DNA from: Marchantia polymorpha subsp. ruderalis
Lineage: Eukaryota > Streptophyta > Marchantiopsida > Marchantiales > Marchantiaceae
DNA length: 64,000 nucleotides
Reading direction: 5' to 3'
Assembly (NCBI GenBank): GCA_037833965.1
Contig: AP031358.1
Coordinates: forward strand, 22,142,001-22,206,000
The notes beneath the pieces are model-generated. The model saw only the letters and a list, made by a program, of their open reading frames with translations, was not told where the DNA came from and did no database searches. Shown piece by piece: positions 1 to 64,000 of the stretch; within the stretch, counting starts at the first letter, position 1; the number at the start of each line of letters is the position of its first letter. A program made the position numbers and the translations under genes.

Positions 1-169
1 TCAAATGGTGCTCGGAGATGCCCGGCAATGAAAAAAAAATCCAGGAACGAGTCATAGTCCAGCAGCTGAATTCACTTCATACAGTTGTATTCAAAGTTGT
101 GCTAACTCATATTCAACTCTAGTTGGCCGTGCGCAATCTACACAAGTCGGGGGACCTCGGCGTTTTCGT
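1..169. repeat. Dispersed direct repeat, copy A
   Basis: This stretch matches 4,463-4,628 in the same orientation. Both copies share the core CTCGGAGATGCCCGGCAATG, then a similar run through an AATTCACTTCAT motif and on to a CGTGCGCAATCT motif. By eye the identity is roughly 80 percent, with small gaps. The repeat could be a fragment of a duplicated gene or of a retroelement, and the copy is cut by the window edge. No coding function is assigned. Confidence 0.7.
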
Positions 170-1296
170 CGATGCATTGCTGCAGTAAGTGGTGGTCGAT
201 GACCTCCTGCAACTTACTGAAGTGGGCAGTGCTGAATAAGAGATTTACTCGAAGTGCCACAGTGGAAACTAAAAACCTCTCTAGAATATTTTCGCACATT
301 TTCTTGTTTTGACTTTCTGGGAGTCCAGTTGGATCGGAAAATTTTGTTAAATTTGCAAACTTAAAACGAATGAACCTGAATACAGAAAAAGCATAATGAG
401 TTCGTGGTGCTTAGAAGAAAGACTATTCACCAGTTCAAACCTCACACCACATCATCAATCTTGCCACCAGAAACAGGTCTGCTGCCCTTTCTGCAAGTCG
501 GCACCGCCTTGCCAGGCAAGCCGATTCCAAAGAATCGACTAGAATTGCCGAGCTTCAGCGAGCGAAATGTCTCAAATTGCGTACTAAGGAAGACTTTCCC
601 GCACCTGATCTCAGCGTACGCACATGTAAGAACTTGTGGACGTTTACTACTGCAGACTCTAGATCAATCCTTTTGTAATCAAGTCCCTTACGCATAGACT
701 TTACAGCAGACAATTACGCTGCTATTGAATCATATATTCTGTTACTCCTGACATCAGTTAAAAAAAACAGAAAAATTGTTCTGATTGTTTCACAAATTGT
801 ACCGAGCATCCGGTTCAGACGAAAATCAGCAGAGACGACAGATTGGGCGCAACAAATCTAGCTAGCTGTATTCACATATCTAAGAAGTCTTTTGGATTCC
901 TACTTCTTGACCTAATTCTCACAAACTCTGCACCATACTCAACGTAAAACTGTAATGTCTTTCCAATCACAGGCAAAACAATCTGACCCAGGAGGTCTGC
1001 GCCGCTGGTTTCGTCTCTTCCAGGGCCTGCCGCTTGAATTCATGACGAGTGTTGCGAGTGCGAGGTGAGGAAAGTACACAACTTGAACACTGCATGTGGT
1101 CGGACCATGCAGATATCCGTGATTTAGTTTGACTTCACGTAAACTACAATTGTCGATAGAAAAGCACCATATTCTAAAATGCTAAACTGGATCATTATAA
1201 GTAATCGGCGTACATCTTTGTTTCGTTCTGCATACTCCTCTAGAACACTTTTCTGGGTGGCTGGGTTGCACTCATCATGGGATTATTCACAACTTA

Positions 1297-1515
1297 ATGC
1301 AGAAAATCTTCAATGAAACCTGGGACGTTAAAGGAAGAATTAATAGAGATATTCCATGAGAAATTCACTGTTAGTTTGTAGGTTGCATCTTTCCATGACG
1401 ATTTGGTCTCTGGTCTTTTTGCCATGTCCCTCACAACTCTCAGGGAGGAGCCGAGGGAAGCCAAAGCTCGGAATTTCGCATTGGTGCGCAACAGCTCCTT
1501 TTGATCCTTAATCAA
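1297..1515 (-). pseudogene. Possible NB-ARC-like gene remnant
   Basis: A 73-codon minus-strand frame contains the stretch ALASLGSSLRVV followed by KSSWKDATYKL. This loosely resembles the region after the GLPLAL motif of plant NB-ARC proteins, where 'LGSSLR ... W-x-DAL-x-x-L' is common. No P-loop, kinase-2 or leucine-rich repeat was found in the right order nearby, so this is at best a fragment. It may also be chance. Confidence 0.15.
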
Positions 1516-1744
1516 CTACCCTATGACATGTGTGTAATCGCGGATCTTGAGGGACAGCTGTGATAGACTTCGTGTCTCTGCTGCATTTTTTCCACATTAA
1601 AACGTAAATTGAACACAACCCAGACAAAGCTTCTGCCAGTCTGAAAATGCTTTGAATAGAAAGTAGCAGAAGTGATGCTTTTACGTGAAAGCGGGTAATT
1701 CTCCAGACGATGTTATTCAGCGCGTCGAAGGCCACCGAGGAAGA

Positions 1745-4200
1745 TTATTACATGTGAGATTGAAGCAACAAGGAGGAGGTCAGCGGGTCTTCAGATGCTA
1801 ATTTGAGATTCGCCGAAAGTGATAAGAATTTTTGACTTTTTCCAATTAAGCACTTCGAATCTAAAGTATGTACCGGTTTGAAACCATGAAGAAGCTAGCT
1901 ATATATGGAAGTACTTCAACTCATCGATGGTGGAACTTTGACTTTATACAATGAGGCTAACAAGGTAAACAAATTGATTTCAATTGTTGTTTTGACTTTT
2001 GCAGTAGAAAAAAGCACAAATGGAAGAAGTGAAAACTGAAAACTCTACGGAGCAGTAATTCGTTAGATGACATAGCTAGAGCTTCAACTTAGGAATGAAG
2101 TTAGAGAGTTGTAACGGAGATGAAGTGCTTCCAAAAAGCATTCAAAAACAAAGTTCAAAGATAAGTGGAGATTTATGCACAAGAGTTAGCTTTATTGGTG
2201 TGCTGCTTTGAAAGAGTACAAGTTGGGTCAGTTGAGGTATAGTGCACATGTATATTGCAACACAATGCATATAATTGGCATATGAAACATCACAAAGCAT
2301 ACATCTGTGTTACACTGGGTAATGATCTAGTCCATAACATAATTGAATCTTCTTGAGCCTAATAGAAAGAGACCGGGAGCTATAGTGCTCAATTAATGTA
2401 ATGAAAAACTTCTATACTGATTGGTTATTATGTTGTATAAATTAACACTGTCCACTAACACCGTGTTGAAAGGAGTTGTCAAGTACAAGAATCACAAATC
2501 AATAAAGTTGAGCTGCGCAGCTAATCCACCTAATGTACATCTTAAGTCAACTATATACATGTGAGGCTAGTTTGGAAATAGTTTTCAACCAGCAATAGAC
2601 TTGTCTCGGTTTCATCTCACTAACTGCGTCATTGCCCCAAGCGCAAATATATACATGGTATCAACCATGTTTGAATCTTGACATGTTTTTCAACCCCACA
2701 CATGATTTTTAAAAGAAGATAAAACCTCAATTACATGTACAAGTGTGCTACTGGGAGTGACATCTAAATGTGGTCGACGCACATTACTACAAATACACGC
2801 TATCACCAACATAAAATCTTCAAGTTCAAAATCGATAGCCATTTGCTTGAATTGTATCATAACGCCAAGTATCTATGTATTAAGCAAAGGCCAGATTTTC
2901 AAACGTCATATTTAGGAAGATTATTTTTAATGTGGAGACCACATCTTATCCATATATCAGGTTTATCCAAATCGAAGATCTCATATGATTGTTATTGCAG
3001 ATTATTCTTGATCTCTACCATATATCAAGATGATGAAAAATGTATGATGAAAGAATTCTCAAAGACACTTGCCTGCTAACAATATATTTCATGGCCAACC
3101 ATGATGGCCCATGGACCATCCCGATGTTGAGGTGATTATTCTTTAAGTCAAATTCTCCAAAATGTGTTTGCCATACTGTGCTAGTTCATCACTCATTAGT
3201 TCACTTGATGTAGTACAATGATCAATCAATGTTTGATCACGCAGCCTGAAATTCAGTTTAAAAAAGACTCAGTTCAATCAACACCATTCTTATGCAAAAT
3301 TCTGTGTCCACAATGATGCAAAAATGCATTTATTGTGTCTTCTATTCAACTTGTCAACCAAAGCTATCGACTCTATTTATCTGGTTAATGTTTGAATATG
3401 ATCAAGACATTAACCAACCTTTTCAACATACAACAAGCCTTGTCTTTCCATTTGTAAATTTTCTCATATCCATTGGGTTTGGGGTAACCAAATTGAATTT
3501 AGTAAATGATAGCTATCTTGATAATCCATTCTCATATGATGATCAAGTTTCATAAACGTTAAAGAATTAAATTCCGGTGTTGAAGCAATAAATACCTCCT
3601 TAAGTGTAATCTCCGGCGGACTCTCATTAAAATACAACTCTACTGCTTCTTTGAAAATTCATTATGAATATATAGATACGATGTTTTTTCGAGATAATTG
3701 CTTATCATATTCAAAAGTAAAAAATCTCTCTATCCATCACTTCATTCCAGTATTCATAGACATTCAAAAAAATTTGCAAGTTTTTTCTTTCCTGAATCAA
3801 TTCACTTCAGAGATGTTTTTCATCTTGATTGATAGTTATTTTCTAAATATATGTTTATTTCTAATCAATAGTTTTCTTATAATAAATAACAATAAGATAT
3901 ATTAAGCTTGCTATCTATTTCTTTATGAACTTTGATATGTTTCACTATTTTTAATATACATTAAACGTTAAAAATTTCATTTGTCTATAATGTTTCTTTC
4001 ACATTTTCTTTTGTTCCCATGTTAAAATAAAACTATGACATTGAACACGTTATAATTTGAACTATAATTTATGCTTTCATGTATCAAAAGTTAAAACTTA
4101 TCTTAGTAAAAATGGTAATAGTAAAAATCAAGCAGAATCACATAGATTAACACAAGTATGATATTGTGGGTAATTGATTAAATTGCTATGAACCACGTAA
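1745..4200. other. AT-rich intergenic region, no gene seen
   Basis: I see only short frames with biased AT-rich translations and no conserved motif. There are no repeats beyond simple A/T runs. Nothing in this stretch supports a gene, an RNA gene or a transposon. Confidence 0.6.
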
Positions 4201-4462
4201 CATCTCCAAAGTGTGTTCCACCAGCAACTCTACCTCATAAGTGACGGCGTGATGTTTGTTCTTCTGGAATGCAGCGTCCGGGTATAAGGAAAACATTATT
4301 CACCATGTGAGAATAATGACAGCGCTATGAAGCTTATGACTTCGATAGAATTTAATCTCGAAACATTTGTCATTGTGACATCCAGAAAATAGTTTCACGT
4401 ACAGCACCTTCGAAATTCCAGTGACTCTATTCAATATACAAATAACTGTACCACCTTGAGTC

Positions 4463-4628
4463 GCATGGAGCTCGGAGATGCCCGGCAATGAAGAAGAATC
4501 CAGAAACGAGTCGTAGTCCGGCAGCAGAATTCACTTCATGCACTAATAATCATACTTGCGGTGACTCATATGTAACTCTAGTTGACCGTGCGCAATCTGC
4601 CCAAGTCGGAGGAACTCCGCGTTCTCAG
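4463..4628. repeat. Dispersed direct repeat, copy B
   Basis: This is the second copy of the repeat at 1-169, in the same orientation and about 4.46 kb away. On the minus strand it reads into a short open frame (4,300-4,488) with the plausible stretches LPGISELHATQGG and KVLYVKLFSGC. Both copies may therefore derive from an exon of a duplicated gene, but the family was not recognised. Confidence 0.7.
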
Positions 4629-5169
4629 ATCCGAACTCATAAAACTTGTGAAGAAGATCGCCAAAGTTTTGAATGGTCCATGAACCATATTTTCCAGACT
4701 GCTGCGGACCATGATCGCTGTCAATTCGATCCCTGAGTTGCTGACTCGATGGAGCAACAGAACAAAGTCCATGGATCAGAACTCAGTGCATGAGAAGTGA
4801 AACCAAATAATACAGAAAATGTAGGGTGAACACCAAATCAACTCTCTACGTGGAGGAAAGATAAGCAAACAATATGCCATGGGGGTTGGTCCAGTATCAT
4901 AACAATGGGAAATACGTGCATTTCTTGTCTTGAATAATGAAGGTCATAAATGTATAGTTAATATATTAAATTTATACTTACAGTATTCAATATAATTTCT
5001 TGATGGTCCAAAAGATCAGTTAATAGATAAATGTATGGACTGCTCATTTATATTCTTCATATTTACTTCACTTGCTGCAAGCCCAACAATAGCAGAAAAC
5101 AGTCACGTTGTGTGTTGAAGTAGCCGAAGTACGTCCTTCATTACTTTGATTTTCCCCAGATTAGACGAT

Positions 5170-5213
5170 CATCGAGCATCTCGAATGAGACGAGGCATTC
5201 GAGATGCTCGATG
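5170..5213. repeat. Perfect inverted repeat, 18-bp arms
   Basis: The arms at 5,170-5,187 and 5,196-5,213 are perfect reverse complements separated by 8 bases. The repeat lies about 120 bp upstream of the TATA box at 5,335. It could extrude as a hairpin or be the scar of a template switch during replication. Confidence 0.9.
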
Positions 5214-5271
5214 CCTCGATTCACTCGGTCCGGGTAAGAAGTTAGTGCGTGTGGCAGGGTATGAAATCCGA

Positions 5272-5303
5272 TGAGTCTGATGGTGAATTCACCATCAGAC
5301 TCA
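5272..5303. repeat. Perfect 32-bp palindrome with no spacer
   Basis: The 16-bp arms meet at an EcoRI-like GAATTC centre (5,285-5,290) without any spacer. The palindrome ends about 30 bp before the TATA box, so it sits in the core promoter of the small peptide gene. It could be a dimeric protein-binding site, a cruciform or a replication scar. The sequence alone does not decide. Confidence 0.9.
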
Positions 5304-5334
5304 CACGTTACCTCCATGCAGTCCACTGGCAGCC

Positions 5335-5342
5335 TATATAAG
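5335..5342 (+). promoter_or_regulatory. TATA box of small peptide gene
   Basis: A TATATAAG core is preceded by CC and followed about 30 bp later by a plausible start region. The 5' leader that follows carries a CAG/CAGCAG run (about 5,398-5,420). It lies about 260 bp before the ATG at 5,598. Confidence 0.6.
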
Positions 5343-5597
5343 CTCGTCTAATGGTCGGAACTCTTCATCGTCGTCTGGTTTGAAACTGGTCATCAGTGCA
5401 GCAGCAGCAGCAGCAGCTGAAAGTGGAATCAGGTGGGAATCCCTCGGAGATCAGAAGGTCCTAAAAGATCTGCCCAACTCGACCACCCACAATCTCCGTG
5501 TAGAACTCATGGCACTCGCGTAATCGACTGCAGACTCGAGCTGAAAAGAAAGTGCACGTACATTTATCTCAGGGACAGATCGAGCTATCTCGAGAAG

Positions 5598-5762
5598 ATG
5601 GAGAAGGTGGGAGTGATGCGGGCGACGATGGGCGTGCTGCTGATCGTGCTGCTCATGGCGAAATTGGAGCCGGCCGAGGGCGCCGACGCGTGCTTCTACA
5701 TGATGAAGAACTGCCAGGGCTTCGGCGTGTCGTGTCCGAATCTCAAAGAGGGATTGTGCTGA
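5598..5762 (+). CDS. Candidate small secreted cysteine-containing peptide
   Basis: This is a 54-codon frame. Residues 1-29 look like a signal peptide: a short charged start, the hydrophobic core MGVLLIVLLM, and a likely cleavage site after EPAEGA. The mature part would be about 25 residues with four cysteines (near residues 32, 39, 46 and 54), enough for two disulphides. The ATG was chosen because it begins the signal peptide and the upstream in-frame leader has no ATG. A good TATA box lies upstream. A second open frame overlaps and extends to 5,917, so a frameshift or an intron near 5,755 could give a longer protein. The family was not recognised. Extracellular signalling or defence would be a guess. 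Confidence 0.45.
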   Translation: MEKVGVMRATMGVLLIVLLMAKLEPAEGADACFYMMKNCQGFGVSCPNLKEGLC

Positions 5763-6119
5763 TTGTGAGATTGCTCCACCACCCGGCGGCGCTCGACGTC
5801 GTCGATCAGCTGTCGGCTTTGGACGAGGATGACATTTTGGCCTGGCTCCAGGCTCGTGGCGCTTCTTATGAATCCGTCTCCGCCGATGGTGTAATCGAGA
5901 CAGTAGCTTCGACATGAAGAGCTGTGAGCTTCAAAGCAATCTGACCATCAAAAAAAATTTAAATTTTCATTGAAAAATTGATGGTTTGTGACCGAAACGG
6001 GGCCAAAACGCAAAGTATGAAAGGGGTAACTAGTAGCTCAGTTTCGATTGTACTTCAGCACATACAATGTCCGAAATGTAGGTCAGAAGATCTACAAAGA
6101 GAGCATCCTACATTATATA

Positions 6120-6710
6120 TCATAGTACTTATGCAGCACTAATAATCTCCACGTAGAATGATGATTTTGAAGTAATACTTTACTTGTGGTTTATTTACAT
6201 CACATGTATAAACTATCACTACATGGAACAGTAGATAATGGTATCAGTAAAAAAATGAAGGAGGAATTCTTCAATAATTTATGAGAAAATTGCTTGAGGT
6301 ATATTGATATTGCATGTATATCACTGGTATAATATGCAACACTAAATTATCTGTAAAATATGAACATAATTTTCTAATCAGATCTTTGCTTGTGGTTTAT
6401 TGGTCTCACATGTAAAGCATTAGTTCTATAGGAAGAAATATATGATTCTGCATGTAAAGTAATAAACTACAAAGAAAGCTTTGCTTGTGGGTCATTGGTA
6501 TTGCTTGTATATCACTCTTATTATATTTGACACTAGATAATCTGAATATAAATTGAAGATTTTTGAACGAATCTTTTCTTGTGGTTTATCGGTATCACAT
6601 GTATATCAGTATAATTATATATAACACTATATAACGTTCTATGTAAAATAATGATTTATAAGCAAGTATATGCTTGTGGTTTATGAGATCACATGTTATA
6701 TACACGGACC
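6120..6710. repeat. Degenerate tandem array, ~95-bp unit
   Basis: The core CTTGTGGTTTATTGGTATCA and a following CACATGTATATCA recur at about 6,183, 6,292, 6,387, 6,483, 6,578 and 6,672. The spacings are about 109, 95, 96, 95 and 94 bp. A partial first unit seems to begin near 6,120. Units differ by many substitutions, so the array is old. It has no open frame and looks like a small satellite block. Confidence 0.75.
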
Positions 6711-7685
6711 TTGCTTCAGCTGGCTAGCAGGCGAACTGCAGACTGGAAAATCGTGTTTCTTGAATGAAGCTGGATAGTCAACGAGAAGCCATGTCATCTG
6801 CCACAGTTGTAACTTCTAAAGTTCTGCTGCAAGTTTGACTTCGTGCTGTATTCCAGAGCCTTCATGCTGAGGGAGGAGATCACTCCAGTCCTGTAAGTGG
6901 CCATTTTGCCTCGGTATCGAGATGCGTACACGATGCATCTTCACTGGGAACGTTGACATCTGCATTGCTGAAAGACATGTTCGTACAGCGTTGAGCTTCT
7001 CACCGACCCACTTCTGGATTTAGATTACTGGATTCTGATCAGTTTGTCGATCGATCTTCTCACACGTCGAAGGAAAGTCCAGTTCTGAAAGCTGCTGACA
7101 GAGCTCCTCAGGCGATATGTGAATGATCAAATAAAGGGAAGTTTCTCCTTACCATGAGCACGCAGGTATTAAAGGGATTCAAAGAGTGCATTGCTTCAGC
7201 TGAAGAAGGATAGTGTCTAGGACGACTTGAGAATTGAGATCTATGGGGCTTCGGTTACTCTTCACGATGACACACAGCAGTTTAGTTCTACTCTATTGTT
7301 CACCAAGCAACAGCGCAGAAGAGTTTCAGGTATCTTTGAAATATGTTGAAAGAAATAGACTACCTACCGCCATAAATGTTTATAAAGTCCATGTATTCTT
7401 CTGAGTCTCTAACTTATTCTGTTTGTCTGGCAATAAATATGCATGCAGTGGCTTCACACTTTTTCTTAGCACAGTTTCCCCAAAAAACGTCTAACTTTGG
7501 ATGCATCTGAAGATTTCTTAACCTGGATAGTGGAAGAGTCCTTAAGTAATTGCACATACATCAGTTGGGTATGCATGGCACTTCATACTTCTTCTCAAAC
7601 TAATATATGAAGACTTTATGTTATATATGTGAAACTACGGTGATGTGTGTGCAGTGTACAGATTGTTGCATTGCAAAAATGTCTT
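6711..7685. other. Intergenic region, no gene seen
   Basis: No long frame, no splice-consistent conserved exon and no repeat was recognised between the 95-bp array and the target site of the copia element. Confidence 0.5.
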
Positions 7686-7690
7686 GTTTA
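7686..7690. repeat. Target-site duplication GTTTA (left)
   Basis: GTTTA directly precedes the TGTTAG start of the left LTR. The same five bases follow the right LTR at 29,341-29,345. This proves a single insertion event spanning both LTRs. Confidence 0.92.
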
Positions 7691-8136
7691 TGTTAGATAA
7701 TTTTGTTGTTTATTAGTTTTGGTATAATTTGTCATTAGTTGCAAGTGGCAACTGTTATTAGCGGAGTGTCTGCTCTCTCTTTCGCTGTACGCGCGTTGTG
7801 TAGTTAGCTGGTTCGACTCCTGCTTGGAGTTCATGCAGGAGTGAGTAAGTCCGAGTACTTAGGCATGGTTCCTACGTGTTCATAATGAGCAGTAAGTGCG
7901 TGTCATGCACTCAGGAAGGTGTTAATAGTATATATATCCTTTACATAAGAAAAGTATGCAAGTCTTACAGTGCACCACAATCGGTTTGCTAGCTTGAGTT
8001 CTGTTGCTCTCTTGTATGTTCTCTCTCTTGTGTCGAACAGGTTCCAGCAAGGCAGTTTGTCAAACAGTTTGTTTGTGTCTTGAGTGTTCTGTGTGATCAG
8101 GTGTGATCAGGTTGCAGCGGGCCGTGCAAACCAACA
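7691..8136 (+). repeat. Left LTR of copia element
   Basis: This 446-bp repeat begins TGTTAG and ends CAAACCAACA. It matches 28,797-29,340 over nearly its whole length. The right copy carries roughly 100 extra bases after the shared CAGTGCACCACAAT. A short tandem duplication (GTGATCAG twice) lies near 8,092. Confidence 0.92.
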
Positions 8137-8139
8137 AAC

Positions 8140-8151
8140 TGGTATCAAAGC
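8140..8151 (+). promoter_or_regulatory. Primer-binding site (Met-tRNA type)
   Basis: TGGTATCAAAGC lies three bases after the left LTR. It differs by one base from the TGGTATCAGAGC primer site usual in plant Ty1-copia elements, which pairs with initiator methionine tRNA. It would prime minus-strand DNA synthesis. Confidence 0.8.
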
Positions 8152-8178
8152 AAGAATGTGTGTGTTCCTTGTTGCGTC

Positions 8179-9199
8179 ATGTCTAGGGAGTCGCATGGTG
8201 GTCTGTCACGGACTCCTTTGGGTCATGAGCGACACCAGTCGCCCTCCCCTCCTCCGCGGCATGGCCGAGACCGTGACAACGGCGGCCAAATCGTTGTCCA
8301 CCACACTGTCAAGGAGGCATCAGGGACTGTCCAATATCCGATGTTGATCAAGAAAAACTATCTGGAGCGGAAGCTCATGATGACCATCAACCTCCAGGCG
8401 CAAGAACTGTGAGCAGCAATCGAACCTGGTAGCGTGCAATACAGCAAGGATTGACTGGCCCTAGCAGCAATCGCATGCTCAATCCCGCCGGAAATGTTGT
8501 CCATCATTGGGAGAAAGCCCACGGCCAAGGAGGCGTGGGAGACGGTCAAGATCATGCGGATGGACGTCGATCGCGAGAGCAATGCTCAGAACTGCGGCGC
8601 GACTTCAACAACATCGTCTTCAAGGATGGAGAGTCCGTTGACGACTTCTACATGCGCGTCACCGGTCTCGTCAACAACATGCGTCTCCTCAGCGACACCA
8701 TTGATAAGATTGAATTAGTGCAAAAAATGTTACAGGTTGTTCTCGAGCAGTTTGATCAGGTCGCGATCTCCATCAAGACGCTGCTCGACGTTAGGAAGAT
8801 GACTATTGAGGAGGTGACAGCGCAATTGCGCGCTGTCGAGCAAAGACATAAGGCGCGCAGGCTGACTGCGGAGATGGACTCGGGGCTGCTCCTCTCCATC
8901 AAGGAGAAGGAGATGATCCTTCGCATGCAGCGACGAGAGAAGGAGATCGTGTGTGGTGGCGGCGACAAAATTGGTGGCGGCGGCTTCGGTAGCAGTTTCG
9001 GAAGTTCGCGTCCTGGCTTTTCACAACCGAGTTGTGCGCGTGAGGTGGCACGCAAGGCCGCAAAGGGGTATCAGTGCCGCTATTGCAAGAAGTATGAGCA
9101 TTAGGAGCGTGATTGCAAGAAGAAGAAGTGCGACAAGGCGACAAACTTGGTTCAGGCGCAAGAAGACGAGGAGGACGAGCCAGTCCTCATGATGGCCTA
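8179..9199 (+). pseudogene. Copia Gag, decayed
   Basis: Joining frames gives a recognisable copia Gag (UBN2-type). Landmarks are YPMLIKKNYLE, a stretch around AKEAWETVKIMRMD, FNNIVFKDGESVDDFYMRVT, and a zinc knuckle CRYCKKYEH ... ERDC (C-x2-C-x4-H-x4-C) near 9,075-9,115. In-frame stops interrupt it at 8,410 (TGA), 8,452 (TGA) and 9,102 (TAG), and a frameshift lies near 8,580. The protein would have been the particle-forming and RNA-binding subunit. It cannot be translated as it stands. Confidence 0.88.
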
Positions 9200-9990
9200 G
9201 ATGGCATCGATCACCTAACCAGCGCATCATGAGGTGGCGACCGCGGACGGCCAAGTCTATCTCAATGAGGAACAAGCCACGGTGCAACAGGGGGCACTTG
9301 CGAGCTCGAGCAAGCTCGCGGAGTCTTGTACCTAGACACCGGCGCGTCGAACCACATGAACGAGAACAGCGCAGTCTTCTCCGAGTTGGACCGCGGCATC
9401 ACCGGTACGATGACGTTTGGCAACGGCTCCCTCGTGGACATTCTCAGGCGAGGCACGATCATCTTCTTCGCACGACGGGGTTGTGGAGGAATCCTGCGCT
9501 CCACAACTCCGCACAGCGCATTGATCGGGGTGGAAAATTCATCTCTGTCACTTTTGGCAAGTACTACGCCGAGAAATGCATCCAATGGCAGCTCACGGTG
9601 CCATATTCTTCACAACATAATGGTGTTGTGGAGCGCAGGAATTAGTCGGTGATGGCCATGACGCGATGTCTCCTCAAGGCGAAGTCAATGCCGAGCACCT
9701 TTTGAGGGGAGGCAGTAAACACTGCAGTTTTCATTCTGAACAGGTCGCCGTCAAAAGCTCTGCACGACATGACGCCGTATGAGGCATGGCACGGAAAAAA
9801 GCCGGTGGTTCACTTTATGCGCACATTTGGCTTATTTCGCACATTTGGCTGCATTGCGCATGTGAAGTTGACACTTCCGCACGCCAAGAAGCGCGACGAC
9901 ATGAGCATGAAGAGTGGACGGCTTCACGTCAACCGAGAAGTCGTCTTCGACGAGGCCAAATGATGGAATTGGAATGATTCTAGCAAAAGT
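9200..9990 (+). pseudogene. Copia protease and integrase remnants
   Basis: The protease active-site stretch YLDTGASNHM lies at about 9,330-9,360. Most of integrase is missing. The end of its core resumes near 9,540 with YYAEKCIQWQLTVPYSSQHN and GVVERRN, which contains the catalytic glutamate, followed by MTPYEAWHGKKPVVH and TFGCIAHVKL near 9,770-9,870. Stops and a large internal deletion make it non-functional. The coding sequence runs into the first nested insertion at 10,030. Confidence 0.85.
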
Positions 9991-10113
9991 GTTGCTCCTG
10001 AGACTTTCACTTTTGAATACACAGTGAACTGTAATAACCCACCAAAGGCTAAAACTTGCAGTATGGTGGTAAAAAGATCGAACCCACAGGGACAGAGGCA
10101 ACACACAGAGTAA

Positions 10114-10168
10114 AAGTGTCACGTTTAAGTGTCACGTGTTTAAGTGTCAAGTGTTTAAGTGTCACGTG
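10114..10168. repeat. Short tandem repeat, TTTAAGTGTCACGTG-like units
   Basis: About four copies of a 13-15-bp unit built on AAGTGTCACGTGTTT lie here. They are followed by several CTCGGAGG repeats to about 10,225. This is part of the nested 4.85-kb element. Confidence 0.7.
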
Positions 10169-10246
10169 TCGACTCGGAGGCTCGACTCGGAGGAGGATCT
10201 CAACTCGGAGGATGCTCGGAGGATGCACGGTACAGCTTGGTCACTC

Positions 10247-10267
10247 AACACACACACACACACACAC
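10247..10267. repeat. (CA)n microsatellite
   Basis: About ten CA dinucleotides in a row, inside the nested 4.85-kb element. Confidence 0.9.
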
Positions 10268-10971
10268 CTGAAACTGGCAAAAAGCACAACTCGGAGGTCG
10301 GTCAGGACCTCCGCTTCGGATTTCAGGGGGAAAGTGTCTCGTAAGTTCACTCAGAGGTTCTGCAGGAAGTGCCTCCCACTCCGGCTTTTACTGCCCTTCC
10401 GCCAGGAACTAGCGGGGGTACCCGGACTGGACTTCTCACTTCGGAACGAAGCCTCTACGTACGCCGTGGACGTCACCCTCGACTATCACACAAAACGCAG
10501 GGAGTGCAGACCCGACTGAGAACTTACTGAAAACACGATCCAGTAACACACACACAACCTGAATTACAAACCAAGGTTTACACGAAGTAATGAAACTTCA
10601 CATTGGCATTCAGGGGAAACTTCCCGTAGGAGTACAATCAGGATATGTCACTCGAAGGAGTAAGGGGGAACTGTTCAAGTATCTAACTCGCAGCCGGCTC
10701 TGAGCATCAGAAATCACCCGCAGGTGCAGATCCGCACTACTCAAGTCTCTAACCGGGTACTAGCTCTGAACATTCAGCCGAAGGCCTTCAACTACAACAT
10801 ACGGTAACTTCGCTATGCTGCAGCTTCTCTACGTGGTGCCAGGACCAAAATGCACAAACACGCCAAGAAAGTGAGTTCCTGATCTGCACTTCCGAAACTG
10901 GAAGAGTCCCAAGGCAAAACGCCTTGATCTACTTTATACCCTCAAAAGATCCTAACTAGCACTACGCTATC

Positions 10972-13527
10972 CTATCTACCACTCGCAGTATCTGCGCGAA
11001 ACCAAACTACTCTACTGCACTCAGCAGATCCGGTGCTGCGCCTCCTGCGCGCCGGACTGCTCCGCGTACTATCTCTACCTTGCCAGTCTTCCGACCGGCT
11101 GCGTAACCCCAGGCGTCGGAGCGCTGTGGTGACTTCCGACTGCAAGTGCGCCATAGTGTCGCGCGCACCCGACAAGAAGGTTTCTAATTTTCTCGCCACT
11201 CGCCGCCGACTCCGACTGTCACCTTCCGTCAATGCCGCCGCCCGAAGCTCGAACTCCCTGAGTGTGATCCTCTCTTGGGCTGCCACCTCCCAATGGGTGT
11301 ATCCTTTTAGACAACGAGTCACCTGTGCCGCCAACTCTCCTCGCGCCCTGCAGCTGCTCTCCACCTCGGCCAGCTGCATTTCTAATCCCGCGCGTTGTGC
11401 TCTCAAATCCGAGCACTCGGATTGCAAGTTGCACAACAACTCCTCATCCTCCTTGCGGGCTCTTTGACTTTCTTCTAAGGCGCGCGTCTGGCGCGCAAGC
11501 TCGGCTGCTAGGACGTTGTTCTGTCTCCGCTCCTCCTGCAGTTCCAACTCGATCTTTGCCCGTATTAGTTCGGCATCCGCCTGACTTTTCGTCGCCGCAT
11601 CCTCCTTCTGCTGCTGCAAGGCTTGGTATAGCTTCTGGGTGACCGCCAGGTGTTGTTTGAGGGCGGTGTTCCTTTCCACATATACTTGGCAACTAGAGGC
11701 CCACTTTGCCACCTTGATCCTCGTCCTTCGCCTGATAGTCTCCACATAGGACTGCGGTTTTAAGGCACTTCCGTATTTGGATGTCTTGCGATCCAGATAT
11801 CGCAGGAGTGGAACTATCTGTTCGCACAGCACCCCTGTTGGCGTTTTCTGCACCGAATCCGCTTCCTGCTCTTCCGAGCTCGTATCATCCTCAGTCTCGA
11901 GGATTTCAGTCGCCACCGAATCCCTTGGCGACTCCCTGGAACTGTGGCGCGCAGCAGCTTCTGCTGCGACTGCTGCTCCACTGCCTGCTAAAATATCCAG
12001 GGCAGTGGGAGATCCCACTGCTTGAGCCCCTGTTCCGGCTCGATCTTCGGTTTGTGAAGGGGTCGACGCCGCAGTGACTTTTGTCACTCTTGCACCGCCC
12101 GCTTCTGCTGCCTGTCCTTCCGGCACAATCTGCGCGGAAGGTGTCCTTGCTGAAGGTGCGTCCGCCGAAGGCGTCCGCACACTGGTCGTTGGCCCCATCC
12201 GTCTCGCAGTCGGCGAATCCGGCTGACTCTCTGTTGTCCGACTCGCAGTCGGCCGACCAGCACTTGTCCGACTGGGAGTCGGATACACCCTGCGCGTCTT
12301 GACTCCACTTGGCCTGCTTGTTGGGGGCGTTCTTCCAGAAGTGCCTTCCGCCGAAGACGACCCTTTGAGGATTGTTGGCTCGTCAGCCAAACTCTCTTCT
12401 GCTTCCGGCCTGCTGTCCGGTTCAACGCGCCGTTCAGTTGGCCTTCCTCCCGCTTGTCGACCTTCAGTCATCCGACTCGCAGTCGGCCGGCTGTCAGTCC
12501 GTCCATCTCCTCCCGAAGGCCGTGGTGCCTTCTGTGCAGAGGTTTCTGCCGTCTTCCCTAGGATCTGAGCGATTATCTCTTCCTGTGTGAGATTCCGCCG
12601 GGTCGGAGTTCGCCTGGTCTCCTCAGTAACAGTTGGCATTTTGCGTGCCCTCTGTTTTGGTCGACTGTGAGGCTCGGGGGTGGGCCGACCACGAGTCGGC
12701 GCAGCTGGTACTTCCGGCTGCCTGTCCTCAGGTCTTTCATCCCACTTCCGCTTTCGCGGAATGCGCTCACTTCGACGTTCTTCTGCCGCTCTTGCTGGGG
12801 CCGGAGCCGGAGGCGTACTGGCAGGTTCCTCGTCCGGATCTGTGTCTACTTCGGCCTCCCTCGAATATCTTCCTGGATAAGTCCGGGTCAGCTGCGGAAA
12901 TCGAGTTTTCTCAGCATTTGTCAAACATCCCATCGCCCGGTAAAACACGATTAAGTAAGGCGATAGATGATTGAGGGTTCCTCCCCTCTCTTCTTGCGCA
13001 TGTTGGCGCGTCACCTTCCACAGGAGCCGTGCCCAATGCACCGGAGCTCCTGACAGCACTAGCTCCACGAACTCTACCTGCCAACCATGCATGTAAGCGG
13101 TCTTGGTCGGCTGCAATATCTGCAGCAATGCCGTCGCGACATTTCTCCGCAATCGATCCTTGTAATCCCGTGTCCGGAAACCGTTCTTGGGATGTCTGGC
13201 CACTTTGAAGAGCTCATTGTAAGAGACTTCTTCCTCCTGGGACACCTTCACGCTATCGGCCTCGAAGAGGAGATCCCCTTCCTCGCCGGCACACCTGCCC
13301 AACACCTGCGCCCAATTGCAAATGTCCCATCTCTCTGGATGTGGGCGAAATCCGCGAGAAGGCTTGTGTCTCTCTTGCAGATACTCGCGCACCATCTCCG
13401 GACATGTCCAATTCCACCCCCATAGGAGAAAATCGAGCTTCAGCCTCAACAACACATCTTGAAATGCGCGTAGTCCGATCTGCGGCACCCTGAGTGGAGA
13501 CACTCGCAGCTGGGGAACCTTCGACAT
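10972..13527 (-). CDS. Element-encoded protein, globular N-terminus and C-terminal coiled coil
   Basis: The reading frame from the first ATG gives 851 residues. Residues 1 to about 230 are folded-looking and rich in Trp and aromatics (LLWGWNWTCPEMVREYLQ, EEEVSYNELFKVARHPKNGF, HGWQVEFVELVLSGAPVHWA). Roughly residues 230-560 are low complexity, rich in Arg, Thr, Ser and Pro, with repeats such as RPTASR. About residues 590-780 form a long coiled coil rich in Ala, Glu, Gln, Leu and Arg. The N-terminal part is reminiscent of plant mobile-element proteins of unknown function, but I name no family. No catalytic motif was seen. The frame is intact over 2.5 kb, whereas the copia host is ruined, so the insert is much younger. 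The start at 13,527 is the first ATG of the frame. Confidence 0.7.
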   Translation of the reverse strand: MSKVPQLRVSPLRVPQIGLRAFQDVLLRLKLDFLLWGWNWTCPEMVREYLQERHKPSRGFRPHPERWDICNWAQVLGRCAGEEGDLLFEADSVKVSQEEEVSYNELFKVARHPKNGFRTRDYKDRLRRNVATALLQILQPTKTAYMHGWQVEFVELVLSGAPVHWARLLWKVTRQHAQEERGGTLNHLSPYLIVFYRAMGCLTNAEKTRFPQLTRTYPGRYSREAEVDTDPDEEPASTPPAPAPARAAEERRSERIPRKRKWDERPEDRQPEVPAAPTRGRPTPEPHSRPKQRARKMPTVTEETRRTPTRRNLTQEEIIAQILGKTAETSAQKAPRPSGGDGRTDSRPTASRMTEGRQAGGRPTERRVEPDSRPEAEESLADEPTILKGSSSAEGTSGRTPPTSRPSGVKTRRVYPTPSRTSAGRPTASRTTESQPDSPTARRMGPTTSVRTPSADAPSARTPSAQIVPEGQAAEAGGARVTKVTAASTPSQTEDRAGTGAQAVGSPTALDILAGSGAAVAAEAAARHSSRESPRDSVATEILETEDDTSSEEQEADSVQKTPTGVLCEQIVPLLRYLDRKTSKYGSALKPQSYVETIRRRTRIKVAKWASSCQVYVERNTALKQHLAVTQKLYQALQQQKEDAATKSQADAELIRAKIELELQEERRQNNVLAAELARQTRALEESQRARKEDEELLCNLQSECSDLRAQRAGLEMQLAEVESSCRARGELAAQVTRCLKGYTHWEVAAQERITLREFELRAAALTEGDSRSRRRVARKLETFLSGARDTMAHLQSEVTTALRRLGLRSRSEDWQGRDSTRSSPARRRRSTGSAECSRVVWFRADTASGR

Positions 13528-13529
13528 TG

Positions 13530-14880
13530 CGTTGCCTGCACACACAAACGTTCTCCCTTCCGCTCGCTCTCTCACAATCGCCACTGCGCGTCGGCCACTC
13601 AAGCACTGACTGCTCACTCTCTCTGCGCTCGTTCAAGATCGCTACTCCAATTCTTTCAAGGTCCGCCAAGATCCTTGCGCAACTCGTCTCCGCCCTCTCT
13701 ACTCTCACTGCAGGTCGCTCCGCCCTTGCGCGTAATCTTGGAACTGGAAATCGCAAAGTCAAGAATGAGAGAATGAGACTGGAGCGCAGTCTTTTCTTCT
13801 CCGATTTCAAGAACGTCCAACGTTCTTACTGGTTGCAACGTACGCAGCCGGCTATACGGCTTAACGGTTCGCCCTTTGCATGCGCGAATTCACGTCTCCG
13901 CATTGCGCGCATTCGCATGCTTAAACGTTGAATTCTCCCGCCGCCGCCACCTTCCGGACTCGAGTCCGCTGCAGGGTATACGTCGGCCCTGTTGTCTTTT
14001 CCTAACCCGCCCTTCTCCGGAGGCGTGTCGCCGCTGGTGCGTTCATTATCCGTCGGCGCCTTGCTGGAGGCGCACATCCAGCCGGAGCGAATTACGCCGG
14101 CGCGCAGTCGTACCGCCTATTTTGTCCTTTATGCCTCGTCCGTTGCTGCCAGCGCATATCCGTCAGCGCAATTCATGCCAGCGCATCCGGCCGTCAGCGC
14201 CACGTCGGAGGCGTACATCCGACCGGCGCTTTCCTTCCATGAACAGCCGCCAAGGGCGCTTCCGACTCTGAGTTGGTTTCCTCCTGTGAGCGCGTGATTC
14301 CGCCGAAGGCGCATCGCCGAGGGCGTACGGGAATCCTTTCCGGCTGTGAACCCTAGCGCGAACGGCGCATGTCCGGCTACGAGTTTTCCGACGCTCATAA
14401 CTTCTCCATTCCTGATCCATCTCCGGCGCTCTTGGACTCGTTAGAACGAGCGTTCCGAGCTCTTTCTAATGCAACTTCAACCAACTGGATCTACCGTGTA
14501 TCCCGATTGTTATGAAGGTTTTCCCTTTCCGCGCTAGCGGCGCTTCGCCGAAGGCGCACTCATGGTCGGATGCCTTTAGAGGTCCGGGCCCTTCTCCTGA
14601 CGTCTTTAGCAAAACCTCCTCCTGAGGTGTCTGCGCCGGAAGCGTAGCTTCCTTATGCGCTAGAGGCGCGTGAGTAGAGACACCTCAAAAAGGAGCTTTT
14701 GCCGAAGGCGCCGAAGACGTTGGCGTTGGTACATCCGACTACGTGATTCTTTGTGCCCTCGTGACGATCTCATCAATCCACTCTATTTAGCGTACCCTTC
14801 TCTAGCTACAAACACTGCTTTGGTACTAGTTTTCTAAAATTGTTTAAATTCTGCAAAAAAAACAAAAAGTGTGTTACCAC
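13530..14880. other. Non-coding end of nested element
   Basis: This is the region upstream of the antisense ORF. It is GC-rich and full of dispersed CCGAAGGCG-type motifs. The frames seen in it overlap on both strands and show no conserved motif, so I treat them as chance. It probably holds the promoter and leader of the antisense ORF. Confidence 0.5.
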
Positions 14881-14884
14881 ATGA

Positions 14885-16232
14885 ACACGTCCTCACGCGG
14901 CAGCCAGCCAGAGGTGCTTGTATCCCCTACGGCCTCACATGTGTCTGCACCATAGGAGGAGGAGCAATATACTCCGGTGGCTAGCAAGCAAGCAGAGGAC
15001 GCTAACCGCATCAAGATTGTTTCGCCGCCGTCGAGCATGCCATCCGGGATAGAACATGACAATGAAGGTGCAACACTACGCTATCGCACTGTGGCAGACT
15101 GTGTCGCCACCTCTGAGCCGCGAGAGCTCGACCTAGATGAGCTCCTGCTTGTTGCGTCCGAGCAGCCAAACACATTTGAGGAGGCGAACAGCGACCCGGC
15201 GTGGCGAGCGGCAATGGAGGAGGAGCTGATGGCCATCGTTGACCATGAAAGCTCGATCTAGATGAGCTCTTGCTTGCTGCGTCCGAGCAGCCAAACACAT
15301 TTGAGGAGGTGAATAGCGACCCGGCGTGACGAGGAGCAATGGAGAAGGAGCTGATGGCCATCGTTGACAATGACACATGGAGTCTGATGGATCTCCCCAC
15401 CGCCCACCGTCCGATTGGTCTGAAATGGATGTACAAACTCAAGAAGTATGCAAGCGGGGCGGTGATCCGTCACAAGGCACGGCTCGTGGCAAAAGGGTAT
15501 GTATAACGTGTCGGCATTGACTTTGAAAAAGGGTTTGCTCCGGTGGCGAGGCTCTACTCGGTGCACGCACTGCTAGCCGTCGTGGCACATAAGGCGTGGA
15601 CAATGCATAATCTCGACGTCAAGTTGGCATTTCTGAACAGCTACCTTGAAGAGGAAGTGTGCGTAGCACAACCTCCGGGGTTTGCCGTGGTGGGGCACGA
15701 GCGACAAGTGTTGAAGCTGAGCAAGGCCCTCTACGGTCTTTGTCAGGCACCTCGTGCATGAAACATAAAGCTCGATCGCACTTTGGTAGAGCTTGGTTTT
15801 TGCAAATGCACAGATGAACAGGAAGTGTACACGCACGGCAAAAGGCAGAAGCGCGTGCTCTTGGGCATGTACGTCAATGACCTAATCGTCATTGGTGCCG
15901 ACCAAGGCGAGGTCGACGCGTACAAGGAAGAGATGAAACACTCATTCAAAATGAACGATCTCGGGTGCCTGAATTATTACCCGGGCATCAAGATCAAGCA
16001 GCAACCGGGGCGAATCACGTTGTTACAGGTGGCGTACACAGCCAAACTACTTGAGAAGGCTGGCATGACCAACTACAACATCGTCCAAGTTCCGATGAAA
16101 AATTGCCTAAAGTTGAGTAAGCAAAGCACAACTCCTCATGTTGATGCATCATACTATCGCAGCATTGTGGCAAGTCTGAGGTATCTGGTTCATACCCGGT
16201 CGGACATCGGTTTTACATTCGGGTATGTGAGC
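14885..16232 (+). pseudogene. Copia reverse transcriptase, decayed
   Basis: This is a Ty1-copia reverse transcriptase (RVT_2 type) in pieces: SDPAWRAAMEEELMAIVD, GLKWMYKLKKYASGAVIRHK, ARLVAKGY, LDVKLAFLNSYLEEEVCVAQ, LSKALYGLCQAPRA, and YVNDLIVIGA, where the catalytic YVDD is changed to YVND. Stops include TAA at 15,504 and TGA at 15,759. A 125-bp tandem duplication (15,125-15,374) adds a frameshift. The frame ends at GYVS and continues across the second nested insertion as FME at 28,192. Confidence 0.92.
15125..15374 (+). repeat. 125-bp tandem duplication inside copia pol
   Basis: 15,125-15,249 is repeated at 15,250-15,374 with few differences. Both copies start AGCTCGA. The length is not a multiple of three, so it shifts the frame. 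Confidence 0.9.
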
Positions 16233-16236
16233 TGAT
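16233..16236. repeat. Target-site duplication TGAT (left) of second insert
   Basis: TGAT precedes TGTCATG at the left edge and follows GCACGACA at the right edge (28,189-28,192). Removing one copy plus the insert restores the copia reading frame (valine-serine, then phenylalanine-methionine-glutamate). A fifth base, T, is ambiguous because it matches on both sides. Confidence 0.75.
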
Positions 16237-16335
16237 TGTCATGTAGTTACGAGTCGGCTCACGAAGTTCAGACACTTACTATATTTAGCCGTAAAGTTAG
16301 GGTTCCGGTCACGAGGGGTATACAGTCGGGGACGG

Positions 16336-16359
16336 CTCGAAGAACGTCAGTTCTTCGAG
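16336..16359. repeat. Inverted repeat, 10-bp arms
   Basis: CTCGAAGAAC and its reverse complement GTTCTTCGAG are separated by four bases, about 100 bp inside the left end of the gypsy-type insert. Confidence 0.85.
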
Positions 16360-18190
16360 TCGAGCCTGGAAGCGTTGGGAGCGTAGAGTGACTTTCCCTT
16401 TTGCGTCGACCTGGATTCTCCGAGTGTGGAGTGGGTTGGGCTTGACTCATGTTTGTGACGGTGACGGTTTGTTGCCAGTAGGGTAATTGACCGACGGGAA
16501 TTCCAGTGGGGAATCTCCCGTCTATTTCACTCGAAGAACTCTGTGAACATCGAGTCGTCGGTGGGTTGTGGTCAGGTTTTGGCTGGAATGGTTTTCGTGT
16601 GTTTTCTTGTTCGTGGTTGAGGAAAAAAAAAAAAAATCGCGAACATCGAAGAAATTGTCGTGGTTGAGTTTCAATATTTTGAATTTGATCAAACAGAGGA
16701 GTCACTGTAAGAGAGCTCGAAGAATCAAATCAATTTCTGATGTCGGAGCTTGCGCGGATGGTGTTAGTGACATCATTGTTACGAGCGGGGTTCGAGATTT
16801 TGTTCTTGGCATGGTAGTTTCTTTGGAGAAATCAAAGTGGGAGGATTGAGGTGTATCGCGTGGCAGTCAGCAGGGTCGAGGTCAAGATGATGTGTTGAAA
16901 TCTCCGGTGTTCGAATGTGATTACAAGTGAGCGAAGAGAAGATTTGAGGGGCACTCGGCTAGTGACCGGTAGATGGCTACGGGCTCGAGGTTACTGTTTT
17001 TTTTGGGCCATCAAAAGTGAGAAACAGGATTCGCGTTCGCTGTTGCTGCTGCTCGTTCGGAGCTTCCCACTCTGCGCAATTTGTTTCGCCGCAGTTGTTG
17101 CCATTTCTGTCGATCTGAATTGTTCGATTCACAATATCGAAGCTACAGGTCTGCCAATTTGGTTCCATCTTGTATGTCAGCGTGGTTTGGATCGAATCTG
17201 CGCCTGAATCAGTGCTGGTTTGGGAGAAAACCCTAATAGAGTAGCCTCCCAGATTCAATAGCAAGTCACTGGAGTGCCGTAGTGGTCCAGGTAGTCGTCG
17301 TTGAATTGACCTCATCATCCGGCTTTCTAGAGCCAAGTGCACAATCATTGCTTGAGGAGAACAGAGGCGGTCAAACGCTCGAAGTTTGTGGTGCACTGGC
17401 CGGAATTTACACTTTAGGGCCGCCTAAGGCACTGGGTTGTTGGTCGAACTTGATGTCAACAGAACGTAAGACAGTTTGACTTGACCTCCGGCTCGAGAGA
17501 TTCAAGTTTTCGGGAAAGCTCGAGGGATTGAGCATTGAATTGCTGCCGTTTCGTGAGCTTTGGTACGTCCTCTCATATGAATCCGCAAGTGAGTGTCGGG
17601 GTTCTGGTGCAGGTGTGTGTTCTCACCGGGTTTTTTTCAACAGCGTGTCTAGTCTCTGTGTCCCTTCTGCACGGATTGCATGCCTATCTTCTTCCTGAAG
17701 CCGGAGAAAAAGAGTAAACCACAGGGAAGGGGAAACGAAGGCCTCAAGGTTCAGCCAGGCAGAAAAAGGGAAAGGAAACAGCAAAGATGTGTGGGACGAA
17801 GCCAGCTCTCATATTCTGAGAATTGATTTGGCCGAGTCTCAGCTAGATACTAGAAAATATATCCGCCAAATACCCTAAACCCGTCCATCAACGCCTGTTC
17901 GGTGCGCTGGTCGAGGGTTTAACGGGTAGGACTTGGCAGCCCGACGAACTCTGCATTTTCCGGAAGGGTGATATCGTGAACCAAAGCCGGCGCTGGCGTC
18001 GTAGTTCTGCAAGTCCTCAGTGATCGATTCACTGCCCACGATTCACGATTCAGGGGAATAATCGCCGTGGTAGGGTACTCCTTGTCTTGTCTCGACCTTG
18101 GGGGAACTCCGGACGCTGCATACCTACATCAATATCACCTGACCAGTAACTACGCACTTAGTCAGGCGCTTAATCGCTGCCACCTCGATA
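16360..18190. other. Left part of insert, no gene seen
   Basis: No conserved protein frame was found. The region contains an A-rich run at 16,623 and ACCCTAA motifs near 17,229 and 17,870. It may be a leader or an untranslated region of the insert, or captured host DNA. Confidence 0.45.
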
Positions 18191-18199
18191 AGCAGTGAG

Positions 18200-18586
18200 T
18201 TAGCAAGGAGAGTTGGGATTCCGAACAAAAGTTGGGATTAGCATTATAGTATTGAGTGGTTCAACGAAATCCGAGCTTAATCTACGAGATTGATCGGGCC
18301 GTATTGTAGTATTTGCAGGAAGATTCTGTGCAGAAATTATACCAGGTTGCTGTAAATTGAACTTGGATTCTGTTTTCTGAGTACGGTTGAATTCGATGGT
18401 TTTGACGAAGTCCCGAAACCCTAAGCATGAGGGGTAGTCTGGGGCATACTTGGAGCTCACGCTAGTGGAGTTCAAAAGATCCTCCAAGGGATGCCGATGG
18501 AGGGAGGAAGGAATGTTGGTATGCAATTCTTGGAGTCGTGCCGACAGAGCTGATGAATATGTCGGACAGCTTTCAATAACCGACAT
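18200..18586 (-). CDS. Unrecognised 128-residue antisense ORF
   Basis: The frame starts with ATG and reads MSVIESCPTYSSALSARLQE, later including HPLEDLLNSTSVSSKYAPDY. Its composition looks protein-like rather than random. It could be the first exon of a captured gene or an antisense ORF of the element, lying just downstream of the decayed coiled-coil ORF on the same strand. No family or motif was recognised. Confidence 0.3.
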   Translation of the reverse strand: MSVIESCPTYSSALSARLQELHTNIPSSLHRHPLEDLLNSTSVSSKYAPDYPSCLGFRDFVKTIEFNRTQKTESKFNLQQPGIISAQNLPANTTIRPDQSRRLSSDFVEPLNTIMLIPTFVRNPNSPC

Positions 18587-18668
18587 TTTACTTCAGGGCT
18601 TCAGGTTCAGGTTAATGGGCTTCTCGTAAGAACTCTGTCAGGCAGGAGAATCTCTCTTGACTGTGAGA

Positions 18669-19440
18669 TTACTCAATAAGTGCTAAGTTTGCAGTAGAAA
18701 ATTTCGAGATTGGAAATTGCAGATGGAAATTTCGAGTCCCCAGTTCTCCTGATATCCCTCTTAGTTCAAGACTCTCAAGCTGTTCTTTCAACTGACAAAT
18801 TTCTAGTCTTTCCTCCTGTGCCCTCTTCGCATGTGCCTCCGCCATGGCTGCCATACAGCATACGTCCTCAATATGGATCTGATCCTCCGACCGCTTCGCT
18901 TCTTCGCGTAGCCTCAGATGCTGTAAACTGGCCAGCTCCTTGGCCATTCTTAAAACCTGCTCTTTGTACTTGCTGCGAGTAACCATAAGAGCCTCCAACT
19001 TTTGTTGAAGGTCAAAGCACTGTTGCTGTAGCGACACGACTTTCGCAGATAGGCACGCTTCCGATGTATTTCTATAAGCTGCTTTGAGTTCTCAAAACTG
19101 CCGCTCAAGAGTTACAAGGGAGGAATTTGTGGAAGCAAAGCGTTTGTCCAAAGCTTTGTACTGGTCCTCTAAAGCAGCGTACTTGAGTTGTCCAAGCTCC
19201 AATCTATGCTCACATTCGACCTGAATCCTCTTTACGGCCACCTGGGCATATGTGTTGTGCTGAGCAAGATTCCTTCCTAGAGCTTCCCTCCTCAAAGAAA
19301 ACTGCTCCTCTGCCATAACGAGAGCTTTCTCCCTCTTCCCCAGCTGCATAGATTTTGACCCGTAGCTGTTGTTCCAGACCAATGTTCTCCTCTTGAATCT
19401 TTTGAATCTGGTAAACCATCTCGTTCTCTTTCTTCAACCA
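18669..19440 (-). pseudogene. Antisense coiled-coil ORF, broken
   Basis: Three minus-strand frames join into a single coiled-coil protein. The pieces include ENEMVYQIQKIQEENIGLEQ, KREKALVMAEEQFSLRREAL, RFASTNSSLVTLERQF, and then KLEALMVTRSKYKEQVLRMA and EERLEICQLKEQLESLELRG. One frameshift lies near 19,345 and a stop near 19,092. The heptad-like spacing of Leu, Ile and Val in a Glu/Gln/Arg-rich context indicates a long parallel helix. It resembles in kind, but not clearly in sequence, the coiled coil of the antisense ORF at 10,972-13,527. Both lie antisense inside elements. The function is unknown. Confidence 0.55.
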
Positions 19441-19603
19441 GTTCCTCTCAGTGAATTTGTTTATGCAAAGTTTTTTTTGAAACTATTAAACCCTTTTAAT
19501 AGTTTTATAGTTAAACAGTTTTCAGTCTTCCCTTCAGATTTAGTTTACGTATACTCTGTAAACAATCCTTGTACATAGTGAAGTGTTGACGCGTGAAGGG
19601 AAA

Positions 19604-19963
19604 ATGCCGCTTGGAGGAAAGGCAGACGACAGTGATATACAAGAAATCCAGACAGTGGAGGTCGTCAGCACCGAAGAACGTGATCAGGAGCAGGAAGTGA
19701 CGGTGCAGCCTCAAGTAGAAGAGAATCCGGTAAACACTGTTGTGGTAGAAGAAAAAGATTCCGGGTTAGATTGGGACGAGGCACTAGCCGTAGAGAAACT
19801 TCTAGAGGAATCCGGCCTAGAGTACAGGGTATGTGAGGATGAGTTACTAGACCTTGCGCAGGATATTGCCGACCATTTGAGAGATGTTCAGTATGTTCAA
19901 GACTGTCTTTCAGAAGAAATTCTTGTACTAGAGAAATTTCTTGATAGTCTCCCAAAGGATTGA
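19604..19963 (+). CDS. Small acidic protein of unknown function
   Basis: This 119-residue frame runs from the ATG at 19,604. It is strongly acidic (stretches such as EVVSTEERDQEQE and CEDELLDLAQDIADHL) with a probably helical C-terminal half (LSEEILVLEKFLDSLPKD). It lies on the same strand as the gypsy ORFs and about 900 bp before ORF1. It may be an accessory ORF of the element or a piece of captured host gene. No motif was recognised. The frame is intact and composition-biased, which argues against a purely chance ORF. Confidence 0.45.
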   Translation: MPLGGKADDSDIQEIQTVEVVSTEERDQEQEVTVQPQVEENPVNTVVVEEKDSGLDWDEALAVEKLLEESGLEYRVCEDELLDLAQDIADHLRDVQYVQDCLSEEILVLEKFLDSLPKD

Positions 19964-20142
19964 TAGCCAATACTTGTAGCGTTAAGCAGTAGGTACTGAA
20001 GGGATCGGGAATTTGCACCCGGTCTCACTACCTGTAAACGTGATGTTTTGAAAGCATTGTAAATATATATATGACGTAGTCAATATATTGAGCTTTCAGT
20101 GTGTACTGTGTTTGTTGAGGGACAGTGTGACCCCTGTGTGAA

Positions 20143-20190
20143 GGAGAAAAAAAAAAGAAAAAAAAAAAAGAAAAAAAAAAAAAAGTAAAA
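20143..20190. repeat. A-rich tract
   Basis: A run of A residues broken by single G residues lies about 700 bp before the Gag start. It could be a reverse-transcribed poly(A) end or slippage-grown low complexity. Confidence 0.9.
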
Positions 20191-20199
20191 GTTTTCAAA

Positions 20200-20865
20200 C
20201 AATTTTTGTTTGCAAGTTGGTGGAAGAGGGCATCATAGGCGCCGGAGGTCCATGTAGATGGAGGGCAATGGCGATCGAATCGGGATCGCGAAGCAATGCG
20301 ATGTCCCGTGTGTGTTGTCTTGTTTTGTGTTGTGTTTCCTTTAGACTGGAGAGTCGTTGCCAGCTGTTTACTTGTGTTTGGATCCTCTCCAGTCTTGCTT
20401 CCTGGTGCGCGCCCGTGTAGGGGTGACGCTGATTTCCGGAGTAGTTTTACTCCTGTGTGCTGGCGATAGGGGGCTGGACTTGATCACCGGCCGGTCTATC
20501 TATGTTTCTCTCACGGTGAGACTGGAGTGATGACCAGTAGACCGTGAGAGTCTTCTTGCTGTGATGACAGGTTAGGTTGCCCATACCCCTTAGCTAGTAG
20601 GGCTAGAGTAACTCAGTGCGGCACGACGTCAGGGGCGGATTGGGTTATTGGGTGGAGATCTGGCAGTGGTGCCAGTTGAAGTCTCGCCATCACGGAGCAG
20701 TCTAGTGGTCCTGTTGAGGACCGCGGGGGATTTACGCGGAGTGGGTTGAGGTATCAGCTACCTTCACCTATTTCGCCAGTTGTTGCGGAGCAGGACCAAA
20801 GTGTTGCAGACAGAGAGTCTTTGGTGGTGATATCGTCTAGTGTCCCCAGCCCATTGATTTGGGAC
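20200..20865 (+). other. Leader of gypsy ORF1
   Basis: This contains no gene. The Gag frame is open from about 20,675 but has no ATG before 20,866. TGGTGCCAG near 20,664 could be part of a primer-binding site, but no LTR end was found directly before it. Confidence 0.4.
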
Positions 20866-23800
20866 ATGGACGGGATGTACGGGGCCGCGAAGGGCCCTCG
20901 ACGTTACTCTGGTGCAGTGGGCACCATCGAGCTTGATGATTTTATTCAGGAGTTCGACACGTGGTGTGATATGCAGTTTCTGCGTAACCCCACGTTGTTT
21001 ACACCCTTCTTTGCATGGAAGGGATTATTCCAGCATTTGGAGGGGCCTCCCATGGACGATTATCATGAGTTTGGGAGAGAGTATGCTGTAGAGATTGATG
21101 CATGGAGACGGCATTGGTCTCCGAACTACTCATCCATTACCCAGGGTGGTGTGGGTACCAGTGGAGCTGCGAGTATCGGCATCAGTGGAGGTGCGAGTAG
21201 TAGCATCAGCGAGGGTACCAGTGGAGCAGTTGGCGCAACTGGTACTAGTACCAGCAGCGGTACTGTTAGCATTGCCGGTGGCAGCACGAGGGGAGATGCT
21301 GGTGGCGTACCTTCGTTTAGCCCCATTCCTGAGTTCTTCCAGAGATTGAGGAAGAATTATCAAGGGGTGAAAACAGAGAAGTTGAGGAGCCTCCAGGAGT
21401 TTGAGCGGAAGACTGGTGAGAGTCTTCGTGAGGCATACACTCGTATGCGACGGCTCATCTCAGTTACTCACGGTGTGACTGAGGCACAGGCTGTCCAGTA
21501 CTGGTATCGGATCCTTGACAGAGAGTTGCGGAGGAGAGTGCGTGATGCTACTCTCATGAGCGACTCATCACCCACATTAGCCCATGTGTTTGCTCTTTCT
21601 GAGAAGATTGAGCTTAACATGGTGGAGGAGAGGGTGGTGACGTCTACATTTGCGAGGGACACGACCACTACCTCGCGTATCCCACATAGCCCAGCACAGT
21701 CTCGCCCCATAAGTGGGAGTCGTGGAGGTCATACACGACATCCTTCAGGTCACAGAGAGCCTAGTGCGCGGCCACCACTGCCTTCATTTTCGGGTCAGCC
21801 ACAGGGACCGTCATGTTGGACATGCGGAGGTAGACATATGAGGAAGGATTGTCCCCAGGAGCGAGAGGGACAAACTCCACAGGCTAGGCCACAGCCGGCA
21901 CAGGTGACCTGTGATCATTGTCATCGACCGGGTCACCCTCGAGAGCGTTGCTTTGACCTTCATCCTGAGTTGAGATCTGGAGGTAGAGGTCGTGGAGGTG
22001 ATGCTCCGCGAGGTCGAGGTGGTCGAGGTGGCAGAGGTGGTAGAGGTGGTAGAGGTACCGGGGCCATTGAGCGTACCGCAGCGAGTGCTACTTCTGCCAC
22101 AGAGAGCGCTATGGCTGCTCGGATTGAGCAGTTGGAGCAGAGGCTTGCTGCTATGGCCGGTCTGGGGGCGAGCACTTCCACATCTTACGAGGGAGAGGAT
22201 TTCTCCTATTTGGCCAGTGCAGCACAGGTTGAGGCATCAGTTGCAGTGACCAGAGGTGGTGCTCGCACTTCAGAGCCACGTGGTGCGACTGTGGAGTTGG
22301 ACCCTCAGAGGGGTGAGGGTGGACGTCAGTCTAGACTTCCCCAGTCCTTTTTGTTGTCAGAGGTGGGTAGCAGTTCATCTATGAGACCTGCACCGCCTAC
22401 TGACACTAGAGTGAGAACTGAGGTTCTTACATCACCTGTTGTGGGCGCAGACGTGCCATCTAGTGCAGTGATGCGGATGGCCACTTCAGTCTTGCGATCT
22501 CCATTGTTCTCAGCCACGGAGTTGATAGACTCTGGTATTGATTTGGCTCGAGTATTTCGGGTAGCAGCCACGTCGTGTGAGCGTGGGAGAGTCGCTGCTA
22601 CTAGTGCCGAGATAAGTGAGGATACAGTTGAGGACCCATCCTCAACGTCTACATTGTTCGAGGAGACGACTTGGCAGGCCGCAGCGGCGAGGATGGAGTC
22701 CTTACCAGCTCGCCCAGCCATTGATCGCGAGAGTATTGTCCCTGGTGTATGTATGGTGGACAACCGAAGTGGTCTATTTCGGTTAGTGAGTTCTACTGGA
22801 CAGGTGTATGTCCCAGCCAGAGTTTTGTTGGATTCTGGTGCACAGCCCTTGATGTTGGGCAAGGCTGCATGCATTAGTTTGGGCATTAGGAGGTCCGAGT
22901 TGGAACCTTGCCCATTCCAGATCCAGACATCCCTTGGTGGTGCCAGCAATAGGTCTTACTTTATGACCAGGGAGAGCATAGCGGTGCAGTTGAGGCATGA
23001 TCACCCTCATGATAGCTCGCAGTTTGGAGTTCGTGCTGTGGTTACATCAGCAGAGTCATATGATGTGCTTGTTGGTGGAGTGGTGTTATACCCGATGGGC
23101 TTCCGGATGGACTATTGGACGGAGACTGCCGCATATCGTCCTGGTTGGCAGTCCGGAGATGGACGTTTGAGCGAACTGCCAGTGAGATTTATTTCTCGGG
23201 ATCGACCTCTTGGATCTTCGTCAGCGGTCTTGGCATCTGTAGCAGGTTTTAGCGGAGTGCTTACCTGGCCCGATGACTTGTTGGCGGGGAACATGTCTGC
23301 AGACGATACCTCACTCTACGAGGATGTGGAGGAGGTTGTGAGTTTCCCAGCGGCGGTGACTTCACCCTTAGATGTTCCACTGTGGAGTTCGTGCCAGGCC
23401 CTACAGTTGGAAGCTGATAGGTTGGTAAAAAAGGCTTGGAGTGAAGCCTCTTTACCAGCAGAGCCAGAGAGGGCTTCAGCTGATCGGCTAGTTGGTGGCT
23501 CTAGCGCATTGTCTCCATTGGTTACTACACCTATTGCATGGGAGTATTCCTCAGAGGGCGTTTGTTTGCTGGATCTTTTTGGTGGGATCAGCACCGGTTT
23601 GGCTGCGGTGTTGCAGTCAGGTATTCCCGTACGGAGATACTTGTATGTGGAGAAGGACGAGACTGCACGTCGAGTCTCTTCACGACATGTTGCACAGTTG
23701 ATGCGGCGTTTTCCTTCGTTGTTGCCGCGATCAGCTGTCCGAGGATTCCAGAAGGCGTTGCCTTCAGACATTTTGTTGCTGGGGGCGCCAGACCTTGACC

Positions 23801-24756
23801 GCGTTGGCCATATTGATATGCTGATTGCGGGCTGGCCATGTCAGGGACACACACGCGCTGGACATGGGACAGGGTTGCATGATCCCAGATCTCGGATGTT
23901 TTGGGAGATGATCCGAGTGTTACGTCATCTCCAAGTGCAGCAGACACGTTCTCCATCATACATTCTGGAGAACGTACCATTGTTGGGTGACACTCGGGTC
24001 CAGTTGATGGCGAGTGTCCATCAAGTCCGAGCATGGATTGGATCAGCAGTACTGTTGGATGCTGCGAGGGTTGGATCACGGGCGCATCGTGCACGTTTGT
24101 GGTGGACCAACCTTTTGCCACGTGAGATATTGCGTCATGCTTATGATTCGGTGTATCGTGATCCTACCCTCACCGTTGACAGGATCTTGGATGTCTCTCG
24201 ATACTCTCAGGTGGTGAGAGTGGCGGATAGGTCACCCATGGCGTTGGTGAACCGCGTAGGTCAGCCTCGGATGGCTTTACCTACATTTGTCAGTTATCCG
24301 GCATCACATGCATATCGTGATGGGGGACCTGGACTACTGTGGGACAGTACCCTACATCAGTTGGTGGAGCCCAACGCTGATGAGAGAGAGCGTGCGATGG
24401 GGTTTCTTACTGGTGTGACCGCGGCTTCTTCAGTTTCAGAGGCGTCGCGTCGTCAGGTTTTGGGTCAGGCTATGGACCTGAACTGCTTGACGTGGATTGT
24501 GAGCTTGGGTTTGGCCGAGCAACGCCGTTTGCGCGCAGATTTGGTGGTTGTTACACCACTTATTAGCTCATTGCCTACCGGGACAGTAGTGGCAATGGCT
24601 GGGGGCGACAGGCGAGATATTCGGCATCCTTGGAGTTTATGGGACGTGACGAAAGGACTTGCCAGAGTTGCAGCCCATGCAGTTGGAGAGGATTCTCAGG
24701 TGGAGGTGGCTACGAAGGAGGGTACGGAGAACCCTTCTTTGCAGTGTGTAGCGTAG
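20866..24756 (+). CDS. Gag-protease-DNA cytosine methyltransferase polyprotein (ORF1)
   Basis: This is a 1,296-residue frame from the first ATG. Order: a Gag domain (about 10-260) with a Ser/Gly/Thr-rich insert; zinc knuckles at about 317 (CWTCGGRHMRKDC) and 350 (CDHCHRPGHPRERC); an Arg-Gly repeat (about 375-400); a short helix; an aspartic protease with DSGA at 656; then a C5-methyltransferase at about 890-1,215. The methyltransferase shows motif I LLDLFGGISTGL (D903), motif II YVEKDE, motif IV GWPCQG with catalytic C992, motif VI ENV (1,035-1,037), motif VIII RAHRAR (H1074) and a motif X-like RRQVLGQAMDLN. Motif order is canonical, unlike the rearranged plant DRM enzymes. The HRAR and following W-x-N-L and the C-terminal part recall DNMT3. 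The enzyme would put methyl groups on cytosine in DNA, perhaps on the element's own cDNA. All catalytic residues are present. It ends at an in-frame UAG. Confidence 0.93.
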   Translation: MDGMYGAAKGPRRYSGAVGTIELDDFIQEFDTWCDMQFLRNPTLFTPFFAWKGLFQHLEGPPMDDYHEFGREYAVEIDAWRRHWSPNYSSITQGGVGTSGAASIGISGGASSSISEGTSGAVGATGTSTSSGTVSIAGGSTRGDAGGVPSFSPIPEFFQRLRKNYQGVKTEKLRSLQEFERKTGESLREAYTRMRRLISVTHGVTEAQAVQYWYRILDRELRRRVRDATLMSDSSPTLAHVFALSEKIELNMVEERVVTSTFARDTTTTSRIPHSPAQSRPISGSRGGHTRHPSGHREPSARPPLPSFSGQPQGPSCWTCGGRHMRKDCPQEREGQTPQARPQPAQVTCDHCHRPGHPRERCFDLHPELRSGGRGRGGDAPRGRGGRGGRGGRGGRGTGAIERTAASATSATESAMAARIEQLEQRLAAMAGLGASTSTSYEGEDFSYLASAAQVEASVAVTRGGARTSEPRGATVELDPQRGEGGRQSRLPQSFLLSEVGSSSSMRPAPPTDTRVRTEVLTSPVVGADVPSSAVMRMATSVLRSPLFSATELIDSGIDLARVFRVAATSCERGRVAATSAEISEDTVEDPSSTSTLFEETTWQAAAARMESLPARPAIDRESIVPGVCMVDNRSGLFRLVSSTGQVYVPARVLLDSGAQPLMLGKAACISLGIRRSELEPCPFQIQTSLGGASNRSYFMTRESIAVQLRHDHPHDSSQFGVRAVVTSAESYDVLVGGVVLYPMGFRMDYWTETAAYRPGWQSGDGRLSELPVRFISRDRPLGSSSAVLASVAGFSGVLTWPDDLLAGNMSADDTSLYEDVEEVVSFPAAVTSPLDVPLWSSCQALQLEADRLVKKAWSEASLPAEPERASADRLVGGSSALSPLVTTPIAWEYSSEGVCLLDLFGGISTGLAAVLQSGIPVRRYLYVEKDETARRVSSRHVAQLMRRFPSLLPRSAVRGFQKALPSDILLLGAPDLDRVGHIDMLIAGWPCQGHTRAGHGTGLHDPRSRMFWEMIRVLRHLQVQQTRSPSYILENVPLLGDTRVQLMASVHQVRAWIGSAVLLDAARVGSRAHRARLWWTNLLPREILRHAYDSVYRDPTLTVDRILDVSRYSQVVRVADRSPMALVNRVGQPRMALPTFVSYPASHAYRDGGPGLLWDSTLHQLVEPNADERERAMGFLTGVTAASSVSEASRRQVLGQAMDLNCLTWIVSLGLAEQRRLRADLVVVTPLISSLPTGTVVAMAGGDRRDIRHPWSLWDVTKGLARVAAHAVGEDSQVEVATKEGTENPSLQCVA
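21990..22075 (+). repeat. Arg-Gly-coding minisatellite
   Basis: Tandem units of GGTAGAGGT and GGTCGAGGT encode an RGG-type basic tract after the second zinc knuckle. Such tracts bind RNA, and here it probably assists genome packaging. Confidence 0.75.
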
Positions 24757-24762
24757 CAACCA
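24754..24762 (+). promoter_or_regulatory. Candidate stop-codon readthrough signal (UAG CAA CCA)
   Basis: ORF1 ends with TAG, and the same frame continues without another stop into reverse transcriptase. The six bases after the stop, CAA CCA, match the CAR-YYA context known to promote leaky UAG readthrough in tobamoviruses. Readthrough would give a fusion of about 2,339 residues and set the ratio of Gag-methyltransferase to Pol. Confidence 0.65.
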
Positions 24763-27700
24763 TTGACAGTGTCGCCTCCCTCTAGTGTGCCTATGGAGGA
24801 GGAGTGGGAGCCATTGATTGGTTCCCAGATCACAGGAGGAGAGAGGCGACGATTGACACAATTCCTACGAGACTATAGGAGTTGTTTTGCTTTCAGTATG
24901 AAGGAGTTGGGTGCGTTGATTGGACCCGGTATACGGATAGAATTGGCTAGTGATACGCCAATCTTCCGTCGTCCTTATCGGTACAGTGAGATGGAGAGAG
25001 ATTTGATTCGGAGTAGGACGTTGGACCTACTAGAGGCTGGACTAGTGGAGTTATCGCATGGTGAGTATGCGTCAGCCACTGTCATGCCGGTGAAGAAGGA
25101 TGTACATGGCAACTACACGGATAGGCGCATGTGTGGAGACTACCGTCCTATCAATCGGCAGACGAAGTCCGATAAGTATGCCATGCCTACACCTGAGGAG
25201 ATCTTCGATGTGGTGGGACATGCGAGGATTTTTAGTACTTTGGATCTTCGGGCAGGATACCATCAGTTGCCAATTCGGGAGGAGGACAAAACCAAGACAG
25301 CGTTTTGGGGCGTCAACTCCCACGGCAAGGATTGTTTGTATCAGTGGCGATTCTTACCCTTTGGGTTGAAGAATGCACCTGCCGAGTTTCAGAGGGTTAT
25401 GGACAGAATCCTGGCGGGGCTGGATTTTGTCAGATGTTACATTGATGATATCTTGGTGTTTAGTGACACTGTGGAGCAACACCAGATACACTTGCATATT
25501 GTGTTTGAGCGATTGAGGGCTCATGGTTTGAGGTTACATCCTGGGAAGTGTAAGTTCTTCCAGGAGAAGGTTGAGTACTTGGGTCATGTGATATACCCAG
25601 GTGGTTTAGGAGTTCAGCAAGCAAAGGTGGAGGCTATTGCACGCATCCCTCGTCCCACGGATGTGAGTAGAGTTCGTGCATTTATGGGTTTAGCGAACTA
25701 CTACCGGAGATATGTGAAGGGGTTCAGTGCTATAGCCAAGCCTTTGAACCAGTTGCTGAAGTCAGATCAGGAGTGGCAATGGGGAGATGAGCAGGAGAGA
25801 GCTTTTGTTGAGCTCAAGGCCAGGTTGGTGGCCGCTCCCATCTTGAGGAGACCTATCAGAGGTCGTCCATACCAATTGCACACTGATTGGAGTATGTTGG
25901 GACTTGGAGCGGTGTTGACGCAGCGTGATGATGAGGGCAAGGAGTTTGTGGTTGCGTACGCTAGTCGTTCGAACAATGCAGCGGAGTCGCGGTATAGTTC
26001 GTACGAGGGAGAGTGCTTGGCAGCGGTGTGGGCTGTGGCGCACTTCAGGTGTTACTTGTTTGGTACGCAGTTCACCCTTGTTACTGATCATCAACCGCTC
26101 AAGTGGTTGATGGAGTCCGACAAGCTTACAGGGAAGCTTGCACGGTGGGCTCTCATCTTACAAGAGTACGACTTTCAGGTGGTGCATAGACCTGGAGTTG
26201 CGAACCTAGATGCCGATGGTTTGAGTCGAAACCCATGCACTAGCCAGGAGGATGACACTGGAGCTAGATGGCATGGTGAGGTTGACGAGGAGATGGTGCC
26301 TGGTTGGCATGCATCTGCCTTCATGTGTTGGTTACGTGGGAACTCCAGCAGAGAGGATCATCTGACATCTTACTCTAGTCAGAGAGTAGATGGTCGATCT
26401 CCAGATCCTGAGGTTGAGGATGGTGGTATGGATCAGCGTGATGTACACGATGATGCATTGGTGTTGGAGTTTCTACGGACTAGCATGGTGCCAGGCACAG
26501 TGGGTGCCAAGGAGCGAGATCGTGTTCTCCAACGGGCCAAGAGGTACCGATTGGAGGGATCACATGTTCTCCGAGTATGGGAGGACGGTAGGGTACGAGT
26601 AGTACCACATCCAGCCCAGAGAGCACGCATTGTGAAGCATGCTCATGAGGAGTTGGGACATTTTGGAGTGAAGCGTACATACAGCTTTCTCCTTGGTCAG
26701 TATTGGTGGCGTGGTATGCATACTCAGGTACAGCAGTTGGTATCACGTTGCATGGTTTGTGATCGAGTGAGGGCATCATTCAATGCCCCGACACCAGTGT
26801 TACATCCATTACCCATCATGGGTTTAGGTTACCGTTGGAGTTTGGACTTTGCTGGACCACTACCTTTGACTGTACGACATCATCGGTATGTGTTGGTGAT
26901 GGTGGAGCATTTCTCCAAGTGGATTGAGTTGGTGGCATTACCTGACAAGGCAAGTGAGGGAGTAGCGTATGCTTTTCTTGACAGAGTGCTTAGTCACTAT
27001 GGTGCACCAGCTGAGGTGTTGACCGATCAGGGAACGGAGTTTCAGGGTGATTTTCAGGTCTTGTGCGACAAGGCACTGATTGATCATCGGACCACGTCGC
27101 GAGATCATCCAGAGGCGGATGGTTTAGCTGAACGTGTTGTACAGACGGTGAAGAGGGCGTTGCGCAAGTATGGCCTGCAGAAAGGTCATCTTGGGGACTG
27201 GGATATCCAGTTACCGTGGTTGGCCATGGGATATCGGTTCAGTCGGCAGGCATCCTTGACTTCCTTCTCACCATATTTTCTATTGTACGGCCGAGATCCA
27301 GACTTGCCAACATCGATTCGTCGTGAGTCTAGCGAGGTGGTGAACCTTGATGACCCGAATATGTGGGTGAGAGTATGTTCTCAACGTGCAGAGCTCTTTC
27401 GGAGAGTTATGCCTGCAGCGTTTGAGAATCTTGCGATTGCTCAACATAGAGATACGTTGCGGTATGCAACCATTCGGGGAGGAGGTTATCGACCATCAAT
27501 TCGTAGGTTCCATGTGGGAGACTACGTCTATCTACAGCAGATTGCACTGACGACATTGGATGTGACGGCGGGACGCACCATCTTGCGGGTGCGGGAGGTA
27601 TTATCTTCTGGAGTTCTCCTGTTGGAGGGTCGTGACGGCGTTGTTTGGAAGGATAATGTGCGCAATTGTGCGCCATGCCACCTCCCAAACGTAGATGGCA

Positions 27701-27885
27701 CTATGGACCCAAGCTCAGCGATAGTACGTGCTAGCTTGAGGTGCATGCTGTGTGGGTCGGCTGGTCAGGCGGCCCGTATGTTGGTGTGTGATAGGTGCTC
27801 TAGGGGATGGCACATGTCGTGCCTAACTCCGCCTATCGATGTTATTCCGGCTGGACGATGGGTTTGTCCTCGATGTACTTCATAG
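24757..27885 (+). CDS. Pol: reverse transcriptase, RNase H, integrase, PHD finger (ORF2)
   Basis: The frame continues from ORF1 after the UAG. Its first ATG is 24,793 (1,030 residues from there, the numbering used here). Reverse transcriptase spans about 30-290 with YIDD at 216-219. RNase H starts near 360 with D365 in HTDWS, then YEGE and TDHQ. Integrase has a zinc site with H618, H623, C653, C656 and a DDE core with D685 (SLDFAGP), D745 (LTDQGTEF) and E780 (LAERVV). A C4HC3 PHD finger closes the protein at about 984-1,028 (CMLC, MLVCDRC, GWHMSC, WVCPRC). No protease is present because it lies in ORF1. A PHD finger reads histone H3 tails in known proteins, and here it takes the place where many gypsy integrases carry a chromodomain. 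All catalytic residues are intact. Confidence 0.95.
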   Translation, partial: QPLTVSPPSSVPMEEEWEPLIGSQITGGERRRLTQFLRDYRSCFAFSMKELGALIGPGIRIELASDTPIFRRPYRYSEMERDLIRSRTLDLLEAGLVELSHGEYASATVMPVKKDVHGNYTDRRMCGDYRPINRQTKSDKYAMPTPEEIFDVVGHARIFSTLDLRAGYHQLPIREEDKTKTAFWGVNSHGKDCLYQWRFLPFGLKNAPAEFQRVMDRILAGLDFVRCYIDDILVFSDTVEQHQIHLHIVFERLRAHGLRLHPGKCKFFQEKVEYLGHVIYPGGLGVQQAKVEAIARIPRPTDVSRVRAFMGLANYYRRYVKGFSAIAKPLNQLLKSDQEWQWGDEQERAFVELKARLVAAPILRRPIRGRPYQLHTDWSMLGLGAVLTQRDDEGKEFVVAYASRSNNAAESRYSSYEGECLAAVWAVAHFRCYLFGTQFTLVTDHQPLKWLMESDKLTGKLARWALILQEYDFQVVHRPGVANLDADGLSRNPCTSQEDDTGARWHGEVDEEMVPGWHASAFMCWLRGNSSREDHLTSYSSQRVDGRSPDPEVEDGGMDQRDVHDDALVLEFLRTSMVPGTVGAKERDRVLQRAKRYRLEGSHVLRVWEDGRVRVVPHPAQRARIVKHAHEELGHFGVKRTYSFLLGQYWWRGMHTQVQQLVSRCMVCDRVRASFNAPTPVLHPLPIMGLGYRWSLDFAGPLPLTVRHHRYVLVMVEHFSKWIELVALPDKASEGVAYAFLDRVLSHYGAPAEVLTDQGTEFQGDFQVLCDKALIDHRTTSRDHPEADGLAERVVQTVKRALRKYGLQKGHLGDWDIQLPWLAMGYRFSRQASLTSFSPYFLLYGRDPDLPTSIRRESSEVVNLDDPNMWVRVCSQRAELFRRVMPAAFENLAIAQHRDTLRYATIRGGGYRPSIRRFHVGDYVYLQQIALTTLDVTAGRTILRVREVLSSGVLLLEGRDGVVWKDNVRNCAPCHLPNVDGTMDPSSAIVRASLRCMLCGSAGQAARMLVCDRCSRGWHMSCLTPPIDVIPAGRWVCPRCTS

Positions 27886-28188
27886 GGGTAGATGACTTGA
27901 TCTTCACATGTTATGAATTGCAGATAGGCGACTAACGATGGGGCGACATAGCACCCGGCCTACTGGTTCGCGCACCCACGACGGTGTATAGCATGTAGTT
28001 GTAGATGGGGCTACCTGGGAGTCAGAGGGACCTGACCGCCAGCTAGGGGGGCGAGTTGTGACATTTGAGTGTGTACTCTCTCGACCCAAAGTTGACTCGC
28101 GCCTTATATGTGTGTATGTGTGTGCGTATGTGTATGTGAGTAGCATGTCAGCGATGTAGAGTGTATGGCGATATGTATTCGCACGACA
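27886..28188 (+). other. 3' end of gypsy-type insert
   Basis: After the Pol stop there is a polypurine-like AGGGGGGCGAG at about 28,045-28,055, then TGTGACATTTGAG, which looks like an LTR start, and a TG-rich stretch (28,108-28,140). The insert ends GCACGACA 132 bp later. If this is the 3' LTR it is very short, and no matching 5' copy was found. Confidence 0.5.
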
Positions 28189-28782
28189 TGATTCATGGAG
28201 AACACCACGACGTAGCATCTCAGCACCGTCAAGCACATTCTTTGATACATAGTAGGCACTCTGCAGTACAGATTGAGCTACACAAAGGGCAAAGGTGAGA
28301 TCAAGCTCAATGGTTACAGTGATGCAAACATGGCTGGAGATGTGGATGACTGCAAGAGCACAACGGGTGTTTCATTTTGTTTTGGGAAACCACCATTAAC
28401 ATGGCATTCTCGAAAGTAGCCAGTGGTGGCACTGTCATCGTGCGAGGCCAAATACATTGCAGCCTTTACAGCCGCTTGCGAGGGCCTTTGGCTTGGAAGT
28501 CTCCTTGGAAGCTTCTACGGAAAGGTAGCGAGCATTGCCATCATCTTCATCGACAATCAATCAGTCATCCAATTGTGCAAAAATTTGATGTTTCATGGTC
28601 GGAATAAGCACATCAAAACACAGTTCCATTTCATTAGAGAGTGTGTCGAGGGCGGTGAAGTTATCGCATATAAGATTCACACTACCAATCAGCTGGCGGA
28701 CATTCTAACAAAATCTCTTGGCCGGGTCAAATTCCTAGATGTGCGCTCAAAGATCGGCGTCGTCAACACTCTCGACAACTAG
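28189..28782 (+). pseudogene. Copia RNase H, decayed
   Basis: The copia frame resumes with FMEN, then TVKHIL, YIVGTLQYRLSYTKGKGE, GYSDANMAGDVDDCKSTTG, ALSSCEAKYIAAFTAACEG, IIFIDNQSVIQLCKN, KHIKTQFHFIRE and QLADILTKSL. These are the hallmarks of the copia-type RNase H and pol end. Stops lie at 28,213 (TAG), 28,243 (TGA, where arginine is expected) and 28,417 (TAG). The last part from 28,423 is an open frame of 119 codons to the stop. Confidence 0.93.
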
Positions 28783-28783
28783 A

Positions 28784-28796
28784 TTAGGGGGAGTAA
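28784..28796 (+). promoter_or_regulatory. Polypurine tract of copia element
   Basis: A purine-rich run, GATTAGGGGGAGTAA-like, directly precedes the right LTR. It would prime plus-strand DNA synthesis. Confidence 0.75.
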
Positions 28797-29340
28797 TGTT
28801 AGATAATCTTGTTGTTTACTAGTTTTGGTATAATCTGTCATTAGTTGCAGGTGGCAACTGTTATTAGCGTAGTGTCTGTTCTCTCTCTCGCTGTACGCGC
28901 GTTGTGTAGTTAGGTGATTCGACTCCTGCGTGGAGTTCATGCAGGAGTGAGTAAGTCGAGTACTTAGGCATGGTCTCTATGTGTTCATAATGAGCAATAA
29001 GTGTGTGTCATGCAGTCATGAAGGTGTTAGTAGTATATATATCCTTTACATAAGAAAAGTCTGCAAGTCTTACAGTGCACCACAATGAACACTGTAAGTT
29101 ATTCACACAACCGTGAAACTTGACGCAACTTATAATATTATTTACATGCTAGCGAGCAAGATCCCGAGGCTCACTTGTTGTTCACTCCCGAGATTCTGTT
29201 TTGTTCCCGAGGTTCTGTTGCTCACTTGTATGTTCTCTCTCTTGTGTTGAACAGTTTGCAGTTGTGCAGTTTGTCTAACAGTTTGTTTGTGTCTTGAGTG
29301 TTCTGTGCGATGAGGTTGCAATGGGCCGTGCAAACCAACA
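28797..29340 (+). repeat. Right LTR of copia element, with insertion
   Basis: This matches the left LTR at both ends (TGTTAG ... CCAACA). It is about 100 bp longer because roughly 29,086-29,215 replaces a short stretch of the left copy. The first 81 bp of the extra DNA is an inverted copy of 30,544-30,624. Confidence 0.92.
29086..29166 (+). repeat. Inverted copy inside right LTR, arm 1
   Basis: These 81 bp are the reverse complement of 30,544-30,624, with one mismatch seen. They are absent from the left LTR, so they were added after the copia insertion or during its replication. Confidence 0.93.
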
Positions 29341-29345
29341 GTTTA
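29341..29345. repeat. Target-site duplication GTTTA (right)
   Basis: This is identical to 7,686-7,690 and directly follows the right LTR. Confidence 0.92.
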
Positions 29346-30543
29346 TATTGCAGACTTGTAACAATGTGAATAACTTGGAGGAGTAGGAGATATATCCTTG
29401 AGCCTCATGAACTGTAGAAGAATCTTTGTCTCCGTATGCTACTTAGACCAAGCGTGCAAAACATCTTTGATTTACACCTTTTTCAGAGCCAAATTAACTT
29501 AGATATCATGATTGTGGATAGGTAATGATTGGATCCAATTAGCATACTCAGAAGAGACGTCCGTTTTTTGAAGACGCAATGGATCCCTCAATCTAGCCAC
29601 CGCTGGACACTATCTCACTAGTTAATTTTTTGCACATGCGAGTTTAGTTATTTTTGTTATATTTCCAATCATTGTCGTCCGACTCCTGCTAAATATCTCT
29701 AATATATAAGCGTTGCCATCACACTTGAAGGGGCTTGAGGCATTGTTCTAAATTTTCACTCCCTATAGCTTGCAGTGTATACATCTAATTGGCTAGATAA
29801 ACCCCCCAAAATGGGAAGACTCCATCAAACCTTACTACAAGCAAACTATTACAACAAGAAAACTCAATGAGATATCGAGCTTCTCGACCCCGATACTATG
29901 ACAATAGAAAATGTCTTACATCATCTACAAACAACATGATGCTCCATCACATAACCTGAGTGTTCTTCTACTATGTTTAACATTAACTAGCGCTATTTTG
30001 AAAGTTGATACGTTGATGAATTGATTTTTCATCACTTAAAAGTATGACTCTCTCTCGTGAGAAGCCATCCTGATAGAAGAAAGAAAAATGTAAACATCAT
30101 GTAGGTGAAAGCAAAGGTGTTCAAATACCATCCCCGATCAGCTTCACACAAACCCAAGCCCTGAGAGTAGAAGTGGGGTTGTACAGGAGGACTAGGAAAA
30201 CATTATCCATTTAGACATGAGGTCTCTTCTTGCAGGTACTTGAAGAACTCAAATGACCGTAACACTTAGTAAAGAGTCATAGAATAAGCTTGAAGAGCCC
30301 TTGCAACCTTACCATATTCACCAGTTTGTCTTAGAATTCTACACCGTCGTAATCAAGCCGCACGTAATCATAATATGGCTCAATCGAGTCCCAGCTTGTG
30401 TTGCAATACACACTCTTCTTGCACTGTACTTATATTTCATTATCAAAATCTTGCAGATCTAGCTGCCACTCTATGATAAGAACATTATTCTCCAGTATTA
30501 TATCGTGGAAGTAAGAGAAACGAAATTCAATTTAACTACTCCA
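29346..30543. other. Intergenic region, no gene seen
   Basis: There is no long frame or recognised motif. Short frames are interrupted and AT-rich. Confidence 0.5.
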
Positions 30544-30624
30544 CGGGATCTTGCTCGCTGGCATGTAAATAATATTATAAGTTGCGTCAAGTTTCACGGT
30601 TGTGTGAATAACTTACAGTGTTCA
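30544..30624 (-). repeat. Inverted copy, arm 2 (probable donor)
   Basis: This is the reverse complement of 29,086-29,166 with one difference. It lies 1.2 kb outside the right LTR, in unique-looking DNA, so it is the likely source of the sequence now inside the LTR. Confidence 0.93.
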
Positions 30625-30839
30625 TGCAGGCTCATATGCTGCAGCGAGCTTCCCATGACAATGTTGTACACACCAAGTACTGTATAAAAGGCAGTTGCTC
30701 TACAAACTGCAGTTATCTTATAATCAAGATATGGAAACAGGTCAATGTCCAAATGCTTAAACCAGATCAATCGGTCAATCGATCATCTCAGATATCCCCG
30801 AGCACAAATCACCACTTATACATGCACGTAATTGTGTAC

Positions 30840-30900
30840 TAAGACATTTGTATCATGTACACTTACAATACGTGTACATGTACAATGATACAAGTGCATG
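30840..30900. repeat. Imperfect inverted repeat around GTGTACATGTAC
   Basis: TTGTATCATGTACAC is followed after a short gap by GTGTACATGTACAATGATAC. The arms pair apart from a small bulge. No function is assigned. Confidence 0.5.
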
Positions 30901-31213
30901 CATATGTGACGGTTCGTAGCATGATACAATGAAAAGTATCAGCTACCGCCCGAAACAGCCTCAGCTTCCTGAGCACTGAAGGGTGCTCAGATAGTCTTTT
31001 CGTCAGAAGATCTTTGCAATATCATCTTAGCTGAGATTCAAGCTGAACATTGTATGAGTATAAGAATTGTACAGTCCAAGTCTGCGCTCATCATTCGTTC
31101 TTGATCCCAATTTTCCCACCGTACTCTTTGTCCGTTAGTACTTTCAAGAGATTATCTGCAATCACTGTCCGTTGCTTCATGTTCAACTAAGTCATGTACT
31201 TCTTACGGTTGGA

Positions 31214-31510
31214 CTAATAGAAAGGTTGAGTTTGAGACACGGCTCCAGTCTCACCCGAATACATAGAGCCTGAAGCAATGGCAAGTCTTGACGTCCATGT
31301 CGTAAGGTACTGTGTACAGAGCCCTGCAAGACCTGATGGGCTGCTGCTGTTATCTGACCAGCAGGGGAGGAGAAAAATGACGTACTGTACTCTGTCAACA
31401 GGAATCAAGTGACAGACTGACAGCAGACCGTTTACTTGATGCACCCTAACTATCCATTTTGTCAGATCAAAACTAGATTCACCGGTGGTCAATGATACCT
31501 TCAGATTTCA
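31214..31510 (-). pseudogene. Unrecognised exon-like fragment
   Basis: After a possible splice acceptor (TCTGAAG) the minus strand reads VSLTTGESSFDLTKWIVRVH and continues open to 31,214. The beginning (V-x-x-x-x-TG-[EK], then F-[DN]-L) resembles the start of the exon-like frame at 33,229-33,600, so the two may be paralogous fragments. The family is unknown. Confidence 0.2.
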
Positions 31511-31519
31511 AGAATCACT

Positions 31520-33220
31520 CAGTCTAAACTTGCAGAGTCTGTTACGTTCATGCGTATTTTGTGGCGATGAAACAAGGCTCTATCGCTTTGACTTCGCGCT
31601 TCACGACAGCATAGTTCGTTGTCCTATCGGGAGACAATGAAGGTTTGAGGGGGACTGAATGACGTAAACCAGGATCTGGTTATTGTGTACGTCTTGCAAA
31701 ATCAAGAACCCGTGGAACCCATCAAGCCTCAAGTCCGTGATTTGGGTTCCTTCGTCGTTCAACGCATGCACCATAAGTGTACTCCACGCTCGCCTGACCC
31801 GTCATCAGGACTTTAAGGGTATGATAGAGGGAAAATTCACTTGACTTGGTTGCTCTGGTCTATAAAATCGAACTCCAAGCTCCCACCACCGGACCGAGCA
31901 TGAAAATGTGAGACGTCATACCCTAAGGACGGTGATGCAATCCAGGAACGTCGCCCTAGGGGCACGAATACAATCACGTGAACATTACCGACATGGCAGA
32001 ACTGTAAGTACAAGGCTAAATTCATGTCCGGGGGTGATTCAACTGACTTCTAATTTCGAAAGAGAAAACATTACCAAGTAGTTGGAATCCAAAGAAGTTT
32101 TGTAGAATTCGTGACTAATTACAGCATTGAAATACTCAGGAATCCTAAAAGGGTGATATTTGAGTTGATTTAATCAATCAAAATGCTGTTATTGAAGATC
32201 CATAGACGAAACTATTTAGACCAAGATTTTCTATTGTTAAAGAACGCAATTATTCCTTTGTTCCTGAAGAAAGTGATGAAACAAATTTCTTCACTAACGG
32301 AGGACGCCTAGGCGTAAATACCAGAACTTAAGGCTGGATTGAAAATATGCTTGAGTGAGCCATATCATTGCGAAACGGTATCATATTCACCTAAAGGTCA
32401 GGTCGGGCTCAGCGTTCACTTCACGCGTGCACAAAACACCCTCTTCACTTCAACGTCGGTGAAGTGGCCTAGTTGACATAGAACATTCGTGAGATTGAAA
32501 ACTTAAAAGGGGGAATGTGGGGGCTTGCCGGGGGAGCCGTGCATACAATTTATCTTACTAAATGAGAAAGACTCTTATTTCATATCCAAGTATCACATCA
32601 ACGTCCCAAATGATGTAAAAAGCAGTACATCCTATTTAATTCGTGTAATCTGTTAAAAGAAAGTGCTCTCAGTTCAAGAGAACATCGCTCTCAAAGTACA
32701 TTCACTGCCTGGAACTCTCGAAGCTGAGTTTCACCAGAATGCGAGTTATGGTGAGAGACAAACAGTGGATTCATTCATTTCCAGCATTGCAGACCACAGT
32801 AAGACCAACTTCTATTCTGCACGGTTGACTGTGAGGCAATTAAGCACAGTCCAAAAACCCAACTCGACACCACAAACAGACTGGAGATTACAGATAAGAT
32901 CAAGAGGAGGAAGAAAGTAGACCACTTGCATTGGAGGGAACCTCTCTTAGACTTGAATCCGCGCTGTAAAAGACGTTAGTTCGGACCTTCAGGCTGTAAA
33001 AGCAACACAAAAGCACTTAGGAAAAGAACAAGACATGCACCAGCACATGGCCTTACGAAGCACGCTGAAATTAAAAGCAGTCGTTTCTCGCCAATCAGTG
33101 GGCACTGCAGTCCCTATGAGAGAAGGCATGGGAAGAGACCTGCAGATATGACTGGGATTCAATGTTGGTCAAAATTTCTTTACTTCTCGAGTGGATGATA
33201 CAGATAACAACGAAAGATGT
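31520..33220. other. Intergenic region, no firm gene
   Basis: A minus-strand frame at 31,837-32,025 (HARSGGGSLEFDFIDQSNQV) may belong with the flanking exon-like fragments. Nothing else was recognised. Confidence 0.4.
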
Positions 33221-33228
33221 TGCCAGGA

Positions 33229-33600
33229 CTATACCTTAGAGGAACCTAGGATTTGCACTTGAAAGCCCAACTCGAAATCAAACAAGGGCGTGTCTCCATC
33301 AAGGTAATCAATCGAGAAGAACTGATAATACGTCCTCCTACTAGAGATATCTTCGGGAGCGTACTGGTGGCACCAACCTAGGACCGCAGGGAGGTACCAA
33401 TAGCCTGGAAAAGCGGATTCAAAAAGTCGTACATTATGTACCCGATCACCGTTATTCCATAGCGGTAGAGTGACGCTACAAGTAATCCCCATTCTGATGG
33501 CATTCACAAGAAGGATGCTCCCACCATAAAGCTCGCAAGATTCTAGCAGCTGTAGATTGAACCCCGATACTTCCGCTTTGCCCGTTGCCACCTTGACTAC
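33229..33600 (-). CDS. Unrecognised exon-like frame, 3' of GDT1-like gene
   Basis: The frame follows a TTGGCGTAG acceptor-like sequence and runs 123 codons to a stop. It contains FNLQLLESCELYGGSILLVN, a Trp/Tyr-rich middle (FPGYWYLPAVLGWCHQYAPE) and a YYQFFSIDYLDGDTPLFDFE tail. The amino-acid pattern is that of a real folded domain, probably beta-rich. Its relation to 31,214-31,510 is weak but suggestive. It may be the last exon of a gene whose 5' exons I could not place, or a relic. It is not part of the GDT1-like gene, which ends at 33,972. Confidence 0.35.
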   Translation of the reverse strand, partial: VVKVATGKAEVSGFNLQLLESCELYGGSILLVNAIRMGITCSVTLPLWNNGDRVHNVRLFESAFPGYWYLPAVLGWCHQYAPEDISSRRTYYQFFSIDYLDGDTPLFDFELGFQVQILGSSKV

Positions 33601-33971
33601 CTACGCCAAGAGAACTGGCAATCCTGGACAAAACGATTCTACGTCTGAACCTAACCTCGTCCATATGAACAAATTTTCTTCCAATTCCGTGAAGAAAATT
33701 GACTTGTAACTGGTCACCCAGTCCGGGCCATCAGCAAAGAATGTTGGCTTGGGATAATATGCTACAATCTCTCAGGTTGCCTGAGCAAAAATTGATACGG
33801 AAATCTACCCTACCTTTTTCTTTAATTTCAAATAGCTGCAGAATATGTTCTAAGTGTGTTGTCTTTCATGTATTATGCCGTCACATCCTGGTACGAGAAT
33901 TCCCCAAGCTTGAGAGGGATGCGGCAGCGTCGAGAAACTCCTCATATTGGACAAACAGACATGAAACAGGT

Positions 33972-36773
33972 TTAAAGAGGTGGGTAGATGTAGGAACTAA
34001 GTGCGAAACACAGAAACAAAAATCCTCCCACGGCAGCAACAGTTCGTTGAGAAATTCTCAAAGCCAAAAGCCGGCCACCAACAACCGCCAACGACGTACA
34101 GACGGTATGTCCTATACTTGCACCGATCGTTACTCCAACCGCATTCTTGTGTGAGGCCAACTGCAGAGTAGATAATCATCATAGAGTTGAGAACCATCCA
34201 GCTCATTGTTCCATGACATACGCTTAGCAACTGTCAAAATGAGTTCTTCCAAACAGGCACTCGGTGGCTAAGATATCAAATTTAAAATAGATCCCGAAGT
34301 GGCCAGAGGTGAACGTACCGCAATGGTAGCGATTTGACTGCGATCGCCCCATTCAGCCAAGAAGGTAAGGATAAATGCCTGATTCCAAACAAATAAAAAC
34401 ATCACATTAGCGTACTTTGTGGCAAACAGGTGCATCTACATAGAGGACACACGCCAGAAAAATTAAGAAAGAGATGCATTTGCAAGACAACAGTGTGCGG
34501 CGATGAAGTACCTCAAGGAAAATAGGTGTACAGAATCGAGCCAAGAGGCGCCGAACTGTGCTCTTCTTCTGGGGACCTTCCAGTTTCTCTTCGACCTATC
34601 AGAAAATCGCAACAATTCCAAAGCGAGACCAAACCGATCAAGCAAAGAACGATCAGGTTTAAAAAGGAAACTGCAGATTCACTGTCAAGTTATTATCAAG
34701 GTATTTTAACGGATGAAATCACCTCCTCCAGTTCCTTTTGAGGTGTGCTGTTCGGATCTGCTTTCCATGCGATGTACAGAAGCCGAGCTCCAAAAAACGT
34801 GTAAAGAACTGTCGTTCAGTAGACAACGACCTCCCATCAGTATTCAAATAGGGTGAAGAGAGTTTCCATCACTTCCACAAATATTGCAAATATTGAGTAT
34901 TAAGTATAGAACGCATCTTCGACCCAACGACTTCATGGATTTTTACATCACCCTCACAACCGAAGCTTGTGTACACGTACCTGTAGCCGCGGCATTGGTG
35001 TGCTTGCGAGATATCAAATTGGGGACGATTCTGCCTAGCCCTGTTGAAAGAACCTGGAATGTAGAAGTGCGTATTATTTCCTGGATACAAGTACTAGGGC
35101 CCTCTGCCGCCACGAACTCGTGTGGACGACATACGAGCAGATTTATTCATGATCCTTCGAAAATATATACAGTTTTACCGAGCACAGAAAAGGCAGGACT
35201 ACTCACAGTCATGATAATAAGCGCACTTAGAGCACCGGAGAGAACTATAGCTCGTGGATGTCTCATAGCCATGAGAGCAGCAATGATGAACGTTTCATCA
35301 CCAATCTGCGCGACACCAAGAACTTAGACATTTTTTCTAGCGGTAAGAACTCACTCCAATCGTGGGCTACTATCACGACAAATGACTTTCTTCAAAATTA
35401 AAGCAACAGCGAAACAAAGTAGGTAATTACCTCGCTGACGAGTATGATGGACAAACTAGTAACGAAGGCATCAGACAACCCTTCTTCCATCGGAGGGACT
35501 TCGCTAGCCCCATCGTCGGTCGACTCTTTGTTTGTCTCGCTCAACTCCAATTTCTTCTCCTTCACGTCTGGATACTGTAGACAGTTACGGACAAGTCAGG
35601 AGAATGCGGTGTTCGAGCACTCAGAGATGGTACAACAGCAGAAATTAGTACAAGTAGAGAATGGACGATGTGTTTCCTGCAAGTTCAAGCCAGGAAGGTT
35701 ATATATGAATTAAATGCTCAAACCCACGACATGAATTTTCATTCCAAACAGAGAACAAACGCCCGAAGACTCCAGAAATACACGCGATAGCTTGAGAATT
35801 TCCACATTTACTGGGGCTAGAAGAATTCTAAAGTGACAACGACGTTATGTCAAGGTAAAAGATGAGCCTCATACAAGAGTCCGACGATTGGCAAGTTCCG
35901 CCTGATCGCGCTCCACTTGCTCGAGCTGTGCCGAGTCTTTATTCTACAAAAGATGGAGCAAGCTCAAAGTTAGAAGCCAGATAAATCTTTGAGTGGGCAC
36001 TTCTTCATAAGGGCAGGCGATAATCCGGTTTGAGCAACTTTCGTAAGTTTGGTGAGAACCGCCTATCTACATCCTGATGGATCAATTTTCCAGCCGCTTA
36101 TTCATGGAGCCGCTCGCTTACAGATCGATAGACAGCTCTCAGAGCTTTGAAAAAGCGAGTTCATCTGATAATTACTAGAAAATGCACGTGAATAATAGCT
36201 TTGGGAGGCCAGTGCTGAGGCGAGTTTGATCAACTCGTCTACGTTAGGAACGAATACGGATGACTATTGCATCCCAAAGAAGGGGAAGGAGGCGAAACCC
36301 AACTAGTTCATCGACTGTAACTTTAAGAATGATGAGCAGCAGAACATGCAGGGAGTGTGAACGATACGTATCTCACACTTGACTAACAATCACTGCGTAA
36401 AGCCATCATAATAATTCAAAGAAGGACCGGATCTACGGAGACAAGAGAAATTTGCAAACGAATCATGTTCATACAAAAGACTCGATCGCACACGTGAAGT
36501 AAACGCCGCCCTCGAAACCCAAACACGATCACCTTTAAAATGGTTCTAATTTTCTTCCGTCAAAGATAAGCGAGGAACGACTGCGAGAAATTCAAATCCT
36601 CAAAACAGCACACCCCAAAACCCTAACGATCTGAACATTTGAGTACTTCGTCAGGAATTCGGTGGAGAATGACTGACCTCCTGAGCGTAGCATGCGGTGG
36701 GGAGCAGAAGTAAGAGCAAGAAGCACGAAAACGAGGTCGCAGAAGGCAAGGAGAAAATCCTCCGGTTCCCCAT
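33972..36773 (-). CDS. GDT1-family (UPF0016) membrane transporter, nine exons
   Basis: Exons on the minus strand: 36,678-36,773; 35,875-35,943; 35,431-35,574; 35,207-35,305; 34,981-35,053; 34,723-34,808; 34,512-34,595; 34,319-34,378; 33,972-34,160. All introns are GT-AG and all junction phases agree, giving 299 residues, close to plant relatives. Residues 1-30 are a signal peptide with a run of six leucines. The two family signatures are present: E-I-G-D-E-T, split by the exon 3/4 junction, and E-W-G-D-R-S in exon 8. The protein ends with GASIGHTVCTSLAVVGG and SSYIYPPL. An acidic/charged stretch (exons 2-3) precedes the first signature. Known GDT1 proteins move manganese and calcium, mostly in Golgi or plastid membranes. 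The secretory leader favours the Golgi-type branch. The start was chosen because it begins the signal peptide, although the frame is open further upstream. Confidence 0.95.
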
Positions 36774-38340
36774 TGCGTCCGAAGCAACGGGAAGCTCAGC
36801 AAAATCGAGAAGAAAGCAAGAATAGAACGATCTTGGCCACCATAGCCCAGTAATGGTGCCCCCGATCTTCAGCTCCCGCTGCCGCTCCCCCGTGCAGAAG
36901 AAGGAGCCGGCCTCTGCTCTCCCAGCGCCCAGGAAGTGAACCCCAAGCGCCTGGGCCCCTGCCCCCACCACGCCTCGCCGCGCCGTCTCCTACGCAGTTG
37001 GCCCTGCCTCGCCTCGCCGTCCTACGTAATCACCACTCCGCTGCCCTCTCTAACCAAAGTAGCGACGCCGGACTGCTACTGCGTGAGAAAGTCGACACCC
37101 AGTTGGACGGTGGTACCGTACATCTCCTGCCGTCAACGCCTCAGATGCAGTCGGGTTCGAATGGTATACGCTCTTCCTGCAAATAATTTCAAAAAGTGGT
37201 GCTTTATTTTTAAGCACAGGCTCTTTTCCTGCCCTTCATTTGAGGAAAACAGGAAGAAAACAAATGTGTTTGACTCGATTCACGCTTTGATGTCATTAAT
37301 TCCGATGCGGGATTCTCCGGTTTTATAGGAGAGAAATAATTCGTTCAGCGTGGCTGGTGGGCCTGAGCGGGGCATGCCAACAGGGAAAGACGAAGGGCAG
37401 GTGCATCGAGCGTGTCGTCGTTGGAATGTCGAGTGGAAATCATGGTCACCTGCTCGCATTTTCCTCGGCCGAGCGGCTTGGGTCGGATTTCTGCAACCAC
37501 TGCTCCAAGTTATGGTGCAAGCTGCTGGTTCCTGGGTTCTGGGAGCCTCATGGAGATCGAGTTGTCATGCGTAGACGAGTAAAGTCGGCAGTACACAACT
37601 CGTCTCAAGTATACAAGAGGTCTGCTACGGTTTGAGAAGTCCAATGTATATTATACAGAATCATATGATTTTTATCATCTTTGGCAAATCAAAAGTGGGT
37701 TCCGCTAACTCTCATCTTTATCCAGCAAGGAAAGGATGAATCTGCTCGGATAACCTGACCAGCAAGTGAATATGAGCCTTCATTTTGCACAATATCAAAA
37801 GAATATCGTTGAAAGGAACTACTTTGTAAGGAATTAAATTTAGAGATTTCTGCATAGAGTATCCTAGCTGGAGTATGAAAAAAATACTTTTAAATTTTGT
37901 GTTTCTTTAGTACATGTTTCCTTCGGTACTGCCGGATCCGCAGGGAGAGCGAGTCTTACCACATCCATGAACGTCACTCGCAGAACTGCGAAGACGATGG
38001 TCGTGGACCCGGCGTCGAAGATTCCCCACCGTCGGCAGGCCCGGTGACTCGACGGTGAATCTCCTCGCTGCCGCGGCACACGCGGCCGAGGAACGTCGAC
38101 GGTCGACCGGCGGATCGTGAGAAGTGATTGTCGTCGGTCTCACGCCACGTGGCACCGCATCGTTCGCCGAGGAGGGCCGCGCCCGATGAACGTCGTGCCT
38201 GCCGGGAAATAAACCGACGATCCCGCCGGCAGAGGCTCGCAAAACTCCACCCGGTAGGTCCGAAATTCCTCGAACCCCAACCGCCACCGTCGATGCCGCA
38301 TCGCCAGCGATCGTGAGAGGGAATCTAAGCCCAAGCCCAA
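36774..38340. other. Upstream region of GDT1-like gene, no other gene firm
   Basis: The first part should hold the 5' leader and promoter of the GDT1-like gene. 37,900-38,400 is GC-rich with overlapping open frames on the minus strand, none with a recognised motif. One could be an exon of an unidentified gene. Confidence 0.4.
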
Positions 38341-38345
38341 GCCCC

Positions 38346-38374
38346 GGGGCAAAGCCGGGCCCCGGCTTTGCCCC
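38346..38374. repeat. Perfect palindrome, 14-bp arms, 1-base axis
   Basis: The arms at 38,346-38,359 and 38,361-38,374 are exact reverse complements around a single C. The unit starts within a CAAGCCC-type repeat. Confidence 0.9.
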
Positions 38375-38407
38375 CGGCACATTCCCCGGCTGCCGGGGCA
38401 TGTGCCG
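38375..38407. repeat. Near-perfect palindrome, 16-bp arms, 1-base axis
   Basis: The arms at 38,375-38,390 and 38,392-38,407 pair with one mismatch around a single T. It begins at the base after the previous palindrome ends, so the two form a direct pair. Confidence 0.88.
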
Positions 38408-38409
38408 TG

Positions 38410-39580
38410 TCCTGGTAGAGAGCGGTAGCAGGAGGTGTCCCTGTCGGGCAGCGGAGTGAAAAGTTACGTCTTGTTAACTTAAAGGTCTGACCTGCAGGCC
38501 AAAACAGCGTTCCGTTATGTTATCGTCGGGGCTCTCTTTCATTCCTCCGCTTTGTCCACTCCACAAGCCCCGCACGAGAGAATTGCCCCTCCTGTGCCCG
38601 GTACGGTGAGCCAGCGGTTAGATCGAGAGCCGACCGCCATCCGGAGGCCAAACCCGTTGACCGGTATGGGCCGGCGGGAACGAACGGGCGAACGAGACGA
38701 ACCGAGAAGTTTGGCACTTTTCGTTCCTTCGGCCCCGCTTCTGGTGCCGTTGATTCGAGGGTTGCCGGACGGGCACCGGCTCGACTTCTCCCCTCGCGGG
38801 GCCGAATTGCCCGTTCGAGATGTTCGAGCAGTCGTGATTCCGCTTTCTAGGGAAGGAGGTCTAAGCCCTGATTCTGTTCGGGCGTGCTCGTAGAGTCATG
38901 GATTAGTCTACAGACGTTCGGGAATTTTGCGATCCAGTGTCTTGCCGAAGCTGGGGAGTTGAAGGTGGAACCGCATTCGGCACCTTGAGATATGCAACTC
39001 TGATCATTAACCACTTGTCTGACCACGCAGGGAGCTCATGGTGGCCTCCCTTTTGAGGTTGGGTTTTGAATCGATCGTCGTTTCCCGCCCGGATGTCAAA
39101 TCGCAGCCCGTCGACGTCACTTGAAGCAGTGGAAGCATTTCGCGGAGCTGCTCCAAATTGTAGCCCAATGTGGAGAGCTGATTTGGGTGATGGCATTGTT
39201 GGAGTCGGGGAGTGGTCCGAGCAGAAGTCCGAGGAAGCTTTTGTACGACTTGGTGGAAGCTGTCAGCAGAGGAGAGGCATCGGCTTGGTTTCTGGAACAG
39301 GGGGAATCTCGATGGGCTCTGTAAGAACTAGAATTTTAGGACATCTGTCTCTCTTACACTCGACGACGAACTGCGCAGTGAGTGCTGCGGACGGTACCGA
39401 TTCGATCTATGCCGGAGGTCGGCATTTAACCAGCTGTCAGCTTGTGCTTGTAACCTGTAATATGAACAGGCAGAATCTGTACCATCCGACGAACATTGAA
39501 TTGAATTCAGCCTCCATTCACCGGATCCGTTTTGCTGGAGATTTTCGCTCAGAATGCGAAGCAATAAGAATCGAGGAACC
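38410..39580. other. Intergenic region, no gene seen
   Basis: The base composition is mixed, with a GC-rich part to about 38,900. Short frames lack motifs. Confidence 0.4.
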
Positions 39581-39584
39581 AGCG

Positions 39585-39602
39585 TTTAGGGTTTAGGGTT
39601 TA
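39585..39602 (+). promoter_or_regulatory. Telo-box (two and a half TTTAGGG units)
   Basis: TTTAGGGTTTAGGGTTTA is the plant telomere-type motif. Short copies like this are common in plant promoters and 5' leaders of growth-related genes. An ATG frame follows at 39,660, but I could not identify the gene. Confidence 0.75.
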
Positions 39603-39659
39603 AGTCCTCTGCACTTCTTTCGCAGCGAGCATTTTTTCGACCCACCACACACCACAGCC

Positions 39660-40733
39660 ATGAGAAACAGTGCATCGAAGAGTAGTAGAGCGCATTTACA
39701 CCGAGTCCGTCCTACTCCGTTCAGACTACGCACACCATTCAATTGCCCACATCGACAATCGAGAGCAAGTAACAATGAAGTGCGTAACTTCTCCTACAAC
39801 GACATCATTCTTGGATTTCTTTCTGGCTCAACACTCTCCGGACTATGACAACTCTCATCAAAGCTTTCCCGTCGTGACATTCGGGCTTGTCCGGAGGATT
39901 GAAATTCAGTAGCATCGTCCTGCAGCCAGAGAAAGCCATAACTGTGCAATCAGCCCACAAACATCAAACATCTCCTGATCAAATACTGCGCCATTATATC
40001 CCGTCCTGTCCGTCTTCAGGAAGGCCGGAAGAACGTCTGCGTTGGATTATGTTCCTTGTATGTTACAGCAGTGCTCATGCAGGTGAATGTTTATTGGGCC
40101 TATCGCTCGGTTCACAGGGTGACCCAATGTTGCTTCAATGCGGACCTCCTTTCGTGGGCGTATTGGGCCAATTCCAGTGTATCCTGCCATCGAATGGATA
40201 CGACAATGTAATCTTATCTCGGAGAACTCTGGAAAATGTCGGGCTTGGTTCGACAGAAGTGCCGAATTATTTCGGGGCGGACAATTTCGCTTCAAAACCG
40301 CACGTCGGAGCAGTTTGCTTTTCTATTTCAAGTAAAAACCGGTATCCATTAATTTTACTGGTACTTTTCGATATGCGCCTTGGTCCGTTGTTGGTCCAAG
40401 TCAAGAGCCTTTGCTGCAGATAAAAGGTAAAGCTATTGATGCCGGAGCGACGGTGGAGCCAGATTTGAGGGTGTTCCTGAGACGAGAAATTAGTTCCAAA
40501 TTCTTCCGATCGACAGCATACCCTAAGCTCCGAGCTGTAAGGGGGAGTGTCGAGTGCGTTAGAAATTGGATCGTTTTCATGGACTGTTATGTTACTCAAT
40601 GGAGTGCGGAGGGTTCTGCATCATTAAGAGTGTATATATATCTCCGACATAGTGACCGAGAAATAAGCGGTCAGATTTTTGGTGGCAATGGACGGCAGTC
40701 TTGGTTTGGACATGTTTTCATGATCAAGTTTTG
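39660..40733 (+). other. Possible unidentified transcription unit after telo-box
   Basis: A CCACC-rich leader-like stretch precedes ATG at 39,660, and further open frames lie at 39,887-40,423 and 40,411-40,734. I could not join them by convincing splice sites into a conserved protein, and no family was recognised. It could be a lineage-specific gene or a non-coding transcript. Confidence 0.25.
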
Positions 40734-40739
40734 AGTCGA

Positions 40740-41840
40740 TGTGATGTGACAGGGTCGGCTTTCCCCATACCGAGCACTGTCACAATACACAGTCTCTTCA
40801 GTTTGCATATCAACAACTGAAGCAAGCAAAGGAGTTTCCATTGATTAGTTAGTGGTATCTTGTCCCCGCAACATAGTAATGATTTTTCCTTCAAAGAATT
40901 TCGTCCCGTCGTTATCTTGTCTCCGTCCAGAGTGCGGGTTTCTTCAGATCAGTGTGTGCAAGGCATGCCTGCAGAATCTTATTCACCGCTGAAATGAATG
41001 AACCAGGACAGAGAGAACTTCAAAAAAATCCTGTCATCCAGTGAAAGGCTACAAAATCACCTTTGCTGCGGACGAAGCACTGCATTCCGAGCTGCTACGT
41101 CCGAGACACAACACACACGAGCGAGCGAGAGAGAGAGAGAGAGATGTCACAGGCACCAAGTGACGACGGTGTGCACATCCGCTGCGGATCGAGAGGAAGA
41201 AGAACGACGACTTCTGCTCCATTTTGCTGCAAACCTACCCGCTCCATGACCGAAGCTCAGTCCAGGAGAAGATGGACCCCGGTCAGCCGAGCGAGCGGTC
41301 CGAAGTTCTCGTAATCCATTCGAGGTCACGAACTATTTCTCTCGTGCCACCATTTGCCTCATTGCCTCATTTCCGGGCCCGGCATAAAAAACGATAACAA
41401 CATCGAGAGGCTTCCTCCACATTGTCTGAGACACTCGATCTCTCGCAGCTGAGCCCGAGATCTCTAAAACGTCCCGACCGCGAGTCGAATCGACATTTAT
41501 GCGTTGTATCGAGCGAGGCGTGGACATGGATGGGCAGCTACCGATCGATGGCTCCATGGAAGGTGGCGTAGAATCCACGAAGGCATTCGCAGTCCAGGCC
41601 TACGCCGAGGGATAAGAGCTGCAGACGAGAGTGGAGACAAGATTTCGACGACCGGATAGTGGCGACTGACCGGCGAGAGAGGCTTGGCAGATGTGGGCCG
41701 GATCCGCTGGTCACAGGCATCTGACGGTTTCTGGGAAGGGAAGCCCGAAAGAGTGCAATGCACGGCTTCTTTTCGGGCGTCCGAGTCCACCGCACGGGCG
41801 GGGTCCGGTCACCGCCGCGGCTGACTTGGATGGACGGACG
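40740..41840. other. Intergenic region before ascorbate peroxidase gene
   Basis: No gene was recognised. It includes a (GA)n tract and becomes GC-rich towards the ascorbate peroxidase gene. The distal promoter of that gene probably lies here. Confidence 0.45.
41118..41144. repeat. (GA)n microsatellite
   Basis: GAGCGAGCGAGAGAGAGAGA-type run. GA tracts in plants can bind BPC factors, but here it may be simple slippage DNA. Confidence 0.85.
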
Positions 41841-41953
41841 GATGGATGCCGACCCGAGTGGCTGGACCGATGGGGCGCGTCGGAAATCGAGCCGTGGCAA
41901 ATCACAGACGCTCGCGAGCCGATAGCGAAGCCCCATGCAACTTCACGCGAAGG

Positions 41954-41980
41954 GACGAGCCCCTCGAACGGGGGCTCGTC
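41954..41980. repeat. Inverted repeat, 10-bp arms
   Basis: GACGAGCCCC and GGGGCTCGTC are separated by seven bases, about 360 bp before the ascorbate peroxidase ATG. A hairpin in the 5' leader or promoter is possible. Confidence 0.8.
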
Positions 41981-42340
41981 GGCCGCATCCCCGGCCCCAT
42001 CGACGGCCGTTATCACCTCCAATGGGGACTGACCGTGCATCACACACTCCGCTGCACTACAGACAGCCGCCACCTGTCACCTCCTGCCACCACCTGCCAC
42101 CTATCACCTCCCCCCCGAGGTCCAAAACAGAACATTAGCCCCCTCTCGGACTCTCGAGCGCTTCCTGTCCCGGTGAAGAGAGACCAGACCCCCAAGCCCA
42201 AGCCCAAGCCCAGGAGACAGCTCAACCGACGAGACTCGCAGGGGAACGAGAAGAGAAAGAAGCTCGTGCGAATTCCGAGCAGCACCGTCGCCAATTCCCT
42301 GCGTGGCCGAATTGCTGGCGCCGCGCGGAGTGGGTCTACG

Positions 42341-43651
42341 ATGGCAACGTCGACGATGGTCGTCGCAGCAGGGAGCTGTCTGGGCGCGAGGGTAGCAGCA
42401 GCAGCAGCCCCTGCCCCCGCTCCAGCCGTGGGGCTCCCGGGGCTTCGGTTCGCCGCCAACAGCGAGCGCGAGCGCAAGCGCAAGCCCAACATCCTCAAGC
42501 TCGAGTCGCAATTCGTACCGGCATTCAACGTATCGATCCGCAGGCGGGGGCAGGGGCTGTCTACGCGGGGGTTGAGGAGTGCGGGGGTTAGGAGCGCGGC
42601 ATCGGATCCGGAGCAGCTGAGAGCCGCGAGGGAGGACGTGAAGAAGCTGCTGGCGGAGAAGAAGTGCCACCCGATCCTCATCCGGTTGGGGTGGCACGAC
42701 GCGGGCAGCTACGACAAGAACATCGCGGAATTCCCCCGGCGCGGGGGGGCAAACGGGAGCCTGCGCTTCTCGCCGGAGCTAGGGCACGGTGCCAACGCGG
42801 GGCTTATCAATGCCGTGAAGCTGCTGGAGCCCGTGAAGGCGAAGTACGCCGGCATCACGTACGCCGATCTGTTCCAGCTGGCCAGTGCCACGGCCATCGA
42901 GGAGCTCGGCGGGCCCAAAATCCCCATGCGCTATGGGCGCGTGGACACCAAGTCGCCGGAGGAGTGCGCCATCGAGGGCAATCTGCCGGACGCCGGCCCG
43001 CCCAACCCCGCCGACCACCTGCGCAAGGTGTTCTACCGCATGGGCTTGAACGACCGGGAGATCGTGGCGCTCTCCGGTGCGCACACCGTTGGGCGCTCGC
43101 GCCCCGAGCGCAGCGGCTGGGGCAAAAAGGAGACTAAGTACACGACGGGGGCTAATATCGGAGCCCCCGGGGGGCAGTCGTGGACGGCCGAGTGGCTCAA
43201 GTTCGACAACTCCTACTTCCGCGACATCAAAGCGCAGAGCGACGAGGATTTGCTCGTGCTCCCGACGGACAAAGTGCTGGCGGAGGACCCGGAATTCAAG
43301 AAGTTCACCGACAAGTACGCCGAGGATCAGAACGCCTTCTTCGCCGATTACGCGCTGGCGCACGCGAAGCTGAGCGAGCTCGGGTCCAAGTTCGACCCGG
43401 AGGAGGGCATTTTCATCGACCAGGAGGCGCCGCCCAAGAAGGAGCCGGTGGTGGAGAAATTCGTCGCGGCCAAGTACTCCTCCGGCGATCGCCAGAGCGA
43501 GCTCTCCGACTCGATGAAAGCCAAGATGCGAGCCGAGTATCTCGCCGTCGGTGGAAGCCCCGACCGACCTCTCGGGTCCAACTACTTCCTCAACATTATC
43601 ATCGTCATCGCCGTTCTTGCCGTCCTCGCCTCTTTCGCCACGCAATCTTGA
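42341..43651 (+). CDS. APX: Chloroplast thylakoid-type L-ascorbate peroxidase
   Basis: This is a single-exon 436-residue protein. Residues 1 to about 85 are an Ala/Arg/Ser-rich transit peptide. The heme peroxidase domain follows: distal site [13 protein letters not shown] with R115, W118 and H119; proximal site [18 protein letters not shown] with H248; and [14 protein letters not shown] with W281. After the catalytic domain comes a Lys/Glu/Pro linker and a C-terminal helix ([15 protein letters not shown], about 415-432), which anchors the thylakoid form and is absent from the stromal form. The enzyme reduces hydrogen peroxide with ascorbate in the water-water cycle. The frame is open for 165 codons upstream, but this ATG gives the expected transit peptide and length. 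The lack of introns is unusual for plant chloroplast ascorbate peroxidases. The coding sequence is much richer in GC than its flanks. Confidence 0.97.
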
Positions 43652-43800
43652 GGTGTACATTTCATTATCATCGTCGTCTGTCTGGTCTCGGTCTCGGTCT
43701 GGGTCTCTCTGGAGGACATTATCAAAATTGAAGGAGACGTCGTGTGATTCTCTACTAATTTGTAAAATGTGTAGATCTCTGCAAGAGCTATTTTTGTAAA
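43652..43800 (+). other. 3' untranslated region of ascorbate peroxidase gene
   Basis: After the stop there is a TCTGGTCTCGGTCTCGGTCT repeat and TTTGTAAA motifs at 43,761 and 43,793, plausible near-upstream poly(A) elements. Confidence 0.4.
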
Positions 43801-43899
43801 GTAGACAATTGTCCTTCATTTCCCGTCGGCAGACATCTGACCTTCCCAGTCTTGAGGGCATAATCTTTTTCGCGGGATCGTCGGTCGTCTTGTTTCATG

Positions 43900-46800
43900 A
43901 AGCGATGAAGCGAGGACTGTAGAAAAGCCCAAATGCAGGTTTGTAGTCCCTACCGCACTCGGAACGGCTGGTGAGGCATTTCCTGAATTGGGGGAGATTT
44001 AGGATGTAATGAAGAGTTGGAGAAAATCGATTTAGCCGGAAATTCAAAGATATTTCAGTGTGTATGTATTTGTAATGAAACAAACTTTCGACTCCTTTGC
44101 TTGGTCACATCATTTTCTACAGTTCAATGTATTGAAATATTGGACGCAGTGTTTGTTCGACCCCCGCCCGAAGTTATGGTGAGGACACATCTGAGCCTCC
44201 TAGTATGTGTATGTAGGAAATTTTCAGTGCTTCTTCTCTGCTCCAGTAATTCGTTCACCTCAAACTCTTGGCTTCTTGGCCAAATGTTTCCGCTGGTATC
44301 GTTGGTTTCTGCATGAAAATTTGTGCTGTTTAGGCTTATCATGCAGACAGGGAGGGACTGGCCATTCTCTTCTCCCGCAATGGTGCTTAGTTCTTGAGCA
44401 CTCTCTGAGTTTCCCACGAACTGTAGCATGATACACCAACCCATGTTGTCGTTTTGCACCTGTTCATTCTGACTTAACTTTCACAGTCCTCGTCTCGAGG
44501 AAGAATACAAAAGATCTAAGATCATTCTGGCCCTGCATTCAGTCCCTACTCATTATGTACACATGCATGTCCTCTGCTTACTACCTCCGGGTCTTAAAAC
44601 TCCGAGCTCTCTGTAGTGTTCGTAGAAGCTGATTCCTTGTACCATACGCTGAATGCATTCAACCATCATTTGTTTGGTACCAACATGACATTTTCATTAA
44701 GCTCCAGTCCAATAGGTCCATGCCAGTGGAGTTGATGTAAGGTTGCTGTATAATAATTTCAAATTCAGAGTAACCTCGCCCAGCTGATAGATTGCCTTGG
44801 ATCATTGAAGGGTTCGATTCCAAGTTTGGTGTCTTTTCCATGTTCAACGTTGTTGATAATAGTCGCTGGTGTTGAAGTTCTTATATACCTGAACGAAGTT
44901 AACATGACACTCTGAGTTTTTTTTTCCCGTTTCTGGAATTGTTGCAAGAAAGTAATAACCGAGCGTGTCAAGCACACGTTAAGAATTATCCTTTTCTGCT
45001 ACAACTGACTTAAGGCATGTGATGAGTGGAAAGTCCACTTAAATATACCCAAGTTTGTATTTTTGACAAACTAACTCTCGAGTACATCTGAAGTTTCCCG
45101 GGAATAACTTTCTCGATTGCTTTAGAACGTCTTGTAGAGTTAAAGTGGCCGCTCTCTGGTCTTGGTTTTCAGTTTTTAATTGCACACGTCCTACAACCAG
45201 TATTGAGAGCGGAACATGTATTTCCTGAACACTGTTCCCTGATCTTCGGATATATGGTAGTCCACATATGGACCTTGAGCCGAGAACTCCTTTACTCGAA
45301 ATGATCTTTTGTTTACATATTTAATAACCCTTAGAAATTTTCTTGAGAGCTTCTCTGACAGCAAGAACTTCTTATGAAGTGCAGTCTCTATGTTCTTTAC
45401 ACAAACATCGAGATCATATGGTTAGCCATCAACATGACGTTACTTTTCTGAGGCTGGTGTGAAAGTTCCATTTTTAGCTTGTAACTTACATATGTAACCT
45501 TCAAACTATCTATCGTGATAGCTTTGTTGAGTACATCTCCATCGAGTACTTCATTGAGTACATCTGTATCGTGCTCAAATCTCCTAACATCTGGAGACCT
45601 TATGCTTTTTGCGGATACTACACATCAAAGTAACTGGCTTTCGAGTGTCTCTTGCAGTTTGAAGTGGTCTTGATAGTGGTTCGTTTGTGTATGTTGGTTT
45701 GAAAACTAGTTTTACATTATGTTTCAGGGCTAAATTTTTCCAATTCGTTCAACCCTTGACCTTTCCCATGCGCCACCTTTAGATCTGGATTGAACATTTT
45801 TTGGGATTTGGATGTATCTTGGCTCACCTCGGCTCCGGATATATCCACCAACAAAACACTCCTTAGGATATGTTTACACTAATGGATTTTTAAGGATGGA
45901 TAAATTATGAGCTTGAGTCTATTTAGTGGTATGTTTATAGTGAAGCCTTCTAAGAAAAAAGCTCTCCAAGCTGCACTCTATGTTCAGCCCATGTGGTGTT
46001 TAGTTTCGAGCTGCATCCCAGACTAATGACTTGTGAAATAGGTGAAGATATTTCGAAGAATTTTGTGTGTTGAGCTGATCTTTTTGACTCTCTTGTAGCA
46101 TTTTCAATGAATCAGATCCAAATTTGAGAGTAGAATATGCACAGATAGATACTCATTAATTTGCACCAAAACCATCAAATCTACTTTCAGTCTCCATGAT
46201 GACTCACATCGTTATGTGATATCAACTAAACACAATTATAGATTAAACTTACTCAAGTCAAACCATTTGACTTCAAGCTCTTAGTCTATATTGCAAAATC
46301 AAAGTCGATCTCCAATTTGCTTATTAACTATCTTGTACTTGGTATTTACCATGGTGAGTCACTATGTTATAGTCACTCTCGTGATCGCGAGTAGCGACCA
46401 CGAGAGGTACTAGCACCTCTTAATCTTTCTCCGCGCATCTAATTCAAAGAGGCTACTCTATTCTGAAAATAATGATAGTGCGAATTGTCTTTATCTAGAT
46501 TGATTGATCTCAACTGGAGCTAAAATTTCTGTCTCATTAATAATGTGTAGTTGAAAATAGACACAAGACATGGGGATAAATTTTTCGAAACAATACATGT
46601 TATGTTTGGATTCTAAATAATAATCTCATCTTTTCCCAATTATCTCATATCATTATTGTGATAATCTAAATATTAATAAGGTTAAAGCGTCGTCAAGAAA
46701 AGACCACTGGGGAGCGAGTATACAGAAAATCCGTTTGGGATATTCTTTTGTAATATATACATATAATCTTACATGTATAATTACATATGTAGATAAATTT

Positions 46801-47170
46801 TTTGAATTAATATTATATTTTTTAAAAATAAAAAATATCATTATATTATTTTTTATTTATATATTATTTTTCTTTAAAATTTTTTGGAATTTAAAAGTGC
46901 ATGTTCTTAGATATGAAAATACGCCAATAATTAATGGTTTTTCTTCTAGATATTTTGGTCCTGAATAAATAATGTTTTATGATGTTTATGATATTATTTT
47001 AAAACTAATCATTCTTTTGACTTCAAAATCTATAAAATAGTTTATGATTTTTTGAAAAAAAATACTTTTACAAGACAATTACATTTTTACATATCTTGCA
47101 AGACGTTTTTAAAAATTTCTTATTTTTTCTTCATGACAAACTATGAAAAACAAATCTCTCTTGTAAAAAT
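43900..47170. other. AT-rich intergenic region, no gene seen
   Basis: There is no conserved frame. Base composition falls to very AT-rich around 46,740-47,170. No repeats were recognised beyond A/T runs. Confidence 0.55.
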
Positions 47171-47179
47171 AACTGGTAT

Positions 47180-47926
47180 TGTTAGGTAGCTGGGAAGCTT
47201 CTAGACTTCCTCTATTTGTTTATTACTGGAGATTAGTAATTCGATAGTTTCCCACCGTTTTCACGTCGTTGAGAGGAGGTTTTTTTGCAAGCCTGGTTGG
47301 TAATGCACGTCTTCGAGGTCTACTCAGATACCCTGAAGTCCGATAGCTCTCCGGCTTGGTCCGCACATCATCACCAACTACGGACCAAGCTTCGACCACA
47401 CTGACGTGTGCTGCTACTTCTTCTTCTCTCGGTGGAGCAAACACAAGACGTTGAAAGAAGGGGGAGAAAAAGACAGAGAGAGTGGCAGAGGAAAACTCTC
47501 TCTGGGAGAGGATAAAGCATTGGCTCTATTGCACGGATAGCGGAAGGGGCAGCTGGTACTCCTACTCCGCGTCTGGCTCTGTTTTTTATGTCTGTCCTTG
47601 ATCGTCAGGTCTCCGAGTCTATGCGAGTTGAAAACTCGATGCATGCGTTTGAAAGAGGTGGTAAACTTACGAGTACTCGAGTACTCCGAGTCGGGAGAAG
47701 ACAAGTAGTGAGTGAGTGAGTTCGCTCGCTCGCAAAGTTGGTTCACTTCATAGGAAAAACTCTCCACCAATTCCATCTTTACACTTGCGAACGCTTCCTA
47801 AACGTCCTAGTGTTTCCGATGATAGGAATCTCACAGTATTTATATTATCTAAGTTTTATTCCATTCTTCTTGTTCTGCTATCATACTGAACTCATTCTCA
47901 ACCATGCACCTCGTTCTGCCTCAACA
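47180..47926 (+). repeat. Left LTR of decayed gypsy element
   Basis: It begins TGTTAGGTAGCTGGGAAGCT and ends TGCCTCAACA directly before a primer site. Its first 77 bp match 54,031-54,107 with few differences. Confidence 0.8.
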
Positions 47927-47927
47927 T

Positions 47928-47941
47928 TGGTATCTCTAGCC
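47928..47941 (+). promoter_or_regulatory. Primer-binding site of gypsy element
   Basis: TGGTATCTCTAGCC lies one base after the LTR end. It is a variant of the TGGTATCAGAGC-type site that pairs with methionine tRNA. Confidence 0.6.
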
Positions 47942-48397
47942 TATCCAGGCTCCATTGCTATTGAAATTTCACACAATCGAGTAATTTCTCTATCTATCTC
48001 TCTCTCCCGTCCTCCTTTTCTCTCCTAGTCTTTCGAATTCTACTCTCACTGTATGGCCAAGTTTAACTGCAGATATTAAACATACACATCTGCAACTTCA
48101 TGAGCTTCTAGATTCTCATATGAATGCGCTTCTAGGTATTCTTTCGAGTGCATTTATAGTAGTAATAGTGTCAGAGGTAGGAGTAGAGGTGGCAGTGGGC
48201 CACGAGAAGAAGAAGTTGTTAGCACCTCTTGCGAGAGATTGATCGCATATGTCCACATAAAACTTACCTTCAGGGGAGAATGGTAAGTTGTGAGCCACCA
48301 AAAACGCAAATTTGCTCTTAGGTACAGTAGTTCACGTAAAGCGAGCGGCCATCAGCAAGAGCCTCTCTTCTATGTGGTCAGTGTTTGAAGAAGAAAC

Positions 48398-49405
48398 ATG
48401 ACTATTCGTCTGTCTGCCGGCATGAAGGATGAAGACCTAGAGTCGTTCTTGAGAAACTACAAAAGAGTCTGCATAAGCACATGAGTACATTTCTTAAAGT
48501 GAAGGCATCTCAATGGTATGAGCGACCATCTGATAATACCAAGTACTCTTGGGAACATATGAGTATAGGTTTAGTTAGAGAATTTGAAAGAAAATATTCA
48601 TATGAAGTACTCGTTTCTGAGCTAAGTTAAATGAAGCAGATGTTAGGGGAAGAGGTGAAAGATTATATTGATAGAGTACAAAATCTGTCAGATAGATTAA
48701 AAAGAAGTTTGCGTGCCCAATGTCATATAGTTGATAATCCAATCTTTGAGGGAATAAAAGCGCTAGTGATGAAACATGTCATGATTGTTACCTCAACTGC
48801 CGCAACAAGTTAAATATGAGGGTGTAGATATTTTCAAACAAGTTACTTGTATTGCACAAAAGAAGTAGTCAAGCTTGGAAACAATAGCAATAGTGCCTCA
48901 AACCACTGTGAGAGAAAGTTCTCGTAAGCCATTGGAGGGTTTTTACTCGTCAGTAATATTACCTCGGCCCACTGAGAGAACTTCACGGATGGAGGTTGCT
49001 ATGGAACAACTAGTGTCTCAAATGACACAACTGACTGTTCATCTCCTTCATTCTAGAAGCTTTCGCGGTGCAAAGCATGACTCGAACAAGATACATTGCT
49101 ATGTTTGCAAGCAAATGGATCACATTTTGAGAGACTGTTCTAGTTGGGATGTATCAAGAGGTCGTGAAGAACAGGGAGGACTTTCGTCAAGACGAACGTC
49201 GTTTGCAGATGATAGTGGAAGGGGTCGTGAAGGACAAGGATTTTTACCAAAACTAGTGTCGTTTGCATATGATAGTGGAAGGGGTTTGGTGAAATCGATT
49301 AAAGTTCAAGATGAATTTTGGGAAAAGAATATTATTCACTTTAAGCAGTCTTTACAAAATGAGGTGGACGTAATAGCAGCAAAAAGAAGACAAGAAGAAT
49401 CTTAA
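48398..49405 (+). pseudogene. Gypsy Gag, decayed
   Basis: The pieces include MKDEDLESFLRNYKRVC-like text, KASQWYERPSDNTKYSWEHM, LGEEVKDYIDRVQNLSDRLK and a zinc knuckle CYVCKQMDHILRDC (C-x2-C-x4-H-x4-C) near 49,100. At least one stop (48,628) and several frameshifts break the frame. It is a retrotransposon Gag of the gypsy type. Confidence 0.75.
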
Positions 49406-49497
49406 CCTGAGAGTGTGAAGCGGGTGAAGGAGATGGCGAGAGAGAAAGGATCAAAAAAATCTTGACGTAGTTCTCAAGACTTCCCAATCTCAAAAAT

Positions 49498-49915
49498 TCA
49501 TGGTTTGTATTCAATCTTGGACGAAGTGGGAGGTAAGAAGGCGGACATTACTACTGACCAAATGGTGGTCATGGTACCATCTGTTTGTAAGAAGTTGAGA
49601 AAGAGTTTGTCAGCGTATAAGGTTCCATCTATTCCTAGGTCCATCAATACCATTGCAGTTGAACATGAATATGATCCAATAATAGATGTTGGATGTAATG
49701 AATCTATGTTGAAAGATGTCCTAGTTGATGGGGGAGCGTATGTCAATGTAATAGTTATATCAACAATGAAGTATATAGGTCTTGAAATTGAAAGACCGTC
49801 GTCCATTACTTTGAAAATGGTAGACAAAAAAATTTGTAAATCGCAAGGTATGATTTCCAATGTTTGTATCAACATTTTAGGTATTTCCACTGTAGTAGAT
49901 TTTCACTTGATGTAA
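49498..49915 (+). pseudogene. Gypsy protease, decayed
   Basis: An open frame contains LVDGGAYVNVIVISTMKYIG, where the aspartic protease motif D-[ST]-G appears as D-G-G, so the catalytic site is altered. The frame stops at 49,915. It lies between Gag and reverse transcriptase as expected. Confidence 0.7.
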
Positions 49916-50229
49916 GAGGAAGATGTATTGTATCCCATGATCTTAGGTCATGTACAGAAGTATTGGGGGAGGGTTATATGACCATTGGAAAGGGGCCACA
50001 TCAACATCGCCTTCCCTTCATTCCTCTAGGAAATGCATCATTGTCCAACAAATCCGACTCTAATTCAAGAGAGGCTGATTACTTCGAATTAGAAGTAATT
50101 TACATCAACAATTACTTGGAAGATGAGGTGGAACTCTACGCAATTGAAGCAGTTCCAAAGGGAGAAGTTTCCCCTACAAAGGAAAATACCAGCAACGCCA
50201 ACCAGGGAGAAGCCGATGTTGACAGATGA

Positions 50230-50695
50230 GGACATAGCGTGAAGACTAAATCAGATTTGACTTTGCGCTAGATTGTCTCCTCATAAACGGGAATGTTTTT
50301 GCCGCCTACTATGTAAGTTCATTCATCTATTCATTTTCAATTACAAGGATTTACAAGAAGTTATTTTAGAAACACAGCGAATTGAGCTTGTCCAAAACGC
50401 GAAGGCAGTCCGGCAAAAATCTTATCGCATGAATCCCAAATACGCTGAGGTAGTGAAAGTATAGTTGGAAAAACTACTAGAAGCTATCTTCATCCGACCG
50501 GTGAAGAACACTTAATGGATATTTTCCATAACGTTAGCTTCTAAGAAAAATAACAAGTTACGAGTTTGTGTGAACTATAAAAAACTGAACGGCGTCACGA
50601 AGATGGATAGGTATCCCATTCCGTTTTGTGACGAGGTTCTTTAGGAGATAGGGATCATGAACTGTACTCATGAACTGTACTAAATTGATTGCTTT
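50230..50695 (+). pseudogene. Gypsy reverse transcriptase, first part
   Basis: The sequence reads VRQKSYRMNPKYAEVVKV, a stop, LEKLLEAIFIRPVKNT, a stop, and NNKLRVCVNYKKLNG with RYPIPFCDEVL. These are the N-terminal reverse transcriptase motifs of gypsy elements. It is cut by the first inverted LTR-like insertion, and the part up to the catalytic region is deleted. Confidence 0.85.
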
Positions 50696-51402
50696 TTGGT
50701 AGCTTATCACGATTCTATAACACTAGGATTCCTCCTCATACTCATAGCCCAAACACACTCTCACACAATTTCTCAAGTTATCACTCCAACTCACACACAC
50801 ATCGACAGTTCAAGGTATTGAAAATTCGTCACTCTTTCATATATCAAACAAGTTCCTACTTATGAACTCTCCAAACTTGCTTGAGAGTCTCTTCCCTACC
50901 TCTCTATATATACTACTTGAGAATTTACCATAATAACAAATGGTAATTTCTATCTAACTTACTTTTACAATGATAAACCATAGTAAGGTTGACTAGTTAT
51001 CAATATGTGGCAACATGGCATTGGGTTCCTAAATCTTCTAGATGTTTACTAATCCCTAGATTGAGGTGGCAACGTGTCATTTGTCACTTTCCGACTTCTA
51101 GATATTTCACTTTCCACTAAGTCAATCTAAGACTTATTCTAACCAATGGAGTTCTACTTAGTCAAACCAATCAAAATTTAACATGAAGTTAAAAAGTCTT
51201 TTTCCTTGGAATTTGGACTTTTTTACAATACAAAATAGAAGTGCTCATTCAAATCTTCTAGAACTTCACTAGTTATTCCGCCAAGTATAGCCATTATAGC
51301 TAAACTAGCTAGACTTAGTCATAACTAGCTAGATATAGTCATAACTATCATAACCATGATTAACTCCTTGGCTAATTCTAGTTCTAGTTCACACATACAA
51401 CA
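50695..51402 (-). repeat. LTR-like insertion, inverted copy 1
   Basis: On the minus strand it begins TGTTGTATGTGTG at 51,402 and ends around 50,695. It is homologous in reverse orientation to 51,630-52,366. Shared segments include AATTTACCATA and a TATATACTACTT motif. It resembles a solo LTR. No target duplication is evident. Confidence 0.8.
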
Positions 51403-51629
51403 TCAGGTTTTACATAACAGTACTTAAAACATTTTGTACAACTATTAATGGATGATTTTGGAATTTTTGTAGATCGGACTTCTCACATGGAGAAGTAAGA
51501 GAAGGTTTTTGAGCGCTTAGATGAGGCACGAATTACACTTAGCGTTGAAAAAACACATATTGGATTTTCATTTGGTAGATTAGTGGTTCAAATCGTTTCC
51601 AAGGAGGGGGTCGATTTTGTGAGATTGGA
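51403..51629 (+). pseudogene. Gypsy reverse transcriptase, middle part
   Basis: This short island between the two insertions reads MDDFGIFVDRTSHMEK, a stop, then EKVFERLDEARITLSVEK and IGFSFGRLVVQIVSKEGV. The catalytic stretch corresponds to YLDDFG in related elements and is here WMDDFG-like. Confidence 0.88.
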
Positions 51630-52366
51630 TGTTGCACATGTGTACTAAGTTGTAGAAGTAGCCAAATGATTAATAATAATTAACCAAGAAATATCTAAAT
51701 CTATCTAGTTATGACTAAACTAGTTAATTATAACTAAATTTATCTAGTCATGACTAAGTTTAGCTATAATCTTAATATTTGGCAAAATAATTAGCAGAGT
51801 TCTACAAGAGTACAGTGATCAATTCTATTTTTTCTTTTACAAAGTTCTAGATACAAAGTTATTTAATTATTTGACTATAAACTTGGATTTGATTGGTTTG
51901 ACTATATGTATGAAAAATGATTGGCTAGACTAAGTCTAAGGTTGATTTAGTGGCTATGAAGCTTCTAGAAGTTTTAAAGCTTCCAATAGTATGTCGTCAC
52001 CTCAACCTTGGATTCCGGAAATTTCTAGAAGGTTTATGTATGTGAATGGCATGTTACCACGTATAGTGGGTTAGTCAAACTTATCTAGGTAAAAATGAGT
52101 TAGAAAAAATTACAATTTGTTACTATGGTAAATTCTTAAGTAGTATAAATAGAGAGTTAGAAGCATCTTTCAAGCAAGTTTGAAGAGTTCATGTGTGATG
52201 ACTTGTTTATGTAATGAAGGAGTGAGGTTTTTCAATATCTTGGAATATCTACGTGTGTTTGAGTTTGTGTGAATGAAGTGATGTATGGAGAGTTCGTGTG
52301 AGAGTGTGTTGGGACACGAGTATGAGTGAGAATATTAGTCTTCTAGAACCATGATAAGTTACCACA
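51630..52366 (+). repeat. LTR-like insertion, copy 2
   Basis: It begins TGTTGCACATGTG and ends GTTACCACA. It is related to copy 1 but opposite in orientation, so the pair could fold into a stem of about 700 bp with a 227-bp loop. Confidence 0.8.
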
Positions 52367-52389
52367 AAGTTATTTGAGATAAATCTGAA

Positions 52390-53080
52390 TGAGAGTCAGC
52401 TCGGAGGTTGCGGTACAAATCTGGAAAAATAGAGGCTATTTTAGGAGCGTCTTTTACTACCACCAAACGTGGAATTAGAGACTTTTGGGTAATAACTGTC
52501 TATTATCGTCGGTTCATTCACAGATACGCGATGATTGCCAAACCTTTAACTAGGTTCTTAAAGGATGACCGTCCAACTCTTCAAGTCACACCAGAGTCAT
52601 TAGAGCTTTTTGGTACGCTCAAACAATCATTGTTATTAGCACCAATTTTACAAACTACAGATTGGGAGAAAACATTTTTGGTTTTTATAGATGCATCCGG
52701 AGAAGTAGTGGGCAAAACCTTAGCACAGTTGGATATAGATGGGTATGACCATCCCATATATTATGCTAATAGTCAACTCACATCAGCAAAAATGAAGTGC
52801 ATCGTCACAGAATAAGAAGGTTTAGGCGTTATTTTTGCTTTGAAGAAATTTTGGCATTACTTTCTTGGAACGCGCATGACGGTGGTGACAAATCACCAAG
52901 CTTTGATTTATCTTCTCAACAAGCCAAACGCAAAGGGAAGTATTGTACGATGGATCATTTTACTTCTAGAATTTGACCTATAGATTGTTCATCGTGCGGG
53001 TGCAAAACATGGCAACGTTGATTTTTTTCACAATGGAGAAGTAGATGGACGTTGTTTTTTATGACAATGACTTTCCCGAC
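52390..53080 (+). pseudogene. Gypsy reverse transcriptase end and RNase H, decayed
   Basis: Recognisable stretches are VITVYYRRFIHRYAMIAKPL, FLVFIDASGEVVGKTLAQ, YYANSQLTSAKMKCIVTE, a stop at 52,813, then GVIFALKKFWHYFLGTRM, VTNHQALIYLLN and VRWIILLLEF. The RNase H domain is that of Ty3-gypsy elements. Confidence 0.9.
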
Positions 53081-53099
53081 GCAACGTTGATGTCAATTG

Positions 53100-53990
53100 A
53101 CGTTAACAACCAACTAGATGAGTACAGAGATATCATCCGAATTTCTCGAAGGGTGCAACCAAACAAGTTAGAACACGAATTGCACATAAGAGTCAGTCTT
53201 ACACTTTGATTGGTCAATTGTTATATTTTTTGCCGTAGAGACGGTATACTCCAACGCGCAATGAGGAGAGTAGAATTACCACAGTTGTTACGGAAATTTC
53301 TTGAAGGTTTTGTGGAAACATTTTGCGGGACGCATTACAGTGAAGAAAATCTTGGCGGCCATAAACTATTAGCCAACTATGTTCAATGATAGTTTTGACT
53401 ATTGCAACTATTAGCCAACTATGTTCAATGATAGTTTTGACTATTGCAAACGTTGTGAGATATGTCAAGCATTAATCAATAGATCTACTGTTAGCGGCTA
53501 CTTGCATCCCATTCCTCCATTATGCCCATTCGAGAAATGGGATATAGATTTGATGAGACCTTTGCCAGTTACAAGAAGGGGACACCGTTTTATTGTAGTT
53601 GCCACATATTATCTGACTATCGCTTTGAAGTCACGTTTAGATCTGGATGAGTCACAATGAAGAAGGCTGGTACAACTTAATGAATTGGATGAGTTCCAAC
53701 TAAGCGCAAGGCAAGCAATTGAGGTGGGTAAGACAAAAATGAAGAAGGCGTGGGATGCGAAGGTAAAGAAACGGATGTTCAAGACGTGAGACTTGGTGAT
53801 GTTATACAATTCATGGCACTTCCGAAGTACTCACAAGAAACTGTACCCAAATGATTTGAACCATATGAGGTTAATGAAATCTTTGCATCAAACGGCACTT
53901 ACTCCCTGTTCAATTTAGACGTCACAAAATATGGAGATAGAATTAATCATGATAAATTGAAGAAAGCGTATGTAGACATGTTAGACTAGT
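53100..53990 (+). pseudogene. Gypsy integrase, decayed and internally deleted
   Basis: The zinc-binding part reads RRVELPQLLRKFLEGF, HYSEENLGGHKLLANYVQ and CKRCEICQ. The start of the core follows as FEKWDIDLMRPLPVTRRGHR. The rest of the core is missing. The C-terminal tail resumes at 53,670 with LNELDEFQLSARQAIE, KMKKAWDAKVKKR and NGTYSLFNLDVTKYGDRINH. A 42-bp tandem duplication lies in the zinc-binding part. Confidence 0.88.
53364..53447 (+). repeat. 42-bp tandem duplication in integrase
   Basis: 53,364-53,405 is repeated exactly at 53,406-53,447. It adds 14 codons in frame. Confidence 0.93.
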
Positions 53991-54030
53991 AAAAATCCGA
54001 GTATGGATTTTACTATAAGTGTGAGGTGAA

Positions 54031-54107
54031 TGTTAGATAGTTGGTAAGCTTCTAGACTTCCTCTATTTGTTTGTTACTAGAGATTAGTCAATCGTTACTT
54101 TCTACCG
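54031..54107 (+). repeat. Right LTR of gypsy element, truncated
   Basis: This matches the first 77 bp of the left LTR and then stops abruptly after TTTCTACCG. Confidence 0.85.
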
Positions 54108-54109
54108 AA

Positions 54110-55690
54110 GATATTAGTATCAGGGGTTTAGCTGAAAATTTCCTCATATCGGGTAGTGGAAATCAAGTGGGTATTAAAAGGGCTCGCTCGTGTGAATTGG
54201 TACCATCTAATACATTCTTCGGATGCACTAGTCGAGACTGTTGGATGGTCTTGTTTGCATCTCAATTTGCAATGTACTTTCTTGGCATTCCCATACGGAC
54301 CCACATTATCTACACTAATATATATATATATTTATATATAGATAGATATATAATTTTTGTTTTGTAGAATAATACCATCTTAAAAGAGAAAACTTATATA
54401 TTTGAATCAAAAGTTTCGCTGTCCGCGTAGAAAGGATTTCATAGAAATATATATTTAATGAGTGCGGAGAGATGTCCGCTTACTACCGTTTCTGTGCGAT
54501 CCTCGACCCGCATTGACCATTGATTTTCGTCCGTGCGCAGACAACTGTAATTTGTACCACTCGAAAAACGTAGAATTCACAACTTTTGAACACCAGCTTC
54601 AAGCGCTAGACCTTCCACGAGAGAGTCCACTCGGCACATCATCGTCCACTGGGCTAATTACCGCAGCTGCCTACTGTGTCCATCTTTGACTAGTTACGCA
54701 GTTAGTTTGCGTATTACATGACCGTCCGCCCGCAGTCATAAAGCCGGAACGTAAAGCCATCCCGACTGTATGACTCCGGTCGGTGTGGCTTTCGCTTCTA
54801 CTCTTACGAGATCATAAGCCTCGAAACGTTCAGTATGAATCTAGTTTGTTCAACGATGGGCACCGTGCTCAATATGCAGCGGACGATCGATATATGTCTA
54901 CCGAGTGGCTGCGAACACTACATTTCCACACTCCCCTTCCGTAAGCAGTGACGCAAATGGGAACTCTGGCAAAGAAGACAAACTGAAAGCTGCTTTCGAA
55001 AAATAATGCCCGGTAGTCACGACTGCTGCAGCCATTTCTGTGTCATTGGGACACAGAAATGTGGACACTGCTTCTGACGTCAGAAATGAAGAGGCACCAG
55101 AGGTGTAATGTTACTGTAATCACAACAGGAATGAGAAAATCGGTTGCCAAACTCTCAAGCCCCCAAACTCGGTGCCAGAGAACAATCGGGTCGAAGGATG
55201 ACACATTATCGTCGTGTACCGACTTTCAGCACTAGGAGAGCGGAAGGCACGGCGTGAGGCGATGGGTTTCCCTGAGCACCCGTACGACGACATGACACGA
55301 CAGTACATTCGGTACTCCCTCCCTCATTTCCGCAATGCTCCCGTCGCTACACAACGGCCCAAGCATCTTGCGGCCGCTGTCGTTGTGCGGCGGTTTTCAT
55401 CTTGCCAACGACAGTCTCATGAGACTCTCATGGCGCCGCTCCTCTGCCCTGCCCTCGAGTGGCGTTCCCCAATTATTGGACGGCAACTAGTTTCATGTTC
55501 ACTCAGTCTTGCTCGCTCGACTTTCATTGATGACAGGCGAGAGTTGTAAACCTGATTGCTCTGCAGATCCAGTTCCAGATCAAGATTGAGATCGAACTGC
55601 TCGGAAAAAGCAGAGCTACCTGTGAAATTCTCCCGCAACTTGTCGAGTCGAAATCAATTAATCGATCGGTGCTGACAAACAATCACGATT
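54110..55690. other. Intergenic region, no firm gene
   Basis: A frame at 55,214-55,549 (MYRLSALGERKARREAMGFP and onwards) has no recognised motif and overlaps an open frame on the other strand. A TA-rich microsatellite lies at about 54,318-54,352. Confidence 0.4.
55033..55061. repeat. Inverted repeat, 12-bp arms
   Basis: CATTTCTGTGTC and GACACAGAAATG are separated by five bases. A perfect 14-bp palindrome TTCTGACGTCAGAA follows at 55,072-55,085. Confidence 0.9.
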
Positions 55691-55698
55691 CGCGAGCA

Positions 55699-55954
55699 TG
55701 GAACTGTGGTCGCGATCGGCAAGTCCCTCGGAGCGGACGAGCTCCAAGAAAGCAGACGTGATCCCGAACTCCTCCTCACCCTCTCCAACGAGGCGAACGT
55801 TGCGCGGATGCCCGAATCACGCATCTTCCGCGAGGGCCTTCTTGGCCTCCCCCGCGCCTCCGACGCGTCGTCCGCGAACGCGCCGAGACCGTTGGTTCTG
55901 AGTACAGTCACACAACTCGCCGCATTTCGTACTCGCAGCCGCTCCGCTCTCTGA
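55699..55954 (+). CDS. Doubtful ORF before twin palindromes
   Basis: From the ATG-preceded stretch at 55,706 the frame reads VAIGKSLGADELQESRRDPE and RMPESRIFREGLLGLP. All three frames of this GC-rich segment are largely open on one strand or the other, so openness is weak evidence. It ends just inside the first palindrome. The family is unknown. Confidence 0.2.
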
Positions 55955-55996
55955 GGCCCTTGCTCGTCTACTAGACGAGCAAGGGCCTCAGAGAGC
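55946..55996. repeat. Perfect palindrome, 25-bp arms, 1-base axis
   Basis: The arms at 55,946-55,970 and 55,972-55,996 are exact reverse complements around a single C. Confidence 0.95.
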
Positions 55997-55998
55997 TC

Positions 55999-56043
55999 AT
56001 TGCCGCTCATGGAGTAGACGACGTCTACTCCATGAGCGGCAAT
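55999..56043. repeat. Perfect palindrome, 22-bp arms, 1-base axis
   Basis: The arms at 55,999-56,020 and 56,022-56,043 are exact reverse complements around a single A. It starts two bases after the previous palindrome ends, making a tandem pair with unrelated sequences. Confidence 0.95.
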
Positions 56044-56049
56044 AAATCA

Positions 56050-57660
56050 CAGATATTCTAAGAACGTATTATTTCCTTCCCTCTTCGCTTAGCCTCTTCA
56101 TTATTATTCATCTGTACTTTTTGCAATTTCTTGGAGTGAGTCTCGGTTTTACCACTAGGATTGAGCTTTGAATTTTCCAGTTCAAACTTTCTACATCCTT
56201 TTCAGATAAAATCTGCTTCCTCCAAATTTCAATTCGGAATTTAGAATTCCAATTTTAATTCTTTCTGTTGCGATATATAAATCTTTGAAATGGTTGAGAG
56301 ATTCCTGGAAGTTCTAATGTTTCTCGTTGTTTGGTTATATTGTTGTTGTGATCAGTCTTGTATATATACAGCGAAGTTGACAATGTGAAGCACTACTGTG
56401 TCATGGAAAAGTACATGCTTGGGAAGGTAAGAGAACTTCACCTGGCCAGGTTCTTTTCAATTTTTGACATTAAAAAATAAAGTGCTAGTATTTCCTGTAG
56501 GAAATTGTAGCTTCAAATCCTTTGGGATGTAGTGTAAAATTTACATGAAGCATATAAAAATACCACTACGAGGGGGAGACCGTTTAGTTCACTTGTAAGG
56601 GATAACTTCACGTAAGAAACGCTTGGGTTCTTGCCATAGTTCCTCATGTCCATGTGGTCCCACCAAACGCTTCAGCCCTCTTCTATAATCTGCTATGTGT
56701 ATGTATTATAATACATAAAATACTTACCGGTATGGTATATATGAAACTCTTTACATGATACAACTCTGTGAAAAAAAACCTATAGATCTTAGATTCAATA
56801 GAACATAATACTCATTGTGCTGCTAATGGAACTTAACCTTCATCCGTGTACAATGTTTGGGTCTTCCAAAAATTTTGATTTATTAAGCTGACTTCTTTGC
56901 ATCTAGATAAACAATGAACGTTATTTTGTAAAACATCAATCCAACAATACAAAGAATAAAAATTCGAAGTCTCTTTCCTTGCCTTGACAGAAGTCTAAAA
57001 GTTTTTATAAGATATTCACCAAGATGTTCGACTTTTCCGTATGGCAGTAAGGCAGTCTAATCTCAGTTAGAAGAGATTAGGGGTGACATTGGGCAGCATT
57101 TGGCAATGTAAAAGCCCGCACTTGTTATTGTTTCGGAGCCTCAAAGTAATGGAGGAGATATAAAGATTCAAAAAAAAAAAGTTGCAATACATTAGATAAG
57201 AATTCAAATTCAGCTTTTTGGAGTGATTTCTTGAAGTGACTCAATTCTGTGACTCTAGCTTTAATAAAATACTTAAAATGCTTGAAGTAGGTCCTGCTTT
57301 TTAGAGAGGTCTTATGGGTAGAATCTCCAGGATGCACAGTAACCCCTCGACATCAAGTGAGGGAATTGACATCATTTGATTCAAGGCAATTGAATGGTGC
57401 GTGTTGCAACATGCATGTCACTTCATTTGCCTCATCAATGCTCCTTTGGTTCTCATCCGTTCAAGTGGATGATCAAACTTCACGTACATTCCAATCGTTT
57501 TGATGCCATCTCGTTCTCCCTATATGCACTAGACAAGGGAGTGGCCTCGGCAGCTGTAGTGTCAAATTCTAGATTCGTGACCAACAAATAAAACTCGTAT
57601 TTTCATCACTACATGGAGCATGATGAAATTTCTCTCGAGAAAGGGCTTTAAAGATACTCG
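56050..57660. other. AT-rich intergenic region, no gene seen
   Basis: There are no conserved frames. The stretch is A/T-rich with short poly-A runs. Confidence 0.5.
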
Positions 57661-57666
57661 GACGCT

Positions 57667-58150
57667 ATGATGACAATGGACTTTACGGGTGACCAATGGT
57701 CTCGATCTGGAACTCACCGGACCCACTTGAAACCCCGTCTAGAAGATTTCCGATGTTTTCGGTGTTATACCATCGGTCATTTGGCCACTCGGGCTCCTCT
57801 TAATTCTCATACTCTTTCGCATATCAACCCTCCATCATTCACAGGCGGCCCGTGGTCATTGTTCCGGGTCACTTTCTCTATCCCCAACCCGAGATGGGCG
57901 GACCCAATGACTGATCAGATGGACGGGATATAAGTCTAAGCCGGTCGCCCGGTTGCGGCACTGTAGTTTAAGGGGCATAATTGTGGCAACAGGGTATCAC
58001 TGCAGGGATTCCGGCTTCCAGTCCCTGGTTCGGGCTCGTCGGCCGGACGTACATGGTCAGGTTTATGCAGGGATTCCGGCTTCCAAGGTGACGGACGTAT
58101 TTGGTCACTTTCCTGCGGAGCTCCATGGGAACTCGGCTGGTCGTTCTGCC
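57667..58150 (+). other. GC-richer island with a short direct repeat
   Basis: An 88-codon frame starts at 57,667 and contains CFRCYTIGHLATRA, which looks like a zinc knuckle lacking its last cysteine. It may be a Gag relic or chance. The sequence TGCAGGGATTCCGGCTTCCA occurs twice, near 57,990 and 58,066. Confidence 0.3.
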
Positions 58151-58199
58151 CGGTGAGCTGACCTTCGTCTAAGCCGCCCGTTTGGGATCAACGGCTCGT

Positions 58200-60640
58200 G
58201 CACGGTAACAGCACATGGGCAGCGACTGGTATGTCCCGTAGAGTTCAGTTGCCGTGAGAAGTAGGAATTTAAACAAATGTACAATCCAAAATGATATCAT
58301 TGTGAACGCAGGCCAAGAAGATAACCATGAAAAATCAAACATTTTCAATACACTATGGAATGATGAAAGTGGTATGCTATCCAATGCTATACATCTAGGA
58401 TATATGAACTATAGCATCTAGGTTATCCAGATGATCTAACTAAACTGATTACAAGCTACATTATCATATGATACAAAATCACCTAATGTGAAATCTTTAC
58501 TATTTATACTATAAGCTGAATTATACGTTTATATATATATATAACCTAAAATATAGATCATTTCATGTATTAGAAAAATTAATGGCTCTTTTGCCTAATG
58601 TGGAAGACTCTCTTTTCAACGTATCGAGGTACACATCACATTCTAGGTGTGAAAACGCTAACACATTTGATGAACGCAATTGCACAAACAAAGAAATAAG
58701 AATGACTAGGCTTCTGGAAAAGAATCAAATTCCATGCAAAATCTCATCAGAACGTAGTCTTTAGTTTTGTATGAGTCCTCATTGAAATTTCACAAACCGT
58801 GTACTTCATTCACATAATAACAATTAGGAGCAATGGAACTGCACTCTCTGCTTGAAGATCCTCGAGAGTTTGCAAACGGTCTAAAAAGCGTTGGAAGTAC
58901 AAATTATGCTTTCCAATTTTCAGATCGATCCAGATTAATCATAATTAAAAAAAAACATTTGAAATTGTTTTGAACATGTTGCAAATGCCAAACTTTGTAG
59001 GTTTATATCTCCCGGTTCAAATGAAGTTTGAACCCTAAAACATGTGAGAATTACCTTGCAAAAACTCCAAGCTCTAAGAAAACGTTGAGTAATTGATGAC
59101 GAGCTAGTATTTTGAAGACCTTTTCTTTTAAGAAAATTAATTATTGTCAGCCACAATTCCATGATGAAAAAATGTAGTTTTTTCGGTGCAGATCTTTTAG
59201 TTTTTATAATTAAAATACTAAACTAAACTACTAAAATATATGTATATTTCCCGGTGGTTTTTCTGCAAGAAGACGACAACTGTGTTGAGAATTTGGATTG
59301 TCAACCAACTACCTTTGTACAAGTATTGCGATTCAGTTTTAGATGTCTCGAAAGATATCATATTCCAAATACATCTATTTCGGTACTTATGTAAAATGAT
59401 TACGATGGTTTTTAAGAAAGGATTCTCATGGGAATTATGAGTAATGAATCACTACTATAAAACCAAGCCCCTCGTTTTTTGGTACACTTTACGGCTAGAT
59501 ACAGTAGTTTAGTACACAATTGTACGTTAAAATGAGGTCGAGGAAAATGTAGACAAGCTTCTTGAAAATCATAAAAAGCTGAATAATGGAACCTTTTCTC
59601 AAAAATTTACAGTACTACTTCTTTTAAAAAAAAAATTGATCCTTTTATTGATTCTTATTTATGCTAATTTCACTGAAAAAAGATAGAAAACGAAATTGTA
59701 TAAATTTTGACCATTTTAAGAAGACAAGTGTGCATTTACACTGAAGACTCGCTTCCTTTATATTAACAGGAACTAACGGTAAGAATACGTAGGGTGTCAG
59801 CCAGCAGCAATTTATTAAATATACTATTATTATTTCGTAATAAATGGTCTATATTTGTTTCCTTAATTATCTCAGTTAACCTTTACCCTGACAAAAATCG
59901 TGACGGAAATGGCTTTCGCGCTGGAAAATAAAAGAACAAATCATCTAACGTTTTTCAAATAATGAAATATTCCAATCAAAGTAATAGGCTAACAAAAATT
60001 ATAATCGGAAGGATTGGAATGAGCCTGGAAATGAAGGTGTGACCCAAACTAAGCAAAAGAACTGAAGAAGATGAATGTAATCTAGGCATCATAAAATCAA
60101 GTGTTCTTTTTTTAGACTCCATATTTGCCAAAACTGATTTGGCCAAAATGTTAAAATGTGTGTGGGGCAAAAAGAGTTGGCACGCACCCCATAATTGGAA
60201 AGCATTTGGACGCTCAAAGGGGGAAGTTATGGGGGAGGAGTGAATTAGCGTAGGAGATGTCAACGTGAACCGCTTTATGGAAAAGAGCATGAGTGGTCTC
60301 GAGACAATATCAAGAGTCCAATTTGGGTAAATAGAGAATGCAAATGCGTAGGAAAATGAAATAAAATAAAATAATGTTATCAAACATTACAAATAGTAAA
60401 TAAAAAGAAAGACAACTGCCGCACCAACCTAAAAAATCTTTCTTTTATTCATGTGAAGTAATTTGAAGTGCTCAAAATGATTATCGTCAATCTATAAGAT
60501 AAGATAGTGAAACGAAAATGTTCATGTTAGAAATGTGACTATTTAATTGATTCATATTCATAAAAATAGTTATATTTTATGACTATCAACTGATCTTAAT
60601 GAAATTAGATGAAAAATTTGCTAAAATTTCATTACTTTAA
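58200..60640. other. AT-rich intergenic region, no gene seen
   Basis: Short frames only. A 135-codon minus-strand frame (59,976-60,383) is hydrophobic and Ser/Phe-rich but has no motif and is probably chance. Confidence 0.5.
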
Positions 60641-60649
60641 TTAACAAAC

Positions 60650-63046
60650 CTGGAATTTAAGAGATCTGATGTAACCTCCAGTCATTCTCCTGAAAGCCTC
60701 CAGTGTGACCATACGACACAGCCATCCGCACCACGTGAGTCGCAAACCATCCGTCGTCGACTGTACTGGTGCCAGTTGTACGACGAAATGACAACTGTGA
60801 TTAGTTACGTGGTTTCCTGACAAGAAGGACGAGTTCCCGTGGTTTCTCGCGTGAGCCCGTTAGCGTCCGAGGTGCTTTTTGGCCCGATCGCCCGCTTTTC
60901 TGTCCTCATCGGGAGCCGGCTGGACATTACGCAAAGCGAAGCGCAGCTGTCGAATCTGTCGGTGCAATGCACAGTTTCATCTTCTCGAATAATTTCCCTT
61001 TTGTGATTCTTGCGAATACGCATGTTTGGAGTCTCAACTCACACCGTCCTCGTTGTGGGAGTGTGTTGAGCTGTGAGAGAGTGAGGTTGAGAGAACGTCG
61101 GCGAAATTTGCCGGTACAGTCTCAAGAACATGAGGAGATCTCATCCGAGTCCTTTTCAGGCCATGTGCAATGTACGTTCTCAGTGTAGTCGTACCTCGTT
61201 GTTTGTTTGTTTGTTTCATGTGCGTTTGCTTTGTACGTTGCTACCCATTGTGCTTGAAACTCTGCAGCATTATTCTTCAACCTAAAATTTTGTTTTCTAC
61301 GTTACAATTATTTCTTTCTGATGGATGGTGATGTCGGAACAGAGTTACGACATCATCATCATGGAAGACACGAGAAGATTTTTTCTCATGAACTGAACAA
61401 GAATGATCGATTCATTAGCATAGCAAGACATGGATTTGAGTCTGTGTTCGTAGAAAGATAGGGATCTTGTCACATGTTCCGCATTTTTTCTATAGAAGAA
61501 CCTCGTGGTGGTTAGAATCATGCCGCTCCCTGTGTGCATAGAAAGCATACCTGCCTATTGCTGTGGCGACTCTCGGTCCTCTTTGCTGATCATTCAAAAG
61601 CTTGGCCCGGAGAAGAAGCGAAGTTTCCAGAATCAAAACCAATAGGGTATCTTTCGCCGGAAGCATTCCTCTTCACTATTCCTCCTCCTCTCTCCTAGAA
61701 GGAACAGTTAGAACGAAAGCATCCCGTGGCCAAACTGCCCTTTTGTCTTGTCTCTTCTGTTACAAAAGCATTGCGCAGGACAAACAGAGCAGCTTGTCCT
61801 CGAGCTCGTTTCGAAACTGTTTTTTTTATATTTGCGAAGAATAATCAAAACTGATAAGTCTGAAGCTATGAAGAAGGAAAGTATGATATTTCTCCTGTGG
61901 AACGTTGAACACATTCATACTCGATTGTGTCCATCTGATCGACTATGGATTTAATAATCTAACACTTTTTGAACCCCGAAGTGCAATTTATATCGTTAAC
62001 TAAATGTTGGTAAATGAAGAAACGAGGGGCAAGTGGATAGATTAATAGAAAAAACATCGAACGTATCTTGGAAAATCAGAACACAACAAAAATAGGGTTG
62101 CTACGAGAACACGGAGGGAGGTAGTGTGGGAGGGAGGAAGAGATGGAGAGATGGAGGAAGCAAATTACACGAGTCTGTCTGTACATACGGTACGATCGAT
62201 GGAGAGTCATTCGTTGATGAATCTATCCATCTAACATGCACAAAAGCTCAAATGCGATTTCTCTTTTTCTTCTACTCTAGATCTCGGACGCTCTGAACCT
62301 TTCAAACCACGACTGTGGTTGTTGGGGAGCACAAAATCTGCCCTTGGAAGTCTTTGTCATTTCTGCTCCATTATTTGATGCGTCTCCAATAGTTTATCCG
62401 AGCAAGATCGAGGATCACTCTTGAGGATCCTTCTGTCGGTTTCCAGATATCTTTACGAACACGATGTCCTCTCCTCCTCCTCCTCCTCGTGCACTCAAAT
62501 TAAAGTCTTCGCAAAGCGGACGTGAGTCGTGGCTGCTTAATTATTATGTGATCAAATCAACCTCAATTTCCTCAACTCGTGGTAATTTCTTCTTGCAGTT
62601 TGTGGTCTTATTGCCAACAGATGTCCTTCAGGTTCTTGTCTTCTTATTTCATACATTTAAGGGGTAAGTTGTGGTAGTGCCTGAGAGGGTTGAAGACAGC
62701 GCACACAACCATTTCAGTTTTTTTCGGACAACTAAAAATGTAGATTGAAAATCATCCCAAACTTTCTCAAAACGATGGGGATCATATAGATTTCTACCGG
62801 ATTCCTGTCTAGCGTAAAGTTTGGAATTATATGTTGGGGCAAGGGCATCTTATTTGAGTGTCTATTGATTTTAAATTTCTACCAACTAATTAGGAAAATA
62901 AGAATATCCGACAAGGGGCCGTGAGGGTTTTCCAAAAGGAGAACCTCTAGATTGCAATTGAACAACAAAAAGTACTCATTTTTTGAAGCAAACAAAAATT
63001 ATTTACTGCAATCATAATTAATATTAGAACAGTATAATATATATAC

Positions 63047-63078
<32 letters not shown>

Positions 63079-63290
63079 ATATGTATGTCAATGACATGTG
63101 ATATCTCCTTTCTCCTGAAAAAAAAATAGCTCCCATGTTTGTTCTAAAAACAGATGGGGAGCAATATTACCAAAAACATCCATGGCATGCAAGACAATCA
63201 TGCAAAAATTTTCAATTCTTAATTGATAGAAAATTTAAGTTTCACATCTACCTCAATTTGATGGAAAATAGGTTTCAAATTAATCTTCAA
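60650..63290. other. Intergenic region, no firm gene
   Basis: A possible first exon begins at 62,464 (MSSPPPPPRALKLKSSQSG, then a GTGAGT donor-like site), but no following exons could be joined with confidence. A (GTTT)4 run lies near 61,201 and an (AG)n tract at 63,046-63,079. Confidence 0.4.
63046..63079. repeat. (AG)n microsatellite
   Basis: A run of AG dinucleotides broken once by AAAG. Confidence 0.9.
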
Positions 63291-63296
63291 ACAAAT

Positions 63297-63328
63297 TCGA
63301 TGAGTGACATCCAGATGTCACTCATCGA
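63297..63328. repeat. Perfect inverted repeat, 15-bp arms, 2-base axis
   Basis: The arms at 63,297-63,311 and 63,314-63,328 are exact reverse complements around CA. It lies in AT-rich DNA with no gene nearby. Confidence 0.93.
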
Positions 63329-63329
63329 G

Positions 63330-64000
63330 AAACGTCCACGTGCTCTAATACTACCATCAACTCATAACGAGAAGAGAAGCTTGCCTCCGAATAGGTTATG
63401 TGATGAGGTCCCCTGAATTTAATCCTCTTCGTGATTCCAATGGAGGCACAAACCAGGAGGTTTATCACCGACATAATTGAGTCATATTTATTGATGCGAT
63501 ATGGATGGTCACACGTCTCATTTGGCTTGAATTCGACCATCTCACCGAAACATCTCTATGTGCTTCTACATTGACTTCTTGTCCAACCTTTATTCGACAA
63601 TACATCGATCATCCTTGATATCAAAGGTGTTCAGGTCAATGAGTTCTATCTCTCTTCTTCAGAATAAGAAGCTTGCTGCATGAATCTGTTGTTTATAAAT
63701 GTAAAATCTACAACTGATATTAGAGTTTAGCTTTGTTATTCAGATAAGAAACTATGGAAGGATTATTTTTTTACTATGCTGATGTCTGGCATTGAGCTAG
63801 ATATGTACTGTACATGAGCCAAAGTGTGCAAAAGCATGCGGATGATTATCTTCTGCTAATGTTCAAATTGGGTTTCTTCACATGAGTATGATGAGTGAGG
63901 TCATCAATTTTTGTTTAAGTAGGTTTGTAGTTGCAAAAACGGCTACTAGGTAAATGCCTTTCATACCAAAGAGGGTAACTTTGATAGAACGGTGTACGTA
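63330..64000. other. Intergenic region to window end
   Basis: No conserved frame or repeat was recognised. Confidence 0.5.

What the first reader, a model, noticed from the sequence alone, without database searches (positions are those of the whole stretch)
20866..24756. Retrotransposon that carries a complete cytosine-C5 DNA methyltransferase
After the protease, ORF1 continues into a methyltransferase with motifs I (LLDLFGG), IV (GWPCQG), VI (ENV), VIII (RAHRAR) and an X-like end, all intact and in canonical order. It sits in the Gag-level product, so it would be made in large amounts and could be packaged. A self-methylating element could hide from or exploit host silencing. I recall reports of methyltransferases captured by retrotransposons in dinoflagellates and a charophyte alga, but I could not check them. 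A land-plant case in this arrangement would be notable.
Basis: partly seen in the sequence, partly recalled or inferred. Interest (0 to 1): 0.95.

Follow-up and report, generated by a model that had tools for sequence, protein, structure and literature searches.

The report
Marchantia retrotransposon carrying a DNA methyltransferase
A jumping genetic element in the liverwort Marchantia carries an intact gene for an enzyme of the kind that puts silencing marks on DNA, kept by selection in many copies, which makes the odd idea of a transposon that marks its own DNA testable in a laboratory plant.

Summary
Window 16237-28188 is a gypsy-type element, in a Marchantia polymorpha genome, nested in a Copia element and flanked by a 4-bp duplication. 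ORF1 (20866-24756) is gag, zinc knuckles, protease, then a complete DNMT3-like C5-cytosine methyltransferase (23536-24525). Six motifs checked are intact here and in 20 of 20 long-frame copies; dN/dS is 0.14-0.28, like gag, protease and RT; the predicted fold matches DNMT3A/B best. One UAG in a tobamovirus-type leaky context, 34 of 35 copies, separates it from in-frame pol, so the enzyme belongs to the Gag-level product. Pol ends in a PHD finger, not a chromodomain. The kind is known: DNMT3-carrying gypsy elements were described in the alga Klebsormidium (PMC5890265). The 28 relatives sampled form one clade (100/100) from algae to liverworts, so this is a land-plant variant, not a new kind. 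Further: split direct repeats with TG...CA ends and 4-bp duplications, a likely self-priming site, and a captured spliced cDNA in the leader. Enzyme activity and self-methylation are inferred, not shown.

The parts
16233..16236 (.). 5' copy of the 4-bp target-site duplication TGAT
   Evidence: 5 of 5 insertions with both ends in hand have perfect 4-bp repeats (a sixth, L021/L032, could not be tested)
16237..16528 (+). B1: 5' terminal repeat unit, begins TGTCATG; the repeat recurs as B2 at the 3' end of long-form copies
16349..16360 (+). AGTTCTTCGAGT in B1: exact complement of the primer site, predicted RNA 5' end (Tf1-like self-primer; inferred)
   Evidence: 12-nt match at the same place in 4 of 5 B1 units; 0 of 2000 single-base shuffles of the window unit
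16529..16540 (+). putative primer-binding site ACTCGAAGAACT directly after B1
16541..20745 (+). long leader, mosaic; its first part differs between copies
18734..19450 (-). spliced cDNA of another locus (4 exons, 3 introns removed), presumably a host gene, antisense to the element
   Evidence: C5:10380342-10381573, 96-99% identity, GT-AG at all three introns
20866..24756 (+). ORF1 from ATG: gag - CCHC x2 - protease - DNMT3-like methyltransferase
21814..21951 (+). two CCHC zinc knuckles
   Evidence: read from sequence
22822..22848 (+). protease active site VLLDSGAQP
   Evidence: RVP_2 weak match below cut-off
23536..24525 (+). C5-cytosine methyltransferase domain (330 aa), motifs I, IV, VI, VIII, IX, X
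24754..24762 (+). UAG CAA CCA: stop in a type I leaky context (UAG-CARYYA) between ORF1 and pol
24757..27885 (+). pol, same frame as ORF1: RT, RNase H, H2C2, DDE integrase, PHD
27742..27876 (+). PHD finger at the C-terminus of integrase
   Evidence: (PF00628 9.5e-11)
28045..28053 (+). polypurine-like tract (AGGGGGGCG) before A1
   Evidence: inferred
28054..28188 (+). A1: 3' terminal repeat unit, ends CGACA; this copy is the short form without B2-A2
28189..28192 (.). 3' copy of the target-site duplication TGAT
7690..8136 (+). 5' LTR of the Copia element into which the element is inserted (context)
   Evidence: Copia-type RT (RVT_2) at 15783-16235
28796..29340 (+). 3' LTR of the same Copia element (context)

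Best explanation
An autonomous gypsy-type retrotransposon of Marchantia polymorpha with a captured DNMT3-like methyltransferase fused behind its protease. Shown from sequence: the domain is complete, intact in many copies and under purifying selection; it is upstream of a leaky-type UAG, so it belongs to the Gag product; one clade of such DNMTs spans green algae to liverworts. Inferred: Gag-protease-DNMT is packaged into the particle, the protease frees the enzyme, and it methylates the element's own double-stranded cDNA before or at integration, so that new copies enter chromatin already marked. Inferred benefit: early quiet insertion lowers damage to the host and so loss of the copy, while transcription happens in windows of reprogramming. 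The PHD finger on integrase would bias insertion by reading the histone H3 tail. RNA synthesis starts inside B1, self-primes at the site after B1, and the terminal A and B repeats are rebuilt from the internal A-B junction; integrase cuts at that TG/CA junction and makes 4-bp TSDs (all of this sentence but the TSDs and ends is inferred).
For: Domain, motifs and fold. Motifs identical in 20 of 20 long-frame copies plus the window, one of the 20 with a stop elsewhere in the domain. dN/dS of the DNMT 0.22 within the main subfamily (17 ORF1s, 136 pairs), 0.144 against a second subfamily (34 pairs) and 0.28 in the one pair L024/L028, versus gag 0.07-0.25, protease 0.11-0.15, RT 0.28, while the ORF1 tail is 0.35-0.58 and an ORF2 spacer 1.28. 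Young family: RT copies 91-100% identical, 138 scored of 3146 candidates; A1 and A2 identical in 13 of 13 copies compared; 13 of 20 fetched copies plus the window have both frames open. UAG-CARYYA in 34 of 35 although flanking codons differ between subfamilies. Same place (protease-DNMT-RT) in Klebsormidium P0039 and one DNMT clade, 100/100. TSDs, ends and self-primer. Single-copy changes are mostly C-to-T (ORF1 119, against 18 A-to-G/T-to-C and 64 transversions), as expected of methylated DNA. Precedent: DNMTs of Symbiodinium DIRS elements methylate CG in yeast (PMC5890265, section read).
Against: No activity data. In the published yeast test the Klebsormidium gypsy DNMT, the nearest tested relative, gave no methylation; the authors call it inconclusive because human DNMT3B failed too. 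The C-to-T excess cannot separate the element's enzyme from host methylation; no control family was run, and the preference for CG is clear in ORF1 but not in ORF2. Fetched copies were chosen for long open frames, which favours intact domains. 54 of 138 scored RT copies had no Pfam DNMT hit within 6 kb; of 14 of these looked at, 2 have no domain, 2 part of it, 10 the whole, and 8 of those 10 carry a lesion. The PHD finger is less constrained within the subfamily (0.40). Readthrough, packaging, self-priming and PHD binding rest on sequence context only.
Confidence: 0.55

Rival explanations
1. The enzyme acts on host chromatin rather than on the element's cDNA: it methylates or competes at host loci (for example by drawing on SAM, host DNMT partners or host target sites), changing the host's silencing to the element's benefit.
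For: Made with Gag if translated (UAG position); DNMT3-type fold that in animals works on nucleosomal DNA; PHD finger in the same element.
Against: Fusion inside the particle precursor, between protease and RT, in the lineages whose order I could read (Marchantia, Klebsormidium P0039 and others) points to the particle; no nuclear localisation was tested.
Confidence: 0.2
2. The domain is kept for binding nucleic acid or for particle structure; methyl transfer is not its role.
For: Conservation alone cannot prove catalysis; three relatives have E for P in motif IV (P0035, P0037, P0040).
Against: Of 43 relatives aligned, all 37 with letters at the catalytic Cys have C and all 42 with letters at the motif VI Glu have E; the motifs are identical in 21 of 21 long-frame Marchantia copies.
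Confidence: 0.08
3. The enzyme methylates the element's RNA (as DNMT2 does tRNA) and not DNA.
For: Packaged with RNA if it is in Gag; DNMT2 scores among relatives (1e-8).
Confidence: 0.05
4. A host methyltransferase gene fragment passively captured and decaying, or a gene-model or assembly artefact.
For: The window copy does carry a captured spliced cDNA in its leader.
Against: Hits in long open frames on several contigs and retro-type hits on all nine; relatives with pol domains in Sphagnum, Klebsormidium and Cymbomonas; one clade; purifying selection.
Confidence: 0.01

Closest known systems
KnitGypsy-Dnmt3 of Klebsormidium nitens (de Mendoza et al. 2018, PMC5890265; sections 9 and 10 read, other passages seen)
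   Same: Gypsy pol, intronless DNMT3-type domain between protease and RT, repeats described in a legend as DIRS-like, purifying selection; the K. nitens protein P0039 falls in the same retro-DNMT clade
   Different: There the DNMT is in the Pol ORF; here a leaky-type UAG puts it in the Gag product. The paper's main text has no occurrence of PHD, target site duplication, readthrough, priming, moss or Marchantia; figures and supplements were not seen. Pol is 47% identical
SymbioDIRS-Dnmt3 and SymbioLINE-Dnmt of Symbiodinium (same paper, passages read)
   Same: Retrotransposons with a C5-MTase; the DIRS enzymes methylate CG in yeast
   Different: Other retrotransposon classes (tyrosine recombinase or LINE); called an independent acquisition by the authors; not placed in my tree
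Chromoviruses, including the Tcn1 clade and Tf1/Sushi group (PMC6317226, passages read)
   Same: Gypsy elements with a chromatin-reader domain at the integrase C-terminus; Tcn1 and Tf1/Sushi are predicted or known to self-prime
   Different: PHD finger instead of chromodomain, DNMT, split repeats
DIRS/Ngaro elements (structure recalled; the term split direct repeats seen only in the listing)
   Same: Split direct repeats of the form B1 - body - A1 B2 A2
   Different: No tyrosine recombinase found; DDE integrase and 4-bp TSDs here
Plant DNMT3 (Marchantia L001, Riccia, Sphagnum, lycophytes)
   Same: Nearest named host enzyme class, non-rearranged motif order
   Different: L001 lies in two separate open frames, read as exons; these rows lie apart from the retro clade with strong support

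Membership tests
C5-cytosine DNA methyltransferase (PF00145) | Motifs I, IV (PC), VI (ENV), VIII, IX, X in canonical order with the class I MTase fold | tested here: met
C5-cytosine DNA methyltransferase (PF00145) | Transfers methyl groups to cytosine in DNA | not testable with these tools
   no activity data
DNMT3-type enzymes | Closer in sequence to DNMT3 than to DRM, DNMT2 or bacterial MTases | tested here: met
   DNMT3A 2e-24, DRM 6e-15, DNMT2 1e-8, HaeIII 1e-8, HhaI 4e-7; no DNMT1 or CMT chain among the 59 matches
DNMT3-type enzymes | Closest fold | tested here: inconclusive
DNMT3-type enzymes | Nested in the DNMT3 clade of a rooted tree | tested here: inconclusive
   unrooted; retro clade 100/100, apart from plant DNMT3 and DNMT3-like bacterial rows; no DNMT1 or animal rows
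Charophyte DNMT3-gypsy elements (KnitGypsy-Dnmt3 group) | Common origin of the DNMT and same place between protease and RT | tested here: met
Charophyte DNMT3-gypsy elements (KnitGypsy-Dnmt3 group) | DNMT inside the Pol ORF | tested here: not met
   UAG between DNMT and RT in 34 of 35 copies; hence filed as a variant
Charophyte DNMT3-gypsy elements (KnitGypsy-Dnmt3 group) | DIRS-like arrangement of repeats | tested here: met
   the paper's figure itself was not seen, only its legend
Ty3/gypsy | RT - RNase H - DDE integrase order, TG...CA ends, 4-6 bp TSD | tested here: met
Ty3/gypsy | Plain LTR at both ends | tested here: not met
   5' end has B only, 3' end A-B-A or A
DIRS/Ngaro | Tyrosine recombinase and no TSD | tested here: not met
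   rve integrase, no tyrosine recombinase match in the two ORFs and 4-bp TSDs in 5 of 5
Chromovirus | Chromodomain at the integrase C-terminus | tested here: not met
   PHD finger, no chromodomain match at E up to 1
Type I stop-codon readthrough | UAG followed by CARYYA with an open frame beyond | tested here: met
   consensus from PMC3542737 passages
Type I stop-codon readthrough | Measured readthrough | not testable with these tools
   none
Tf1-type self-priming | PBS complementary to the 5' end of the element's own RNA | tested here: inconclusive
   12-nt complement found in 4 of 5 B1 units but the RNA 5' end is not known

The most novel reading that the evidence does not exclude
A retrotransposon lineage that carries both a writer and a reader of chromatin marks: a DNMT3 in the particle that methylates the element's own cDNA before integration, and an H3-tail-reading PHD finger on the integrase that aims insertion. 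It was captured once early in green plants and has spread since, perhaps also sideways between liverworts and Sphagnum, and it inserts from circles by cutting a permanent A-B junction.
Probability: 0.3. Interest if true: 0.88.

Novelty: new variant of a known kind. Interest (0 to 1): 0.64.

Why it matters
Whether transposons can write their own silencing marks has been open since DNMT-carrying elements were reported in dinoflagellates and one alga, hosts that are harder to work with. Marchantia polymorpha is a haploid, transformable plant with good genomes and methylomes (recalled), and this family is young there, with at least 25 long open DNMT frames, so activity, packaging and methylation of unintegrated cDNA can be tested directly. 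It also matters for anyone who counts DNA methyltransferases in this plant or reads its methylome: a 2018 methylome paper lists five host enzymes (PMC5784723, passage read).

Tried and rejected
Ordinary LTRs: the first repeat scans found none around the ORFs; the 7690/28796 repeat was first taken for the element's LTR and then shown to belong to the Copia element around it. An intron retained in one copy's leader (277-bp gap) was checked and rejected: no GT-AG. Horizontal transfer between Marchantia and Sphagnum: Sphagnum nests among the liverworts (95/81), the DNMT is 73-80% identical (two Sphagnum rows), against 54% for host DNMT3 (S. magellanicum row), and two pol pieces (138 and 135 aa) are 87% and 82%; but the AU test does not reject liverworts as one clade (p 0.21), so this stays a lead. 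Viral contigs gave no relatives. In the VIA table DRM and DNMT1 are not listed, which excludes nothing. The target specificity (CG or other) was not assessed. RNA structure after the UAG was not folded. C3:19066770 and C2:6442483 (L034, L035) were fetched but not read. In one search synonymous divergence between subfamilies is lower in the DNMT (0.28) than in gag (0.50-0.63), which hints at recombination between subfamilies and was not followed.

Not in print: literature searches of the held library listed no paper on a Marchantia DNMT-retrotransposon and none on a gypsy element with a PHD finger; each listing shows only the best 1-20 of up to 255 matching papers, most subscription papers are not held, and a figure could show what a text does not name.
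Full report
1. What is there. The window lies in a 241-Mb, nine-contig genome (G000:C9:22142001-22206000). The closest proteins, up to 94% identical over the whole DNMT query, are Marchantia polymorpha gene models, so the host is M. polymorpha or a very near relative. ORF1 is open from ATG 20866 to TAG 24754-24756, and pol follows in the same frame to 27885. Pfam finds DNA_methylase in ORF1 above its cut-off, and RT, RNase H, H2C2, rve and a C-terminal PHD finger in pol; gag and protease matches are weak and below cut-off, and I place those domains by the two CCHC knuckles and the DSG motif.

3. Copies. A PF00145 search of the genome scored 123 of 290 candidates. Most rows match the profile from about position 57-61 on, as the window's own row does; two of another kind were read and are host DNMT3-type and DRM genes (L001, L002). 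Twenty-five rows, the window included, have an open frame of 1324 aa or more (lower bounds). I fetched 20 copies with frames of 1274 aa or more. All six motifs are identical in the window and in 20 of 20, one of which (L023) has a stop elsewhere in the domain. ORF1 and the 1042-aa pol are both open in 13 of 20 and in the window. An RT search scored 138 of 3146 candidates, at 91-100% identity; 84 of 138 have a Pfam DNMT hit within 6 kb on the same strand, and 37 of the 44 with an intact pol frame do. Of the 54 without such a hit I fetched 14, among them all 7 with intact pol: 10 hold the whole domain, 2 part of it, 2 none; 8 of the 10 carry a lesion. So the domain belongs to the family, and decaying copies lose it.

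4. Selection. Codon comparison used 19 ORF1s (L022 and L023 of 21 dropped for broken frames) and 15 ORF2s (six of 21 dropped). Within the main subfamily (17 ORF1s) dN/dS is 0.22 for the DNMT, 0.23 gag, 0.14 protease, 0.28 RT, 0.11 RNase H, 0.31 integrase, 0.40 PHD. Against the second subfamily (L024, L028) it is 0.144 for the DNMT, 0.10-0.25 gag, 0.145 protease; in the single pair L024/L028 it is 0.28 for the DNMT. The spacer before the DNMT (0.38 within), the ORF1 tail (0.35 and 0.58) and an ORF2 spacer (1.28) show weaker constraint. The fetched copies were picked for long frames; this excludes stops but cannot by itself create a low dN/dS.

5. Gag or Pol. The stop between DNMT and RT is UAG followed by CAACCA, or CAACTA in L024, in 34 of 35 copies; L047 has a sense codon (in the recount my pattern missed L028, whose printed letters fit). 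Codons before it differ between subfamilies while the motif stays. UAG-CARYYA is the tobamovirus type I readthrough context (PMC3542737, passages read). Readthrough itself was not measured.

6. Ends. The element starts with B1 (292 nt, TGTCATG...) and ends with A (119-135 nt...CGACA). Of the 18 fetched copies whose 3' end was in view, 16 continue from A1 into B2, most ending A1-GC-B2-A2 (L012 has an extra round, L016 a shortened A2, L017 runs into a second element); A1 and A2 are identical in the other 13, although A1 differs by 0-5 positions between copies. Insertions with both ends in hand have perfect 4-bp duplications in 5 of 5, including TGAT around the window element; in L032, upstream of L021, the 5' end was not found. 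The window copy, L009 and L024 are short forms with A only (TSD tested only for the window among these). The A1-B2 junction holds the palindrome GACAGCTGTC, the two integrase ends head to head. I infer that integrase acts on this junction in circular DNA: a circle with one A-B unit gives the short form, one with two gives the long form. De Mendoza et al. describe the Klebsormidium repeats as DIRS-like (figure legend read). Right after B1 comes ACTCGAAGAACT, whose exact complement lies at position 113 of B in 4 of 5 B1 units (the fifth, L010, has one change) and in 0 of 2000 single-base shuffles of the window's unit, so self-priming as in Tf1 is likely.

7. Relatives and origin. Besides Marchantia polymorpha, relatives of the DNMT were found in Sphagnum fallax and S. 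troendelagicum, Calypogeia fissa, Riccia sorocarpa, Marchantia paleacea, Klebsormidium nitens, Cymbomonas tetramitiformis and many environmental contigs; pol domains in the same protein were seen for Sphagnum P0024, K. nitens P0039 and Cymbomonas P0040, while the Calypogeia, Riccia and M. paleacea hits are short proteins whose surroundings were not seen. In a tree of 50 rows the 28 retro-type rows form one side of a 100/100 branch against plant DNMT3 and DNMT3-like bacterial rows (unrooted, one MpDRM row long-branched). The order protease-DNMT-RT is the same in K. nitens P0039. The simplest reading is one capture early in green plants; the 2018 paper, whose text reports it in green plants only from K. 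nitens, spoke of an acquisition in the K. nitens lineage. Several environmental relatives also end in a PHD finger (P0037, P0041, P0042); the domain list of Cymbomonas P0040 shows none.

8. Mechanism and its limits. Position in Gag, selection on catalytic motifs and the precedent of active SymbioDIRS enzymes make methylation of the element's own cDNA the best guess. Changes found in one copy only are mostly C-to-T: 119 against 18 A-to-G/T-to-C and 64 transversions in ORF1, 73 against 16 and 25 in ORF2. Per site the rate is highest at CG in ORF1 (0.090, CHG 0.049, CHH 0.048) but not in ORF2 (CG 0.057, CHG 0.062, CHH 0.039). That fits methylated copies but does not say who methylated them.

9. 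Novelty. The kind is known. The land-plant occurrence with many intact copies, the Gag-side placement by a leaky-type UAG, the PHD finger on integrase, and 4-bp TSDs on split repeats were in none of the listings or passages that I saw. [quoted passage not shown]

Noticed in passing
window 18734-19450: The leader holds a spliced, antisense cDNA of another locus, presumably a host coiled-coil gene: four exons of C5:10380342-10381573 joined, three GT-AG introns missing, 96-99% identity; no Pfam match above cut-off.
   Followed up: yes
window 16541-19450; L029, L031, L033: In the copies compared, leaders between the primer site and gag are largely unrelated to each other (L029 and L030 share about 900 nt) and are mosaics shared with a few other places; the family may be a regular gene capturer.
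   Followed up: partly
window 7690-29340: The element is nested in a Copia element (LTRs 7690-8136 and 28796-29340, RVT_2 at 15783-16235), and the insertion lies in the Copia coding part.
   Followed up: partly
window 29085-29169 and 30541-30625: 85-nt inverted repeat, 98% complementary, beginning inside the Copia 3' LTR; possibly another small insertion.
   Followed up: no
P0046: A protein named as a cytosine methyltransferase of a Candidatus Obscuribacterales MAG falls inside the retro-DNMT clade; probably contamination of the MAG.
   Followed up: no
P0024, P0063, P0090: Sphagnum retro-DNMTs are closer to Marchantia's than host DNMT3 genes are (73-80% vs 54%, the latter from another Sphagnum species); hint of horizontal transfer, not proven.
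   Followed up: partly
L001 (C6:12459429): A host DNMT3-type gene exists in this genome besides DRM; the 2018 methylome paper's list of five enzymes has no DNMT3 (passage).
   Followed up: partly
window 55946-56043 and 50692-52369: Near-perfect palindromes at 55946-55996 and 55999-56043, and a 672-nt inverted repeat at 70%.
   Followed up: no
L017 and L036 (C2:20.75 Mb): Neighbouring copies with rearranged ends, one running into the start of another and one with gag inverted.
   Followed up: no
DNMT part of ORF1, subfamilies of window and L024/L028: Synonymous divergence between subfamilies is lower in the DNMT (0.28) than in gag (0.50-0.63), a hint of recombination between subfamilies.
   Followed up: no
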